Shown: positions 1-47,529 of the stretch, in pieces
How the letters are laid out: every line of letters begins with the position of its first letter
How positions within the stretch are numbered: the stretch's first letter is position 1
Origin: a virus
Strand: one strand, 5' to 3'
DNA length: 47,529 nucleotides
Virus record (IMG/VR): IMGVR_UViG_3300019889_000021
Span: 1-47,529 of that record
Notes under the pieces: model-generated
The model's database searches: none
What the model was told of the DNA's origin: nothing
The model's input: the letters and a program-made list of their open reading frames with translations, nothing else
Program-made: the position numbers and the translations under genes

Positions 1-1
1 C

Positions 2-1594
2 GTCGGCGGGTTCCGGCCCGTCGTCACGCCCGGCGCCGAATATCTGGCTTACGCCTACCTGAACCCGCCGACGCTGGCCGCCGATACGTGGGTCGAGATC
101 AGGTTTTACGACTCCAACAACAACCAGATCGCTGTCCAGCGATCGTCGCTGGTGCAGCCGTTCCCGGGCGCGGGCTGGTACCGCCAGCGCGCTTCGGCGA
201 TCGCCCCGGCGAACGCCGCCACGTGCGGGGTCGCCGTCGGCATCAACGGTGCCTCCGCCGGGCAGATCCTGCGCGTCGATGGCGCGGTCGTCCTGGCCGC
301 CCCCGCCCTGCAAGCGGGCACCATCCTCACCTACGCCGACGGCTCCTTCGAGCAGGGTGTCGGCGGCTGGACCCGCCCCTCCGGCGTCGCGGTCATCGCC
401 CGCTCCACCCCGTGGGGCCTCGCCTCCTTCGACGGCTCCTATGCGCTGTCCGTCACCTCGACGACGGCCACCACGAGCGTCGTGCGCTCCGCGCGCTTCC
501 CCGCTCCTGGCGCGGCGGGGCTGAGCTGGCGCGCGCAGATCCTCGCCAAGCTCGGTGCCGGATCGTGGACCGTGACGGTCAAGGTCCGCTGGTATGACGC
601 GGTGAACGCCGACCTCGGTGTGAGCACCGGGACCGTGCACACCTTCCCCGGTGCGAGCTGGTACGCGATGACCACCGACGCGACCGCGCCGGCGAATGCC
701 ACGCAGGCCGCGATCGAGCTGTCGCTGACCGCGGGCACCACCAATGCGGCGATGTACGTCGATGTGGCCGCGCTGTGGCAGGCCCTGCCGCTGACCGCCG
801 TTGAGGTGGTTGACGCCTCGGCGTCGATCACCCTCACGCTGCGGGAGCTCGTCGTCGGGCAGGCCATCAGCGTCTACCGCGAAGGCCTCGACGGTTTGCG
901 CACCCTCGTTCGCGGACCCTCAGGTCTCCTGGACCGGGCGCCCATCACCTCCGACCTGATGGTCATCGAGGATTACGAGGCGCCGCTCGGCGTTCCTGTC
1001 TTCTACCGCATCGAACTGTGGCCTGCCGGGGCGACGACCCCGGCAACCCGCACCTCGGAGACCGTCACTATCGCCGTGGGCGACCCCGACGAGGCGTGGC
1101 TGAAAGACCCCGGCAACCCGCAGCGCAACCTCAAGGTCCTCGTCCGGCAGGCACCATCGTGGACCCGCCCCATCGAGCAGGCCGTGCACCGCGTCAAGGG
1201 ACGGCGCAACGCTGTCGTGCTGTCCGGGAAACGCTCCGGCCTCGAGGGCGACCTGAGCGTGTGGACGCGCAGCGACGACGAACACGCCGCGCTGCACTGG
1301 CTCCTCGATTCTGGCAACACCCTGCTGTGGCAGGCCGCCCCCGGCATGGGCGTGGCCGACATGTACGTCAACGTCGCCGAAGTCGCCGAGGCCCGCACCG
1401 CGGGCACCGCCGGGGAGCAGTGGCGCGGCTGGACGCTGCCGCTGACCGAGGCGGATCTGCCGGCCACCACCGGCGTGAACGGCTCCGCGGGCCGCACCTG
1501 GCAAGACGTCCTCGCCGAGTTCGACACCTGGGGCGATCTCCTCACCACCTATGCCACCTGGGAAGACGTACTCCTCGACCAGCGGACGGGGTGA
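2..1594 (+). CDS. Minor tail protein with duplicated jelly-roll modules (5' end missing)
   Basis: The frame is open from the window edge, so the N-terminus lies outside; 530 codons are visible. The N-terminal half holds two copies of a roughly 150-residue beta-sandwich module, recognisable by the paired motifs PFPGAGWYRQR...APANAAT and TFPGASWYAMT...APANATQ. This resembles carbohydrate-binding-type modules of phage tail proteins. The C-terminal third (VLVRQAPSWTRPIEQ onward) looks like the end of an actinophage distal tail protein. The stop overlaps the GTG of the next tail gene, so the two are probably translationally coupled. The tail role is inferred from module type and position just before other tail genes and lysis; the receptor is unknown. 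Confidence 0.7.
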   Translation, partial: VGGFRPVVTPGAEYLAYAYLNPPTLAADTWVEIRFYDSNNNQIAVQRSSLVQPFPGAGWYRQRASAIAPANAATCGVAVGINGASAGQILRVDGAVVLAAPALQAGTILTYADGSFEQGVGGWTRPSGVAVIARSTPWGLASFDGSYALSVTSTTATTSVVRSARFPAPGAAGLSWRAQILAKLGAGSWTVTVKVRWYDAVNADLGVSTGTVHTFPGASWYAMTTDATAPANATQAAIELSLTAGTTNAAMYVDVAALWQALPLTAVEVVDASASITLTLRELVVGQAISVYREGLDGLRTLVRGPSGLLDRAPITSDLMVIEDYEAPLGVPVFYRIELWPAGATTPATRTSETVTIAVGDPDEAWLKDPGNPQRNLKVLVRQAPSWTRPIEQAVHRVKGRRNAVVLSGKRSGLEGDLSVWTRSDDEHAALHWLLDSGNTLLWQAAPGMGVADMYVNVAEVAEARTAGTAGEQWRGWTLPLTEADLPATTGVNGSAGRTWQDVLAEFDTWGDLLTTYATWEDVLLDQRTG

Positions 1595-2688
1595 GCGTGT
1601 ACCCCGTCTCCGATCGGTTCCTGCCGCGCCTGGCCGAGTCCCACACCCCGGTCACCGAAGTCCTGCTGTTCAAGACGGACGGCTCCGTCGTCCCGCTGGA
1701 GCACACCGGCGGGTCCGTCACTGTCGACCGTGGCCAGGCGATCCGCCGCACCTGCAGCGTCACCACGGCGGACGTGACGCTGATCCCGCGCAGCCCGGCC
1801 GATCAGCTCGCCACCTACGGCGCGAAACTGCGCCTGGCCCGCGGCGTCGAGTACGGCGACGGCTCCCGCGAGCTCGTGCCGCTGGGGGTGTTCCGCCTCG
1901 ATGGCGTGGAGGGCGACCCCGACACCGGGCCCGTCAGCCTGCAAGGCAAATCCCTCGAGTGCATCGTCGCCGACGACAGGTTCACCGAGCCGTACAAGTC
2001 CACGGGGACCGTCGTCGGCGCCATCACCGCCCTGATCACCCGGTCCATCCCGGCCGCCGACGTCATCAGCCTCATCGCCGATGCGCCGATCGGCGCGCGG
2101 ACCTTCGATGTGGAGGGCGACCCGTGGGCCGCCTGCCAGGAGATCGCCGCAGCAGCCGGCGCCGAGTGCTACACCAACGCGGACGGCGTGTTCGTCATCG
2201 CGACCCTCCCGGATCTGCTGACCACGCCGGCGGTGTGGGAGGTCGCTGCCGCTGAGGGCGGCGTGTATGTGCGCGGCAGTCGCGGCATGACCGCGGACAA
2301 GGTCTTCAACGCCGTGCTGGCCCGCGGGGAGAACACCGAGGCCAACGTCGCCCCCGTGCAGTGGCTCGCCACCGACGCAGACACGAACTCGCCGACGTAC
2401 TGGGGCGGCCCGTATGGGCGCCGGCCGATGTTCTACAGCTCGTCCACCCTGACCACCGTCAACGCCTGCGCGCAGGCCGCGAACCTGAAGCTCGCTGCCG
2501 CCCGCGCACCGAACGCCTCCGGGGACTTCAGCAGCTTGCCGAACCCGGCGCTCGAGTGCGGCGACATCATCCGCGTCATCCACCCGGACGGCTCCCGCGA
2601 ACTGCACCAGGTGCAGTCGTTCAGCGTGCCGCTCGAGGAGGGCGGGGACTTCCCCATCGCCACCATCAGCGCCAAGGAGGACGCGTGA
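1591..2688 (+). CDS. Minor tail protein, DUF5047-like
   Basis: A 365-residue protein. I start it at the GTG overlapping the previous stop (GTGA), because it reads VSVYPVSDRFL, a typical N-terminus for this actinophage tail family, although the frame is open further upstream. The protein is mostly beta-strand with no membrane segment or signal peptide. A central segment (SLQGKSLECIVADDRF) and a C-terminal segment (ECGDIIRVIHPDGSRELHQ) look like the baseplate-hub-type proteins that follow distal tail proteins. The stop again overlaps the next GTG. The DUF5047 assignment is from memory of the family and is tentative; a structural tail role is well supported by context. Confidence 0.65.
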   Translation: MSVYPVSDRFLPRLAESHTPVTEVLLFKTDGSVVPLEHTGGSVTVDRGQAIRRTCSVTTADVTLIPRSPADQLATYGAKLRLARGVEYGDGSRELVPLGVFRLDGVEGDPDTGPVSLQGKSLECIVADDRFTEPYKSTGTVVGAITALITRSIPAADVISLIADAPIGARTFDVEGDPWAACQEIAAAAGAECYTNADGVFVIATLPDLLTTPAVWEVAAAEGGVYVRGSRGMTADKVFNAVLARGENTEANVAPVQWLATDADTNSPTYWGGPYGRRPMFYSSSTLTTVNACAQAANLKLAAARAPNASGDFSSLPNPALECGDIIRVIHPDGSRELHQVQSFSVPLEEGGDFPIATISAKEDA

Positions 2689-3290
2689 TCTCAGCGCACT
2701 CTGGCACCCGGCAGCTCGCCGATGCCCTCACCGGCGCGGCGCTCGAGGCAGGCGCGAACTCGCCGCGGGTGCGCGGCGCGGACTGGCGCCTGGCGGAAGT
2801 CACCACCGTCAACGCGGACGGCACCGTCATTGCCGACGGCATCACCGTGCGCCGCCTGGAGTCCTACGCGCTGCCGGCCGTCGGGGACGTCATTGTCATC
2901 GCGCAGTCCAGCGCGGGGAACTGGGTCGCCGAGGGCCGCCTGGCCACCGACCCGGGCGGCTGGACCGCCCTCACCCTCGCGTCCGGCTACATCAACCCCG
3001 GCCACGGCTACACGGCGTCCTACCTGCGGGCGGGGCGGCGCATCTGGATGCGCGGGCGGATCGGGCGCACGGGCGGTGTGACGATCCCCAACAACACCAC
3101 GATCTTCACGGTGCCCGTCGCCATCCGGCCGATCGACGACCTCGACAACGGGTTCGCTGTGGTGCGCGACGCGACCACCTACCCGGCGACGCTGCGGGTC
3201 GACATCACCGTCACCGGGATTGTGCGCACCTACGAGAGCGACAGTTTGCCGACGTGGATCAGCCTCGACGGCATCACCTACACCATCTAG
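2685..3290 (+). CDS. Tail protein, small beta-rich
   Basis: A 201-residue protein starting at a GTG that overlaps the previous stop. Residues 25-90 look like a small beta-barrel (AEVTTVNADGTVIADGITVRRLESY, then VGDVIVIAQSSAGNWVAEGRL), as in OB-fold hub or spike proteins. Residues 95-200 form a Ser/Thr/Gly-rich beta domain like the tips of actinophage fibres. It lies between two other tail genes in one coupled operon. A specific function cannot be read from the sequence. Confidence 0.6.
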   Translation: MISAHSGTRQLADALTGAALEAGANSPRVRGADWRLAEVTTVNADGTVIADGITVRRLESYALPAVGDVIVIAQSSAGNWVAEGRLATDPGGWTALTLASGYINPGHGYTASYLRAGRRIWMRGRIGRTGGVTIPNNTTIFTVPVAIRPIDDLDNGFAVVRDATTYPATLRVDITVTGIVRTYESDSLPTWISLDGITYTI

Positions 3291-3299
3291 GAGGCCCGC

Positions 3300-3920
3300 G
3301 TGCCAATCACTGACGACTACGGGCAGGGCATCCAGATCGCCGCGCTCACCGACGCCCCCGACGCGGCCAAACTCGCCAAGGACATCGGCAACGCCTTGGC
3401 GCCCCGCTCGATCATGCGCTTCGCATCCGCCTCGACACGCGCGGCCACACTGATCGGCGCTGCGGCCCCGGCCGAGGGCATGCAGACGTGGCTGATCGAC
3501 GTCAACCGCATGGAGATCTTCGACGGCAGCGCGTGGGTGACGGCCGCGGTAGGTACCTCGGCGTGGACGACGATCGGCCTGGTCAGCCCCTGGACGCACA
3601 ACGGCAACAGCAACGGCAACCTGCAGTACCGGGTCGTGTCGTTCTTCGGCGAGAACACGATCATGTTTCGAGGGGCCATCGCACGCACCTCCTACCCGGG
3701 CAGCGTGCCGGGCTCGTTCACCATCAACTCGACCAACCTGCCGGTCAGTGCCCGCCCCACCACGCAGCGGACCGTCAACATCCCCTGCTCCGACATCGCG
3801 AGCGAGCGCATCAGCCTGAAGCTCGACATCAACACCGACGGCTCCCTGATCATCTACGGCACTGGTTCCACGGTGAAGCCCCCGTGGATCGGGTTCAACG
3901 GAACCTTCTGCAGCCTCTGA
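3300..3920 (+). CDS. Tail fibre or tip protein
   Basis: A 206-residue protein starting at GTG, with AGGAGG six bases upstream. The N-terminus (DYGQGIQIAALTDAPDAAKLAKDIGNAL) resembles the short attachment helix seen in many actinophage fibre proteins. A linker (MQTWLIDVNRMEIFDGSAW) and a C-terminal beta domain of about 100 residues follow. That order, attachment then shaft then beta tip, and the position as the last gene before lysis support a fibre or tip role. No enzymatic motif is visible. Confidence 0.6.
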   Translation: MPITDDYGQGIQIAALTDAPDAAKLAKDIGNALAPRSIMRFASASTRAATLIGAAAPAEGMQTWLIDVNRMEIFDGSAWVTAAVGTSAWTTIGLVSPWTHNGNSNGNLQYRVVSFFGENTIMFRGAIARTSYPGSVPGSFTINSTNLPVSARPTTQRTVNIPCSDIASERISLKLDINTDGSLIIYGTGSTVKPPWIGFNGTFCSL

Positions 3921-3952
3921 CCTGCCCGCTCATCAGCACGTAGGAGGCCGCC

Positions 3953-4876
3953 ATGGCGACACCCCTGTCCGCGAGCAAGCTGCTTGCCGCCCTCAAGGCC
4001 GAGGGTGTGCGGGCGGTGGAATACAAGTCGTGGCGCACGCACAACCGCAACCACAAGGGCCCGTGGGGCGGCGTCAACGGCGTGGTCATCCACCACACTG
4101 CGGGCTCGAACAGCCTCGCCCTGGTCTACGAGGGCCGCTCGGATCTGCCGGGCCCGCTGGCGCATGCGCACCTGGCGAAGGACGGCACGGTCTCACTCAC
4201 GGGACACGGCCGGGCGAACCATGCGGGGAACTTCGCCCGCAACGCGCACAACGCGGTCGTTGCCGAATCGTCCACGCATCCGCGGCCGGACGCCGCGGAG
4301 ACGGTCGACGGCAACCGGCACTACTGGGGCCTGGAGATCGAGAACCTCGGCAACGGGCGGGACCCGTATCCGGCGGTGCAGTACGACCAGGCGGTGCGGT
4401 GGGCAGCGGCGATCTGCCGTGCGCATGGCTGGTCCGCGAACAGCGTGATCGGTCACAAGGAAGGCACCCGCCGCAAGATCGACCCCACGTTCTCGATGGC
4501 CGTCTTCCGTAGCGATGTTGCCGAGCGGCTCGCCCACTCCGCCGGGTGGAAGCCCGGCACCACCCCGCCCAAGGAGACTGACATGCCGCTGAGCAGCGAC
4601 GACCTGACCAAGATCTTCACGAAGGTCTGGAAGACCGACGCGATCGAGTCGCCTGGCGACAACCCGGACAACCTCACCTGGCAGCCGGCCAGCTACATCC
4701 GCGACAACAACCTGCGGCTGCGGGCAGTACAGGCCCAGCTCGATGGGCTCGGGGTCATCGATCTCACTGACGCGCAGGTCGCTCAGATCGCTACCGCCCT
4801 GGCCGCCCACCCCACGCTCACCGAGCAGATCGCCGAGAGCGTCGCCGACAAGGTCGCCGCTCGGCTCGCCGAGTAG
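3953..4876 (+). CDS. Endolysin, N-acetylmuramoyl-L-alanine amidase (PGRP/Amidase_2 type)
   Basis: A 307-residue protein with AGGAGG placed well before the ATG. The amidase domain spans about residues 30-195. Motif HHTAG at 47-51 supplies one zinc histidine, the WGLEIEN strand is typical of the fold, and GHKEGTRRKIDP at 167-178 supplies the second histidine and the catalytic-site basic residue. Known members cut the bond between MurNAc and L-alanine in peptidoglycan. The C-terminal 100 residues (after KPGTTPPKETDMP) are a linker plus a helical region that could bind the wall or form multimers. There is no signal peptide, so release is expected to depend on the holin-like protein downstream. 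Confidence 0.92.
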   Translation: MATPLSASKLLAALKAEGVRAVEYKSWRTHNRNHKGPWGGVNGVVIHHTAGSNSLALVYEGRSDLPGPLAHAHLAKDGTVSLTGHGRANHAGNFARNAHNAVVAESSTHPRPDAAETVDGNRHYWGLEIENLGNGRDPYPAVQYDQAVRWAAAICRAHGWSANSVIGHKEGTRRKIDPTFSMAVFRSDVAERLAHSAGWKPGTTPPKETDMPLSSDDLTKIFTKVWKTDAIESPGDNPDNLTWQPASYIRDNNLRLRAVQAQLDGLGVIDLTDAQVAQIATALAAHPTLTEQIAESVADKVAARLAE

Positions 4877-4898
4877 CGCTCACAGAAACGGAACCCTC

Positions 4899-5249
4899 AT
4901 GAAGATCTTCGGTCGTGAACCTGCCCTGATCCTGGGCACCTTGTCCGCCGCCCTGTCCTTGCTCGTCACCTTCAATGTGGGCATGTCCACCGAGCAGGCC
5001 GGCGCGCTCGTCGCGGTGGTCTCCGCGGCATTCGCGGCAGTCACTGCGGCGGTCACGCGGCCGATAGCGCCGTCCGCGTTCACCGGTCTGGTCGCCGCGG
5101 TGGCGGCGCTCACCGCGGCCTACGGTCTCGACGTCGCACCGGAGACCGTGGGCGCCGTGAACGCGGTCGTCCTCGCGATGCTGGCGCTGCTGACCCGCGG
5201 CCAGGTGTCGCCTGCGCCGCGCCCCGAGACGAAGATCTCGCAGATCTGA
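4899..5249 (+). CDS. Holin-like membrane protein
   Basis: A 116-residue protein; the ATG 22 bases after the endolysin stop is chosen over upstream starts that would overlap that gene. Four hydrophobic stretches are visible (about residues 9-25, 36-55, 59-75 and 82-98), rich in Ala, Val and Leu and separated by short polar turns. The C-terminus is charged. A small multi-spanning protein directly after an endolysin is the usual holin arrangement: it would permeabilise the cytoplasmic membrane at lysis. No family-specific residues are recognised, so the holin name rests on topology and position. Confidence 0.7.
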   Translation: MKIFGREPALILGTLSAALSLLVTFNVGMSTEQAGALVAVVSAAFAAVTAAVTRPIAPSAFTGLVAAVAALTAAYGLDVAPETVGAVNAVVLAMLALLTRGQVSPAPRPETKISQI

Positions 5250-5276
5250 TCCCGCCACCACTGACGGGAGTCTCAC

Positions 5277-5591
5277 GTGCCAGATGAGCCGACGCTGGGT
5301 GAGCTGGCGCGCCGCCTCGAGGACCGGTTCGGCGATGTCCGCGACGACATCCGCATCCTCGGCGTCCGCCTCGATTCGCGGGTCTCCATGGAGCGCTACC
5401 AGATCGAACAGGCCCAGCGCGACGAGGCGTTCAAGGGGCTGCTGGAGCGCGTCAAGGGCATCGAGGACGAGGCGAAGCAGCGTGACCGTCAGCGCGCCGC
5501 GGACCGCCGCCTGATCTTCACTGGGCTGATCGTGCCGGTGCTGCTGGTGCTGCTGCAGGTGTACCTCTCCACGAGGGGAGCGGCGTCGTGA
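5277..5591 (+). CDS. Coiled-coil protein with C-terminal membrane anchor (lysis accessory)
   Basis: A 104-residue protein starting at GTG. Residues 5-75 are strongly charged and helical ([30 protein letters not shown], then [22 protein letters not shown]), consistent with a coiled coil. A single hydrophobic helix ([17 protein letters not shown]) lies near the C-terminus. This layout is common in second membrane proteins of actinophage and XhlA-type lysis cassettes. The stop codon overlaps the start of the collagen-like gene, suggesting coupled synthesis. It may act as an antiholin or scaffold; this cannot be decided from sequence. Confidence 0.6.
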
Positions 5592-6208
5592 GCGGGCACA
5601 GTTCTCCGGTGCCGGAGCGGCGCCGTACCGACCTGCGGTTCGCGCTGGCGGTGCTGGTGGCGTTCGGTGTGCTGGTGTGGGTGGTGGTCACCATGCAGCA
5701 GTACGGCGACGATCTGCGCACCGCGAACGAGGCCCGTGACGCGCTCGCCGAGCAGGTTGAGCAGCTCGGCGGGAAGCCGGTGGCCGGGCCGCCTGGCAGC
5801 CGCGGTGAGCCGGGAGCGGGGCAGCGCGGGCCGAAGGGTGAGCCCGGGGATCGGGGCAGTCCTGGACCGTCCGGCCCCCCGGGCGATGACGGCGAGCCCG
5901 GCGACGACGGGATCGGCACCCCGGGCCCGTCCGGAGTGCCCGGCGATCCGGGCGTTCCCGGTGACTCGGTTGTTGGCCCGGCCGGACCCCAAGGGGAACC
6001 CGGGCCGGCCGGACCTCAAGGCGACCGAGGCGAGGACGGATCCGACGGCCGCGACGGGCAGACCTGCCCCGACGGCTACTCCCTGCAGCCGCCCGCGGAC
6101 GACCCGGACGCTTTGGTGTGCCGCCGTGATGGCGCCCCGCCTCCGGACGAGCCGGGCCCGCAGGCGCTCAGCCTGGCCCTGGATCCGCAGCGCCGCCAGT
6201 ACGTGTGA
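5588..6208 (+). CDS. Membrane-anchored collagen-like protein
   Basis: A 206-residue protein starting at the GTG that overlaps the previous stop. It has a short basic N-terminus, one transmembrane helix (about residues 17-36), a short heptad-like helix (40-60), then a near-continuous Gly-X-Y tract (about 67-157) with many PGD, EPG and GPQ triplets. A small C-terminal part ([12 protein letters not shown]...[12 protein letters not shown]) contains two cysteines. The Gly-X-Y tract predicts a trimeric collagen-like rod reaching outward from the membrane. It is the last gene of the lysis cassette and is followed by a strong hairpin. A spanin-like or wall-spanning role is speculation. Confidence 0.8.
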
Positions 6209-6212
6209 AGCA

Positions 6213-6242
6213 CGCCCTCTTCCGCTTCGGCGGGAGGGGGCG
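6213..6242 (+). terminator. Hairpin terminator after the lysis cassette
   Basis: A 13-bp stem with two G-U pairs (CGCCCTCTTCCGC against GCGGGAGGGGGCG) is closed by a TTCG tetraloop, five bases after the collagen-like gene. There is no T tract, as is usual for actinobacterial terminators. Confidence 0.65.
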
Positions 6243-6261
6243 CATTCATTTGCCCCACAAT

Positions 6262-6277
6262 TCGAACACATGTTTCT
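6262..6277 (+). promoter_or_regulatory. LexA/SOS-box-like site before the LexA-like gene
   Basis: TCGAACACATGTTTCT matches 10 of the 12 defined positions of the actinobacterial SOS box TCGAAC-N4-GTTYGA. It lies about 45 bases upstream of the LexA-like start and overlaps a possible promoter (TTGCCC at 6250-6255, TTCTAT at 6274-6279, 18-base spacer). Confidence 0.45.
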
Positions 6278-6322
6278 ATCGTTAGGCAGGCGCAGGTCGC
6301 AGCCGCGGGGAGGCGGAACAGC

Positions 6323-6547
6323 ATGGGCGAGTCGCGTGAATGGCGCAGACAGAAGATCGCCTACTTCGTCGGCGACTACTATGCGCAGCACGGCGTCGGC
6401 CCCACCATGCGGGAGATCGCCGACGGATGCGGCTACGCCTCCACCGCCGGGGTCCACCGCCACCTGGAAATCCTGGCCGCGCGTGGGGAGCTGGACCGGC
6501 GACCGCACACGCGCCGCGCCTACCAGCCCGCCGGCCGGGATGCCTGA
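6323..6547 (+). CDS. LexA-type winged-helix DNA-binding protein without protease domain
   Basis: A 74-residue protein preceded by a GGGGAGG ribosome site. Residues 8-60 (KIAYFVGDYYAQHGVGPTMREIADGCGYAS...VHRHLEILAARGEL) match the N-terminal DNA-binding domain of LexA, including the PTxREIA signature. The LexA autoprotease domain is absent, so it could bind LexA-like sites but could not be cleaved by RecA-stimulated autolysis. An SOS-box-like sequence sits in its own upstream region. Possible roles are a competitor of host LexA or a small phage repressor. Isolated in its own short transcription unit. Confidence 0.72.
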   Translation: MGESREWRRQKIAYFVGDYYAQHGVGPTMREIADGCGYASTAGVHRHLEILAARGELDRRPHTRRAYQPAGRDA

Positions 6548-6560
6548 CCCCGCGCAGACC

Positions 6561-6601
6561 GCGCCCCCTCGCATCCGGCTCCCCGGACGAGGGGGCGCTT
6601 C
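6561..6601. terminator. Bidirectional hairpin terminator
   Basis: An 11-bp perfect stem (GCGCCCCCTCG against CGAGGGGGCGC) lies between the converging LexA-like gene and the minus-strand gene ending at 6603. The loop holds a further TCCGG/CCGGA pairing. Confidence 0.7.
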
Positions 6602-6602
6602 G

Positions 6603-6815
6603 TCATGCCTGCTCCCGCTTGCGGCGGGCTTCGAGGATGACGTCACGGTCCGGCCGTTCAGGGAGCTTGGCGCCGGGCTCGCGGAGATACCAGGCGATCA
6701 GCTCGCGGATCACTGCCGCGCGCTCGGTGTCCAGGCTCTTGGCTCCGGCGTCGAAGTCGTACCAGTCGTCGCCGATGCGGATCTGTCGGGCGGGTGTCTT
6801 CGGCGCGTTCGGCAT
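6603..6815 (-). CDS. Ribbon-helix-helix-like DNA-binding protein
   Basis: A 70-residue leftward gene. I start at the ATG giving MPNAPKTPAR because longer forms read through the operator array. Residues 10-45 have the form of an Arc/CopG-type ribbon-helix-helix protein: a strand RQIRIGDDWYDF, then two helices (AKSLDTERAAVIRELIAWYLRE). The upstream region carries four copies of a palindrome (6832-6937), and dimeric ribbon-helix-helix proteins bind such symmetric repeats, so it is the natural candidate to bind them and control itself and the divergent gene at 6958. An antitoxin-like role is possible but no toxin partner is recognised. Confidence 0.6.
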   Translation of the reverse strand: MPNAPKTPARQIRIGDDWYDFDAGAKSLDTERAAVIRELIAWYLREPGAKLPERPDRDVILEARRKREQA

Positions 6816-6831
6816 GCGCGAACTGTATGTC

Positions 6832-6937
6832 GGTGTAGCTACGCGGTCCATAGCTGATCTCCATTCGGTGTAGCTACAGATTCTTTGGCGAACCCCTTGC
6901 GGTGTAGCTACACCTGAGGATACGGTGTAGCTACACC
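6832..6937. promoter_or_regulatory. Operator array: four copies of GGTGTAGCTAC(ACC)
   Basis: Copies start at 6832, 6867, 6901 and 6924. The last two are the full 14-bp palindrome GGTGTAGCTACACC; the first two keep 11 and 12 bases of it. A possible rightward promoter (TTGCGG 6897-6902, TACGGT 6921-6926, 18-base spacer) contains copy 3 in its spacer and copy 4 over its -10, an arrangement suited to repression. The array sits in the divergent region between the ribbon-helix-helix gene and the gene at 6958. Confidence 0.75.
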
Positions 6938-6957
6938 CAGACGCAAGGGGAGGAACC

Positions 6958-7191
6958 GTGAAGACCATCGCCCGTAACCGCACCAAGCTGATAGCAGAGC
7001 TGCAGGCCAAGCTCACCGTGTGCCGCATGTACGACCGCGACAGCGGCCACCTGGTGCCCACAGACCCGGCACACGCCTGGCGCGCCCTGAGCGCCAGCCA
7101 CCACGCCCGACTCGTGGAGAGCGCCGACGGGACGAAGTACACCGTCCACGTCCACTCGAACCTCTGGTACGACCTGCGCGCCGCCGACTAG
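6958..7191 (+). CDS. Small protein of unknown function under the operator array
   Basis: A 77-residue protein starting at GTG after GGGGAGGAACC. It is basic at the N-terminus and contains a short beta-type segment (RLVESADGTKYTVHVHSNLWYDL) near the end. I do not recognise the family. It is transcribed divergently from the ribbon-helix-helix gene and its promoter overlaps two palindromes, so it should be tightly regulated. It is followed by two small hairpins. Confidence 0.6.
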   Translation: MKTIARNRTKLIAELQAKLTVCRMYDRDSGHLVPTDPAHAWRALSASHHARLVESADGTKYTVHVHSNLWYDLRAAD

Positions 7192-7195
7192 CCGA

Positions 7196-7233
7196 AACGC
7201 CTTCGGGCGTCCGTCCGGGGTCCCGCCCGGACG
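7196..7233 (+). terminator. Tandem hairpins after the operator-controlled gene
   Basis: A 5-bp stem with a TTCG loop (ACGCC/GGCGT) is followed by an 8-bp stem (CGTCCGGG 7212-7219 with CCCGGACG 7226-7233). They lie just after the stop at 7191. Confidence 0.5.
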
Positions 7234-7255
7234 CTGACGAGGCAGGGAGAAGACC

Positions 7256-7477
7256 ATGACCTACAACCAGGCGCTGTCTGAGGCCAAGGGCAACATTGGG
7301 CATTGCAGCGACGCCGCCGAGATGGCCGCGTTCTGCGACGGACCCCTCCAGACCCTCGTGGGCGCCGTCTCTCCGAAGCTCGTTTGGGAAGGCGCCCAGA
7401 AGTCCGGGGTGACGACCAGGGAACTCGCGGCCCTGTGCCGCAACGCGCTCGCCGTCTCCGACCTCCAGTGGCTGTGA
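7256..7477 (+). CDS. Small protein of unknown function
   Basis: A 73-residue, mostly helical protein; the ATG follows a GCAGGGAGA ribosome site. The C-terminal part (WEGAQKSGVTTRELAALCRNALAVSDLQWL) could be a small helical DNA-binding unit, but no clear helix-turn-helix is present. Neighbours are other small accessory genes. Function unknown. Confidence 0.55.
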   Translation: MTYNQALSEAKGNIGHCSDAAEMAAFCDGPLQTLVGAVSPKLVWEGAQKSGVTTRELAALCRNALAVSDLQWL

Positions 7478-7565
7478 CCGTAGCCCCACCCGCCCCGTGC
7501 CAGACTGCACCCAGGTCCTGCCGCACACATCCCCCCGGCGGCAGGGCCGCTCATGGGAGGGAACC

Positions 7566-7919
7566 ATGACTGTCGATCTCCTGGCCTTCTTGCGCGCCCG
7601 CCTCGAGGAGGACGCGGCGGCGGCAGCCGAGATGGCCGGGAACCGGGAGTGGCCGGCCGACTGCGGCGATGTGCACGACGTGTCGATCCAAACGACCGGT
7701 GGATGGACGTTCACATCCGAGCGGCTCCTAGCCGAGGTCGAAGCCAAGCGCGGAATGATCACGCAGTACGAGAACGTGAGCAAGCTCGTCAATGAGCCCA
7801 TCCCCACGGACCATCACTCGGCCTCCCACATCGAGCAGTGGGCCCTGTACGACGTCCTGCGACGGCTCGCCGTGCCCCACGCCAGCCACCCCGACTACCG
7901 GGAGAAATGGCGCCTCTAG
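7566..7919 (+). CDS. DUF6221-like small protein
   Basis: A 117-residue protein starting at ATG after a GGAGGGAACC site. The beginning (MTVDLLAFLRARLEEDAAAA) and the central phrase LLAEVEAKRGMI are typical of a small family very common in Streptomyces chromosomes and mobile elements. Acidic N-terminus, Trp-rich centre, no membrane segment. The biochemical role of the family is unknown to me. Confidence 0.65.
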   Translation: MTVDLLAFLRARLEEDAAAAAEMAGNREWPADCGDVHDVSIQTTGGWTFTSERLLAEVEAKRGMITQYENVSKLVNEPIPTDHHSASHIEQWALYDVLRRLAVPHASHPDYREKWRL

Positions 7920-7996
7920 GCCGCGAGTACGGCGCGCACGTACACGGCGCGCAGCCGCTCGTACTCCGCCCGCTCGAGGGGCGTCAGGAGCCAGCG

Positions 7997-8548
7997 TCAC
8001 TCTCGCATCTCGGCCAGCTTGGGGCGAGTCCATCGCCCCCTGTGCGGACGTTTGATCCCTGCGGCCCGCAACCGGGCGCTGAGCTCAGCCCTGTACTCGC
8101 GTTCGCACTCCCGGCAGACCCGCTCCCCGTGGCCCCCGGTCCTCGTGTTCTCGGGCGTGAACTCATGATCCTTGGGGCAATGGGTTTTCCGCACGTTCTT
8201 ACCTATCAACGTGTGCCTCGATCGGCGGCCGTTCTCGCCGTTGGTAACCGCTTCAAGGTGATGGGGATTGATGCACCGTCGATGCAGGCAGTCCAACTCG
8301 CCGCCGCACATCAAGTCTCGGTTGTGGCAAGTGTGATCCACCACCAGGCCGCTGGGGATCGGCCCCACCATCAACTCGTAGGCAACTCGGTGCACGAGAC
8401 GAGTCCGGCCAGCGATTCCCATTGAGCCGTAGCCGTCATCCTTGCGGACGTGGCCGGTCCATATGATGCAGCCAGATCGTCCGGCGACTGCCTTGCCGTA
8501 GAGCCTGTCGATCACTGGCCCAGTGCTAGATATGGCATGATCCCGCAT
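7997..8548 (-). CDS. HNH endonuclease (homing type)
   Basis: A 183-residue leftward gene. The HNH core is CLHRRCINPHHLEAVTNGENGRR, preceded by VVDHTC (first His) and a Cys pair that may bind zinc. N-terminal part CIIWTGHVRKDDGYG resembles intron- or phage-type HNH_3 enzymes. A second cluster (HCPKDHEF...RVCRECEREYR) looks like a zinc finger. The gene runs against its neighbours and has visibly lower GC than them, both suggesting insertion as a selfish homing element. Confidence 0.85.
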   Translation of the reverse strand: MRDHAISSTGPVIDRLYGKAVAGRSGCIIWTGHVRKDDGYGSMGIAGRTRLVHRVAYELMVGPIPSGLVVDHTCHNRDLMCGGELDCLHRRCINPHHLEAVTNGENGRRSRHTLIGKNVRKTHCPKDHEFTPENTRTGGHGERVCRECEREYRAELSARLRAAGIKRPHRGRWTRPKLAEMRE

Positions 8549-8656
8549 AGCCGTTCTCCTGGTCTGATCAGGGGATTCGGTCAGGCCCTATTGGGTGTTC
8601 GCGCACCCGGTGGGGCCGCCCTTGCTGGCTTCAGGATACCGGTGGATGCCGACAGC

Positions 8657-8833
8657 TCAGGCGGCTTCGATCACGTCGAGACGCCGTGCTTCATCCCATT
8701 GCACGAGGAGCCTCTCGTAGCTGACTCCCGGCTCCTCGCCCCGCGCCCGCGCATCCACATATCGCCGTATCGCGGCGTTCGCCATGTCCGAAAGGCGCAC
8801 GACGCCTCCAGGGTCAGGGGAGGTCGAGGACAT
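8657..8833 (-). CDS. Small protein of unknown function
   Basis: A 58-residue leftward gene starting at ATG. Helical and charged (VRLSDMANAAIRRYVDARARGEE, then YERLLVQWDEARRLDVIE). The first helix could belong to a tiny DNA-binding or ribbon-helix-helix-like protein, but no family is recognised. It lies between the HNH gene and the flavoprotein gene on the same strand. Confidence 0.4.
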   Translation of the reverse strand: MSSTSPDPGGVVRLSDMANAAIRRYVDARARGEEPGVSYERLLVQWDEARRLDVIEAA

Positions 8834-8898
8834 GATCCGAATTCTACGGGGCGTGCAGGGGGCGCGAACCGGGCCGCGGCGAAGGGGCATATGCAACT

Positions 8899-9438
8899 TC
8901 AGCGGGCGACGCGGCCCGCTGCCTCGAGCGCCAGGTGCCAGGGGAACTTTGTCGGGTCGCCCTTGCCCGGCTCGTTCGGCACGAAGCCACCTTCGCCGTA
9001 GAGCACCGTCACGCCTGCGACGCGGAGCGTCGCGACCGACTGCTCGAACTGCGGATGGGCGACGAACGCCTGATTCACGCACGGCATGGTGACGAGGGGG
9101 ATGCCCTTGCCGATGCCCTCGGCCACTACCCCCACCACGAAGTGGTCCGTGATGCCCAGCGCCCATTGGTTGATCGTGTTGAACGTCGCCGGGGCCACCA
9201 CGATCACGTCCGCCGGCGGCCACACATCCGGCTGCCCCGGGAGCTTGTACTCGGAGCGCACCGGATGCCCGGTCAGCTCGGCGAGCCCCGCGAGGTCTGC
9301 CTCGAGCCAGCGCGCGGCGGTCGGCGTCAACCCCAGGCACACATCCCAGCCGTCCGCCTGCGCCCGCTTGATGACGCCGTCGACATGGAACACGGCCGGG
9401 GCGGCGCAACCGAACAGATACATCACACGCGAGGTCAT
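8899..9438 (-). CDS. Flavoprotein (HFCD/PPC-decarboxylase-like fold)
   Basis: A 179-residue leftward gene. I choose the ATG giving MTSRVMYLFGCAAPAVF, since this is the first strand of the flavodoxin-like fold. The signature VVAPATFNTINQWALGI matches the FMN-binding PAxxNT motif of this family, and VTMPCVNQAFVAHPQFEQSV corresponds to the substrate-clamp region. Members use FMN and act on Cys-type carboxylates or other substrates; the substrate here is unknown. It is divergent from an XRE-TPR regulator, a pairing I know from Streptomyces chromosomes, so it looks like lysogenic-conversion cargo. Confidence 0.8.
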   Translation of the reverse strand: MTSRVMYLFGCAAPAVFHVDGVIKRAQADGWDVCLGLTPTAARWLEADLAGLAELTGHPVRSEYKLPGQPDVWPPADVIVVAPATFNTINQWALGITDHFVVGVVAEGIGKGIPLVTMPCVNQAFVAHPQFEQSVATLRVAGVTVLYGEGGFVPNEPGKGDPTKFPWHLALEAAGRVAR

Positions 9439-9557
9439 GCGGGCTATCCCACCACATGACGTCGCCCCCACCGCCAAGGGCCGTGGGGGCGAACGCAGTT
9501 CCGCCGCTGTCCAGCGGGGGTACGGTTCCAGATGTCAAGTCAGGAACAGGACCCATT

Positions 9558-10745
9558 ATGCCCACCACAGAACCAGAGCACATCGGAAGCCGCATCGTCT
9601 ACTGGCGCAAGCGGCGCCGCCTGAAGACCGAGGAACTCGCCCGCCGCGCCGGGGTGTCGGGCAGCCTGCTGTACAAAGTGCAGGCCGGAGGCAGGCCCGC
9701 GTCTGCGGGACTGGTCGCGGCCGTGGCGCGCGAGCTCGGAGTAGACGTGGAAACCCTGACCGGCCAGCCCTATGTGACCGAGCTCCGGCAAGACCGGCTT
9801 GACGAACTGATCCACCCCATCCGGGAAGCGATGGATTTGTACGACCTCGGCGATGACCCGGTACTCGAGGTGCGGCCGGCCGAGCAGCTCATCGCGGCGG
9901 CTGACGACCTGTGCCGTCAGGTCCGCGCCACGAAGCTGCACGCCGCCGCCGCCGAATTGCCGGATGTGGTGGCCGAGCTGACCACCGCCGCCTACCGCAC
10001 CCCGTCGTCCGAGCTGTGGGCGGCACTGGGCTCCACCTACCGCACCGCCCACGACATCGCCGTCAAGCTCAGCTACAGCGACCTGTCCACCGTCGCCCTG
10101 GACCGGATGGCGTGGGCCGCCGAGCGCGCCTCGGACCCGCTGCTCGCGGCGGTCCGCCAGTACATGCGGGCGCTGGTCTACTTCCGGGAGGGCGAGACGA
10201 CGATCGGGCTGCGTCTCGTCGACTCCGGTCATGGCCACCTGCAGGCGGCCGGTGACGGCCGTGACGCCCTCGCCGTGGCCGGGCAGCTGCACCTCGGGGC
10301 CGCCGTCCTGCACGCGCGCGCCCACGACCAGGGCGGCATCGACCTCCACCTCGGCGAGGCCGAGCAACTCGCGATGCGCACCGGTGAAGCGGGCCGCGTC
10401 CTGTGGCTGTCGTTCGGGCCGACGAACGTCCGCCTCCACCGCACCTCCACGATGATCGAGATGCGGCAGTACGGGGAGGCCGTCGTGGAAGCCGGCCGGG
10501 TTCGCTTCCCGGCGCTCTGGCCGCACACTTCCCGCCAGGCGCACCACCTCGTACACCGCGCATACGCGCTGATGGAGACCAAGCAGTACCCGGATGCGCT
10601 GGAGCAGATGCTCGAGGCCCGACGTATCGCACCTGAGCAGACCCGCTATTACGCGCCCGCCCGGGAGACCATCAACGCTCTCGTCAGGCAGGCGCGCCGT
10701 ACCCCGGACACGCTCACGCATCTCGCCGACTGGGTCGGCATGTAA
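9558..10745 (+). CDS. XRE-family regulator with TPR-like C-terminus
   Basis: A 395-residue protein. The ATG giving MPTTEPEHIGSRIVYWR is chosen as the usual start just before the helix-turn-helix. Residues 8-62 (RIVYWRKRRRLKTEELARRAGVSGSLLYKVQAGGRPAS...VARELGVD) are an XRE domain. The rest is a long helical TPR-like array (RASDPLLAAVRQYMRALVYFREG, ALEQMLEARRI). This is a very common Streptomyces regulator type; helical arrays often sense peptides or small ligands. Two tiny genes follow and the flavoprotein gene is divergent. Confidence 0.85.
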   Translation: MPTTEPEHIGSRIVYWRKRRRLKTEELARRAGVSGSLLYKVQAGGRPASAGLVAAVARELGVDVETLTGQPYVTELRQDRLDELIHPIREAMDLYDLGDDPVLEVRPAEQLIAAADDLCRQVRATKLHAAAAELPDVVAELTTAAYRTPSSELWAALGSTYRTAHDIAVKLSYSDLSTVALDRMAWAAERASDPLLAAVRQYMRALVYFREGETTIGLRLVDSGHGHLQAAGDGRDALAVAGQLHLGAAVLHARAHDQGGIDLHLGEAEQLAMRTGEAGRVLWLSFGPTNVRLHRTSTMIEMRQYGEAVVEAGRVRFPALWPHTSRQAHHLVHRAYALMETKQYPDALEQMLEARRIAPEQTRYYAPARETINALVRQARRTPDTLTHLADWVGM

Positions 10746-10846
10746 AGCCTTGGCCAACGCTGGCACAGAACTGTGCCAGTAACTGCCCCCGCGCGTCGGC
10801 AGGCTTGTCGTCACGAGATCAACTGACGACGACGGCGGGGGCCGAG

Positions 10847-11011
10847 ATGCTGACGATGAAGATCTACCGGGTGGACCCGGGCACCATGCAGCGGACGCCA
10901 CTGCGCCTGGTGTCCGTTGGGCCCGGCGGCAAGAGCGATCACTTCGCCCTGTCGTGCGCGTGGCCGCCCTGCCGCTGCGCCCGCTGTCATATCGCCAGGG
11001 GCCTCCGGTGA
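10847..11011 (+). CDS. Small Cys-rich protein following the XRE-TPR regulator
   Basis: A 54-residue protein from the ATG at MLTMKIYRVD; an upstream TTG in frame would add 14 residues. The end has a Cys cluster (CAWPPCRCARCHIARGLR) that may bind metal. The stop overlaps the GTG of the next gene, which supports both being real. Such tiny companions are often found after XRE-TPR genes in Streptomyces. Function unknown. Confidence 0.55.
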   Translation: MLTMKIYRVDPGTMQRTPLRLVSVGPGGKSDHFALSCAWPPCRCARCHIARGLR

Positions 11012-11208
11012 GCGGCCGTCTGTGCTGCCACTGCCAGGAGCCCGGCACCGACGAGCGGCCCCTCGAGCTGGCGGGCGAGCACCACGCCGCGTCGGGCGCG
11101 GGCGCTACGTTCTGGCGGCACCGCGACTGCCCCAAGCCTCACCCCCTCGCGTCGCAGCGAATAGCGGCGATAGCCGAGGCCGTCGCCCGCAAGACCCGCA
11201 CCCGCTGA
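11008..11208 (+). CDS. Small zinc-ribbon-like protein
   Basis: A 66-residue protein starting at the GTG overlapping the previous stop (VSGRLCCHCQEPG). A CCHC cluster, a His pair (GEHHAASGAG) and WRHRDCPKP could form a zinc site. Basic helical C-terminus (RIAAIAEAVARKTRTR). It probably belongs to the XRE-TPR unit. Function unknown. Confidence 0.55.
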   Translation: MSGRLCCHCQEPGTDERPLELAGEHHAASGAGATFWRHRDCPKPHPLASQRIAAIAEAVARKTRTR

Positions 11209-11248
11209 AAGCTCCCGCCCCGGTTCTTGTACGGCGCCGGGGTGGGCC

Positions 11249-11290
11249 GCTCGCCCGCTGCGACGGCGGAACCACCAGCAGCGGGCGAGC
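11249..11290 (+). terminator. Hairpin terminator
   Basis: A perfect 13-bp stem (GCTCGCCCGCTGC against GCAGCGGGCGAGC) with a 16-base loop lies 40 bases after the XRE-TPR unit. Confidence 0.7.
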
Positions 11291-11297
11291 CTAGACC

Positions 11298-11336
11298 CCC
11301 GCCCGCCGGATCGGACCCCCGCCACCGGCGGGCGGG
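11298..11336. terminator. Hairpin terminator between converging genes
   Basis: A perfect 12-bp stem (CCCGCCCGCCGG against CCGGCGGGCGGG) with a 15-base loop ends two bases before the minus-strand XRE gene. With the preceding hairpin it separates the two converging units. Confidence 0.65.
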
Positions 11337-11337
11337 C

Positions 11338-11571
11338 TCAGGTGAAGAGATCGGTTACCGAGAGGCGAAGGGCGCGGGCGAGCTTGAGCACGAGGCTCAT
11401 CTTCGGATCCGTCCGGCCGTTCTCGATGAGGCTGACGGTGCGCCGGTCGCAGCCGGCCTTCTCGGCAAGATCTTCTTGGCTGAGGTTGGCGTGCAGGCGT
11501 GCTTCGCGGATGCGGTCGCCGACGGTGGCAAGTCGGGCGGAGACCCATGGGGGCTGTTCAGCGGGTGGCAC
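11338..11571 (-). CDS. XRE-family repressor-like protein
   Basis: A 77-residue leftward gene. Residues 18-72 (GDRIREARLHANLSQEDLAEKAGCDRRTVSLIENGRTDPKMSLVLKLARALRLSVTDLF) form a complete XRE/Cro helix-turn-helix with the classical SQEDLAEKAG and SLIENG elements. No C-terminal sensor domain. Its upstream region carries a 13-bp inverted repeat and, further on, a 16-bp palindrome, both candidate binding sites. It may control the divergent gene at 11799 or contribute to immunity next to the integrase. Confidence 0.82.
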   Translation of the reverse strand: MPPAEQPPWVSARLATVGDRIREARLHANLSQEDLAEKAGCDRRTVSLIENGRTDPKMSLVLKLARALRLSVTDLFT

Positions 11572-11591
11572 CCTGCTGACACTCTAGCGTC

Positions 11592-11636
11592 CAAGATCGT
11601 TTGTCTGTACGGGAAGTATCACAACAAATGATCTTG
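11592..11636. promoter_or_regulatory. Inverted repeat and possible promoter of the minus-strand XRE gene
   Basis: CAAGATCGTTTGT (11592-11604) and ACAAATGATCTTG (11624-11636) match at 12 of 13 positions as an inverted repeat. On the minus strand TTGTGA and AACGAT, 17 bases apart, could be the promoter inside it, which fits autorepression. Confidence 0.5.
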
Positions 11637-11694
11637 CGAGAACGGCGGGCACTTCACTATGTCCACGTATCCATGTCCCGGAAGTACGACTTAA

Positions 11695-11710
11695 TCACTC
11701 GATCGAGTGA
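11695..11710. promoter_or_regulatory. 16-bp palindromic operator candidate
   Basis: TCACTCGATCGAGTGA is a perfect palindrome lying just before a TTGACC hexamer (11717-11722) that could be the -35 of the rightward gene at 11799. It sits between the divergent XRE gene and that gene. Confidence 0.5.
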
Positions 11711-11798
11711 GTGTCGTTTGACCCGTTGCAGCGTTGGACATCTCAGCGAGACTTGCCCAGGTTACGTGCGTGGTGGCGACGTGCAGGAGGTACAGACG

Positions 11799-12056
11799 AT
11801 GCTCGATGACAACGAGATCCTTTCGCTCTACCCGTGGGATGCCGGGAGCTGCTTCCGATGCGCGCGCACCGGCGTGGACACCACCTGCCTCACGCAGTTC
11901 ACGCCCGAGTCGAACGGGGACTACGACGTCCGTGCCTGCCACGCCTGCGTGCTCGATCTTGAGGCCATGAGCCGGCAGGCGGCCGAGCGCAAAGGCGTGC
12001 CCTATGAGCTGGGTCGACTGGGGGAGCAAGCCCACCGACCGCTGACGCGTGACTGA
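11799..12056 (+). CDS. Small Cys-rich protein divergent from the XRE repressor
   Basis: An 85-residue protein. The ATG at MLDDNEILSLYPWDAG is preceded by AGGAGG with an eight-base spacer, so longer upstream frames are rejected. SCFRCARTG and ACHACVLD form two CxxC pairs suited to zinc binding. The region upstream has the palindrome at 11695-11710. Similar small proteins accompany XRE regulators in actinomycetes. Function unknown. Confidence 0.65.
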   Translation: MLDDNEILSLYPWDAGSCFRCARTGVDTTCLTQFTPESNGDYDVRACHACVLDLEAMSRQAAERKGVPYELGRLGEQAHRPLTRD

Positions 12057-12373
12057 GCGTTCGTGCAGCTCGGAGACCTGATTCTGGGGACACCATGGGG
12101 ATTGGCGACGAGCTGGGGATGCCGGGGGGATGGCCAGATCAGACACTCAACCCAACTCAAGCGAACGCAAGGGCAGTCAAGCTCAGCAGGTCAACGCGTT
12201 AGAGCGGCGATTACGGAACGTAGGCGCAGGTGGGCGGAAGGAGGCACGCACAACACGCACTTCTGGCCTACACATGGGGTCCAAAGGTATCTGACCTGCG
12301 ATTACTCTCCGCATTCCAAGATCAAATACGGCTCTGGGGACAATCTGGGGACAGTCGCGAAGGGGAGAGGATC
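12057..12373. other. Putative phage attachment region (attP) with repeated TCTGGGGACA
   Basis: This 317-base gap lies directly beyond the 3' end of the integrase gene, where tyrosine-integrase phages usually keep attP. TCTGGGGACA occurs three times (12083-12092, 12333-12342, 12344-12353), and related CTGGGGA words occur nearby; these could be arm-type integrase sites. I could not recognise a tRNA 3' end or define the core. No gene is seen here. Confidence 0.45.
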
Positions 12374-13699
12374 TCAGGTCGCCTCATCCGCCTCAATGGC
12401 GGGGGCATCGTCAGCGCCGGGGGCCAGCCACGCGCCGAGCGCCTTCATCCCCATCTTCCCAGACTTCGGCAGGAAGTGGACATAGGTCCGCAGTGTGAAC
12501 GCTGGATCCGCATGCCCGAGCCACGCGGCCAACTGCGCGATCGTCTCGCCGGCCTGCAGCACGACCGACGCGAAGGTGTGCCGCAGCACATGGAAGCCGT
12601 CCTCCCGCGGCAACTCCCACTTCACCCGCCGCAGCGCCCGCTTGCCCTCTCGAGGGATAAGCACGACCTGCGGGGCCGGGATGACTCCGGCCTTGACGAG
12701 CGCAGGCTTCCACTGTTCCGCATTGAACGCGGAGCGGGTGATGGCCCCGCCGCTCTTGCTGTGGGTGTGCGTGGTCGTGACCAGCAGCCGCACGGTGACG
12801 AGCGGACGGTCCTCCCAGCGCAGGTTCGGCCGGGCTGTATCGATCCACGGCAGCGTCACGTAAACCGGCTCGAACGCGTTCATGTACGCCTTGACGGCGG
12901 CAACCAACTCCGCTGGGCACGGCGCGTCGCGCTCCTTGTCGCCCTTCGGCAGCTTGAACGCGAGCCGCCCGCCGACCTTCACCACCTGCCGCGCCACGTG
13001 GATCACGTCGCCGTCGATGTCGTCGGGGGAGAAGCCGAACGCCTCGCCCTGGCGCAGGCCGGAGCCGACGGCCTCATCCACCAGAATCCGGTAGCGCGCA
13101 TCGAGGGCGGCCCGCACCGCCGTCACGGTCTCCCTCGGCCACGCCTTCGCCTTCGACTCCGGCGGCCGGGGCCGCTCAAGGTCGGAGTCCCGGAATGGAT
13201 TCGACGGGATCCGCCTTGCCTTGTGTGCCGACTGCATGATCGAGGAGAAGTGGGCCCATACCGGCACGAGCGTGCCTACGTCGATCTTCCGCTCAGCCTG
13301 CGTCACCCACCACTTGATCTGATCGGGACCTATTCGGTTCAAAGAGAGGTGGCCCATGTGCGGCAGGATGTGGCGGAAGATCCGCGGGCGCATCGATTCC
13401 CTCGTGCCGGGCGACTTCCGAAGGTGCGGCCACCACGTGTCCTCGACGTACTCCCGCAGCGTGAGGTCACCGTCGCGCGGGTCGTAGAACGTGCCACGCT
13501 TGGAGTCGGTCGCCGCGGCCTTCAGCCACGCCTTCGCGCTGGCTTCCTTCACGAACGACCGGTCCCGCACGCCGGGGATGTTCTTCACGCGCCAGCGCTT
13601 TCCTGCGCCGTGGCGGTCGGTCTTCTCCCGCGTCGGCTTGCCGGTAGCAGGATCGGGGGGGCCCTTCTTGTACCAGCGGTCCTCGACGTATCCGGCCAT
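12374..13699 (-). CDS. int: Tyrosine-recombinase integrase
   Basis: A 441-residue leftward gene. A basic N-terminal arm-binding part (to about residue 75) is followed by a SAM-like core-binding domain (about 80-170, LTLREYVEDTWWPHL) and the catalytic domain. Catalytic residues visible are R216 (SGLRQGEA), H370 and R373 (HVLRHTF), H396 (LGH) and nucleophile Y406 (RTYVHF). All are present, so the enzyme should be active. It would recombine attP with a host attB, with the excisionase-like protein at 15214 steering excision. The stop borders the putative attP. Confidence 0.95.
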   Translation of the reverse strand: MAGYVEDRWYKKGPPDPATGKPTREKTDRHGAGKRWRVKNIPGVRDRSFVKEASAKAWLKAAATDSKRGTFYDPRDGDLTLREYVEDTWWPHLRKSPGTRESMRPRIFRHILPHMGHLSLNRIGPDQIKWWVTQAERKIDVGTLVPVWAHFSSIMQSAHKARRIPSNPFRDSDLERPRPPESKAKAWPRETVTAVRAALDARYRILVDEAVGSGLRQGEAFGFSPDDIDGDVIHVARQVVKVGGRLAFKLPKGDKERDAPCPAELVAAVKAYMNAFEPVYVTLPWIDTARPNLRWEDRPLVTVRLLVTTTHTHSKSGGAITRSAFNAEQWKPALVKAGVIPAPQVVLIPREGKRALRRVKWELPREDGFHVLRHTFASVVLQAGETIAQLAAWLGHADPAFTLRTYVHFLPKSGKMGMKALGAWLAPGADDAPAIEADEAT

Positions 13700-13714
13700 G
13701 CCCTACCCCCTGGG

Positions 13715-14149
13715 TTACGGGATCACGGGGGAGTCCTCAGCTGAGGCGTTGGAGACGATCTCGCCCTCCCAGCACTGGAACAGCTGCCCCCCTGCCAGCA
13801 CTTTGGCAGACACCGCCGTCATGATGCCGGCGAACTCTGCCGGCGTAAGCCGCCGGTCTACCAGGATCTTCAGGAGGCGGTCGCCTTCAAGTGCGTCGAT
13901 GCGGACGCCCGCCTCGAGGTCGTTGGTGAGCTCGAACCTGATGTCGACGATGCCGACGCCGCCGTCCCACAGCTGCAGCCATCCGCGCTTGTGACACAGG
14001 CGGTGCGCCTCTACGTTCATCGCCTTGATGAGGTCAGGCAGGTCTGCGTCCCCGGCTATCGCGAAGCGGACTTTGCCGCGCGCCTCCTGCGCATCCACGA
14101 TCTTGCTGGCTGGAACGGTGTCGTCGATCTCGTAGAAAGCTTGCAGCAC
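13715..14149 (-). CDS. Phage protein of unknown function between integrase and repressor
   Basis: A 144-residue leftward gene. The GTG start is chosen because GGAAGGAG lies just upstream; longer frames run through the intergenic region. It contains an alpha/beta-type sequence (KVRFAIAGDADLPDLIKAMNVEAHRL, then VGIVDIRFELTNDLEAGVRIDALEGDRLLKIL). No motif or membrane segment is recognised. It lies 15 bases before the integrase in the same direction, so the two are probably one transcript in lysogens. Confidence 0.6.
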   Translation of the reverse strand: MLQAFYEIDDTVPASKIVDAQEARGKVRFAIAGDADLPDLIKAMNVEAHRLCHKRGWLQLWDGGVGIVDIRFELTNDLEAGVRIDALEGDRLLKILVDRRLTPAEFAGIMTAVSAKVLAGGQLFQCWEGEIVSNASAEDSPVIP

Positions 14150-14247
14150 GCGTCGGCTCCTTCCACTAGCGCCCCCCTCTGGTTTGAGGGGTAGCGGTTG
14201 CCGGATAGGACCACTGAGGCTATTGCTTGGCTGTGGGCCTATTGGCC

Positions 14248-14682
14248 CTATCTTTCTCTTTGTTGCGCTTGATCGGAAGCCTCCATCATCGCCCGCCACC
14301 GGGCGACCTCCTCGGGGGCCTGGCCCTCGAGGTAGCCGATGATGCGCCGCACGTCCTCGCCGTATCCCGACAGCTCCACCGCGACGTACCCGAGGTACTG
14401 CTCGGCAGTGGCCTTCTGCACGATGCGCAGCGGTTGGCGGATGGCAAGGGAGATGCCGAGCATCTCCTTCTCGCTGGGCGCCTTGGCCGGCGGGGTCTTG
14501 GCCAGCTTGTGGAGGTAGCCGCGGGAGATGAGCTGCTCCCCGGTCGCGCGGTCGATGGCGCGGGCGGCCATGCGCTCGTATGACTCGCTGACGTTGGCCT
14601 CGATGACGAGCTGGCTGAGCGGGCCGAGGGCGGGTCCATTTTCGGCCGCGCCGGGGTCCGGGGCGGCGGCCGGGTGCGGCAT
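14248..14682 (-). CDS. Putative immunity repressor (helix-turn-helix)
   Basis: A 144-residue leftward gene. The ATG giving MPHPAAAPDPG is supported by GAGAGGA upstream. A helical region (residues 30-85: MAARAIDRATGEQLISRGYLHKLAKT...EKEMLGISLAIRQPLRIVQKATAEQYLG) has the order of actinophage helix-turn-helix repressors, though divergent. It is the first gene of the leftward unit and faces the Cro-like gene across 242 bases, the classical immunity-region layout. The name rests on layout and weak motif similarity. Confidence 0.65.
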   Translation of the reverse strand: MPHPAAAPDPGAAENGPALGPLSQLVIEANVSESYERMAARAIDRATGEQLISRGYLHKLAKTPPAKAPSEKEMLGISLAIRQPLRIVQKATAEQYLGYVAVELSGYGEDVRRIIGYLEGQAPEEVARWRAMMEASDQAQQRER

Positions 14683-14924
14683 GGTCAGGTCCTCTCGCGT
14701 CACTACGAAACCGGCTGTCTCTATGGGCATCGCAACCAACGAGGAAAGTAGCAGGTCAGGCTCTACAACCATCATCCATCCAAGACAGTTCGTCTACACA
14801 GACATGCTATCCACCCGCAGGCACCGCCGAAACGCTGAATTCAGCTGTCCCAAACTGTTGACGATTTGTCCCTAGGACTGCTTGACTGGTCTCACTGAAA
14901 GGCAGCGAATCCAACTGGAGATCA
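14683..14924. promoter_or_regulatory. Immunity control region between repressor and Cro-like genes
   Basis: This 242-base intergenic stretch has lower GC than the flanks. TTGACG (14858-14863) and TTGACT (14882-14887) are candidate rightward -35 elements. ACAGTT (14785-14790) and AACTGT (14853-14858) form a wide inverted pair, and GTCCCTAGGAC (14868-14878) is nearly palindromic. I cannot assign exact operators. Confidence 0.45.
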
Positions 14925-15269
14925 ATGAGCCGCCGCTACACCCTCCGCGATCCAGAGATCTTCAGATGGATCATGGAACATCCCGGAACTGGCATCCCGT
15001 ATTCGGTAAGAAGCCTGGCTGACGCTGCAGGTGTCACTAGGGGACTCGTCGAACGGCTGCTCAATGGGACGCAGCGAACCGCCGACATCAACAGCGCACA
15101 CAGCCTGACGGAGGCCCTCGGGGTCACCGTGCTCGTCCTTTTCGCGCCTTCAACATCCACCAAACAGGACACTGTCTCACCAGATCATGACACTGAGGAG
15201 GAGGAGTCACCCAGTGCCCCGCATAGCGCACAGCCCCCCGCCGCCCCCCGCCGACTGTCTCTGGATTGA
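14925..15269 (+). CDS. Cro-like helix-turn-helix regulator
   Basis: A 114-residue protein, first gene of the rightward early operon. Residues 26-75 (YSVRSLADAAGVTRGLVERLLNGTQRTADINSAHSLTEALGVTVLVLF) are an XRE-like helix-turn-helix. The tail is acidic then Pro-rich. Its position opposite the repressor suggests a Cro function: turning off lysogenic transcription. The last 56 bases overlap the start of the excisionase-like gene in another frame. Confidence 0.75.
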   Translation: MSRRYTLRDPEIFRWIMEHPGTGIPYSVRSLADAAGVTRGLVERLLNGTQRTADINSAHSLTEALGVTVLVLFAPSTSTKQDTVSPDHDTEEEESPSAPHSAQPPAAPRRLSLD

Positions 15270-15513
15270 AGACGCAGCTGACTACATCGGCGTAGCCAAG
15301 GCGACCCTCTACAAGTACCGCCAGCTCAAGAAGGAGCCCCACGGCTTCGAGGTTGGCCGAAAGATCGCATACGAGATCGCCAAGCTCGACGCGTACCTCG
15401 ACGTGCGCAAGAGCCTCGGCGCTGAGAAGTCCGCCGAGGACGAGGCGGAGATGCGTCCGCCCGAACCGCGAGCCGCTCACGGCCGCCGCACCCCCACCCC
15501 CGCCGCTTCCTGA
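15214..15513 (+). CDS. Excisionase-like MerR-type helix-turn-helix protein
   Basis: A 99-residue protein. The GTG start is fixed by a very strong purine-rich site (GAGGAGGAG) seven bases upstream; this places the start inside the previous gene. Residues 15-62 (CLWIEDAADYIGVAKATLYKYRQLKKEPHGFEVGRKIAYEIAKLDAYLD) are a MerR/Xis-type winged helix. The C-terminus is Pro- and Arg-rich. The location in the early operon suggests a recombination directionality factor, with a general regulator as the alternative. Confidence 0.7.
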   Translation: MPRIAHSPPPPPADCLWIEDAADYIGVAKATLYKYRQLKKEPHGFEVGRKIAYEIAKLDAYLDVRKSLGAEKSAEDEAEMRPPEPRAAHGRRTPTPAAS

Positions 15514-15596
15514 GCGGCATGCGGCCCGCCCCGGTCTTCCCACCGGAACGGGCCTACGCGATCAACCCAACCTCTGCAAGACAGAAAGTGACCGCG

Positions 15597-16394
15597 ATGA
15601 GTCCAATCTTCCCAGACCAGCCGAACGAGCTGGTCCTCACCGAGTCCCGCACCCTGCGCGATGTCCACGCCTTCCGGGTCGACGTGCTCGACAAGGTGAA
15701 GGCGCTGGCGCTCCTGCCGGACGACACCCACGCCACGACCGAGATCGTCGCCTCGTACTTCGAGGTCGGCGTCGATGCCATCGAGAGCATCGTCCGCCGC
15801 TACCGCGACGAACTCGAAGAGAACGGGATGCGCACCCTGCGCAGCGACAGGCTTCACGCTTTCGAGACTGCCAACTTGACAGTCTCGAACGGCGGACAGA
15901 ACCGCCGGGCACTGCGCACCTTCACCCGCCGCACGATCCTCAATGTCGGCCAGCTGCTCACTGAGTCCGACGTTGCGCGCAAGGTCCGCACCTACCTCCT
16001 GAGCGTCGAGGAGATGGCCGGGGCTGAGGCCCGCAGCATGGCCGCGCCCACCGCGATCGGCTCCGGCACGGTGACGTGGGACCACGCCGCCGCGGTGGCC
16101 CGTCTGCAGTACGGGTTCAAGGTCGATGCGCACGGCTTCCGCGAGCTGCTCACGACGGGCGGCATCCTCACCACGAAGAACGGGATCCCGCACCGCAACT
16201 GGGAGCACCTGTTCTGGCCGTCGCCGTCGGGGACCCGCTGGGAGATCCACGTCAGTGTCCTGCCGCAGTTGATCGGTTTCGCCCGTGAGGTGCGCACGCA
16301 GCTTGCCCGCGCTGAGCGGCACCTGCAGATGTCGTTGCCGTTCCCGATCGCCTCGCAGGTGCGGGCCGCCCTTGAGGACGGTGATGCAGCATGA
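15597..16394 (+). CDS. Antirepressor-like phage regulatory protein
   Basis: A 265-residue protein; the ATG giving MSPIFPDQPNELVL is chosen. Residues 20-128 (VDVLDKVKALALLPDDTHATTEIVASYFEV...IVRRYRDELEENG...FTRRTILNVGQLLTESDVARKVRTYLL) match a DNA-binding N-terminal domain I know from phage antirepressor-like proteins. The second half (WDHAAAVARLQYGFKVDAHGFRELLTTGGIL...EHLFWP) resembles the small wing-containing C-terminal domains of KilA-C or antirepressor proteins. It probably counteracts a repressor early in infection, but direct evidence is lacking. Confidence 0.65.
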   Translation: MSPIFPDQPNELVLTESRTLRDVHAFRVDVLDKVKALALLPDDTHATTEIVASYFEVGVDAIESIVRRYRDELEENGMRTLRSDRLHAFETANLTVSNGGQNRRALRTFTRRTILNVGQLLTESDVARKVRTYLLSVEEMAGAEARSMAAPTAIGSGTVTWDHAAAVARLQYGFKVDAHGFRELLTTGGILTTKNGIPHRNWEHLFWPSPSGTRWEIHVSVLPQLIGFAREVRTQLARAERHLQMSLPFPIASQVRAALEDGDAA

Positions 16395-16573
16395 GCGCCG
16401 CCTTCTACGACGGGTTGACGCCGGCCGAGTTTGAGGCCCAGGTCCGTGCTGCCGCTTTCCGTGATGCTGCTGCTGCGGTCCGCCTGTGGGCCCACGAGGA
16501 CATGTTCGTGGAGCCGGAGCAGCTCGCTGACCGGCTCTTCGAGATGGCCTCCGAGGCAGGTGGTCTGCGATGA
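16391..16573 (+). CDS. Small helical protein of unknown function
   Basis: A 60-residue protein whose ATG overlaps the previous stop (ATGA). Fully helical and acidic (EFEAQVRAAAFRDAAAAVRLWAHED, EQLADRLFEMASEAG). It begins a chain of tiny, translationally coupled genes that continues to 20338. Function unknown. Confidence 0.6.
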   Translation: MSAAFYDGLTPAEFEAQVRAAAFRDAAAAVRLWAHEDMFVEPEQLADRLFEMASEAGGLR

Positions 16574-16806
16574 GCGCCCACCTGTCCGCAGTCCCCGCTA
16601 TGCCGCCCGCGTTCGCGTCTGCTTCGCGTGGCGACTTCGGCCCGCTGATCGCCGAGTACTACCACCTCGCCGCGGACCTTGTGCGCTGCGGAGGCCCGAC
16701 CCCGGACGGCCGCATGTTGGCGCTGACGGAGGCGGAGGAGCGCACGGCGCATCGTCTGGCTCTGCTGCTCGAGGCGCACGCCGACGCCGAGAGGAACGGA
16801 TCATGA
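16570..16806 (+). CDS. Small protein of unknown function
   Basis: A 78-residue protein coupled by ATGA on both sides. Helical C-terminal half (ALTEAEERTAHRLALLLEAHADAERNGS). No recognised motif. Coupling and codon bias support it being real. Confidence 0.6.
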   Translation: MSAHLSAVPAMPPAFASASRGDFGPLIAEYYHLAADLVRCGGPTPDGRMLALTEAEERTAHRLALLLEAHADAERNGS

Positions 16807-17426
16807 CCCTCGACACCCGCATCTTCGCGCTCGACCACATCGACGCCCACGAAGTGTTCCTCTTCTGCCGCGAGCTCCTCGGCGCGACCGAGGCGCACAC
16901 GTGGACCGATGAGCAGGGCAGCACCTGGCGTGACGGCAAGTCGTTCGTCGAGCCGGGCAACCCGTGGACGATCCAGAACAACTTGGGCCAGGGTCTGCCC
17001 GCGTGGCTGATGCTGCACTACCAGCCGGACGCCCCGCTGCGGACCGCCGACGAGGCCGCCGAGCACGACGACTACTGCAGCCTTCCCGGCACCAAGTGGT
17101 ACGACCCCGACGAGGGCCCGTGCGACAGCACGCACCACGATCGCGCCTGCTGGCTCGAGGTGTCCTTCGACACCGCATACGGCTACAAGGACGACCGCGG
17201 CTACGGCTGCGGCGACCTGCACGCCGAGTACGTGGCTCGCCTCGGCAAGTGGCTCGACGAGCACGGCGTCCGGTGGGAGTGGAAGAACGAGTTCACCGGC
17301 GAGGTCCATGCCGGCTACGAGCGGCTGATCGATCTGGGGACTGGCGGTTTCGAGGCGTCGGCGTGGTTCCGCACGAGCGTGCTGCCCGTCATCGCCGCAG
17401 ATCTCGCGAAGCGGACCGGCTCATGA
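16803..17426 (+). CDS. Protein of unknown function, early operon
   Basis: A 207-residue protein starting at the ATGA overlap. Rich in Asp, Trp and Tyr with several Cys and His (CSLPGTKWYDPDEGPCDSTHHDRACW, GYGCGD), which may bind metal. It looks like a single globular alpha/beta domain without membrane segments. It is the largest of the tiny-gene chain. Similar sequences occur in Streptomyces phages as hypotheticals; no function is known to me. Confidence 0.65.
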   Translation: MTLDTRIFALDHIDAHEVFLFCRELLGATEAHTWTDEQGSTWRDGKSFVEPGNPWTIQNNLGQGLPAWLMLHYQPDAPLRTADEAAEHDDYCSLPGTKWYDPDEGPCDSTHHDRACWLEVSFDTAYGYKDDRGYGCGDLHAEYVARLGKWLDEHGVRWEWKNEFTGEVHAGYERLIDLGTGGFEASAWFRTSVLPVIAADLAKRTGS

Positions 17427-17614
17427 CCGCCCCGGCGCGGCGCACGATCGCCGATCTGGACGTGCCGCTGGACGAGCTCGAGGTGGCGCTCGCCGAGATC
17501 CATGCACGGTATCCGATCACCGATGGCGCGCACGCCGAGGCGGCGCACCAGTTTCTGGACATCGACCCCGACCTGATCGGCCGCTGGCCGGCACCCGAAG
17601 GGAGCACGTCATGA
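17423..17614 (+). CDS. Small acidic protein of unknown function
   Basis: A 63-residue protein starting at ATGA overlap. Contains DLDVPLDELEVALAEIHARYPI, an acidic helical segment. Coupled to both neighbours. Function unknown. Confidence 0.6.
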   Translation: MTAPARRTIADLDVPLDELEVALAEIHARYPITDGAHAEAAHQFLDIDPDLIGRWPAPEGSTS

Positions 17615-17823
17615 CTGTGATCGATGAAGCCACGGCGGCTTGCGAGTCGAAGCTGACGCTGGAGGACCGGGCGCAGTACGCGCTGGCCCTGGTGGACCTG
17701 GCGTTCGTGGAGCTGCACGGCCGTGACCCGCGGGCGTGGATGCCGGGGGTGCAGGCCCGGTACGAGCTGGCGATGGACGAGGTCCACACCGCCTACGACG
17801 CCGCTCACGGCGGTGCCGCATGA
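17611..17823 (+). CDS. Small helical protein of unknown function
   Basis: A 70-residue protein at an ATGA overlap. All-helical (LTLEDRAQYALALVDLAFVELHG, YELAMDEVHTAYDAAHGG). No family recognised; coupled to both neighbours. Confidence 0.6.
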   Translation: MTVIDEATAACESKLTLEDRAQYALALVDLAFVELHGRDPRAWMPGVQARYELAMDEVHTAYDAAHGGAA

Positions 17824-18218
17824 AGACCGCCGACATGTCGCCGCGTGCCCGGTGGGCGCGCAAGCAGGTGGAGCCGTGGCTGGCGGAGCAGCCGGAAGGG
17901 CTGCTGCAGCCGCTGACGCAGGGCCTGCAACACCTGGATGACTTGGGGATCCTGCTGGATCCGGAGCGCGCCGGGGAAGTCCGGGCCGCCGCCCGCGCCG
18001 AGTCGGCTGTCGAGCTGGCCGAGCTGCAAGCCCGCCTGTCGGCCAAGGAAGCCGAGAACGCCGAGCTGCGCCGTGAGCTCCGCTCGGAGCGCAAGGCGGG
18101 CGACGCGTTTTGGGGCGAGCTGCTGCCCGAGCAGGCTGCCCGCCGGCCGGGTGTGGATGTGGCCGCCGCGTCGCAGTCCGTCGCCGGGCTCATCAAGACC
18201 TGGGGGAATCATGCCTGA
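17820..18218 (+). CDS. Coiled-coil protein of unknown function
   Basis: A 132-residue protein starting at an ATGA overlap. Residues 50-95 form a coiled coil (AESAVELAELQARLSAKEAENAELRRELRSERKAG). It shares this design with the 202-residue protein at 19335, so both may belong to a group of structural or regulatory helical proteins common in actinophage early operons. Its end overlaps the next gene by eight bases. Confidence 0.6.
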   Translation: MKTADMSPRARWARKQVEPWLAEQPEGLLQPLTQGLQHLDDLGILLDPERAGEVRAAARAESAVELAELQARLSAKEAENAELRRELRSERKAGDAFWGELLPEQAARRPGVDVAAASQSVAGLIKTWGNHA

Positions 18219-18798
18219 ACTTCACCCGACGGACGGCCCGGTTCACACCTGGTTCGGCTTGTCGTACACCAACTACGCGGTACTGCCGCGCACCCTCATG
18301 CAGTCGATGCCCATCAGTTGGCAGGACCGCATGGTCGCCTGCCTCGAGGAGCTCACCGACGCCTTCGCGCACATCCCGCAGGCCGAGGTGTACGAGGTAC
18401 ACGCCGGGACTGAGCACCTCGGCAGCGACATGGACCCGGAGCTGGCCCGGCAGACAGGCATCGAGGTCACCGAGGACGAGAGCGCCGACCGCCTGCGGTA
18501 CTTCCGCGACGGCCGGGAGCTCGATCCGAACGAGTACGTGGTGATCCGTCGCGCCGATCCGGTGCCGCACTACAACCGGGGCCGCACGTACCTCGAGCCA
18601 CGCATCGAAGACGACCCGACAGACCGGCGCTGCCGGATCTACCTCGACGGCAACGGCCAGGCGTGGATCGACCAGAGCCAGGACCCGGACGGCACGCAGT
18701 GGGTCACGGAGGTCAACAACCTCGCCAGCGGTGAGGACAACGCCGACAACGTCCGCCACGAGACCGGTTCCCTCCGCGAGATCGGGAGGACCTGGTGA
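18211..18798 (+). CDS. Protein of unknown function, early operon
   Basis: A 195-residue protein; the ATG inside the end of the previous gene is used. The beginning (HPTDGPVHTWFGLSYTNYAVLPRTLMQSMPISWQDRMV) is typical of hypothetical proteins in Streptomyces phages and mobile elements. Later parts are acidic (RYFRDGRELDPNEYVVIRRADPVPHYNRGRTYL). No catalytic motif is seen. Confidence 0.65.
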   Translation: MPELHPTDGPVHTWFGLSYTNYAVLPRTLMQSMPISWQDRMVACLEELTDAFAHIPQAEVYEVHAGTEHLGSDMDPELARQTGIEVTEDESADRLRYFRDGRELDPNEYVVIRRADPVPHYNRGRTYLEPRIEDDPTDRRCRIYLDGNGQAWIDQSQDPDGTQWVTEVNNLASGEDNADNVRHETGSLREIGRTW

Positions 18799-18914
18799 CC
18801 GCCGTCTTGAACGTCCTCGTGGTCCTCGCCGCCGTCGCCCTCGTGCCGGCCGCCGTGTACACGGTCCTCGGCCTGCACGCCGCCGCGGAACCCGACGAGG
18901 AGCGCGCGTCATGA
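18795..18914 (+). CDS. Tiny single-span membrane protein
   Basis: A 39-residue protein: GTG overlaps the previous stop and its own stop overlaps the next ATG (ATGA). One hydrophobic helix covers most of it (VLNVLVVLAAVALVPAAVYTVLGLHA), followed by an acidic tail. Perfect coupling on both sides supports its reality. It could be an inner-membrane peptide acting on the host. Confidence 0.6.
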   Translation: MTAVLNVLVVLAAVALVPAAVYTVLGLHAAAEPDEERAS

Positions 18915-19102
18915 CTCTCGCCGACTCTGCCCGGCTGCGCTACCGGCTCACCGCGGGCCCGTTCGGCGCCTCACCCGCCGAGCTCGCCGACCAGGCGACC
19001 TCTCTTGCCGACGCGCGGATCGCGTTCAACATCGCCCGCGGCTTCGACCCCAACGCCTTATGCCCCACTTCTGGGGCGACACCCGAGGAGATGGCGCAGT
19101 GA
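18911..19102 (+). CDS. Small protein of unknown function
   Basis: A 63-residue protein at an ATGA overlap. Helical centre (AELADQATSLADARIAFNIARGFDP). Ends by overlapping the next GTG. Unknown function. Confidence 0.55.
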   Translation: MTLADSARLRYRLTAGPFGASPAELADQATSLADARIAFNIARGFDPNALCPTSGATPEEMAQ

Positions 19103-19338
19103 ACGAACCGACCGAGTACATCGCGCTTTCCCTGATGGAGGGCGCCTCCGTCTACCGCGACGGTGCGGAGGAGATCCTCGCCGAACACGACGCGATCAAG
19201 CGGGCCGAGGTGCTGCGCGAGATCTCGGACCGGCTGGCGAACCGAGCCACGCTCTACGGCGATAGCCGCACCGTCAACCAGGTCATGCGCGACCTGGAGC
19301 GCCTGGCCGACGCATCCGCCGGAGGTGAGTCCCGGTGA
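19099..19338 (+). CDS. Small protein of unknown function
   Basis: A 79-residue protein; the GTG that overlaps the previous stop (VNEPTEYIALSLM) is chosen over an upstream ATG. Helical and charged (ILAEHDAIKRAEVLREISDRLANRA). Coupled to both neighbours. Confidence 0.58.
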   Translation: MNEPTEYIALSLMEGASVYRDGAEEILAEHDAIKRAEVLREISDRLANRATLYGDSRTVNQVMRDLERLADASAGGESR

Positions 19339-19943
19339 TGCTCCTCAACCTGATCGCCCCGCCCGGCACCGGCCGCCGCCGCCTCGTCCTGACCCGCGCT
19401 GAGCTCCTCGCGGAGAACAAGCAGCTGTGGGCCGACCGCAGGGCGGACAAGTTCAGGCACGACGCTGAGATGAACGGCGCCCTCGATGAGGTCGCCGAGG
19501 TGTCGACCTGGCTCGAGGAGGAAGAGGCCGCCCACAAGGCCACAGCGGCACGCGCGGACGAGGCCGAGCAGGCGTTCCGCTGCCTCGAGGAAGCCGTGAA
19601 GCGACAGGCCGCCGCCGAGGTCGAGCGGATCACCGTCCCCGCCGGGCAGCGCGACACCTCCGACCCCGACGACCAGGTGACGCAGCCCGTACCGCGGGTC
19701 GTCGAGCCGCCAGCCATCGGGCCGATGATGCGCGTCGACACGACCCCCGTGCCGCTGCACCGCTCGCCGCAGGCCGCCGTCGAGCCCACCGCGTGGCCGC
19801 TGGTCAGCCTGACCAAACCGGTCGCCACTCACTGGGGGCGCCAGTCCTGGGTCAAGAAGCCGGACGCCGAGGCCGAGCTCGAGGCCGAGGACGACCCCGA
19901 GCGGACGCAGCAGATCGAGCAGGGCGTGGAGGTGGCGGGATGA
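19335..19943 (+). CDS. Coiled-coil protein with Pro-rich tail, unknown function
   Basis: A 202-residue protein starting at GTG directly followed by ATG. Residues 18-95 form a long charged helix (TRAELLAENKQLWADRRADKFRHDAEMNGALDEVAEVSTWLEEEEAAHKATAARADEAEQAFRCLEEAVKRQ), the rest is disordered and Pro/Thr-rich with a conserved-looking end (HWGRQSWVKKPD). No membrane segment. It is a typical actinophage early hypothetical. Confidence 0.6.
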   Translation: MMLLNLIAPPGTGRRRLVLTRAELLAENKQLWADRRADKFRHDAEMNGALDEVAEVSTWLEEEEAAHKATAARADEAEQAFRCLEEAVKRQAAAEVERITVPAGQRDTSDPDDQVTQPVPRVVEPPAIGPMMRVDTTPVPLHRSPQAAVEPTAWPLVSLTKPVATHWGRQSWVKKPDAEAELEAEDDPERTQQIEQGVEVAG

Positions 19944-20338
19944 GCATCGACAAGGCCGCGGCGGGCTACCTCCGCCCCGACGAGCCGAACACGGTGACCG
20001 AGCAGGCGGCGCTCGACCACCTCGCCGCACGGCGCTGGGTGCTGTGGCACGCCGACGACCGCGACCAGGCCATCGTGCGACTCCTCGACCGCGCCGGGCT
20101 GATCCGCGACCGCGAGCACGAGAAGCAGAAAGACCAGGCCGACGCTGCGGGCCAGCACCTCGCGGAACGCGACCGCGCAGCAGGCAAGCGCTACCTCGGC
20201 AGGACCCTCGAAATGGCCGCACTGGCGATCAAAGCCCTGCGTGACGGCACCGACCCGCAGCACGTCGCCGACGAGATGGAAGCCCGCATGCGCCACTTCG
20301 CCGAACTCCGCGACGCCGAAACCAAGCCCGCCCACTGA
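19940..20338 (+). CDS. Helical protein of unknown function
   Basis: A 132-residue protein coupled by ATGA. It has a short N-terminal alpha/beta part (TEQAALDHLAARRWVLWHADDRDQAIVRLLDRAGLI) and a charged helical rest. It ends the tiny-gene chain: a strong hairpin and a 194-base gap follow. Confidence 0.6.
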   Translation: MSIDKAAAGYLRPDEPNTVTEQAALDHLAARRWVLWHADDRDQAIVRLLDRAGLIRDREHEKQKDQADAAGQHLAERDRAAGKRYLGRTLEMAALAIKALRDGTDPQHVADEMEARMRHFAELRDAETKPAH

Positions 20339-20340
20339 CA

Positions 20341-20379
20341 GCCCGCGCCGCCGGATGACACCGGCCGGCGGACGCGGGC
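20341..20379 (+). terminator. Hairpin after the tiny-gene chain
   Basis: A bipartite stem: GCCCGCG with CGCGGGC outside and CCGCCGG with CCGGCGG inside, one bulged A. It begins two bases after a stop. The rest of the gap to 20532 is C- and A-rich on the top strand with no gene seen. Confidence 0.5.
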
Positions 20380-20532
20380 CCCACAACCACCCGACCGCGG
20401 GACGGCCACCCCAGCCGACCCGCACCCCGGCCGCCCGACCCACCCCCCAGGGCGGGCGGCCCGGGGACCACCCATCCCGAAAGCGCCACACCAACAGCCA
20501 CACACCGCGACACAAGACATACGGAGCACGCC

Positions 20533-20721
20533 ATGACCCTTCAGCTACGAGCCGTCGGCACCAAACCCGAAGTCGACCACCTGATCGCCCTCATCCACGA
20601 CAGCGGGCTGCGCATGACCCGGCTGCACCGCGACCTCGAGGCACGCGAGCACCCGGGCGGAGAACGCGCGTACCTCGACCTCGAGCCCGCCCCCGTCAAC
20701 GCCGAGGGGAGCGCCGCCTGA
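20533..20721 (+). CDS. Small protein of unknown function before ERF
   Basis: A 62-residue protein (MTLQLRAVGTKPEVDHLIALIHDSGL) with an alpha/beta pattern. The stop shares one base with the ATG of the ERF gene (TGATG), so it is coupled to it. It may be an accessory to recombination; unknown. Confidence 0.6.
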   Translation: MTLQLRAVGTKPEVDHLIALIHDSGLRMTRLHRDLEAREHPGGERAYLDLEPAPVNAEGSAA

Positions 20722-21593
20722 TGAGCACCACCGCGCCCGAACGCGTCAACGGCACACCGCCCGCCGCAGCGCCGGACATCTACCACGCGCTCGCCCTCGT
20801 GATGCGCGACACCATGCCCGTCGGCAAAGACCAGATCAACAGCCACCAGCGGTACAACTTCCGCGGCATCGACGACCTGATGTCCGCCGTCGCCGGACCC
20901 ATGCGCAAGCACGGCGTGTTCATCGTCCCGCAGGTCCTCGAGCGCACCAGCGAGAAGCGCGGCGAGAAGATGACCGCCGTCTACCTGACGATGCGCTACC
21001 GCATCTACGGCCCGGCCGGCGACTACCTCGAGGCGACCGTGCCGGGCGAGGCGTCCGACACCGCCGATAAGGCCACCAACAAGGCCATGAGTGCGGCACT
21101 CAAGTACCTGCTGCTGCACGTACTGATGGTGCCGATCGACGCGCGCAGCATTGACGATGGCGACCGCGACCACCCCGCGAACCCACCCGCCGAGCGGCAG
21201 CCGCAACGCGCCCACCGTGCCGAGCCCGGTCCGTGGGAGACACCGCCTCCCACCGCGCCGAGCGGCCCGTCCCGGGATTGGCTCGCTGCCGTCGAGGGTG
21301 CTGCCAGCGCGGAGGAAGCGCAGCGCGCCTACCAGGCCGCCAAGACGGAGGGCGCGCCGCAGCCCTATCTCGATCAGCTCGCTGCGGCCGGCCGCGCCAA
21401 GTGGAGCGAGCCGCAGCAGGGCGGTACCCCGGACGCTGCCGACCCGGCAGAGAAGCGCCTGCGGGCAGCCGCCGCCAAGGCCGGACTTGCCAACGTGGAC
21501 GAGGAGTTCGCCAAGTCCTACGGCCTGCCCATCGCCAAAGCAGGAGCCGCCCAGCTCAACGAGATGGCCGGACACCTCGAGGCGGCACCGTGA
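20721..21593 (+). CDS. erf: ERF-family single-strand annealing protein
   Basis: A 290-residue protein. Residues 18-135 (DIYHALALVMRDTMPVGKDQINSHQRYNFRGIDDLMSAVAGPMRKHGVFIVPQVLE...YRIYGPAGDYLEATVPGEASDTADKATNKAMSAALKYLLLHVLMVP) contain the ERF signature, notably YNFRGIDD and the GEASDTADKATNKAMSAALKY helix. Members anneal single strands for recombination and genome circularisation. The C-terminal half is a Pro-rich linker followed by a helical tail that may contact partner proteins. It starts the DNA-metabolism part of the operon. Confidence 0.9.
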   Translation: MSTTAPERVNGTPPAAAPDIYHALALVMRDTMPVGKDQINSHQRYNFRGIDDLMSAVAGPMRKHGVFIVPQVLERTSEKRGEKMTAVYLTMRYRIYGPAGDYLEATVPGEASDTADKATNKAMSAALKYLLLHVLMVPIDARSIDDGDRDHPANPPAERQPQRAHRAEPGPWETPPPTAPSGPSRDWLAAVEGAASAEEAQRAYQAAKTEGAPQPYLDQLAAAGRAKWSEPQQGGTPDAADPAEKRLRAAAAKAGLANVDEEFAKSYGLPIAKAGAAQLNEMAGHLEAAP

Positions 21594-22126
21594 GTCTCAA
21601 GGACGCCGCCACCCGCGCCGCCGTGCTGGGCGCCCTGCACGAGGCCATCGGTGCCGAGCTGAAGACCGCCAAGGCCGAGCTGCAACAGGGTCTGAAGGCG
21701 GCCAAGCAGGACAGCGGCACGCAGCAGATCGGCGTATCCCTCCCGGACGGGAAGCAGGTCGGGAAGGTCACCCTCGTCCAGCCCAAGCCCACAGCGGTTG
21801 TCACCGACGCAGAGAAGTTCACGGCTTGGGTGCTCGACACCCGGCCAGGCGAGATCGTCCGCCGGTTCGTCACCGAGGTACGGCCGGCCTGGACCACCCA
21901 GGTCCTCAAGGAGATCGCCGCGGCCGGGGTCGTGCAGTGGTGCGACCGGGAGACCGGCGAGGTCCACGACGTGCCCGGGGTGGTGCTGCAGCCACGCTCG
22001 GCCTACCCACGGATGACTATCCCGGACGACGGCGCGGCGGCCATCGCCCAGGCGTGGCGTACCGGGACCCTCGCCGCCGACTTCCTGCCCCAACTCACGG
22101 CGGGAGCCAGCGATGACGCCGCCTGA
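21590..22126 (+). CDS. Protein of unknown function paired with ERF
   Basis: A 178-residue protein starting at the GTG overlapping the ERF stop (VSLKDAATRAAVLGALHE). N-terminal helix (EAIGAELKTAKAELQQGLKAAKQ) then a beta-rich part (QIGVSLPDGKQVGKVTLVQPKP) and an alpha/beta C-terminus. Similar proteins often follow recombination genes in Streptomyces phages. It may assist ERF, but no motif proves it. Confidence 0.6.
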   Translation: MSLKDAATRAAVLGALHEAIGAELKTAKAELQQGLKAAKQDSGTQQIGVSLPDGKQVGKVTLVQPKPTAVVTDAEKFTAWVLDTRPGEIVRRFVTEVRPAWTTQVLKEIAAAGVVQWCDRETGEVHDVPGVVLQPRSAYPRMTIPDDGAAAIAQAWRTGTLAADFLPQLTAGASDDAA

Positions 22127-22253
22127 GATCACCTGCGACCGGTGCGGCCACGCCGACGGCCCGTTCGACCCGGAGACCGACAACGAGCTGTGCGAGCACT
22201 GTGCCGCGCCCTTACCCCTGGACCGCCTTGAACCCGCTGGAGGCACCCAATGA
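22113..22253 (+). CDS. Tiny zinc-ribbon protein
   Basis: A 46-residue protein overlapping the end of the previous gene by 14 bases and the next start by ATGA. CDRCGHADGPFD and CEHCAAPLPLD form a CxxC...CxxC zinc ribbon. Real by coupling and motif; role unknown. Confidence 0.6.
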   Translation: MTPPEITCDRCGHADGPFDPETDNELCEHCAAPLPLDRLEPAGGTQ

Positions 22254-22576
22254 GGCGACAGACCGCACCCGGTGACGGCCAGGCCGTGCTGGAAGGCATG
22301 CCCGCGCCGCCGCCGACCGACTACGAGACGTGGCGCGACACCGTGTGGCCCAGCTACCTGGCAGCCGCCCGCACCGGCCACGACTTCCTGTGCTGGCACG
22401 TCGCCGAAGCCAACGACCTGCCCGAGCCGGCCGAGCCGCGCTACTGGCCGCGCCTCATAGCCGAACTGCAGCGCGCCGACGTCATCCGCTTCGCCGGATA
22501 CGGCGACGCCCGCGACGGATCCGCCTGCAAACGGTGGCAGGGCACGCGATCCGCTATCCAAGGCAGGGCAGCATGA
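22250..22576 (+). CDS. Winged-helix-like small protein
   Basis: A 108-residue protein. Residues 30-100 (TVWPSYLAAARTGHDFLCWHVAEANDLPEPAEPRYWPRLIAELQRADVIRFAGYG...CKRWQGT) have the helix-helix-wing order of small phage DNA-binding proteins. The wing-type ending GYGDARDGSACKRWQG is typical. It may be a replication accessory. Coupled to both neighbours by ATGA overlaps. Confidence 0.55.
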   Translation: MRRQTAPGDGQAVLEGMPAPPPTDYETWRDTVWPSYLAAARTGHDFLCWHVAEANDLPEPAEPRYWPRLIAELQRADVIRFAGYGDARDGSACKRWQGTRSAIQGRAA

Positions 22577-23532
22577 GCGTCTACTACTCCGACCCGCAGG
22601 TGACCCTCCTCCTGGGTGACGCGCTCGAACAGCTGGCCACGCTGCCGGACGGCTCCGTCGACTGCATCGTGACCTCCCCGGCCTACTACGGCCTGCGCGA
22701 CTACGGCACGCCCGGCCAGTACGGCCTCGAGGCCTCGCCCGCCGAGTACGTCGCCACGATGCGCGCCGTGTTCGCCGAGGCGCGCCGCGTCCTCGCTGAC
22801 GACGGCACGCTGTGGCTCAACATCGGCGACAGCTACGCCAGCGGCGGACGAACCAGCTACGACACCCGTGGCGGGAACACGCGAGCCAACGGACATGCGG
22901 CGCAGCGCGCGTCGTCGGAGCTGCCAGGAAAGAACCTGCTCGGCATTCCGTGGCGCGTCGCGTTCGCGCTGCAGGACGACGGCTGGATCCTCCGCAACGC
23001 GATCATCTGGCACAAGCCGAACGCTATGCCGGAGTCCGTCAAGGACCGGCTCTCTAACCGCTACGAGCCGCTGTTCCTGTTCACCAAGCACGCGCGATAT
23101 CACTTCGATCTTGACGCCATCCGCGAGCCCGCCACCGAATACCGCGGCGCAACGTGGGAGCAGCGCAAGGCAGCGGGCGAGCCGGGCCGCTACGGGCTCG
23201 GCGGGATGCGCTCCGTCGGTGCAACCGTCCTCGCCGCGAATGGGAACGGCCGCAACCCCGGAGACGTCTGGTCGATCACGACCCGGCCGAACCCGCAGGC
23301 CCACTTCGCGACGTTCCCGATCGACCTGCCGATCCGCTGCATCAAAGCCGGCTGCAAGCCCGGCGGCACCGTGCTCGACCCATTCTCCGGGTCCGGCACA
23401 ACCGGCGAGGCCGCAGCCCGGCTGCTGCGCAAGTACGTCGGAATCGATCTCAACCCCGCCTATCACGACCTCGCGAAGAAGCGGTTCGCGCAAGGCGTCC
23501 TCGAGTTCGACGAGGGCGAGGTGCCCGCATGA
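22573..23532 (+). CDS. DNA methyltransferase, N4-cytosine/N6-adenine type
   Basis: A 319-residue protein. Catalytic motif IV is SPAYYG at 35-40 (canonical DPPY/SPPY with the second Pro replaced by Ala), and the AdoMet-binding motif I is DPFSGSGTT at 269-277; this order, catalytic first, marks a beta-class enzyme. TRD-like sequence lies between about 90 and 240. No restriction endonuclease gene is next to it, so it is an orphan methylase, probably guarding phage DNA or altering gene control. The next methylase, of C5 type, lies two genes on. Confidence 0.88.
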   Translation: MSVYYSDPQVTLLLGDALEQLATLPDGSVDCIVTSPAYYGLRDYGTPGQYGLEASPAEYVATMRAVFAEARRVLADDGTLWLNIGDSYASGGRTSYDTRGGNTRANGHAAQRASSELPGKNLLGIPWRVAFALQDDGWILRNAIIWHKPNAMPESVKDRLSNRYEPLFLFTKHARYHFDLDAIREPATEYRGATWEQRKAAGEPGRYGLGGMRSVGATVLAANGNGRNPGDVWSITTRPNPQAHFATFPIDLPIRCIKAGCKPGGTVLDPFSGSGTTGEAAARLLRKYVGIDLNPAYHDLAKKRFAQGVLEFDEGEVPA

Positions 23533-23759
23533 ACGCCCTCGCACTGATCGGCGCCGCCTGGCTGACGATCGCCGTGATCGGGGCTGCCGCCTGGTCCGCC
23601 ATCCGACGCCGGGAGCAGCAGCACGCCGCGCGCGCCGCCGAGGAGCGGCAGCTCATCGCCAGCCTCCGCGAACTCAACCAGGCCGGCCGCATGCGCGGCG
23701 ACTGGATGAACCAGGGCTGCGGGCGCGTGCGCGACGCGGTGAAGGAGGTCGACCGATGA
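23529..23759 (+). CDS. Small single-span membrane protein
   Basis: A 76-residue protein starting at an ATGA overlap. Residues 4-24 are one hydrophobic helix (ALALIGAAWLTIAVIGAAAWSAI), followed by a basic and charged cytoplasmic tail (RRREQQHAARAAEERQLIASLREL). It lies between two DNA-binding genes and its role is unknown. Confidence 0.6.
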   Translation: MNALALIGAAWLTIAVIGAAAWSAIRRREQQHAARAAEERQLIASLRELNQAGRMRGDWMNQGCGRVRDAVKEVDR

Positions 23760-24601
23760 CCACCGCAACGCGGGCGCTCCCGGCGCACGGGACCACCGCG
23801 CGCTACCAGGGCACCCCCAGTGGGAGTCGGCCGCCCTGCGGCTGCAAGCTCTGCGTCGCCGCCCACACCAAGGCCTGCGCCGCCCGCGAGCTCGCCCACC
23901 TCCAAGGCATCCTCCTGCGCGTGCCCACCGGGCCCGTCTCCGCCCACGTCCACTGGCTCCTCGGCGCCGGCATGAGCCGCACACAGATCGCCATCGCCGC
24001 CGACGTCAGCACCGCCACCGTCTGCAACGCCGTTAAGCGCAAGACCCCCACGCTCAACGCAACCACCGCAGCCAAGATCCTCGGCGTTCGGCCGCGCATC
24101 GTCCGCGACACCGACCAGCTGCCCGTCATCGGAACCCAACGGCGCCTCCGAGCTCTCTACGCCATCGGCCACGGCTCAGGGATGCTCTCCAAAACCAGCG
24201 GCGTATCCGACGCGACGATCCGCAACATCGTCCACGGGCGCCTCGGATTCGTGACCGCGGCGACGTATAAGGCAGTCCGCGCCGCCTACTGGCAGCTCAG
24301 CGGACGCCCCGGCAGCAGCCGCCTGGCCGTCGCCAGCGCCCGCCGACACGGCTGGCCCGGCGTCGACTACTGGGACGCAGACGAAATCGACAACCCCGCC
24401 TTCATCCCCGCCACCACCCAAACGCCCCGCTACGTCGCCCTTGCCGAGAACTGCCTCGAACTCCAGCGGCAGGGCTACACCCGCACCCAGGCCGCCGGCC
24501 GACTCGGCGTCGAGAAGAGCTACCTCGAGCACTCCATCGCCCGCTGGCGCGAAGCCCAGGCCAAAACGCAAGCCGAGGACGCGGAGGTGAGTGCCGCATG
24601 A
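23756..24601 (+). CDS. Helix-turn-helix phage protein with N-terminal Cys cluster
   Basis: A 281-residue protein starting at an ATGA overlap. Residues 10-40 (AHGTTARYQGTPSGSRPPCGCKLCVAAHTK) contain the HGTxxRY...C.C..C pattern known from actinophage HTH proteins. Two helix-turn-helix units follow (GMSRTQIAIAADVSTATVCNAVKRK; MLSKTSGVSDATIRNIVHGR) and a third near the end (GYTRTQAAGRLGVEKSYLEHSIARW). Probably a DNA-binding regulator; the target is unknown. Confidence 0.72.
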   Translation: MTTATRALPAHGTTARYQGTPSGSRPPCGCKLCVAAHTKACAARELAHLQGILLRVPTGPVSAHVHWLLGAGMSRTQIAIAADVSTATVCNAVKRKTPTLNATTAAKILGVRPRIVRDTDQLPVIGTQRRLRALYAIGHGSGMLSKTSGVSDATIRNIVHGRLGFVTAATYKAVRAAYWQLSGRPGSSRLAVASARRHGWPGVDYWDADEIDNPAFIPATTQTPRYVALAENCLELQRQGYTRTQAAGRLGVEKSYLEHSIARWREAQAKTQAEDAEVSAA

Positions 24602-25794
24602 GACGAGCAGCCTTCCTATTCTCCGGCGGATGCGGCGACCTCCGCGGCTGCACCAACGCCGGATACGAGGGCGTGTACGCCGCCAACCACGACGAAGCCG
24701 CCTGCGACACCGCGCGGGCGAACTGGCCCCGGATGAGGGTCCAGCAGTGCGACATCAACAACCTCGACATGCGCTCCCTGCCGCGGGCCGAAGTACTCGT
24801 CGGCTCGCCGATCTGCTGGGAAGTCACTCCGGCCGGCGGGCGAGCCGCACCGCAGGCGCAGACCGCCCTCGAGGTCGGCGACGGCCTGCCGCGGCCCGAG
24901 CCCGCGGACTTCTCCCGCACCCGCATGACCGCCTGGGACCCCATCCGCTACGCCGAAGTCCACCGCCCGCTCGCCTACATCGGCGAGAACGTCCCCGACT
25001 TCGGCATGAAACGCAACCAGGCCCTGTTCGATGCGTGGCTGCGCGTCTGGGACGCACTCGACTACATCCCCGTCCTCGCATCGGTGAACGCCGCGCACAT
25101 CCACGGCGACACCTTCCAGCGCCTGCCGCAGCTACGCGACCGCCTGCTCTGGGCAATGATCCGCAAAGACATCGGGCGCGTCCCGGACCTACGCCCCCGC
25201 CCCGACGCCATGTGCCAGAACTGCGGCCCCGTCCAAGGCGTGCAGCACTGGACCACCCCGGCCAAAGCCCGCCGGGTCGGCGAGTACGGCGACCAATACC
25301 ACTACGTGTGCCCCACCCCGCGCTGCCACCGCCGGGTGCAGCCGATCGTCCGCGGCATCGGCGACATCATCGACCCCACCACGCGCGGACACCGCTTCGG
25401 CGACGGCCGCCAGGGTCGGGGACGCGTGCCGTATGTGGAAGCCACCCGCGCCCGCGTCCGGATGGGCCTCGAGCAGCTCCACGGCAAGCCGTTCATCGTC
25501 ACCAGCCGCAACCACGGCGGAGCGACCAGCCTCGACGCGCCGATCGGGACGCTGTCCGCCCAGGGCGGCAATCACCACTACCTCGCGCGCCCCGGCCCCG
25601 ATCTCACCGTCGACGAGTGCGAGTACCGCCCGCTCAACCTCACCGAGAAGGGGCGCGCTCAAGGCTTCCCCGCCCATCACGTGCTGGCCGGCGGCGAGAC
25701 CGAACAGCGCATCCAGATCGGGAACGCCGTGCCCGTCAACGTCGCCACGTGGGCCGCGCTCCGCGTCCGCGCCTGCCTCGAGGCCGCCGCGTGA
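24598..25794 (+). CDS. C5-cytosine DNA methyltransferase
   Basis: A 398-residue protein. Motif I is FSGGCGDLRG (residues 8-17), motif IV is GSPICWEVTPAGG with candidate nucleophile C73, motif VI is ENV at 130-132, motif VIII is QRLPQLRDR from 174, and motif X is GNAVPVNVATWAA near the end. Motif IV differs from the usual PPCQ: the Cys follows SPI and lacks the Gln, as in some actinophage methylases (SPEC-type). The variable region holds a Cys4 knuckle (C206, C209, C238, C243). An orphan enzyme; the target is unknown. Confidence 0.88.
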   Translation: MRRAAFLFSGGCGDLRGCTNAGYEGVYAANHDEAACDTARANWPRMRVQQCDINNLDMRSLPRAEVLVGSPICWEVTPAGGRAAPQAQTALEVGDGLPRPEPADFSRTRMTAWDPIRYAEVHRPLAYIGENVPDFGMKRNQALFDAWLRVWDALDYIPVLASVNAAHIHGDTFQRLPQLRDRLLWAMIRKDIGRVPDLRPRPDAMCQNCGPVQGVQHWTTPAKARRVGEYGDQYHYVCPTPRCHRRVQPIVRGIGDIIDPTTRGHRFGDGRQGRGRVPYVEATRARVRMGLEQLHGKPFIVTSRNHGGATSLDAPIGTLSAQGGNHHYLARPGPDLTVDECEYRPLNLTEKGRAQGFPAHHVLAGGETEQRIQIGNAVPVNVATWAALRVRACLEAAA

Positions 25795-25875
25795 GCGGGC
25801 CCCGCCGGCCACGCGCCGGGCCGCCGTAGAGCGCGACCGCAAGCCACCGATCCGCACCAGCCGAGAGAAGACTCT

Positions 25876-26760
25876 GTGAGCACCGAGGCCGTGAAGTGGG
25901 CTATGGACGATGCGCCCATGCTGCGAACGCCGTCGGGGAAGCCTGACGCCACGTCGCGGCATGTCCTTCAGGCGCTCGCCGAGCATGCCCGCATGGACGG
26001 CACCAGCGCTCACCCGTCGGTGGCGCGTCTGCAGTACCGCACCGGCTACGACCGGCGGACCGTACAGCGCGCGCTGCGCCGCCTCGAGGACGCGAAGCTG
26101 ATCGTCCGGGATGGCGCAGTGCAGGACCGGACGCGATGGCGGCTTTCGATGAACGCGGTCCGTCCGCCTTCCGACTGGGAGGAACTGGAGCGCTCGGAGG
26201 AGGCGTCGCGGGAGGCTGCGACGGAGCGGAAGAGGCGGTCCCGGGCCCGCCATGTCACGCACTCAGAAGACGTGACCGTCACGCACTCAGACGGCGTGAC
26301 GGAGGGCGATGTCACGCACTCAGAGTCCGGCCGTCACGCACTCGAAGTGCGTGACGTCACGCACTTGAAAGCCGGACGTCACGCACTCAGTGCCGCCGTA
26401 ACCACCAATCAACCAAAAACAGAACCACCAACAACCGGTGGGGCTCAGGTGGATACCTACAGTGCCGCCCCCCGCGACGCGCCGAACAACGCCCCCATCG
26501 ACGACGCGAACTTCTCCGTCACCGACGTAATGCGGCGGTGGGCCCACACCACATTCCCGGCCCTCGACGTCGACCACTCCACCGCCCAGTTCGTCAGCCA
26601 CTACCGAGCCACCGGCGCCCAACGCAAGTCGTGGCCCGACGCCTGGCAGAAGTGGATCCGCGACGACGCCAAGCGTGCAGCCGAACGCCGCAGCCGCGCC
26701 CCCGGCAAACAGCCCCCCGAAGCCGCCAGCCCTCACGACGAATGGATGTACAACGCGTGA
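25876..26760 (+). CDS. Replication initiator-like protein (winged helix; carries iterons)
   Basis: A 294-residue protein starting at GTG. Residues 25-95 (SRHVLQALAEHARMDGTSAHPSVARLQYRTGYDRRTVQRALRRLEDAKLIVRDG) form a winged helix as in phage O/DnaD-type initiators. A low-complexity centre (about 127-175) is encoded by direct repeats GTCACGCACT and reads as repeating VTHSE/RHAL. The C-terminal part (DVMRRWAHTTFPALDVDHSTAQFVSHYRATGAQRKSWPDAWQKWIRDDAKRA) resembles helicase-loading ends. The next gene, overlapping by GTGA, is a DnaB-like helicase. The arrangement mirrors lambda O/P with ori inside the initiator gene. Confidence 0.8.
   Translation: MSTEAVKWAMDDAPMLRTPSGKPDATSRHVLQALAEHARMDGTSAHPSVARLQYRTGYDRRTVQRALRRLEDAKLIVRDGAVQDRTRWRLSMNAVRPPSDWEELERSEEASREAATERKRRSRARHVTHSEDVTVTHSDGVTEGDVTHSESGRHALEVRDVTHLKAGRHALSAAVTTNQPKTEPPTTGGAQVDTYSAAPRDAPNNAPIDDANFSVTDVMRRWAHTTFPALDVDHSTAQFVSHYRATGAQRKSWPDAWQKWIRDDAKRAAERRSRAPGKQPPEAASPHDEWMYNA
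26254..26437. other. Putative replication origin: GTCACGCACT iterons and low-GC stretch
   Basis: GTCACGCACT occurs on the plus strand at 26254, 26278, 26311, 26333, 26356 and 26378, and inverted at 26345-26355. Spacings are 24, 33, 22, 23 and 22 bases, near whole helical turns. Directly downstream (26399-26437) is an A/C-rich, G-poor stretch that is the lowest-GC region nearby and could be the unwinding element. The repeats lie inside the initiator-like gene. Confidence 0.72.
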
Positions 26761-28121
26761 GCACCCCACCCGAAGACCCCTGGGCCGCCGCCATGCCCGA
26801 CGACGCCGCCGCCCTCGAGCGCATGCAGCCCCACGACACCGCCGCCGAACAAGCCGGCCTCGGCGCCTGCGTCTTCTCCGCCCAGGCCGTCCGCGAACTC
26901 CTCGACACCCTCGAGGCAGCCGACTTCTACCACCCCCGGCACAGCACGATCTTCAACGCCATCGGTCGCATGCACGCCGCCGGCCAGCCCGTCGACCCCA
27001 TCACCCTGGCCGACCACCTCGAGCAGACCGGCGAACTCCGCAGCATCGGCGGCCGCGACTACCTCTTCGTCCTCGCCCAAGCTGTCCCATCCGCAGCGAT
27101 GGCCGGCTGGTATGCCGAACGCATCCGGGCCCTAGGCATCCGCCGCGCCGTTCTCGAGGAATCCATCCGCACCACCAACGCCGCCCTCTCCGGCGAAGGT
27201 GAAACCAGCGAGCTCGTCGAACGGACCGTCGCCGCCTTCCGCGACATCCGCGACCGGGGCCGCGCCGCTGCCGACGAGCACGTGCCGAACATCGACGAGT
27301 TCCTCGCTGTCGAGCACCACTACGACTGGCTGATCCCCAACCTCATCGAGCGCCGCGATCGCATCGTGTTCACCGGAGCCGAGGGCGCGGGAAAGTCCGT
27401 CCTCACCCGGCAGGTAGCCATGTGCGTCTCCGCCGGCCTGCACCCGTTCACCCAGACCGACACCGACAACGGGCCCGCCACCGTCCTCGTCATCGACTGC
27501 GAAAACGGCGACCTCGCCTCAGCCCGCCACTTCCGGCCCCTGCGCCAGCTCGCCCAGAAACGCACCAACGGCAGCTACGACCCCAACCGGCTACGGATCA
27601 TCTGCCGCCCCGAAGGACTCGACCTCACCCGCGCCGCGGACCGCGCGTTCCTCATGCGCAAGGTCGAAAAGCTCAAGCCCGAACTCCTCACCATCGGCCC
27701 GATCTACCGCCTCCACTCCGGTGACCCCAACAGCGAGGAGCTCGCCCGCAAGGTGTCCGTCGTCATCGACGAGGCCCGCGCCACCTCCGGATGCGCCGTG
27801 TGGATGGAAGCCCACTCCCCGCATCACAACGGATTCGGCAACCACCGCGCCCTGCGCCCCCTCGGCTCAAGTCTGTGGATGCGCTGGCCCGAGTTCGGCT
27901 ACGGCATACGCCTCGCCGACGACGAGACCGCCAAGCACGAGCGGCTGATGAACGTCGTGTCCTGGCGCGGCCCCCGCGAAGAACGTTCCTGGCCCGTCCA
28001 GATCCGCCGCGGCCCCGACTGGCCGTGGGTCGCCTACGACCCCCGCAGCCAGCAAGGCCCCGGCCACCAGCAAGGCCCGGCCTGGAGCCCGCACTCAGCC
28101 ATCGAAGGGAAGCACCGATGA
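26757..28121 (+). CDS. DnaB-like replicative helicase / RecA-fold ATPase
   Basis: A 454-residue protein starting at the GTG overlapping the initiator stop. Residues 25-130 match the DnaB N-terminal domain (EQAGLGACVFSAQAVRELLDTLEAADFYHPRHSTIFNAIGRMHAAGQPVDPITLADHLEQTGELRSIGG). The ATPase core has Walker A GAEGAGKS (207-214) and Walker B VLVIDCEN (243-250), closer to AAA_25/RepA-like helicases than to classical DnaB. It should unwind the origin with the initiator. It is the longest gene of the replication block. Confidence 0.88.
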   Translation: MSTPPEDPWAAAMPDDAAALERMQPHDTAAEQAGLGACVFSAQAVRELLDTLEAADFYHPRHSTIFNAIGRMHAAGQPVDPITLADHLEQTGELRSIGGRDYLFVLAQAVPSAAMAGWYAERIRALGIRRAVLEESIRTTNAALSGEGETSELVERTVAAFRDIRDRGRAAADEHVPNIDEFLAVEHHYDWLIPNLIERRDRIVFTGAEGAGKSVLTRQVAMCVSAGLHPFTQTDTDNGPATVLVIDCENGDLASARHFRPLRQLAQKRTNGSYDPNRLRIICRPEGLDLTRAADRAFLMRKVEKLKPELLTIGPIYRLHSGDPNSEELARKVSVVIDEARATSGCAVWMEAHSPHHNGFGNHRALRPLGSSLWMRWPEFGYGIRLADDETAKHERLMNVVSWRGPREERSWPVQIRRGPDWPWVAYDPRSQQGPGHQQGPAWSPHSAIEGKHR

Positions 28122-28864
28122 ACATCAACAAGCGATGCATCGTCGGCATGACCGAAGACGACCTTGCCACCGCCCGCCTGCGCCGCGACCACGCCGAGAG
28201 CAAAGACGGTGCGCTCCCCGGCGGTATGACCGTCGAAGCCTTACCCACCGTGTACGACGGCCGCACCTACCGCTCGGCACTGGAAGCTTCTTGGGCCGCC
28301 ACCCTCGACAGCCTGGACATCGTCTGGGAGTACGAGCCCGAGACGTTCACCCTGCCGTCCGGGACGCGATACCTGCCGGACTTCCACCTCACCGAGATAG
28401 GCATCTGGCTCGAGGTCAACGGCCCCGGCGTGCCCAGGGTCGAGAAGGCATACGAACTCGGCGACACCTTGCGCTGCAGCTGCCCTCGCATCCGCGGCAT
28501 CCTCCAGTGCTCCTGTCGCTGGCCGGGCGGCGAACTCGTCCTGATCGGCAACCCGCCCCGCGCGATCGACCCCTGGACCGACGAGCGATTCGACCACTGG
28601 CCGGCCCGTGCGAAGCGCCGCGTCGCCTGGTCCCGCGGCGGCTACCTCAGCTGGACCTCCACCCGGTCCCGGAACTGCTGGCTCACCCGCTGCCCCCGTT
28701 GCCAGCGCATCGCCTGGTTCGACCTGGCTCGCTGCCGTGGCTGCAGTGCCCCGCTCTCCGGAGGTCACGGCTACGAGTCCGGGACCGAAGAGTACGAGTT
28801 CATCAAGATCACCGGCCCCACTCCAGAGGCCGCTGCCGACCAGGTCGAGGAGGAGAAGCCGTGA
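28118..28864 (+). CDS. PD-(D/E)XK-like nuclease with Cys-rich C-terminus
   Basis: A 248-residue protein starting at an ATGA overlap. Residues 45-105 (YDGRTYRSALEASWAATLDSLDIVWEYEPETFTLPSGTRYLPDFHLTEIGIWLEVNG) have the fold's order: a helix with Glu, then PDF and E-x-N on adjacent strands. The last of these is usually ExK; N replaces K here. Two Cys clusters follow (CSCPRIRGILQCSC; CPRCQ...CRGC), probably zinc fingers. It may be a recombination or repair nuclease that acts with ERF and the helicase. Confidence 0.72.
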   Translation: MNINKRCIVGMTEDDLATARLRRDHAESKDGALPGGMTVEALPTVYDGRTYRSALEASWAATLDSLDIVWEYEPETFTLPSGTRYLPDFHLTEIGIWLEVNGPGVPRVEKAYELGDTLRCSCPRIRGILQCSCRWPGGELVLIGNPPRAIDPWTDERFDHWPARAKRRVAWSRGGYLSWTSTRSRNCWLTRCPRCQRIAWFDLARCRGCSAPLSGGHGYESGTEEYEFIKITGPTPEAAADQVEEEKP

Positions 28865-29283
28865 CCGCCCCCTACCGGATCCTGATCACCGGCTCGCGCG
28901 CCTGGCCGGACGCGGACGTGATCCGCACCGCGCTGGACAAGGCCGGCTGGGCGCACGGCTGGAACCTGACCGTCGTCCACGGCGCCGCGAGCGAGGGCGC
29001 GAATGCGATGGCCGCCGCCTGGTGCCGGGAGCTCGCCGACCGCGGCGTGACCGCCGAGCCTCACCCGGCCGACTGGCGGCCCGGCGGGATCTACAACCGG
29101 GCCGCGGGCATGACCCGCAACCGGCAGATGGTCGCCCTCGGCGCGGACGAGTGCATGGCGTTCATCGCCCCCTGCAGCCTGCCGTCGTGCACGAAGCGGG
29201 GCCCGCACGGCTCGCACGGCGCGACGTACTGCGCCGCTGTCGCCGAAGCCGCCGGGATTGCCGTGAGCAGGTGGGCGCCTTGA
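28861..29283 (+). CDS. DUF2493-like SLOG-domain protein
   Basis: A 140-residue protein starting at the GTG that overlaps the previous stop (VTAPYRILITGSRAWPDADVIRTALD). ILITGSRAW plus VVHGAASEGANAMAAAW are the two nucleotide-binding loops of the YspA/DUF2493 group in the SLOG superfamily, which bind nucleotide-derived ligands. The Cys pair later (CSLPSCTKRGPHGSHG) is an extra. SLOG proteins act in nucleotide signalling or degradation; the ligand is unknown here. Confidence 0.8.
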   Translation: MTAPYRILITGSRAWPDADVIRTALDKAGWAHGWNLTVVHGAASEGANAMAAAWCRELADRGVTAEPHPADWRPGGIYNRAAGMTRNRQMVALGADECMAFIAPCSLPSCTKRGPHGSHGATYCAAVAEAAGIAVSRWAP

Positions 29284-29459
29284 CCCCGCCGTTCGCCGAC
29301 CACCTGCCCGCCGTGCACGCCTCGGCTGCGTGGGCCTGGACGTGCCGCCTCTGCCCGCCCGGCCAGCCGCCCGCGTCGGGCCGGGCGCTCGGCTCCACCG
29401 CCGCACAGATCGACGCACTCATCCACATCGCCGCAAGCCACGAAGGGACCCGACCATGA
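29280..29459 (+). CDS. Small protein of unknown function
   Basis: A 59-residue protein starting at a TTG that overlaps the previous stop (TTGA) and ending at an ATGA overlap. It contains a possible metal site (CRLCPPGQPP) and a helix (STAAQIDALIHIAASHEGT), like a degenerate zinc knuckle. The rare TTG start lowers confidence, but coupling on both sides supports it. Confidence 0.5.
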   Translation: MTPPFADHLPAVHASAAWAWTCRLCPPGQPPASGRALGSTAAQIDALIHIAASHEGTRP

Positions 29460-29800
29460 GCTACCCCGCCCTGTTCACCACCCCCGGCCTCAAGGCGTTC
29501 GCCGAAGCCGTCGACGCCGAGCGATCGCGCCAGCTCCGCAAGTGGGCCGATCAGCACCACGACGACGGCACCGGCGGCGAGTTCTACGCCCGCAAGGCCG
29601 AGTCCGCTCGCCGCGAGTGCCAGCTCGCCGCCGCCGACCCGGACGTTGGTGCGCGCTGGGCGTTCATCCTGCTCGAGGAGATCTACGAGGCCCTCGCCGA
29701 GACCGACCCCGCCGCGCTGCGCACCGAGTTGATCCAGTGCGCCGCGGTCATCCAGGCGTGGCTCGCCGACCTCGACAGCCGGGCGGAGCCGCAGCCGTGA
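29456..29800 (+). CDS. MazG-like / all-alpha NTP pyrophosphatase-like protein
   Basis: A 114-residue protein starting at an ATGA overlap. It is all-helical, with WAFILLEEIYEALAETDPAALRTELIQCAAVIQAWLADL, where EExxEA...ELIQ fits the metal-binding helices of MazG-type enzymes. The N-terminal WADQHHDDGTGG also fits the family. It would hydrolyse unwanted or modified NTPs, which suits a phage early operon, and it lies beside a SLOG protein. Confidence 0.68.
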   Translation: MSYPALFTTPGLKAFAEAVDAERSRQLRKWADQHHDDGTGGEFYARKAESARRECQLAAADPDVGARWAFILLEEIYEALAETDPAALRTELIQCAAVIQAWLADLDSRAEPQP

Positions 29801-30054
29801 CGCGCCGCCTGATGGATTGCAGCAAGCACAAGGGCCACCGGCGCTGGGTCGGCGGATCCATGGACGGCCACGTGGATCACCTGGTCTACGCCTGCCCGTC
29901 CGACTACCCGCAGACGTTCGGGACCCTGCTGCGCAGCGGCCAGCGGTCCTGGTACGAGCTCGACTACGAGGCCAGCGACGGCGCCGAAGCCGTGTACCAG
30001 TTCGTCGGCCACGGCCGGAAGTTTCCCGGCCCTGCCACGGAGGTCCAGCCGTGA
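29797..30054 (+). CDS. Small protein of unknown function
   Basis: An 85-residue protein starting at the GTG that overlaps the previous stop. Begins VTRRLMDCSKHKGHRRWVGGSMDGHVDHLVYACPSDYPQ with Cys and His that could bind zinc. Ends by overlapping the next GTG. Unknown. Confidence 0.58.
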   Translation: MTRRLMDCSKHKGHRRWVGGSMDGHVDHLVYACPSDYPQTFGTLLRSGQRSWYELDYEASDGAEAVYQFVGHGRKFPGPATEVQP

Positions 30055-30293
30055 GCGCGCGCATCCGCCTCGACGACCTGAAGAGCGACGACCTCGACGC
30101 GCTGTACGAGCGGCTGGAACGGGCCGAGGGTGCGGTCGCTCGCGTTCGGGCTCTTGCCGCCGACTGGGACGCGTGGGAGCCGCCGCCCGGTATCGGCCTT
30201 CACCCCGGCCCGCAATCCCTCCGCCGGGCACTGGACGAGCCGACCGCCGAGGATCCCCAACCCCCGCAAGTTACCCGGCCGTTAACTCCCTGA
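30051..30293 (+). CDS. Small helical protein ending the early operon
   Basis: An 80-residue protein starting at a GTGA overlap. N-terminal half is a charged helix (LKSDDLDALYERLERAEGAVARVRALAADWD), C-terminus Pro-rich. The gap after it (30294-30381) holds a small inverted repeat GAAGG/CCTTC at 30312-30327 and may carry a promoter. It is the last gene of the unbroken chain starting at 20533. Confidence 0.58.
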   Translation: MSARIRLDDLKSDDLDALYERLERAEGAVARVRALAADWDAWEPPPGIGLHPGPQSLRRALDEPTAEDPQPPQVTRPLTP

Positions 30294-30381
30294 CGGCCTG
30301 GACCCCCCTCTGAAGGTAAATCCCTTCACCCACCCCTCCGAGGCGCCACAGCGACGCAGGAGCCACCGAAGCGAGGCACGA

Positions 30382-30657
30382 ATGGCCCACACCCAGAACC
30401 CCCCAACGACGGCAGGCGCCCGCGAGCGCCCCGCTACGGGCGCAGACGGCTGTCAAATCACCCCGCAGCCCGCCACCTGCACCGCGACGATCACCCACCC
30501 GTGGGACCGGACCGACCGCCAATGCGCCCGGCCCGTCCACAGCCCCGGCGGTTGGCACCGGTCGGCGCCCGAAAGCGACCGCGTCCCCATCGCCTGGCTC
30601 GACGCCGACGACACCACCCCGCACCGCGCGACCGAACCGGCAGGAGACCGACCGTGA
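30382..30657 (+). CDS. Small Cys-containing protein of unknown function
   Basis: A 91-residue protein starting at ATG with AGGCACGA upstream. Pro/Thr-rich N-terminus, then CTATITHPWDRTDRQCARPVHSPGGWH, a pattern with Cys and His that recurs in Streptomyces phage proteins and in the next gene. Stop overlaps the next GTG. Function unknown. Confidence 0.58.
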   Translation: MAHTQNPPTTAGARERPATGADGCQITPQPATCTATITHPWDRTDRQCARPVHSPGGWHRSAPESDRVPIAWLDADDTTPHRATEPAGDRP

Positions 30658-31958
30658 CCGACCCGACATCTACAACCTTCGAGCGGGTCGAGTGTGGCCT
30701 GTCCGGCGGGCATGATTGGTGGTGCATGCTGCGGCCCGGACACAGCGACCGGTGCATCCCCAGGTCCAGCGAAACGCCCGCTCCGGCCCTGCCCCCGGCC
30801 AGCGTTGCCAGCCCCGCAACATCCGACGACCCGCACACCGGGCTCGTCATCGAGCCGTACCGCGACGACCGCAACCGGCCGCGCTGGGTGTTCCGCTGCT
30901 GGGGCACCGACACCTGCGACGGCGCGCTGTCCCTCGACCACTCCAGCGAGCAGTCCGCACAGTCCGCGCGGGACCGGCACATCGCCGAGGCGCACGCCGA
31001 GCAGCAGCGTCTGTGGGCTGACGCCTGCGCCAGCGTCCGGCCAGCCGAGCCCCAGGCGACCTTGGAGGACCACATCAGCGGCGGCAATCCGACCAACCGC
31101 ATCGGCCTACTCGCCAGCATCGACCCCGCACCCGCCCCGGACAGCGCGCTGCGGGACGCCATCGCCGGTGCGCTACCGGCCCTCTCCGAGGCGGGCATCA
31201 CCCGAGCTGTCCGAGCTGTCGAGGCGCACACCGCGCAGCTACGGGCCGCACGGGACGAGGCGCGCGCCGAAGCGAAAGCCGACCGGATCCACCACGCCCG
31301 CATCGGTGCCGACCTCGACCGCATGAGCGAACGCGCCGAGCAAGCCGAAGCCGAGCTCGTCGGCGTCCGCTCCACCCTCGACCGCGTGCGGGAGGTGCAC
31401 CGGCCGACCAACGTGTACGCCTCCGCGTGCGCCGGAGAGCCGCCCGACTGCGCTGCCGGATGCGGCGACTTCCCCTGCCCCACCATCACCGCCCTCGACC
31501 CGAAGGCCTGCTGTGAACGCCCTGTGCACGTTCCTCGCCGCCGTGACCCTCGGCTTCGCGGCCGTCGCCACCCTCACCGGACCGCCCACCGTCAACCTCA
31601 ACCCACCCGAACACCACACCACCGTCGTTGGACCGGAGGACCAGCCATGACCGACGAGGAAGGCGAGTACGAGCTCGTCCTGCCGTTCGTGATCTGCAAA
31701 AGCGACGGCGGCCCCTACGACGACCAAGCGTTCGTCGCAGGCGTCAACTGCGGCCAGCTCATGGCCGAACTCCAGGCCCTCACCCAGCACAGCGCCCTGC
31801 CCCGGCCCCGCTACGCCCGCCCCGAGTACCTGCCGCAGTACGACCTGATCGCCATGCAGCACGGCTACCTGATCCGCCACGGCGCCATCGACGAGCCGTC
31901 CGGATTCCAGCGCATCGACTTCGAGCACGGCGACACCGCCACGCCCCGAGAGGACTGA
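30654..31958 (+). CDS. Zinc-site/coiled-coil protein reading through into the next gene
   Basis: The frame is open for 434 residues from the GTG overlapping the previous stop. Residues 1-288 look like one real protein: Cys/His start (CGLSGGHDWWCMLRPGHSDRC), coiled coil (TAQLRAARDEARAEAKAD...AEQAEAELVG), and Cys-rich end (YASACAGEPPDCAAGCGDFPC). Residues 289-331 are Arg/His/Pro-rich and overlap a tiny membrane-protein gene read in another frame. After that the frame enters MTDEEGEYE, a gene with its own start. Either the original stop was lost, making a fusion, or there is a base error near 31505-31515. Confidence 0.55.
   Translation: MTDPTSTTFERVECGLSGGHDWWCMLRPGHSDRCIPRSSETPAPALPPASVASPATSDDPHTGLVIEPYRDDRNRPRWVFRCWGTDTCDGALSLDHSSEQSAQSARDRHIAEAHAEQQRLWADACASVRPAEPQATLEDHISGGNPTNRIGLLASIDPAPAPDSALRDAIAGALPALSEAGITRAVRAVEAHTAQLRAARDEARAEAKADRIHHARIGADLDRMSERAEQAEAELVGVRSTLDRVREVHRPTNVYASACAGEPPDCAAGCGDFPCPTITALDPKACCERPVHVPRRRDPRLRGRRHPHRTAHRQPQPTRTPHHRRWTGGPAMTDEEGEYELVLPFVICKSDGGPYDDQAFVAGVNCGQLMAELQALTQHSALPRPRYARPEYLPQYDLIAMQHGYLIRHGAIDEPSGFQRIDFEHGDTATPRED
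31513..31650 (+). CDS. Tiny single-span membrane protein nested in the read-through region
   Basis: A 45-residue frame from GTG at 31513 to a TGA that overlaps the next ATG (ATGA). Residues 3-22 are a hydrophobic helix (ALCTFLAAVTLGFAAVATLTG), with a Pro-rich tail. It resembles the tiny membrane proteins at 18795 and 32198 and has the same coupling style. It is out of frame with the longer read-through. Confidence 0.5.
   Translation: MNALCTFLAAVTLGFAAVATLTGPPTVNLNPPEHHTTVVGPEDQP
31647..31958 (+). CDS. Small protein of unknown function (own ATG inside the read-through frame)
   Basis: A 103-residue protein from an ATG with GGACCGGAGGACC upstream and overlapping the tiny membrane gene stop (ATGA). 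It starts MTDEEGEYELVLPFVICKSDGGPYDDQAFVAGVNCGQLMAEL and ends acidic. The beginning is typical of hypothetical proteins in Streptomyces phages, supporting this start. It shares its frame and stop with the larger frame from 30654. Confidence 0.6.
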   Translation: MTDEEGEYELVLPFVICKSDGGPYDDQAFVAGVNCGQLMAELQALTQHSALPRPRYARPEYLPQYDLIAMQHGYLIRHGAIDEPSGFQRIDFEHGDTATPRED

Positions 31959-31960
31959 TC

Positions 31961-32194
31961 ATGACCGAGATCGCTCGCCAACTCGGCGACCCGGACGCCG
32001 CCTGCACCGAGATGAATGGCTGCGCGGCGGTCTTCGAGCTCAAGGACGGCAGCTTCGCGATCATCGGGATCGATCGCACCGACGACCTGCTGCCCACCCT
32101 GCCGCCGGACGCCGGCGTCGCACCGTATGAGCGGATCGTCGTCGTAGATCGCGCGGTGCTGCTCGCCGCCAAGAGCGACATCCCGGAGGCGTGA
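31961..32194 (+). CDS. Small protein of unknown function
   Basis: A 77-residue protein starting two bases after the previous stop. Beta-type pattern (AAVFELKDGSFAIIGIDRTDDLL, YERIVVVDRAVLLAAKSDI). No family recognised. Sits in a run of tiny genes. Confidence 0.58.
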   Translation: MTEIARQLGDPDAACTEMNGCAAVFELKDGSFAIIGIDRTDDLLPTLPPDAGVAPYERIVVVDRAVLLAAKSDIPEA

Positions 32195-32197
32195 GCC

Positions 32198-32299
32198 GTG
32201 AGCGACAACGCCCTGTACGCCGTCCTCGCGGTCTGCAGCACCGCCGCCTTCATCGCCCTGCTCGCCGCCGCAGTCCTCAGCAACCGCCGAGGCAAGTAG
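32198..32299 (+). CDS. Tiny single-span membrane protein
   Basis: A 33-residue protein starting at GTG. Nearly all of it is one helix (ALYAVLAVCSTAAFIALLAAAVL) ending in NRRGK, a positive-inside anchor. It closely resembles other tiny membrane peptides in this phage. Function unknown. Confidence 0.55.
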   Translation: MSDNALYAVLAVCSTAAFIALLAAAVLSNRRGK

Positions 32300-32327
32300 C
32301 CCCGCACCGCACCAGGGAGAACGAGCC

Positions 32328-32984
32328 ATGTTCGAAGACGCTGCCCCCGACGACCAGTGGGCCGACGCCCCCCGCTGCACCGCGTGCGGCCGGAACCTCT
32401 ACGCCGACGAGCTGGGCGGCTTCGGCTGCCGCCTGTGCGTGGAGCGCTGCGACCAGTTGCTCGGCGAGCTCGCCGGACCGGGCGGCCTGTACTCCCGGCT
32501 GTCCGGGGCGCTGATGCCCGGCGCCGGCAGCGAGGACGGCCGCGTCACCGGCTCGCGCACCGCGCCGCTGCCGCTGCGGATCGAACCGCTGTCGCTCATG
32601 GCGCGGGGTGGGGTCGTGACTATCCTGCAGACCTGGCTGATCGACTGGCACGAGGTGCTCGGCTGGGGATTCCCGCGCTGGGAGGGCGACCTTCAGCGCC
32701 AGCTCGATCAGGTCGTCGGCCGGCTGCGCGGGAACCTGCCGTGGGCCGCGTCCTCGCATCCCGCGTTCGACGAATTCGCGGGCGAGGTACGGCAGATCAC
32801 CGGCGCCTGCCGGGCGCAGGTCACCGGCGAGCGGCCCGAGCGGCGCATCACCCTCACCTGCCCCTGCGGCGCTGCGCTCCGGGTCACCCTGTCCACCGAC
32901 GGGCGGCGCTGCACCGGGTGCGGGGCGCAGTACGGGTGGGCGGAGCTGCGCGATCTGCCGCTCGCCGAGAGGACCGCCGCATAA
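32328..32984 (+). CDS. Zinc-finger protein of unknown function
   Basis: A 218-residue protein with GGGAGAACGAGCC before the ATG. Two zinc sites: CTACGRNLYADELGGFGCRLC (residues 17-37) and CPCGAALRVTLSTDGRRCTGC (near 177-197), each in the CxxC...CxxC style. The middle contains a helical, Trp-rich part (WLIDWHEVLGWGFPRWEGDLQRQLDQVVGRLRGNLPWAA). It is a common hypothetical of Streptomyces phages; a nucleic-acid role is likely but unproven. Confidence 0.7.
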   Translation: MFEDAAPDDQWADAPRCTACGRNLYADELGGFGCRLCVERCDQLLGELAGPGGLYSRLSGALMPGAGSEDGRVTGSRTAPLPLRIEPLSLMARGGVVTILQTWLIDWHEVLGWGFPRWEGDLQRQLDQVVGRLRGNLPWAASSHPAFDEFAGEVRQITGACRAQVTGERPERRITLTCPCGAALRVTLSTDGRRCTGCGAQYGWAELRDLPLAERTAA

Positions 32985-33022
32985 CGCCCCCGGCTGTCAG
33001 CCCACCGCGTCACACTCGGGTC

Positions 33023-33217
33023 ATGGCGGTGGCGTTCACGGTCCTAGCGGATTCCCGCGGGGCGTGCGCCGAGGCCCTCGAACTCCTGTGCGCAGCGCTC
33101 GGCCTCGAGCCTGGCATCGGGCCCGTGCGGATGGTCGGGACCGAACGGTGGATAGCGCGGGCTGCGGCGAAGACCGCGCCCAACATCCAGCACCGGACCG
33201 CCACGCATACGACGTGA
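33023..33217 (+). CDS. Small protein of unknown function
   Basis: A 64-residue protein starting at the ATG giving MAVAFTVLADSRGACAEALELLCAALGLEP. Alpha/beta in style with a basic C-terminus. No ribosome site is obvious. It ends before a possible promoter for the next gene. Confidence 0.45.
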   Translation: MAVAFTVLADSRGACAEALELLCAALGLEPGIGPVRMVGTERWIARAAAKTAPNIQHRTATHTT

Positions 33218-33284
33218 CGCCGCCACGCCTGCAACGCCAGTGACACGCCAGGGGTGTTGCAGGGTGGCGAATGCCCGGAACGAC

Positions 33285-33313
33285 TTGCGCGAACCCTACC
33301 CTTCGCGTAGCGT
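33285..33313 (+). promoter_or_regulatory. Promoter, probably for a leaderless mRNA
   Basis: TTGCGC (33285-33290) and TAGCGT (33308-33313) are separated by 17 bases, a good fit to the actinobacterial housekeeping promoter. The ATG of the next gene begins nine bases after the -10, close to the expected start site, so the mRNA may be leaderless; no ribosome site is present. Confidence 0.55.
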
Positions 33314-33321
33314 CGTGTGCG

Positions 33322-33558
33322 ATGGCCGACAGACCATGGCGCGAACGCGTGGCAGCCGAGGACGAGGTGCAACGCCAGCTCCGAAACGACATGTCCGCGT
33401 CCGGCCGCCGCCGCGCAGAAGCGTTGCGCGACGGGGTCAAAGAGCTCAAGAGCAACCGGGCTGTAGCCCGCGACCTCGGCATCAGCGAGACCGCAGTACG
33501 CAACGCCCTCGCCGCCCTCAGCTCCGCTGCAACGGAGCCGGGCACCACAACTGAATAG
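33322..33558 (+). CDS. Helix-turn-helix regulator of the transfer-like region
   Basis: A 78-residue protein; the ATG directly downstream of a promoter is used, not the ATG 51 bases upstream. Residues 45-70 (LKSNRAVARDLGISETAVRNALAALSS) form a helix-turn-helix. It precedes the DUF2637-like and FtsK genes and may control them, as KorSA- or Pra-type regulators do in integrative conjugative elements. Confidence 0.65.
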   Translation: MADRPWRERVAAEDEVQRQLRNDMSASGRRRAEALRDGVKELKSNRAVARDLGISETAVRNALAALSSAATEPGTTTE

Positions 33559-33633
33559 CCACCACCGAAGCGGGCCCCGGCCGGCGACTGCAATCGCCAA
33601 CCGGGACCTCTTGACCAGGGAGAAGTACCCTCC

Positions 33634-34359
33634 ATGGCCCGGACTGACCATACCGCCATGCCCCCCGTGGCGATCAAGAGCCCTGCACCGACATCACACC
33701 AAAGCGTGCTCATCACGCTCGCTGTGATCGCCGCCGTGGCGACCATCGCGCTCACCGGCATCGCGTTCTGGCTGAGCTACGAATCACTTCACGATCTTGC
33801 CGCGAGTCACCACCTGCACGGCCCGCGCGCCTGGGCCTGGCCTGCCACCCTCGACAGCTTCATCATCATCGGCGAGACCCTCACCCTGCGCGCCAGCCTC
33901 GCCCGCCGCATCGACTGGGCGGCCATCGCGCTGACCGCGGCCGGCAGCGTCGGATCCATCGTGCTGAACATCGCCTCCGTGGGTGACACCGACGCCCTGA
34001 CACGCGTCGTGGCGGCCGTGCCGCCCGTCGCCGCGCTCCTCGCCTTCGGTGCGCTCATGCGCCAGCTGCACGGCGCCCTCGCAGCCCGGGTCGCAACGCC
34101 CGTCACGGATGCCATCGTGCCGCGCAACGCCGAGCTACTGCCGATCGTGCCGCCCGCAACACCCCCCGTGCCACCGCCCCCGCCCGACGGCGAGACCCTC
34201 ACCACGAGCGAGGTCGCCGAGCGGCTCAACGTGGCACCCGCAACGGTCCGCACCTGGGTACACCGTCGCAAGCTCACCCCCATCGCCACGGACCCCGACG
34301 GCGGCCACCTCTTCGCCACGGCCGCCGTTGCGGCGCTCAAGGACGAGGCAGCGAAGTGA
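33634..34359 (+). CDS. DUF2637-like membrane protein with C-terminal MerR-type HTH
   Basis: A 241-residue protein. Four membrane helices (about residues 25-48, 65-85, 93-110 and 120-142) match DUF2637 proteins of Streptomyces plasmids and integrative elements, where such proteins (SpdB-related) accompany transfer genes; SHHLHGPRAWAWPATLDSFIIIGE is characteristic. After a Pro-rich linker, residues 187-241 (TLTTSEVAERLNVAPATVRTWVHRRKL) form a MerR-type helix-turn-helix. The stop overlaps the FtsK start. It may join membrane and DNA during transfer or packaging. Confidence 0.82.
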   Translation: MARTDHTAMPPVAIKSPAPTSHQSVLITLAVIAAVATIALTGIAFWLSYESLHDLAASHHLHGPRAWAWPATLDSFIIIGETLTLRASLARRIDWAAIALTAAGSVGSIVLNIASVGDTDALTRVVAAVPPVAALLAFGALMRQLHGALAARVATPVTDAIVPRNAELLPIVPPATPPVPPPPPDGETLTTSEVAERLNVAPATVRTWVHRRKLTPIATDPDGGHLFATAAVAALKDEAAK

Positions 34360-36485
34360 CCGCCCCCGTCAAGGTCAACGGGCATGCCCGCATCGACCTG
34401 GTGAAGATCGCCGAACCGAGGCCTGTCACGACCGAGACGCCGGTCGAGGCGGTTCCGCGTCAGCGGCTGCGGCGTACCCGGCGGGTGTTCACCGTCTCCC
34501 GAGCCGTGGTCACCGACGACAGGACGCGCACCGTGTGCCGCGCGGTCGCCCGGCACGGGCTGTACGCGGCAGGCGGGACGCGCATCGTGTGGCGACGCGC
34601 GTGGGACTCCCGTACCCCCGCCCGCTATGAGCGCATGATCCGTACCGCTGAGGCGGCCGGGAACTCGGAGCTGGCGCAGGAGTGGGAGGAGCGGGCGAAC
34701 CGCTTCCGCACCGAGCGCCACCGGCGGCGCATGGACATGCTCAAGTCGCCCGAGCAGCTCGCGTTGTCCGTCAGGAACGGATCGGCCGTGTTCGTCGGCG
34801 CGATGCTGGCGCTGGGCATCTTCCTGGCCGTAGCGGAAGAGGACGCCGGCCAGGTGCTGGCGCCGTGGAAGGCCTTCGCCGATGCGGTGCGCCTGCTGGC
34901 CGCCATCGCCGCCGTCGTGTGGGGGCTGCGGGTGCTGCTGTTGGCCGCCGCCGTGTGCGCCTCGCTGCTGGCCCTGTGGAGCGTCGGCCGCCAGCAGCAG
35001 ACCGCCCCCGCCTGGGCGCTGCCGCCGGCGCAGCGCCGCGGTGACGACGAGCCCATCACCCCGCACAAGGTGGTTCTCGCCCTTCGCCACCTGGGCATCG
35101 CCCCGCTGAAGAAGGCGATCCTCAGCATGGAGGACGGCGGTGGCGCGATGCTGTCGCCGATCGTCCTGGCCGGCTGCGGCGTCGAGCTCGACGTGTCCCT
35201 GCCCCTGGAGGTCTCCACCAAGGAGGTCCTGGCCAGGCGGCGCAAGCTCGCGGAGAACCTCGGCCGGCACGAGCACGAGGTGTACCTCAGCGTCGCGCCC
35301 GCCGCGCGCACCGTGCGGATGTGGATCGCCGACTCCGGCGCCCTGGACGAGCCCGCCGGGCCATCACCGCTGGTCACCGACCCCGACATCCGCGCCGACT
35401 ACAAGACGGGCCGCGCCCCGTGGGGGCCAGACCTGCGCGGCGACGCCGCCACGATCTCCCTCTACCAGCGGATGCTGCTCATCACCGGCGCATCCAACCA
35501 GGGCAAGACCGCCAGCCTCCGCACCCTCGCGCTGTGGCTGGCGTTCGATCCGACCGTGGAGTTGTGGATCGGCGATCTCAAGGGGATCGGCGACTGGCGG
35601 ATGTTCCTCGGTATCGCCACCGTGCTGATCGAAGGGCCCACTGACGAGCATGTCGCGCGGGTCACGGAGACGGTGGAGCGCGCAGTGGCGGAGATGGAGC
35701 GCCGCCTGCAGGCCCCGCCCGGCACCAAGTGGGATCCGCTGATCGTCATCGTCGACGAGGCGCAGATGGCGTTCATGTGCCCCGCGAAGGACGAGTTCGG
35801 GAAGCCCTACGGCGGGAAGAAGAACACCTCCCGCTACTACATGGCCTGCCGGAAGCTCCACAATCAGGGGCGGGTCGTGGACGTGCTGCTGTGGCAGGGC
35901 ACCCAGGATCCGACCGACGAGAACCTGCCCAAGCTGGTCCGCAACGGCGCCCACATCCGCGCCTCGCTGGCCCTGGGCAGCGAGGCCCAGTCCGAGATGG
36001 CGCTCGGCGACCAGGCCGCGGCGGGCGGCGCGGCCCCGCACCTGCTGCGCCAGGGCCTCGACAAGGGCCGCCTGGTAGTCGCCGGTGACCTGGGCGGACT
36101 CCTCAAGCCCGGACAGGCATCGATCACGATCAGCACCCACTTCGTGGACACCGATCCGGCCCACGAGGTCGCCGAGCGGATCCGTCAGCGCCGCAACCCC
36201 GTCGCCACCTCGACGGCCGCGAGCAGCCCGCCCGAGCCCCGCGATCACCTGTCGGACCTCCGCGACGTCCTCGGCGCCGAGGAGCGGGTGCGCACCACGG
36301 AGGTCATTCACCGGCTGAAGACCCTCGACCACGCCGCCTATCGCGACTGGGACGGCGCCCGTCTCAAGCGCGAACTCATCGAGGCCGGCGAGGACACAGA
36401 CAAGTACACCGGCTACCCGGTGATCAAGCGTCAACGGGTCCTCGACGCCCTCGCCAGACGCGATCAGGACGCCACCGACGACTAG
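34356..36485 (+). CDS. FtsK/SpoIIIE-type DNA translocase (TraB-like)
   Basis: A 709-residue protein starting at a GTGA overlap. Two membrane helices lie at about residues 145-165 and 178-208. The motor has Walker A GASNQGKT (378-385) and Walker B LIVIVDEAQ with D467. A C-terminal winged helix (VRTTEVIHRLKTLDHAAYRDWDGARLKRELIEAG) occupies the position of the FtsK gamma domain that recognises short DNA sites. Known relatives: TraB of Streptomyces plasmids, which moves double-stranded DNA between mycelial cells, and FtsK. Directly downstream are long inverted repeats. Confidence 0.88.
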   Translation: MTAPVKVNGHARIDLVKIAEPRPVTTETPVEAVPRQRLRRTRRVFTVSRAVVTDDRTRTVCRAVARHGLYAAGGTRIVWRRAWDSRTPARYERMIRTAEAAGNSELAQEWEERANRFRTERHRRRMDMLKSPEQLALSVRNGSAVFVGAMLALGIFLAVAEEDAGQVLAPWKAFADAVRLLAAIAAVVWGLRVLLLAAAVCASLLALWSVGRQQQTAPAWALPPAQRRGDDEPITPHKVVLALRHLGIAPLKKAILSMEDGGGAMLSPIVLAGCGVELDVSLPLEVSTKEVLARRRKLAENLGRHEHEVYLSVAPAARTVRMWIADSGALDEPAGPSPLVTDPDIRADYKTGRAPWGPDLRGDAATISLYQRMLLITGASNQGKTASLRTLALWLAFDPTVELWIGDLKGIGDWRMFLGIATVLIEGPTDEHVARVTETVERAVAEMERRLQAPPGTKWDPLIVIVDEAQMAFMCPAKDEFGKPYGGKKNTSRYYMACRKLHNQGRVVDVLLWQGTQDPTDENLPKLVRNGAHIRASLALGSEAQSEMALGDQAAAGGAAPHLLRQGLDKGRLVVAGDLGGLLKPGQASITISTHFVDTDPAHEVAERIRQRRNPVATSTAASSPPEPRDHLSDLRDVLGAEERVRTTEVIHRLKTLDHAAYRDWDGARLKRELIEAGEDTDKYTGYPVIKRQRVLDALARRDQDATDD

Positions 36486-36529
36486 GTGACCCGGCGGTGG
36501 GCCGGTGACTTTCCACCAACCGGGTCACC
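36485..36529 (+). repeat. Long hairpin after the FtsK gene
   Basis: GGTGACCCGG (36485-36494) and CCGGGTCACC (36520-36529) form a perfect 10-bp stem, with an inner GGTGG/CCACC pairing. It begins at the last base of the FtsK stop. It may be a terminator or a recognition site for the translocase. Confidence 0.55.
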
Positions 36530-36569
36530 AGACCACTCCACCGGGACTGACCTGCACGAACGCGCCTTT

Positions 36570-36649
36570 GGTGAGGCGGTGAGGCCGCCGGCCGCACCGC
36601 CCCGGAAACCCCGGAATCACGGGTCGGTGGCGATCAACACCGCCTCACC
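36570..36649 (+). repeat. Second long inverted repeat after the FtsK gene
   Basis: GGTGAGGCGGT (36570-36580) and ACCGCCTCACC (36639-36649) are perfect 11-bp complements 58 bases apart. Between them lie further C/G-rich pairings. It ends 24 bases before the next start. Confidence 0.5.
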
Positions 36650-36673
36650 CACCAGCCAGACAAGGAGACCGAG

Positions 36674-37009
36674 ATGCCCAAGACCCACTACGTGTTCACA
36701 CCCGCGGAGAAGCGTCGGCTGCGTAAGTCGTTCGGCGGCGGCCTGCGCCTGGCGATAGCGGGCGGTGGCCCGGACGACGCGGACGAAGCCGAGTGCAACG
36801 CCATCATCGCTGCGGGGTACCGGCGGGGCCGCCCCGAAGTTGAGGCGATGCAGCGCGAGGTTGACAGTGCGAGGAGCGCGGTCGTCGGCGCGAAGACCAA
36901 GGTCCGCATCGCCCGCGGCGACGACCGCAAGGCCGCCCGGCAGGCACTGCGCGACGCCGAGCAACACCAACGGACCGTGCAGCGCGAAGCCCGCAAGCTC
37001 GGCAACTGA
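36674..37009 (+). CDS. Basic helical protein of unknown function
   Basis: A 111-residue protein with AAGGAGACC before the ATG. Starts MPKTHYVFTPAEKRRLRKSFGGGLRLAIAGGG, then long charged helices (EVEAMQREVDSARSAVVGAKTKVRIARGDDRKAARQALRDAEQHQRTVQREARKL). Very basic, so nucleic-acid binding is plausible. Located in the transfer-like block; no family recognised. Confidence 0.6.
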   Translation: MPKTHYVFTPAEKRRLRKSFGGGLRLAIAGGGPDDADEAECNAIIAAGYRRGRPEVEAMQREVDSARSAVVGAKTKVRIARGDDRKAARQALRDAEQHQRTVQREARKLGN

Positions 37010-37027
37010 CCCCACAGGAGATCACTC

Positions 37028-37240
37028 ATGCCCAGCTACCGCACCCAGACCGGCTACACCGTCAAGGTCATTGGCGGCGTCTTCAAGTCGCACGTCTCCT
37101 GCTACGGCTGCAACCGCGGCTGGCGCGTCAGCGAGAAGGACGCGCACCACAAGGCCAACCGGCACGCCAACGGCTGCCGCGCAGTCCCCGCCAATCAGCG
37201 CCCCGCCGGCGGCGGCGTGATCGGCCGCGCCCGCCGCTGA
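37028..37240 (+). CDS. Small zinc-finger protein, mobile-element-transfer-like
   Basis: A 70-residue protein with CAGGAGATCACTC before the ATG. It has CYGCNRGWRVSEKDAHHKANRHANGC, i.e. CxxC followed by HxANRHAxxC, the arrangement of the small mobile element transfer proteins found beside traB in Streptomyces integrative elements. It shares length and position with them, but the match is only a pattern match. Confidence 0.6.
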   Translation: MPSYRTQTGYTVKVIGGVFKSHVSCYGCNRGWRVSEKDAHHKANRHANGCRAVPANQRPAGGGVIGRARR

Positions 37241-37319
37241 CGGCTGCCCGCGCAGCTCGGCCCGACCGAGCTGCAAGGGGAGCTGGCACAGCGCCAGCCC
37301 GACACAGGAGGAGACCGCC
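37241..37319 (+). promoter_or_regulatory. Structured leader 1 (two-hairpin element)
   Basis: Hairpin H1: GCAGCTCGG 37252-37260 with CCGAGCTGC 37266-37274. Hairpin H2: GCTGG 37282-37286 with CCAGC 37294-37298, loop CACAGCG. An alternative helix joins CGGCT 37241-37245 to AGCTG 37281-37285. CCCGAC and an AGGAG ribosome site follow before the ATG at 37320. Same design as leaders 2 and 3. Confidence 0.6.
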
Positions 37320-37484
37320 ATGTTCAAGCGAGCCAGCACCGAGACCCGCAGCGAGCTGAAGGAAGCGCGCGCCGACCTCGAGCGCGTCGGCAAGCGGGAC
37401 CGCTCCGAGACCGACGACTTCATCGCCGCAAACCGACGCGTCATCGCCGCCGAGCAGGCCGCCCGCGACAGCCGCCACAGCTGA
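37320..37484 (+). CDS. Small MFKRAS protein 1
   Basis: A 54-residue protein, AGGAGGAG before the ATG. It begins MFKRASTETR, the same opening as the gene at 37563, then is a charged helix (SELKEARADLERVGKRDRSETDDFIAANRRVIAAEQAARDS). The shared opening and the shared leader show that the two genes arose by duplication and then diverged. Function unknown. Confidence 0.6.
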   Translation: MFKRASTETRSELKEARADLERVGKRDRSETDDFIAANRRVIAAEQAARDSRHS

Positions 37485-37562
37485 CCGGCTGCCTGCGGTC
37501 CCGGCCATGCGCCGGGGCCGTGGAGAGCCGGCACAGTCCCGGCCCGACGATAGGAGACCGCC
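37485..37562 (+). promoter_or_regulatory. Structured leader 2 (two-hairpin element)
   Basis: H1: CGGTCCCGGC 37496-37505 with GCCGGGGCCG 37511-37520 (one G-U). H2: GCCGG 37527-37531 with CCGGC 37539-37543, loop CACAGTC. Alternative helix: CCGGCT 37485-37490 with AGCCGG 37526-37531. CCCGAC and TAGGAG precede the ATG at 37563. The two helices using 37527-37531 exclude each other. Confidence 0.62.
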
Positions 37563-37745
37563 ATGTTCAAGCGAGCCAGCAGCGAATCCCGGTATGCCCG
37601 CCAACGGCGTGCGGAGAGCGAAGCCTTTAAGGCGAGGCAGGCCGAGGCCTTCAAGGACGCTGAGCGCGACAGCAAGGAACGCACAGCCCGCTTCTGGTCC
37701 GACTACGAGGCCACGAACGGCCCCGGCAGCGTCGATTGGAGCTGA
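37563..37745 (+). CDS. Small MFKRAS protein 2
   Basis: A 60-residue protein with AGGAG before the ATG, beginning MFKRASSESR like its neighbour. The rest is a very charged helix (YARQRRAESEAFKARQAEAFKDAERDSKERTARFWSDYEATN). Basic and acidic residues alternate as in a single long helix or coiled coil. Function unknown. Confidence 0.6.
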   Translation: MFKRASSESRYARQRRAESEAFKARQAEAFKDAERDSKERTARFWSDYEATNGPGSVDWS

Positions 37746-37826
37746 CCGGCTGCCCGATCCGCCGGTCTGGAAACCGGCGGTGAGGAGAGCCGGCCAACAG
37801 GCCGAGCCCGACGAGAGGAGAACGCC
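37746..37826 (+). promoter_or_regulatory. Structured leader 3 (two-hairpin element)
   Basis: H1: CCGCCGGT 37759-37766 with ACCGGCGG 37773-37780. H2: CGGCC 37791-37795 with GGCCG 37800-37804, loop AACA. Alternative helix: CCGGCT 37746-37751 with AGCCGG 37788-37793. CCCGAC and GAGGAG precede the ATG at 37827. Same layout as leaders 1 and 2. Confidence 0.6.
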
Positions 37827-37970
37827 ATGTCGTTCGAGATTTATGTTCCGCCGAAGCGTAAGCCGAACGGCTACGCCTGCTACCGGTGCGGCCGGCCCGC
37901 CACACGGTGGATCACCGTCGGCATGTTCGGTGCCCGCCGCATGCCCGTCTGCGACAGCAACCGCCACTGA
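37827..37970 (+). CDS. Tiny zinc-ribbon protein
   Basis: A 47-residue protein with GAGGAGAACGCC before the ATG. Basic N-terminus (YVPPKRKPNGYACYRCGRPATRW) and a later Cys (MPVCDSNRH) suggest a zinc knuckle. It is the third gene under a repeated two-hairpin leader but its product is unrelated to the MFKRAS proteins. Function unknown. Confidence 0.6.
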   Translation: MSFEIYVPPKRKPNGYACYRCGRPATRWITVGMFGARRMPVCDSNRH

Positions 37971-37985
37971 GGAGGACTGACCACC

Positions 37986-38480
37986 ATGACCACCCTCAAA
38001 GACCCCGAGACCGTCTACTTCGCCGCCGACGAGGCCGCCGGCCAGATCATCGAGCAGCTCCGCGCACCCGACACCACCCGCGCCGACCGGGCCCGTCTGC
38101 TGCACGAGCTCGCCGATCTCGAAGAGCGCATGGGCGTCGCCCAGGCAGCCGCCTGGCCCGAAGACCAGACCCCCGACGAGGACGGGTTCACGCCGCTGCA
38201 GTCCCGCACTCTCTCTGCGCTGACTCTGCATTACCTGGCCGCAGCCGAGGACGCCGCCAGCCGCGGGCCACGGAAGCGGGCCCCGCACAGCTGGGAGGTC
38301 GCCGCCGGACCGCTCCTCGACGAGTACGCCGCCGCCGGCGGCCCCGGGGAACGCGCCGTGCTGCTGGAGCTCCTGCACGCAGCGCTCTACCCGCTCATCG
38401 GCAACCACGCCGCCGAGGTCATCGAAACCCTCCGCCGCGCCTACCTCGACGCCGCCGACAAGACCACCAAGGAGGACTGA
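37986..38480 (+). CDS. Helical protein of unknown function
   Basis: A 164-residue all-helical protein (DPETVYFAADEAAGQIIEQLRAPDTTRADRARLLHELADLEERMG). No signal, membrane segment or motif. GAGGAGGACTGACCACC precedes the ATG. It precedes a Spd-like membrane protein and the two share a short gap, so they may act together. Confidence 0.6.
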   Translation: MTTLKDPETVYFAADEAAGQIIEQLRAPDTTRADRARLLHELADLEERMGVAQAAAWPEDQTPDEDGFTPLQSRTLSALTLHYLAAAEDAASRGPRKRAPHSWEVAAGPLLDEYAAAGGPGERAVLLELLHAALYPLIGNHAAEVIETLRRAYLDAADKTTKED

Positions 38481-38485
38481 CCGCC

Positions 38486-38944
38486 GTGACCTATCCGCCG
38501 CTGCCTGAGCCGTACCGCCGCGCCGAGGTGTCCCCGGCCGGGCAGCGGCAGCCCCTGCCCGGCTGGCCCGAGATGGAGCTGTACGAGCCCGCCCAGCCGC
38601 TGGCACCCGTGGAGGCGCGGCGCGTCGTGGGCTACGAGCGGTACGCCGGGATGCTCGTCCCCGTGTACGAGGCGCCGCCCGCGCCGTACCGCCCGCCCGA
38701 CCCACCGCCCTACGACCCGTGGCCGAAGCGGATCCTCGCCACCGGCGCCGCCTCCCCGCTCGTCGGCTGGGGCGGGGCGATGCTCTTCAACGCCCTGGCC
38801 GGCGCCGTCACCGCCCTAGCGCTGATCGTCACCGCGCTGATCCTCGCCAAGCTCAGCGGCGGACGGGGCCAGCGCGGCGGCGACACGTACAACACCCACG
38901 TCCACCAGAAGTGGTTCGGGCGCGCGCGTACCGACAACCAGTGA
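38486..38944 (+). CDS. Spd-like membrane protein of the transfer-like block
   Basis: A 152-residue protein starting at GTG with AAGGAGGACTGACC upstream. Long Pro/Tyr-rich N-terminus (PPLPEPYRR...YEAPPAPYRPPDPPPYDPWP), then two membrane helices (about residues 84-104 and 106-126) and a conserved-looking basic tail with HVHQKWFGRARTD. Streptomyces integrative elements encode similar small spread proteins with one or two spans. A role in spreading or in pore formation is possible. Confidence 0.6.
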   Translation: MTYPPLPEPYRRAEVSPAGQRQPLPGWPEMELYEPAQPLAPVEARRVVGYERYAGMLVPVYEAPPAPYRPPDPPPYDPWPKRILATGAASPLVGWGGAMLFNALAGAVTALALIVTALILAKLSGGRGQRGGDTYNTHVHQKWFGRARTDNQ

Positions 38945-39038
38945 CCTCGCGCCCCCATCCGACCAATCGACAGTCCGAATCCAAGGGGCAACAGGCAACC
39001 CCTATCGCCGCCCTCGTGCGGCAGGAAGGCTTCACGTC

Positions 39039-39515
39039 ATGACGACAACTCGGATCGACACACAGCCGATGATCGGCGTCCGCCTGCAAAGCGTGATCAC
39101 TTCATACGGTGAGGGCCATCACGATGCCCCGAGCGGCGGCGCCCTGCTGGTGGACACCACCGCCTTACGCAACCCGCCCGACGACGAGGCCGTGCGCGAA
39201 CGGATGCTCCATGCGACCGGGCTGGACCCGGAGGTGCGCCAGTACGTGATGGACACCCCCGGCGCGCAGCAGCTGGTAGAGCGCGCGGCTGCTCAAGCTG
39301 CGATCCTCCTCGAGCTCGACAACCTCGCACGCTGGTCCGGCGTGCAGCGGCGCCGCTTCGACATCCACGTCCGGTGCGGGGGCGGCCGGCACCGCTCGGT
39401 CGCCGTAGCCGAAGAGATCGCCGTGCACCTGCGCGCACTCGGCATCGGGTGCGAGGTCGAGCACCGCCACATCAACAAGCCCATCCTGAGGGGCGGAACC
39501 CCAGGACCCGCTTGA
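39039..39515 (+). CDS. Stand-alone RapZ C-terminal-domain-like protein
   Basis: A 158-residue protein. It matches only the C-terminal half of RapZ: a tract ALLVDTTALRNPPDDEAVRERMLHATGLDPEVRQYVMDTPG corresponds to the DxRFLPNP...TGxDxxVxxYV region, and CGGGRHRSVAVAEEIAVHL (C113, H118, RSV at 119-121) to the GCTGGxHRSVxxxE loop; HRHINKPI ends it. The P-loop half of RapZ is absent. In bacteria this domain binds small RNAs and a metabolite; here its target is unknown. Confidence 0.8.
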   Translation: MTTTRIDTQPMIGVRLQSVITSYGEGHHDAPSGGALLVDTTALRNPPDDEAVRERMLHATGLDPEVRQYVMDTPGAQQLVERAAAQAAILLELDNLARWSGVQRRRFDIHVRCGGGRHRSVAVAEEIAVHLRALGIGCEVEHRHINKPILRGGTPGPA

Positions 39516-39567
39516 CAAGCCGACCTGCACCGAAGGATCATTTGGGCAACTTGGAACTTCTGTCACG

Positions 39568-39595
39568 AAAGGCCGCCCCGACCGGGCGGCCTTTT
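39568..39595 (+). terminator. Rho-independent terminator
   Basis: AAAGGCCGCCC (39568-39578) pairs perfectly with GGGCGGCCTTT (39584-39594), loop CGACC, and T bases follow. It is the most classical terminator in the window and separates the early block from the fibre block. Confidence 0.85.
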
Positions 39596-39598
39596 CGC

Positions 39599-39838
39599 AT
39601 GCCCCGGGAGGTGCTCATTCCTCCCCGTCTTGTCTCCACCGAGGACGCCGCCGTGTACACGGGTCGTTCGGTTGGCACCATCTGGCGTTGGGCGTCCGAG
39701 GGCCGCATCCGCCGTTACGGCAGCGGCAAGAGCGTCCGCTACGACATCGACGACCTGCCGCGCGCCACCAAGGACGTGTGGGGCGAATGGCATCTGCCTC
39801 CCGCCCCGCCGCTGCCTGAAGGCGCACGCGCCGCCTGA
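39599..39838 (+). CDS. MerR/excisionase-type helix-turn-helix protein
   Basis: A 79-residue protein from the ATG five bases after a terminator stem. Residues 10-56 (RLVSTEDAAVYTGRSVGTIWRWASEGRIRRYGSGKSVRYDIDDL) form a MerR/Xis-type winged helix. No ribosome site precedes this ATG; either the mRNA is leaderless or the gene starts elsewhere. It may control late transcription. Confidence 0.6.
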   Translation: MPREVLIPPRLVSTEDAAVYTGRSVGTIWRWASEGRIRRYGSGKSVRYDIDDLPRATKDVWGEWHLPPAPPLPEGARAA

Positions 39839-39849
39839 GGGAGGCCCCG

Positions 39850-39933
39850 ATGCGGATCGACGCACCCCTGCTCCTGCTTTGTTACATCGCCGCGCTGGTG
39901 TCCCTCATCGCGTTCGGTGTCCTGCCCGACTGA
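39850..39933 (+). CDS. Tiny membrane peptide
   Basis: A 27-residue peptide with GGGAGGCCCCG before the ATG. It is nearly all one hydrophobic helix (APLLLLCYIAALVSLIAFGVLP). The strong ribosome site supports its reality. Function unknown. Confidence 0.5.
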   Translation: MRIDAPLLLLCYIAALVSLIAFGVLPD

Positions 39934-39977
39934 CCCCTGTTCGTGCCGCGCTGACATCCCCCCGGGGCGCGGTGCTT

Positions 39978-40013
39978 GCGGCCCGCCCGGATACGTGGCA
40001 GCGGGCGGGCCGC
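39978..40013 (+). terminator. Hairpin terminator before the fibre block
   Basis: GCGGCCCGCCC (39978-39988) pairs perfectly with GGGCGGGCCGC (40003-40013); T/C-rich sequence follows. It isolates the structural block starting at 40051. Confidence 0.7.
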
Positions 40014-40050
40014 GCTTCTCCCTTCACCCCACTCGTAGGAAGGCCGCGCC

Positions 40051-40497
40051 GTGGCCAACATCACGCTGAACATTGCCCTTGGCCGCGTGGCCTATTACGC
40101 GTCCCTGCCCGCCACCAACGACGCCCTGATCATGGTGCCGCTGGAGACGACTGGCCTCGTCGCTGACTCCGTCATGCGGGACTACGACAACCTGTCGCTG
40201 CTCCTCGCGGGCGCTTCGAACGAGCAGACCACGGTAGGCCGCAAGACTCTCGCGTCTGTCACGGTGACGGTGAACGACACCGATGACCGGGTCGACATCG
40301 ACGCCGCCGACGTCACGTGGACCGCGCCCACTGGCAACGCGGTCGGCGCGGTCGTCATCTGCTACGACCCCGACACCACCGCAGGCACCGACACCGACCT
40401 GATCCCGCTCACGAAGCACGACATCACGTGGTCGCCGGACAGCAACAATTTCACCTTGACGATTGCGGATTTCTTCCGGGCCTCGTCCAGCGCGTGA
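40051..40497 (+). CDS. Virion protein of unknown role
   Basis: A 148-residue protein starting at GTG after AGGAAGG. Beta-rich with many Thr/Ala/Asp (TLASVTVTVNDTDDRVDIDAADVTWTAPTGNAVGAVVICYDPDTTAGTDTDLIPL), typical of phage structural proteins. First gene of the second structural block, followed by another small structural protein and the SGNH tail protein. Confidence 0.65.
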   Translation: MANITLNIALGRVAYYASLPATNDALIMVPLETTGLVADSVMRDYDNLSLLLAGASNEQTTVGRKTLASVTVTVNDTDDRVDIDAADVTWTAPTGNAVGAVVICYDPDTTAGTDTDLIPLTKHDITWSPDSNNFTLTIADFFRASSSA

Positions 40498-40535
40498 CCC
40501 TGCTCAGCCGTTCTTCGTCGCCCTGGGGGTGAGTC

Positions 40536-40922
40536 GTGGCCACAGACAGCGCGGTCAACATCACGGCCGGCACCGGCACCCCCGTGGATGGGGCGCTGCT
40601 CGCGGGCGGCGACTTCCAGCAAGTCGTGCGCGAGGCCCGCGCGACCGCAGTCACCCTCAACACGTGGACCGTGTCCACCACGGCGTCCACGTCGCAGATC
40701 GCCGCCGACTTCGGCCGCGTCTGCGTCCTGATCGTCTCCAATGCGAGCGCCCGCGTATACCTGCACTTCGGCGCCACAGCGCCCACCGCCAGCGCGTACA
40801 ACTATCACCTCGACCCCGGCGACCGGTGGGAAGTACCCGCCGAGTGGTCCATCCTCGCCGTCTCCATGCTCGGCGCGAGCGCGGGCGGGACGATCCTGTC
40901 CACGCTGGGAACGGCGGCCTGA
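40536..40922 (+). CDS. Virion or tail-associated protein
   Basis: A 128-residue protein starting at GTG. Beta-rich; the part SNASARVYLHFGATAPTASAYNYHLDPGDRWEVP resembles small phage head-tail or fibre-associated proteins that have this STxxxY pattern. It precedes the SGNH tail protein by one base. Role inferred from neighbours. Confidence 0.6.
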   Translation: MATDSAVNITAGTGTPVDGALLAGGDFQQVVREARATAVTLNTWTVSTTASTSQIAADFGRVCVLIVSNASARVYLHFGATAPTASAYNYHLDPGDRWEVPAEWSILAVSMLGASAGGTILSTLGTAA

Positions 40923-40923
40923 C

Positions 40924-42672
40924 ATGCCTCTTGCCGCACGCCGCGAATACCAGGTACCCGACTTCTGGACGATCTTCGGGCACAGCTTCATGCAGTACTC
41001 CTTCGGCACGTACTTCCAGACCGGCCGGGCCGATTCGATCCTGCGCAGCTCCCTGGATATCGAGCACACCAACTGGCAGAACTACGCCGTCAACGGGGCG
41101 CGCGCCGCGACGGAGGGCGCATCGACCGGCGGGTTCGAGAGGTTCCTTCGCCGGGTGAACCGGCCGCAGCGAGGCGGCCCCTACACCGCCGACGGCGGCA
41201 CCCTGCTGCTGTCCTACGGCATCAACGACATGGGGTTGACCGGCACCACGACGCAGATCCGGACCGGGTTCATCCACGCCATGCGGACCATGATTTCCCG
41301 CTGGCGCGCGTCCGTGATCTACGAGAACGGTTTCCAGGTCGGCACCCGCACCACCTACGGCGCGGGGTTCTCCAACGTCGCGGTCACCTACGCGTCCGGT
41401 GGCGCCGTGCACTGGGCGACGAGCACGACCAACGCGAACTTCACGCTGACCTTGCCGGCCGACTACAACGGCGAGCCGGTCAGCATCTGCCTTGTCGGCG
41501 CGGGCGGTACGACCGGCGGCACCGTCACCTGGTCCGGCACCGCCGGAGTCACCGGCACCACGTCGACCTCCGACATCATGCCGTCCGCCGCGGTCACCCA
41601 CTGCCCAGTGATGAAGCGCATCACCACCCTGACCAGTGCGAATGCGGGCCAGACCATCATCGGGACCGTGACCGCGCTCGATGGCGGCGGCGCGGTCATG
41701 CTCGACTGCTGGTGGCTCGAGGCCAAGGAACCCCCGCCGGTCATCGTCTGCAACATCGCCAGGTTGACCGCCGCCGGCTACACCGGCAACTACGCGGGCT
41801 GGTCCGGCACCGAGGCCTCCCGTGACGGCGACGTGGGCACGTGGAACGCCGACCTGCGCACGCTCGTCGCCGAGTTCGACGCCATGGTGCAGATCGCCGA
41901 CGTCGACACCGCGCTCGCCAAAACGTACTACTTCACCGACGGCCTCCACCCCGACGAGCGTGGAGCGTCCCGCATCGCCGACGCGGTCCGCGAGGCCATG
42001 CGGCGGCTGACCCCGCCCGGGAACTCCATCGCCGCCAGCCTCAACCCCTCCGCCCCGCGCGTCGGCGGCGTGTTGCGGCCCCGCCGCAACGGCGACTGGC
42101 ACACGGCCGAACACCGGCTCGCCCTGGCCACGAGCTACGCCCCCGTCGTCGGGCACCTCTACGCCATCCCCATGTGGGTCACGCAGGGCCGCGAACGCTG
42201 GACGCGCCTCGCCATGCAGGTCGGCACCATAGGCTCGGTCAACAGCACGATCCGCTGGGGCCTGTACGACGATGTCGGATGGTCCGGCTACCCCCAGGAA
42301 CTCGTCAACGAGGCCACATCCGGCGGCGCATTCACCGTCACCTTCGCGACCGGCGTCAAGAACAATCCCACGTCCGGCACGGGATCGATCAACTGGGTCC
42401 TGGACCCCGGCCTGTACTGGCTGGCATTGCTCGTCGTCACAGCAGGAGACGCCGCACAACGATGGGCCGTCCTCCAGGGGCACAACAACCTGATGCCCAG
42501 CCTGACGACCGCGGGCGCAGTCATCACCAGCGCCGGTGGCGAACTCAACGGCTACCGCCTCACCGGGCAGGCCACCGGCGCGCTGCCCACCACCTTCCCC
42601 ACTGGGGCCACAGCCGTAGCCAGCGCCGTCTACATCGGCGTACAGGTGTCGATCAACGCCCTGAACGCGTGA
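40924..42672 (+). CDS. Tail protein with SGNH/GDSL hydrolase domain
   Basis: A 582-residue protein. GHS with S21 (nucleophile block I), SYGIND with N101 (block III) and DGLHP with D339 and H342 (block V) form an SGNH esterase. A beta module of about 150 residues (DIENGFQVGTR...TLPADYNGEPVSICLVGAG) is inserted between blocks III and V. The last 200 residues (HRLALATSYAPVVGHLYAIPMWV...) form a beta-rich tip domain. The protein likely removes acyl groups from a host surface glycopolymer during adsorption; the substrate is unknown. Confidence 0.82.
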   Translation: MPLAARREYQVPDFWTIFGHSFMQYSFGTYFQTGRADSILRSSLDIEHTNWQNYAVNGARAATEGASTGGFERFLRRVNRPQRGGPYTADGGTLLLSYGINDMGLTGTTTQIRTGFIHAMRTMISRWRASVIYENGFQVGTRTTYGAGFSNVAVTYASGGAVHWATSTTNANFTLTLPADYNGEPVSICLVGAGGTTGGTVTWSGTAGVTGTTSTSDIMPSAAVTHCPVMKRITTLTSANAGQTIIGTVTALDGGGAVMLDCWWLEAKEPPPVIVCNIARLTAAGYTGNYAGWSGTEASRDGDVGTWNADLRTLVAEFDAMVQIADVDTALAKTYYFTDGLHPDERGASRIADAVREAMRRLTPPGNSIAASLNPSAPRVGGVLRPRRNGDWHTAEHRLALATSYAPVVGHLYAIPMWVTQGRERWTRLAMQVGTIGSVNSTIRWGLYDDVGWSGYPQELVNEATSGGAFTVTFATGVKNNPTSGTGSINWVLDPGLYWLALLVVTAGDAAQRWAVLQGHNNLMPSLTTAGAVITSAGGELNGYRLTGQATGALPTTFPTGATAVASAVYIGVQVSINALNA

Positions 42673-42692
42673 CTCCCTCATAGGGGGAAGCG

Positions 42693-44744
42693 ATGCCCCT
42701 GCTGCTCCTTCCCCGCTCAGCCGACGCGACGGCGTTCGACACCCTCGCCGACGACTTCACCGACAACACCATCGGTCCCGAGTGGTCCACGAACTCCTAC
42801 GGCGGGGTATCCGAGACCGGCGGGCGTGCCCGCATCCCGTGCGTCGCGGCGACCTACGCGGGCTACCAGACGGCCCGCGCCTACGCCCTGGCCGGCTCCT
42901 CCGTGTACGTGCAGCTGCCCACCCGGCCCGCGGCGTCGACCGCGACTCAGGCCGTGTCCACGATGCACGTCATCACCGCGACCGCGGGCCTCGCCCTGGG
43001 CTTCCAGATCGACAGCGTCTCGGGGCAGATGCGCTGCGAGTCCAACACCGCCTTCTGGGACCCCGCGGCGACGGTCCTCACCTACAGCGCTACCGATCAC
43101 CAGTGGCTGCGCATCCGCGAGACCGGCGGCAACGTCCTGTGGGATACCTCGCCCGACGGCACTGCCTGGACCACCCGCCGCACGCTCGCAACCCCCGGGT
43201 GGGTCACCACCGCGTCCGCCGCCAACGACTGCGCGCTGGACCTGTGGTCCTACCGCGACGCCGGCACCACCGATTACGCCGAGTTCGACAACCTCAACAT
43301 CAGCCCGCCCGCCGCCCTCACCACAGCGGCCGAGAGCGACAGCGCGCAGCCCTTCGGCGCGGCCAAGTCCCGCGCCCTTGTCCCGGCGGCCGGGAGCGAT
43401 TCCTCCCAGCCGCTCACCGGCGGCAAGACGCGCGTTCTGGGCACCGCCACGGCAACCGAAGCCGGCCAGCTACTCACTGGAGCCGAGACCCGCGCTGCAA
43501 CCGCGGCCGGGGCCAGCGAGAGCGCACAGCCGCTCACCGGGGCCACGACGCGCCCCCTCGGCCCAGCCGGCGCCAGCGACGCCGGCCAGGCCCTCACCGC
43601 CGCCAAGACGCGCGTACTCACTGCAGCTACCGCGACCGAGACCGCCCAGCCCTTCACCGGCACGAAGACACTCACGCCGGCCGGGGCAAGCGAGAGCGCC
43701 CAGCCCTTCGCTGGGTCCAAGTCGCGCAGCCTCAGCCCTGCCAGTGCCAGCGAAACCGCCCAGGGCGTCACCGGGACCAAGGCCGGTGCTCTGGCGCCGG
43801 TTGCGGCCAGCGAGACCGCGCAGAGCCCGACCCGTACCAAGACGGCCGGCATCGTCACGGCGGCCAGCAGCGAGACCGCACAGCCGCTCACAGGCAGCAA
43901 GACCAGGGCGCTCGGCTCAGCGACGACCGCCGAGGCCGCGCAGCCTGTGACCGGCACCATCACGACACCGCTCGCCCCGGCTCAGGCCACCGAAGCAGCG
44001 CAGCCCCTCACGGCGAGCACAGCCGTGACGCTGGGCATCGCCAGCAGCACCGAGACCGCGCAGCCGCTCGGCCACCACTTCACCGCACTGCTCGGCACCG
44101 CGCTCGAGGGCGAGACCGCGCAGGTGCTCGCCTCCAACCAGGGCGTGGTGCTCACCACCGCGGGCAGCACCGAAACCGCTCAGGCCATCACCGGGGCCAC
44201 GACAGCCCCGATCACGACGGCCAGCAGCACCCAAACCGCGTTGCCTCTCATCGGCGGCAAGACGCGCGCGCTCGGACCGGCCGCGAGCACCGAGCAGGCG
44301 CAGCCCTTCGCCACCCCCGCTGAAGCCACCCTGCTGCCCGCCCTCGAGCAGGACGGCGCGCAGGCGCTCACCGGCAGCAAGCAAGCGACGCTGACCCCCG
44401 CCGGCGCCGTTGAGACGGCACACGCCCTCGTGGGCGGCAAGCAGGCAACCGCAGGGCCGGCGGCCACGCAGGACAGCGCGCAGCCACTCGCAGGACAATC
44501 CGCGTCCGTCCTGCTCCCCGCAGGTGCAATCGACAGCGCTCAGCCCCTGAGCGGCTACAGGACGGCCGTGCTGTCCCCAGCAAACGAGACTGGCACGGCC
44601 CTCGAGCTCACCGAGCTCGACCCCATCGACATCGACGTGATCGTCGGCACGCCCTACAGCCCGTGGGACGTCGGGGCTCCGTACAGCCCGGCCTACGCCA
44701 GCCACGTCAACGACAGCGGCTGGGAGGTGGCCATCCCGTGGTGA
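42693..44744 (+). CDS. Tail fibre with N-terminal beta module and ~22 twenty-residue repeats
   Basis: A 683-residue protein with GGGGGAAG before the ATG. Residues 15-208 are a LamG-like beta sandwich, starting DDFTDNTIGPEW and ending DYAEFDNLN. Residues about 212-640 are some 22 repeats of 20 residues on the theme SETAQPLTGxKTRALxPAxA. The end (DVIVGTPYSPWDVGAPYSPAY) is a short tip motif. The N-terminal module is repeated in the protein at 45441. Its stop overlaps the next start. It is likely a fibre or adsorption protein. Confidence 0.75.
   Translation: MPLLLLPRSADATAFDTLADDFTDNTIGPEWSTNSYGGVSETGGRARIPCVAATYAGYQTARAYALAGSSVYVQLPTRPAASTATQAVSTMHVITATAGLALGFQIDSVSGQMRCESNTAFWDPAATVLTYSATDHQWLRIRETGGNVLWDTSPDGTAWTTRRTLATPGWVTTASAANDCALDLWSYRDAGTTDYAEFDNLNISPPAALTTAAESDSAQPFGAAKSRALVPAAGSDSSQPLTGGKTRVLGTATATEAGQLLTGAETRAATAAGASESAQPLTGATTRPLGPAGASDAGQALTAAKTRVLTAATATETAQPFTGTKTLTPAGASESAQPFAGSKSRSLSPASASETAQGVTGTKAGALAPVAASETAQSPTRTKTAGIVTAASSETAQPLTGSKTRALGSATTAEAAQPVTGTITTPLAPAQATEAAQPLTASTAVTLGIASSTETAQPLGHHFTALLGTALEGETAQVLASNQGVVLTTAGSTETAQAITGATTAPITTASSTQTALPLIGGKTRALGPAASTEQAQPFATPAEATLLPALEQDGAQALTGSKQATLTPAGAVETAHALVGGKQATAGPAATQDSAQPLAGQSASVLLPAGAIDSAQPLSGYRTAVLSPANETGTALELTELDPIDIDVIVGTPYSPWDVGAPYSPAYASHVNDSGWEVAIPW
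43320..44610 (+). repeat. Coding tandem repeats (about 60 bp each) in the fibre gene
   Basis: About 22 units of 60 bp (one of 54 bp) encode the 20-residue repeats. The motif GAGACCGCxCAGCCxCTCACC recurs with drift. Such in-frame arrays can change copy number by recombination. Confidence 0.8.
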
Positions 44745-45025
44745 TCCCCGCCTCGTCGACGGAGTACCTGCACATCCCCGTCATCCCACCCGCGGGCGTT
44801 GACCTCACCGGCGCGCCCGTCAAGGTCGCTGCCGTCGCGCACCGAGACAACCCGGCCGGCGCCGAGTGGAAGACCGCCGAATGGGACGGCACCGAAGCCC
44901 GCCTGCTCATCGGGCCGACATCCACCCTCGTCCTCACCCGCGGCGACTACCGCGTCTGGATCAGCGTCGACCCGCCCGGCAGCGAAAACATCACCCGCAA
45001 AGCGGGCGTACTCAGCGTCATCTAG
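44741..45025 (+). CDS. Small fibre-associated protein A
   Basis: A 94-residue beta-rich protein. The GTG overlapping the fibre stop is used (a second GTG lies one codon upstream). It shares its plan with the protein at 46274: STEYLHIPV...GAPVKVAAV...AEWDGTEARLLIGP...YRVWISV matches STEYVHLNV...ISLATPPKMAAL...AEWSGGYARLLIGP...YNVWITF. Each lies directly after a fibre with the same N-terminal module, so the pairs are a duplicated cassette; it may cap or assemble the fibre. Confidence 0.68.
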   Translation: MIPASSTEYLHIPVIPPAGVDLTGAPVKVAAVAHRDNPAGAEWKTAEWDGTEARLLIGPTSTLVLTRGDYRVWISVDPPGSENITRKAGVLSVI

Positions 45026-45031
45026 GAGGCG

Positions 45032-45424
45032 GTGGTTCTCATCAGTGACAACCTTTCGAACACGGCGGAGAACCGGGCGCTCGACTGGCTATTTGGCACC
45101 GCGACGACCGCACCGACCCTGCCGCTGAAAGTCGCCCTCGTTACCGCCAACGGCAGCGACTCGGCCGCAGGGACCGAGGCCACCGGCGGCAGCTACGTGC
45201 GGAAGAACATCACAGTTGGTGCTGCCGCCTCCGGGGCGACTAGCAACAGCGCCGACCTCGTCTGGACCGGCATGCCTGCCGGGACATTCGTCGGCGTCGA
45301 GATCTGGGACAACCACGCGGTGCCGGTGCGTTTCTGGTACGGGCCGCTCGCCGCGAACCGGACCCTCCTGGCCGGCGACGAACTACGCATCACCGCGGGC
45401 ACTTTGACGTTCGCGTTGTCGTGA
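45032..45424 (+). CDS. Phage structural protein with conserved small-tail-protein pattern
   Basis: A 130-residue protein. The GTG used lies only two bases after AGGAGG, an unusually short gap. Pattern NRALDWLFGT...LKVALVTANGSDSAAGTEATGGSYVRKNITVGAAASGATSNSADLVWTGMPAGTFVGVEIWDN is a known beta-type phage tail or fibre family (EvsGgsYxRxxvt...vtt~vGI.D). It separates the two fibre cassettes. Confidence 0.7.
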   Translation: MVLISDNLSNTAENRALDWLFGTATTAPTLPLKVALVTANGSDSAAGTEATGGSYVRKNITVGAAASGATSNSADLVWTGMPAGTFVGVEIWDNHAVPVRFWYGPLAANRTLLAGDELRITAGTLTFALS

Positions 45425-45440
45425 TCGGGGAGGCGGCGCC

Positions 45441-46283
45441 GTGGCACTGATCTCCACCCTCGTTGACTCGTTCAACGACAACATCATCGGACCCGAGTGG
45501 GGCAACTCCTACGGCGGTGCCAGCGAGACCGGCGGACGGGCCCGCGTCCCATGCGTCGCAGCGACCTACGCCGGATACCAGACCGGGCGCGCCTGGACCC
45601 TCGCGGGCAGCAGCGTCTACCTGCAACTGCCCCTCGTCGCCGCTGCTGCTGGCGCCAGCACCGGCGCGAACACCGTGTTCTCCGTGATCTGCGGGACGGC
45701 AGGAACAAATCTCGCCTTCAACATCAACACCGTCGGCACGACGATGCGCCTCGAATCCAACGTCGCGTACTTCGATGCTGGTGCGACCTCCCTCACTTAC
45801 AGCGCCGTCACCCATCTGTGGCTGCGATTCCGTGAGGACGGCACCAACGTGTACTGGGAGACGTCCACGGACGGCTCTGCGTGGACGATCCGCCGCACCC
45901 TTGCCACCCCCGCATGGATCGACACGGCCATCGACGACTGCGCGCTGGACCTGTGGTGCACCCGCGACGCGGGCACCACCAACTACGCCGAGTTCGACAA
46001 CGTCAACACCACCGTCAGCGGCGGAACCGTCTACTTCGCCTCCGCGGCACTGACCGCCGACGGTGCCCAGAGCGCAGCGGCCGTCGCTTCCGCCGTCATC
46101 TCCGCCGACCTCACTGCGGACAGCGACCTCACCGCAGCCACCCAGCTCGCCGCGCATGCCAGCGCCGACCTGATGGCCGAGTCCGACCTCACCGCGGGCA
46201 CCGATGCAGACGACACCAGCGATGCGGACATCCGCATCGGCACACCCTGCGGAAGGTGGGCGGTGAGCACCCCATGGATCTAG
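45441..46283 (+). CDS. Tail fibre paralogue with N-terminal beta module
   Basis: A 280-residue protein starting at GTG after GGGGAGG. Residues 8-194 (DSFNDNIIGPEWGNSYGGASETGGRARVPCVAATYAGYQTGRAW...DYAEFDNVN-like NYAEFDNVN) match the first module of the fibre at 42693 almost residue by residue. A short Ala/Asp-rich part (ADGAQSAAAVASAVISADLTADSDLTAATQLAAH) takes the place of the 22 repeats, then RIGTPCGRWAVSTPW is the tip motif. It is a shortened copy of the first fibre. Confidence 0.75.
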   Translation: MALISTLVDSFNDNIIGPEWGNSYGGASETGGRARVPCVAATYAGYQTGRAWTLAGSSVYLQLPLVAAAAGASTGANTVFSVICGTAGTNLAFNINTVGTTMRLESNVAYFDAGATSLTYSAVTHLWLRFREDGTNVYWETSTDGSAWTIRRTLATPAWIDTAIDDCALDLWCTRDAGTTNYAEFDNVNTTVSGGTVYFASAALTADGAQSAAAVASAVISADLTADSDLTAATQLAAHASADLMAESDLTAGTDADDTSDADIRIGTPCGRWAVSTPWI

Positions 46284-46567
46284 CCGCCACCTCCACCGAG
46301 TATGTGCACCTCAACGTGGTCGCCGCCATCTCAGGAACGCCCATTAGCCTCGCCACCCCGCCCAAGATGGCCGCCCTCGCGACCTCCGCGAACCCCATCG
46401 TCGGGGACTGGTTCGACGCCGAATGGTCCGGCGGATACGCACGGCTCCTCATCGGCCCGGCAGGCGGAGCGGTCACTCTCGACGTCGGCCTCTACAACGT
46501 GTGGATCACCTTCGCCGCCGGCCTCGAAACCCCCGTCTACCGAGCCGGCACTCTCACCGTCTACTAG
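46274..46567 (+). CDS. Small fibre-associated protein B
   Basis: A 97-residue protein whose ATG overlaps the end of the fibre paralogue by 10 bases. It parallels the protein at 44741 in length and pattern (STEYVHLNV, ARLLIGP, YNVWITF, RAGTLTVY). Paired with its fibre, it completes the second copy of the cassette. Confidence 0.68.
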   Translation: MDLAATSTEYVHLNVVAAISGTPISLATPPKMAALATSANPIVGDWFDAEWSGGYARLLIGPAGGAVTLDVGLYNVWITFAAGLETPVYRAGTLTVY

Positions 46568-46576
46568 GAGCCCGAC

Positions 46577-46903
46577 ATGCCCCGCGTCAACGTCCCCGTC
46601 ACCCAGTTCTCCCGCGCCGGAACCGTCCTGCCCGCAGCCACCGTCGGCGACGCCACGAACAACCACAGCGTCCTCAACGACGGCCGCGTCGGGCTCATCA
46701 TCAAGAACACCGGAGCGGTCAGCCGCAACGCCACCTTCAACACGGTCCGCTCCATCGACGGCCTCACCGCACCCACCCGCATCGAATCCCTCGCCGCGGG
46801 CGACGAGCAGGGCTTCGGGCCGTTCGACCCCAACGACTACGGGACGACGCTCAACGTGGACGTGGCGCATGCTGAGCTGACCTTGCGCGCCATCAGGCTC
46901 TGA
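46577..46903 (+). CDS. Virion protein, small beta-type
   Basis: A 108-residue protein with TAGGAGCCCGAC before the ATG. Beta-type pattern (RVGLIIKNTGAVSRNATFNTVRSIDGLTAPTRIESLAAGDEQGFGPFDPNDYG) like small phage head-decoration or tail proteins that carry GFGPFxxxxYG. Last gene of the structural block before the HNH gene. Confidence 0.68.
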   Translation: MPRVNVPVTQFSRAGTVLPAATVGDATNNHSVLNDGRVGLIIKNTGAVSRNATFNTVRSIDGLTAPTRIESLAAGDEQGFGPFDPNDYGTTLNVDVAHAELTLRAIRL

Positions 46904-46905
46904 TC

Positions 46906-47346
46906 ATGCCCACGCGTCTCAAGCCTCCATGCTCAAGGCCCGGATGCGAGCACACCAAGCCCTGTCCCGAGCATGCGCGCGATAGGCGTATACGAGGCAG
47001 CGCATGGAAGCGCGGATACGCCAAGAGACACATTGAGCGCTTCCGTCGGGGCGTACTAAATCGTGATCCTGTGTGTGTGGTGTGCAAGCAGAGACCAGCT
47101 ACTGAAGCTGATCACCATCCGAGGTCACGTCAGCAGCTAGAGCAGCAAGGCCTAGACGCTGATGATCCGCAGTATGGGCGAGGGCTCTGTCATGACTGTC
47201 ACAGCAGTGAGACGGCTCAACATCAAGCAGGTGGATGGCATGCAGAGCAGCAGAGACGATCACTAGGCCCGAATGCGCGCGCGGATGCGACCGAAGCGTC
47301 TCAGGTGACTCAAGATCGAGTCCAAGGCGATCAAGGATCGATGTAG
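46906..47346 (+). CDS. HNH endonuclease near the packaging end
   Basis: A 146-residue protein. Zinc pairs CSRPGCEH...CPEH, then CVVCKQRPATEADHHPRSRQQLEQQG...GRGLCHDCHSSET form the HNH core (DHH, then CHDCHS). HNH enzymes of this size sit just before the small terminase in many actinophages and assist cohesive-end cutting, so terminase probably follows outside the window. The gene has lower GC and different codon use than its neighbours. Confidence 0.88.
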   Translation: MPTRLKPPCSRPGCEHTKPCPEHARDRRIRGSAWKRGYAKRHIERFRRGVLNRDPVCVVCKQRPATEADHHPRSRQQLEQQGLDADDPQYGRGLCHDCHSSETAQHQAGGWHAEQQRRSLGPNARADATEASQVTQDRVQGDQGSM

Positions 47347-47513
47347 CGAGATCAATCGAGCCAAAGATCGATGATCTAAATGATCGAAATGACTCAAAAA
47401 GGTCACCAATTGATGAATACGGCAAGGTCATCAAGCTTGATCAAAACCGATGATCAAAGCCATTTTGATCAATTCAAGATCCACCCCCCGGGGGTGGGGT
47501 AGGACCCAAGATC
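47314..47513. other. GATC-dense, lower-GC region, possible cos/packaging site
   Basis: GATC occurs 12 times in 200 bases (first at 47314, last at 47510), many as GATCAA or GATCGA, versus less than one expected by chance. It contains a hairpin CCACCCCC/GGGGGTGG at 47481-47497. The HNH stop lies inside the left part. No gene is seen from 47347 to the end. Confidence 0.5.
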
Positions 47514-47529
47514 AACTTTCAGGCAGACA

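Follow-up and report, generated by a model that had tools for sequence, protein, structure and literature searches.

A stop-codon-anchored intercistronic RNA element of Streptomyces conjugative elements, with two alternative folds that a terminating ribosome may set

The gaps in front of three consecutive small genes of the window (the entire stretch of 47,529 nucleotides that was analysed) carry copies of an element of about 65 nt, which begins at its 5' end with the UGA of the upstream gene and at its 3' end borders on the Shine-Dalgarno (SD) region of the next. These copies very probably belong to a real family acting at the RNA level, anchored on the stop codon and located between the cistrons of Streptomyces conjugative elements; the family, its fold, its covariation, its stop anchoring and its element context were each established computationally. 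We give a probability of roughly 0.5 to the reading that the leaders are intercistronic RNAs of TraB-type conjugative elements of the Streptomycetales, with a fold set by the ribosome at the upstream UGA.

The 47.5-kb IMG/VR record combines phage-like genes with a Streptomyces-type transfer module. Phage-like genes (endolysin, tail-fibre-like protein, tyrosine integrase) are found at 152 to 13,699 and the TraB/DUF2637 conjugative module at 33,634 to 36,485 of the one record, so that the window is possibly a phage/ICE hybrid or holds neighbouring elements. The TraB/FtsK-type translocase is the hallmark of the conjugative module bearing the elements. It is 52% identical, over 92%, to an FtsK/SpoIIIE protein of a Streptomyces plasmid, and no TraB homologue was found at E<=1e-5 among 50,697 phage records. 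The three copies sit in an operon of small genes downstream of the translocase gene, and the features of this region are as follows.

33,634 to 34,359, + strand: DUF2637 (membrane, Spd-like) protein with a C-terminal HTH (Pfam DUF2637, 3.8e-15; HTH_17, 1.1e-6)
34,356 to 36,485, + strand: TraB/FtsK-type DNA translocase (Pfam FtsK_SpoIIIE, 2.6e-6)
37,028 to 37,240, + strand: small gene (ORF) with a Cys-rich, zinc-ribbon-like product; its UGA at 37,238 to 37,240 opens copy A
37,236 to 37,300, + strand: element copy A (model R2, 72.4 bits, training copy; MFE folds)
Copy A helices: P0 37,236-37,239/37,289-37,292; P1 37,241-37,245/37,281-37,285; P2 37,252-37,260/37,266-37,274
Copy A alternative helix P3: 37,282-37,287/37,293-37,298, loop ACAGC
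37,306 to 37,313, + strand: SD AGGAGGAG of the gene at 37,320 (from the sequence)
37,320 to 37,484, + strand: gene for a 54-aa MFKRAS protein; its UGA at 37,482 to 37,484 opens copy B
37,480 to 37,545, + strand: element copy B (R2, 64.6 bits, training copy; folds)
Copy B helices: P0 37,480-37,483/37,534-37,537; P1 37,485-37,490/37,526-37,531; P2 (13 bp) 37,493-37,505/37,511-37,523
Copy B P3: 37,528-37,531/37,539-37,542, loop CACAGTC
37,552 to 37,556, + strand: SD AGGAG of the gene at 37,563 (from the sequence)
37,563 to 37,745, + strand: gene for a 60-aa MFKRAS protein; its UGA at 37,743 to 37,745 opens copy C
37,741 to 37,808, + strand: element copy C (R2, 57.8 bits, training copy; folds)
Copy C helices: P1 37,746-37,751/37,788-37,793; P2 37,759-37,766/37,773-37,780; P3 37,792-37,795/37,800-37,803, loop AACA
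37,815 to 37,820, + strand: SD GAGGAG of the gene at 37,827 (from the sequence)
37,827 to 37,970, + strand: 47-aa gene (ORF) after copy C, with a Cys-rich, zinc-ribbon-like product

The three gaps share the layout described in an earlier, sequence-only reading of this region: a CGGCT or CCGGCT start, a variable hairpin, AGCYGG, a short hairpin, CCCGAC and an AGGAG-type site. The strong variable hairpin has 9, 13 and 8 bp in the gaps 37,241 to 37,319, 37,485 to 37,562 and 37,746 to 37,826, respectively, and the second hairpin is GCUGGC-ACAGC-GCCAGC in copy A, CCGG-CACAGUC-CCGG in copy B and GGCC-AACA-GGCC in copy C. As also proposed, pairing between the CCGGCT start and AGCCGG is possible in each of the three copies, with a single G-U pair in copy A. 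The two-hairpin description holds in that both hairpins are present, but they do not stand side by side in the most stable fold, a single long interrupted hairpin made of the base helix (P0), P1 and P2; copy A alone among the three can also form P2 together with P3. That reading also placed the start of the element about 5 nt too late, missing the upstream stop codon (GC-UGA-CCGGCT), part of which is included in the base helix of copy A.

A covariance model built from the three window copies (R1) also gave matches in four relatives retrieved through TraB similarity, again in gaps between tiny genes: three times in L002, once strongly and once weakly (E 0.04) in L005, weakly in L006 (E 0.01), and in plasmid L008 (E 0.002). 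Since the matched gaps in these relatives lie upstream of traB, the element is not tied to one locus. A pattern drawn from the conserved arms, which included neither a stop nor a start codon, was found in 36 IMG/VR stretches and at least 119 genome stretches, and the matches with a strong fold were almost all in Streptomyces-type loci. A looser pattern, GGCTGCC..GAGCYGGC..CCCGAC, gave 59 matches in IMG/VR that were judged to be chance from their folds and model scores, and a strict pattern of copies B and C gave no match. The second model, R2, was made from a 40-sequence alignment (A2) and matched 78 of 296 genomes of the genus Streptomyces, 31 of 149 genomes of the order and 8 of 297 genomes of the class, counts that are lower bounds because of strict filters and the few candidates scored per genome. 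All eight class genomes fall within the Streptomyces order; as seven of them recur among the order genomes and the remaining one is the centre genome, there is no sign of the family outside the Streptomycetales.

BLAST with the consensus matched 15 Streptomyces plasmids and none of the 50,697 phage records, and direct BLAST of the window region against phages gave no match. The covariance search proposed earlier for actinophages and Streptomyces thus succeeded in Streptomyces genomes and plasmids, and the feature is one of plasmids and ICEs, not of actinophages. Of 20 chromosomal copies, 17 have a homologue of a conjugative-transfer (TraB, Spd), replication or integrase protein no more than 8 kb away, versus 0 of 20 control regions taken 400-500 kb off in the genomes concerned. 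Each element carries one to four copies. Rfam 15, at gathering thresholds, gave no match over the element in the window and 10 loci, and no described equivalent in Streptomyces elements was found in the literature searched, most subscription papers being outside its reach. The earlier suggestion of a cis-acting RNA family with a conserved fold is borne out, as a structured RNA present in roughly a quarter of the sampled genomes of the genus. It marks small-gene operons of conjugative elements, in which gene functions are mostly unknown, and provides a signature by which such elements can be found. Between tiny genes of L007 (5893 to 5990 and 6173 to 6260) there are also strong intergenic inverted repeats that do not match the family.

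The position of the element was determined from 88 distinct copies, after removal of duplicates from overlapping collections. A UGA is present at the fixed offset in 86 of them, and in 84 this UGA ends an open frame of 30 codons or more; all 86 anchored copies use UGA, compared with 76% of stops in those loci. In 85 copies a start codon with an SD follows 10-34 nt past the element, at a median distance of 19 nt (interquartile range 15-21), after GC-rich linkers, and the downstream proteins are small (median 61 aa). The elements are strictly intercistronic and sense-oriented. Because R2 includes the UGA columns, this anchoring could be circular, and matches to the pattern without a stop requirement served as the control. 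Among these pattern-only matches, a stop codon lies 0-2 nt before the arm in 38 of 41 whose inner stem has 7 bp or more versus 5 of 112 with shorter stems, and an SD and start follow in 38 of 41 versus 6 of 112. Among annotated plasmids, the element UGA is exactly the end of the upstream CDS in all four examined records with an adjacent CDS (L270, L272, L273 and L275). The tie to the upstream stop is thus stricter than that to the downstream start, so that the name "leader" used so far is only half the description. Ahead of the next annotated gene, some of these plasmids carry an additional hairpin.

Covariation, which was only suggestive from three copies, was computed on 87 distinct aligned rows. 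In the inner stem, P2, both sides had changed at 8 of 8 pairs (0 of 500 shuffles) and in P3 at 4 of 5 pairs (at most 1 of 500 shuffles), both well beyond shuffles, with the caveat that fitting the alignments to the model biases them toward the structure of that model, and that related sequences inflate shuffle tests. Over the whole structure, 97.8% of cells are paired, versus 84.6% in shuffles and at most 62% when the alignment is slid. P2 is free in sequence, and its apical loop has no conserved sequence or length. The arms of P1, GGCTGCC and GGGGAGCC, are near-invariant, with 96.8% of cells paired and little covariation, barely above shuffles; such invariance could mean recognition by protein or of DNA instead of pairing.

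Two of the bases in the base helix (NCUG/CAGN) belong to the stop codon, and position 1 of the helix forms a Watson-Crick pair with the N of ACAGN in 44 of 82 copies, versus 30.7 when shuffled. This covariation is almost wholly at the one position, and as 32 of the 82 copies are unpaired at this outer pair the base helix is suggestive only; it may pair the stop codon itself. P1 and P3 are competing helices with one strand common to both, and in part of the family both arms of P3 are one base shorter. The two exclusive folds that had been proposed thus each have some evidence of selection. For a bistable cis-acting switch both helices would have to be selected; P3 covaries, but P1 is near-invariant and the base helix covaries mainly at one position.

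Tandem duplication with drift had been named as an explanation that would undo the pairing argument. Copies sharing a locus have a mean identity of 0.66, below the 0.72 of copies from different loci, and for just 1 of 34 copies is the most similar copy found at the same locus; recent tandem duplication was rejected on these results. The element also stays largely apart from the downstream gene, as the three window copies had suggested: 87 listed copies, including 3 duplicates, precede 52 downstream protein families. The nearest leader has a homologous downstream protein in 13 of the 87 (expected 4) and a homologous upstream protein in 17 (expected 2.4), and this weak tendency toward homologous neighbours led us to reject a leader that travels strictly with one gene. 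One protein family (LTxGEKAKVxWYxARMAKRG; DUF6257 in L008) comes after the element in 22 of the 87 listed copies, among them those of L237, L243, L245, L253 and L258.

In the free RNA, the predicted minimum free energy fold of most copies listed consists of the base helix and P1, followed by a G.G mismatch, 3 bp, a small internal loop and P2, with the UG of the stop codon paired at a median probability of 0.96. A terminating ribosome at a UGA reaches roughly nt 1-15. When these nucleotides were blocked, P2 stayed and P3 was predicted to replace the base helix and P1 in nearly all copies listed. From these folds we infer ribosome-driven switching and any output that it may have. A ribosome with the UGA in its A site would cover about nt 1-15, that is, the 5' strand of the base helix and of P1, stopping short of P2, and the freed 3' strand would fold into the alternative hairpin P3 (stem-ACAGN-stem). 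The element would in this way sense whether translation of the upstream gene runs to completion, and the readout would set the fate of the intercistronic RNA. That the terminating ribosome sets the fold, with consequences for the junction RNA, we hold at even odds or slightly less.

The likeliest outputs would be protection or processing of the junction (access of a nuclease, Rho or RNase III) or coupled re-initiation, and not the hiding of the downstream ribosome site. Mean predicted SD access is 0.47 in one fold and 0.48 in the other and changes by more than 0.2 in only 12 of 85 copies, in both directions. A simple attenuator of the ribosome site is therefore unsupported, contrary to what had been suggested, and the switch, if it matters, does not appear to act by uncovering that site; an attenuator or riboswitch masking the SD or start is likewise not supported by this predicted equality. 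Termination control had been put forward for testing, and no intrinsic terminator (GC-rich hairpin with a T tract) was found at 36,400 to 38,600 of the window, nor was a sigma-70 promoter found in the region of the copies. Counting against the proposal, homologues of the window gene at 37,563 in the related elements L004 and L005 have no element in front. We tentatively propose, as a possibility well short of even, a cis-acting RNA of a new class, namely an intercistronic switch with two states, serving as an exchangeable linker across Streptomyces conjugative elements, whose input would be termination at the stop in its own base helix and whose output would be the fate of the intergenic message. 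A stop codon inside a conserved regulatory helix would, if true, be an unusual coupling of neighbouring genes, and the element is potentially a compact part for polycistronic design in actinomycetes.

A hairpin for RNase III-type processing or mRNA stability would also account for an interrupted duplex of about 21 bp (two A-form turns) after a stop codon, cut or protecting the upstream message, with the alternation of P1 and P3 being incidental. Its long interrupted stem with small internal loops, the free sequence of P2, the strictly intercistronic and sense-oriented placement and the lack of a terminator or promoter in the region all agree with this, but the near-invariant GGCTGCC and GGGGAGCC arms and the ACAG exceed the sequence constraint that such a hairpin needs, and P3 covariation is left unexplained; we regard it as unlikely, at somewhat better than one chance in five. 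The same invariant arms and ACAG could be read by a host or element-encoded RNA-binding protein (or an sRNA) for concerted control of the small-gene operon, in keeping with invariant paired and loop positions beside a P2 of free sequence and with the regulon-like one to four copies per element. A fixed offset on the stop codon is not required by such a site, which we consider rather improbable.

It is improbable, at about one chance in ten, that the hairpin is a re-initiation device placing the upstream stop beside the downstream ribosome site so that terminating ribosomes restart: the stop codon does lie in the base helix with the SD near its 3' base, but the spacing from element to start is loose, genes with an ordinary strong SD have no need of it, and predicted SD access is unchanged. 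An element acting as DNA, either an attC-like recombination boundary for cassette shuffling or a clt-like recognition site for TraB, would suit a position between interchangeable small genes of many families near TraB. The fixed stop offset, constant sense orientation and proximity to the ribosome site point instead to mRNA, copies within one element are not alike, and the integron attC core (RYYYAAC / GTTRRRY) is absent from the arms GGCTGCC and GGGGAGCC, making this explanation very improbable. Finally, the UGA directly 5' of the hairpin recalls readthrough or a selenocysteine (SECIS-like) hairpin, which is hardly credible given that the frame from stop to start is near random (35/28/22) and not preserved and that the apical loop has no conserved sequence or length.

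Several known systems resemble the element in part. The REP/BIME palindromes of enterobacteria are repeated intercistronic hairpins just after stop codons that can affect mRNA stability; the Streptomyces element is of this kind in its placement, but differs in its alternative fold, invariant arms, stop in the base helix, nearby ribosome site and occurrence in conjugative elements. The intercistronic RNase III sites of phage T7 are interrupted stems of about two turns between cistrons of polycistronic mRNA, as is predicted here, whereas the element has extra sequence conservation and P3. Translation-coupled attenuators and leader switches have mutually exclusive helices as alternatives for a ribosome to select. 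The element has such helices too, but its upstream gene is a real preceding cistron and no leader peptide as such, and no masking of the SD or the start is predicted.

Among elements already described, the closest analogues are the SAS and ESAS of cluster K mycobacteriophages, repeated intergenic elements before small genes of unrelated families (Pope et al. 2011, PMC3203893). These share with the element an inverted repeat with a variable spacer upstream of a ribosome binding motif, and downstream genes that are unrelated. For ESAS, the authors saw no support for RNA pairing in the mismatches of the repeats and preferred DNA binding as the explanation (PMC3203893); the Streptomyces element, in contrast, covaries, includes the upstream stop codon and sits in plasmids and ICEs. 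R2 had no match up to E=1 in the 30-kb stretches at 30-60 kb of phages Anaya and Pixie, and the 13-bp SAS consensus GGGATAGGAGCCC before the start codon is absent from the gaps of all copies, which end in SD variants such as GAGAGGAGCCC.

Three further features of the window were observed. Directly after the traB stop, the region 36,486 to 36,670 contains long inverted repeats and GGTGAGG / TTTCCACC motifs, as do the regions after traB in L004 to L006, and is a candidate transfer (clt-like) site. A RapZ C-terminal domain match (Pfam PapZ_C, 7.3e-21) at 39,039 to 39,515 adjoins the transfer operon. Between small genes at 7190 to 7251 (+ strand) there is a match to a type II hammerhead ribozyme, with 41.2 bits against a gathering score of 37.
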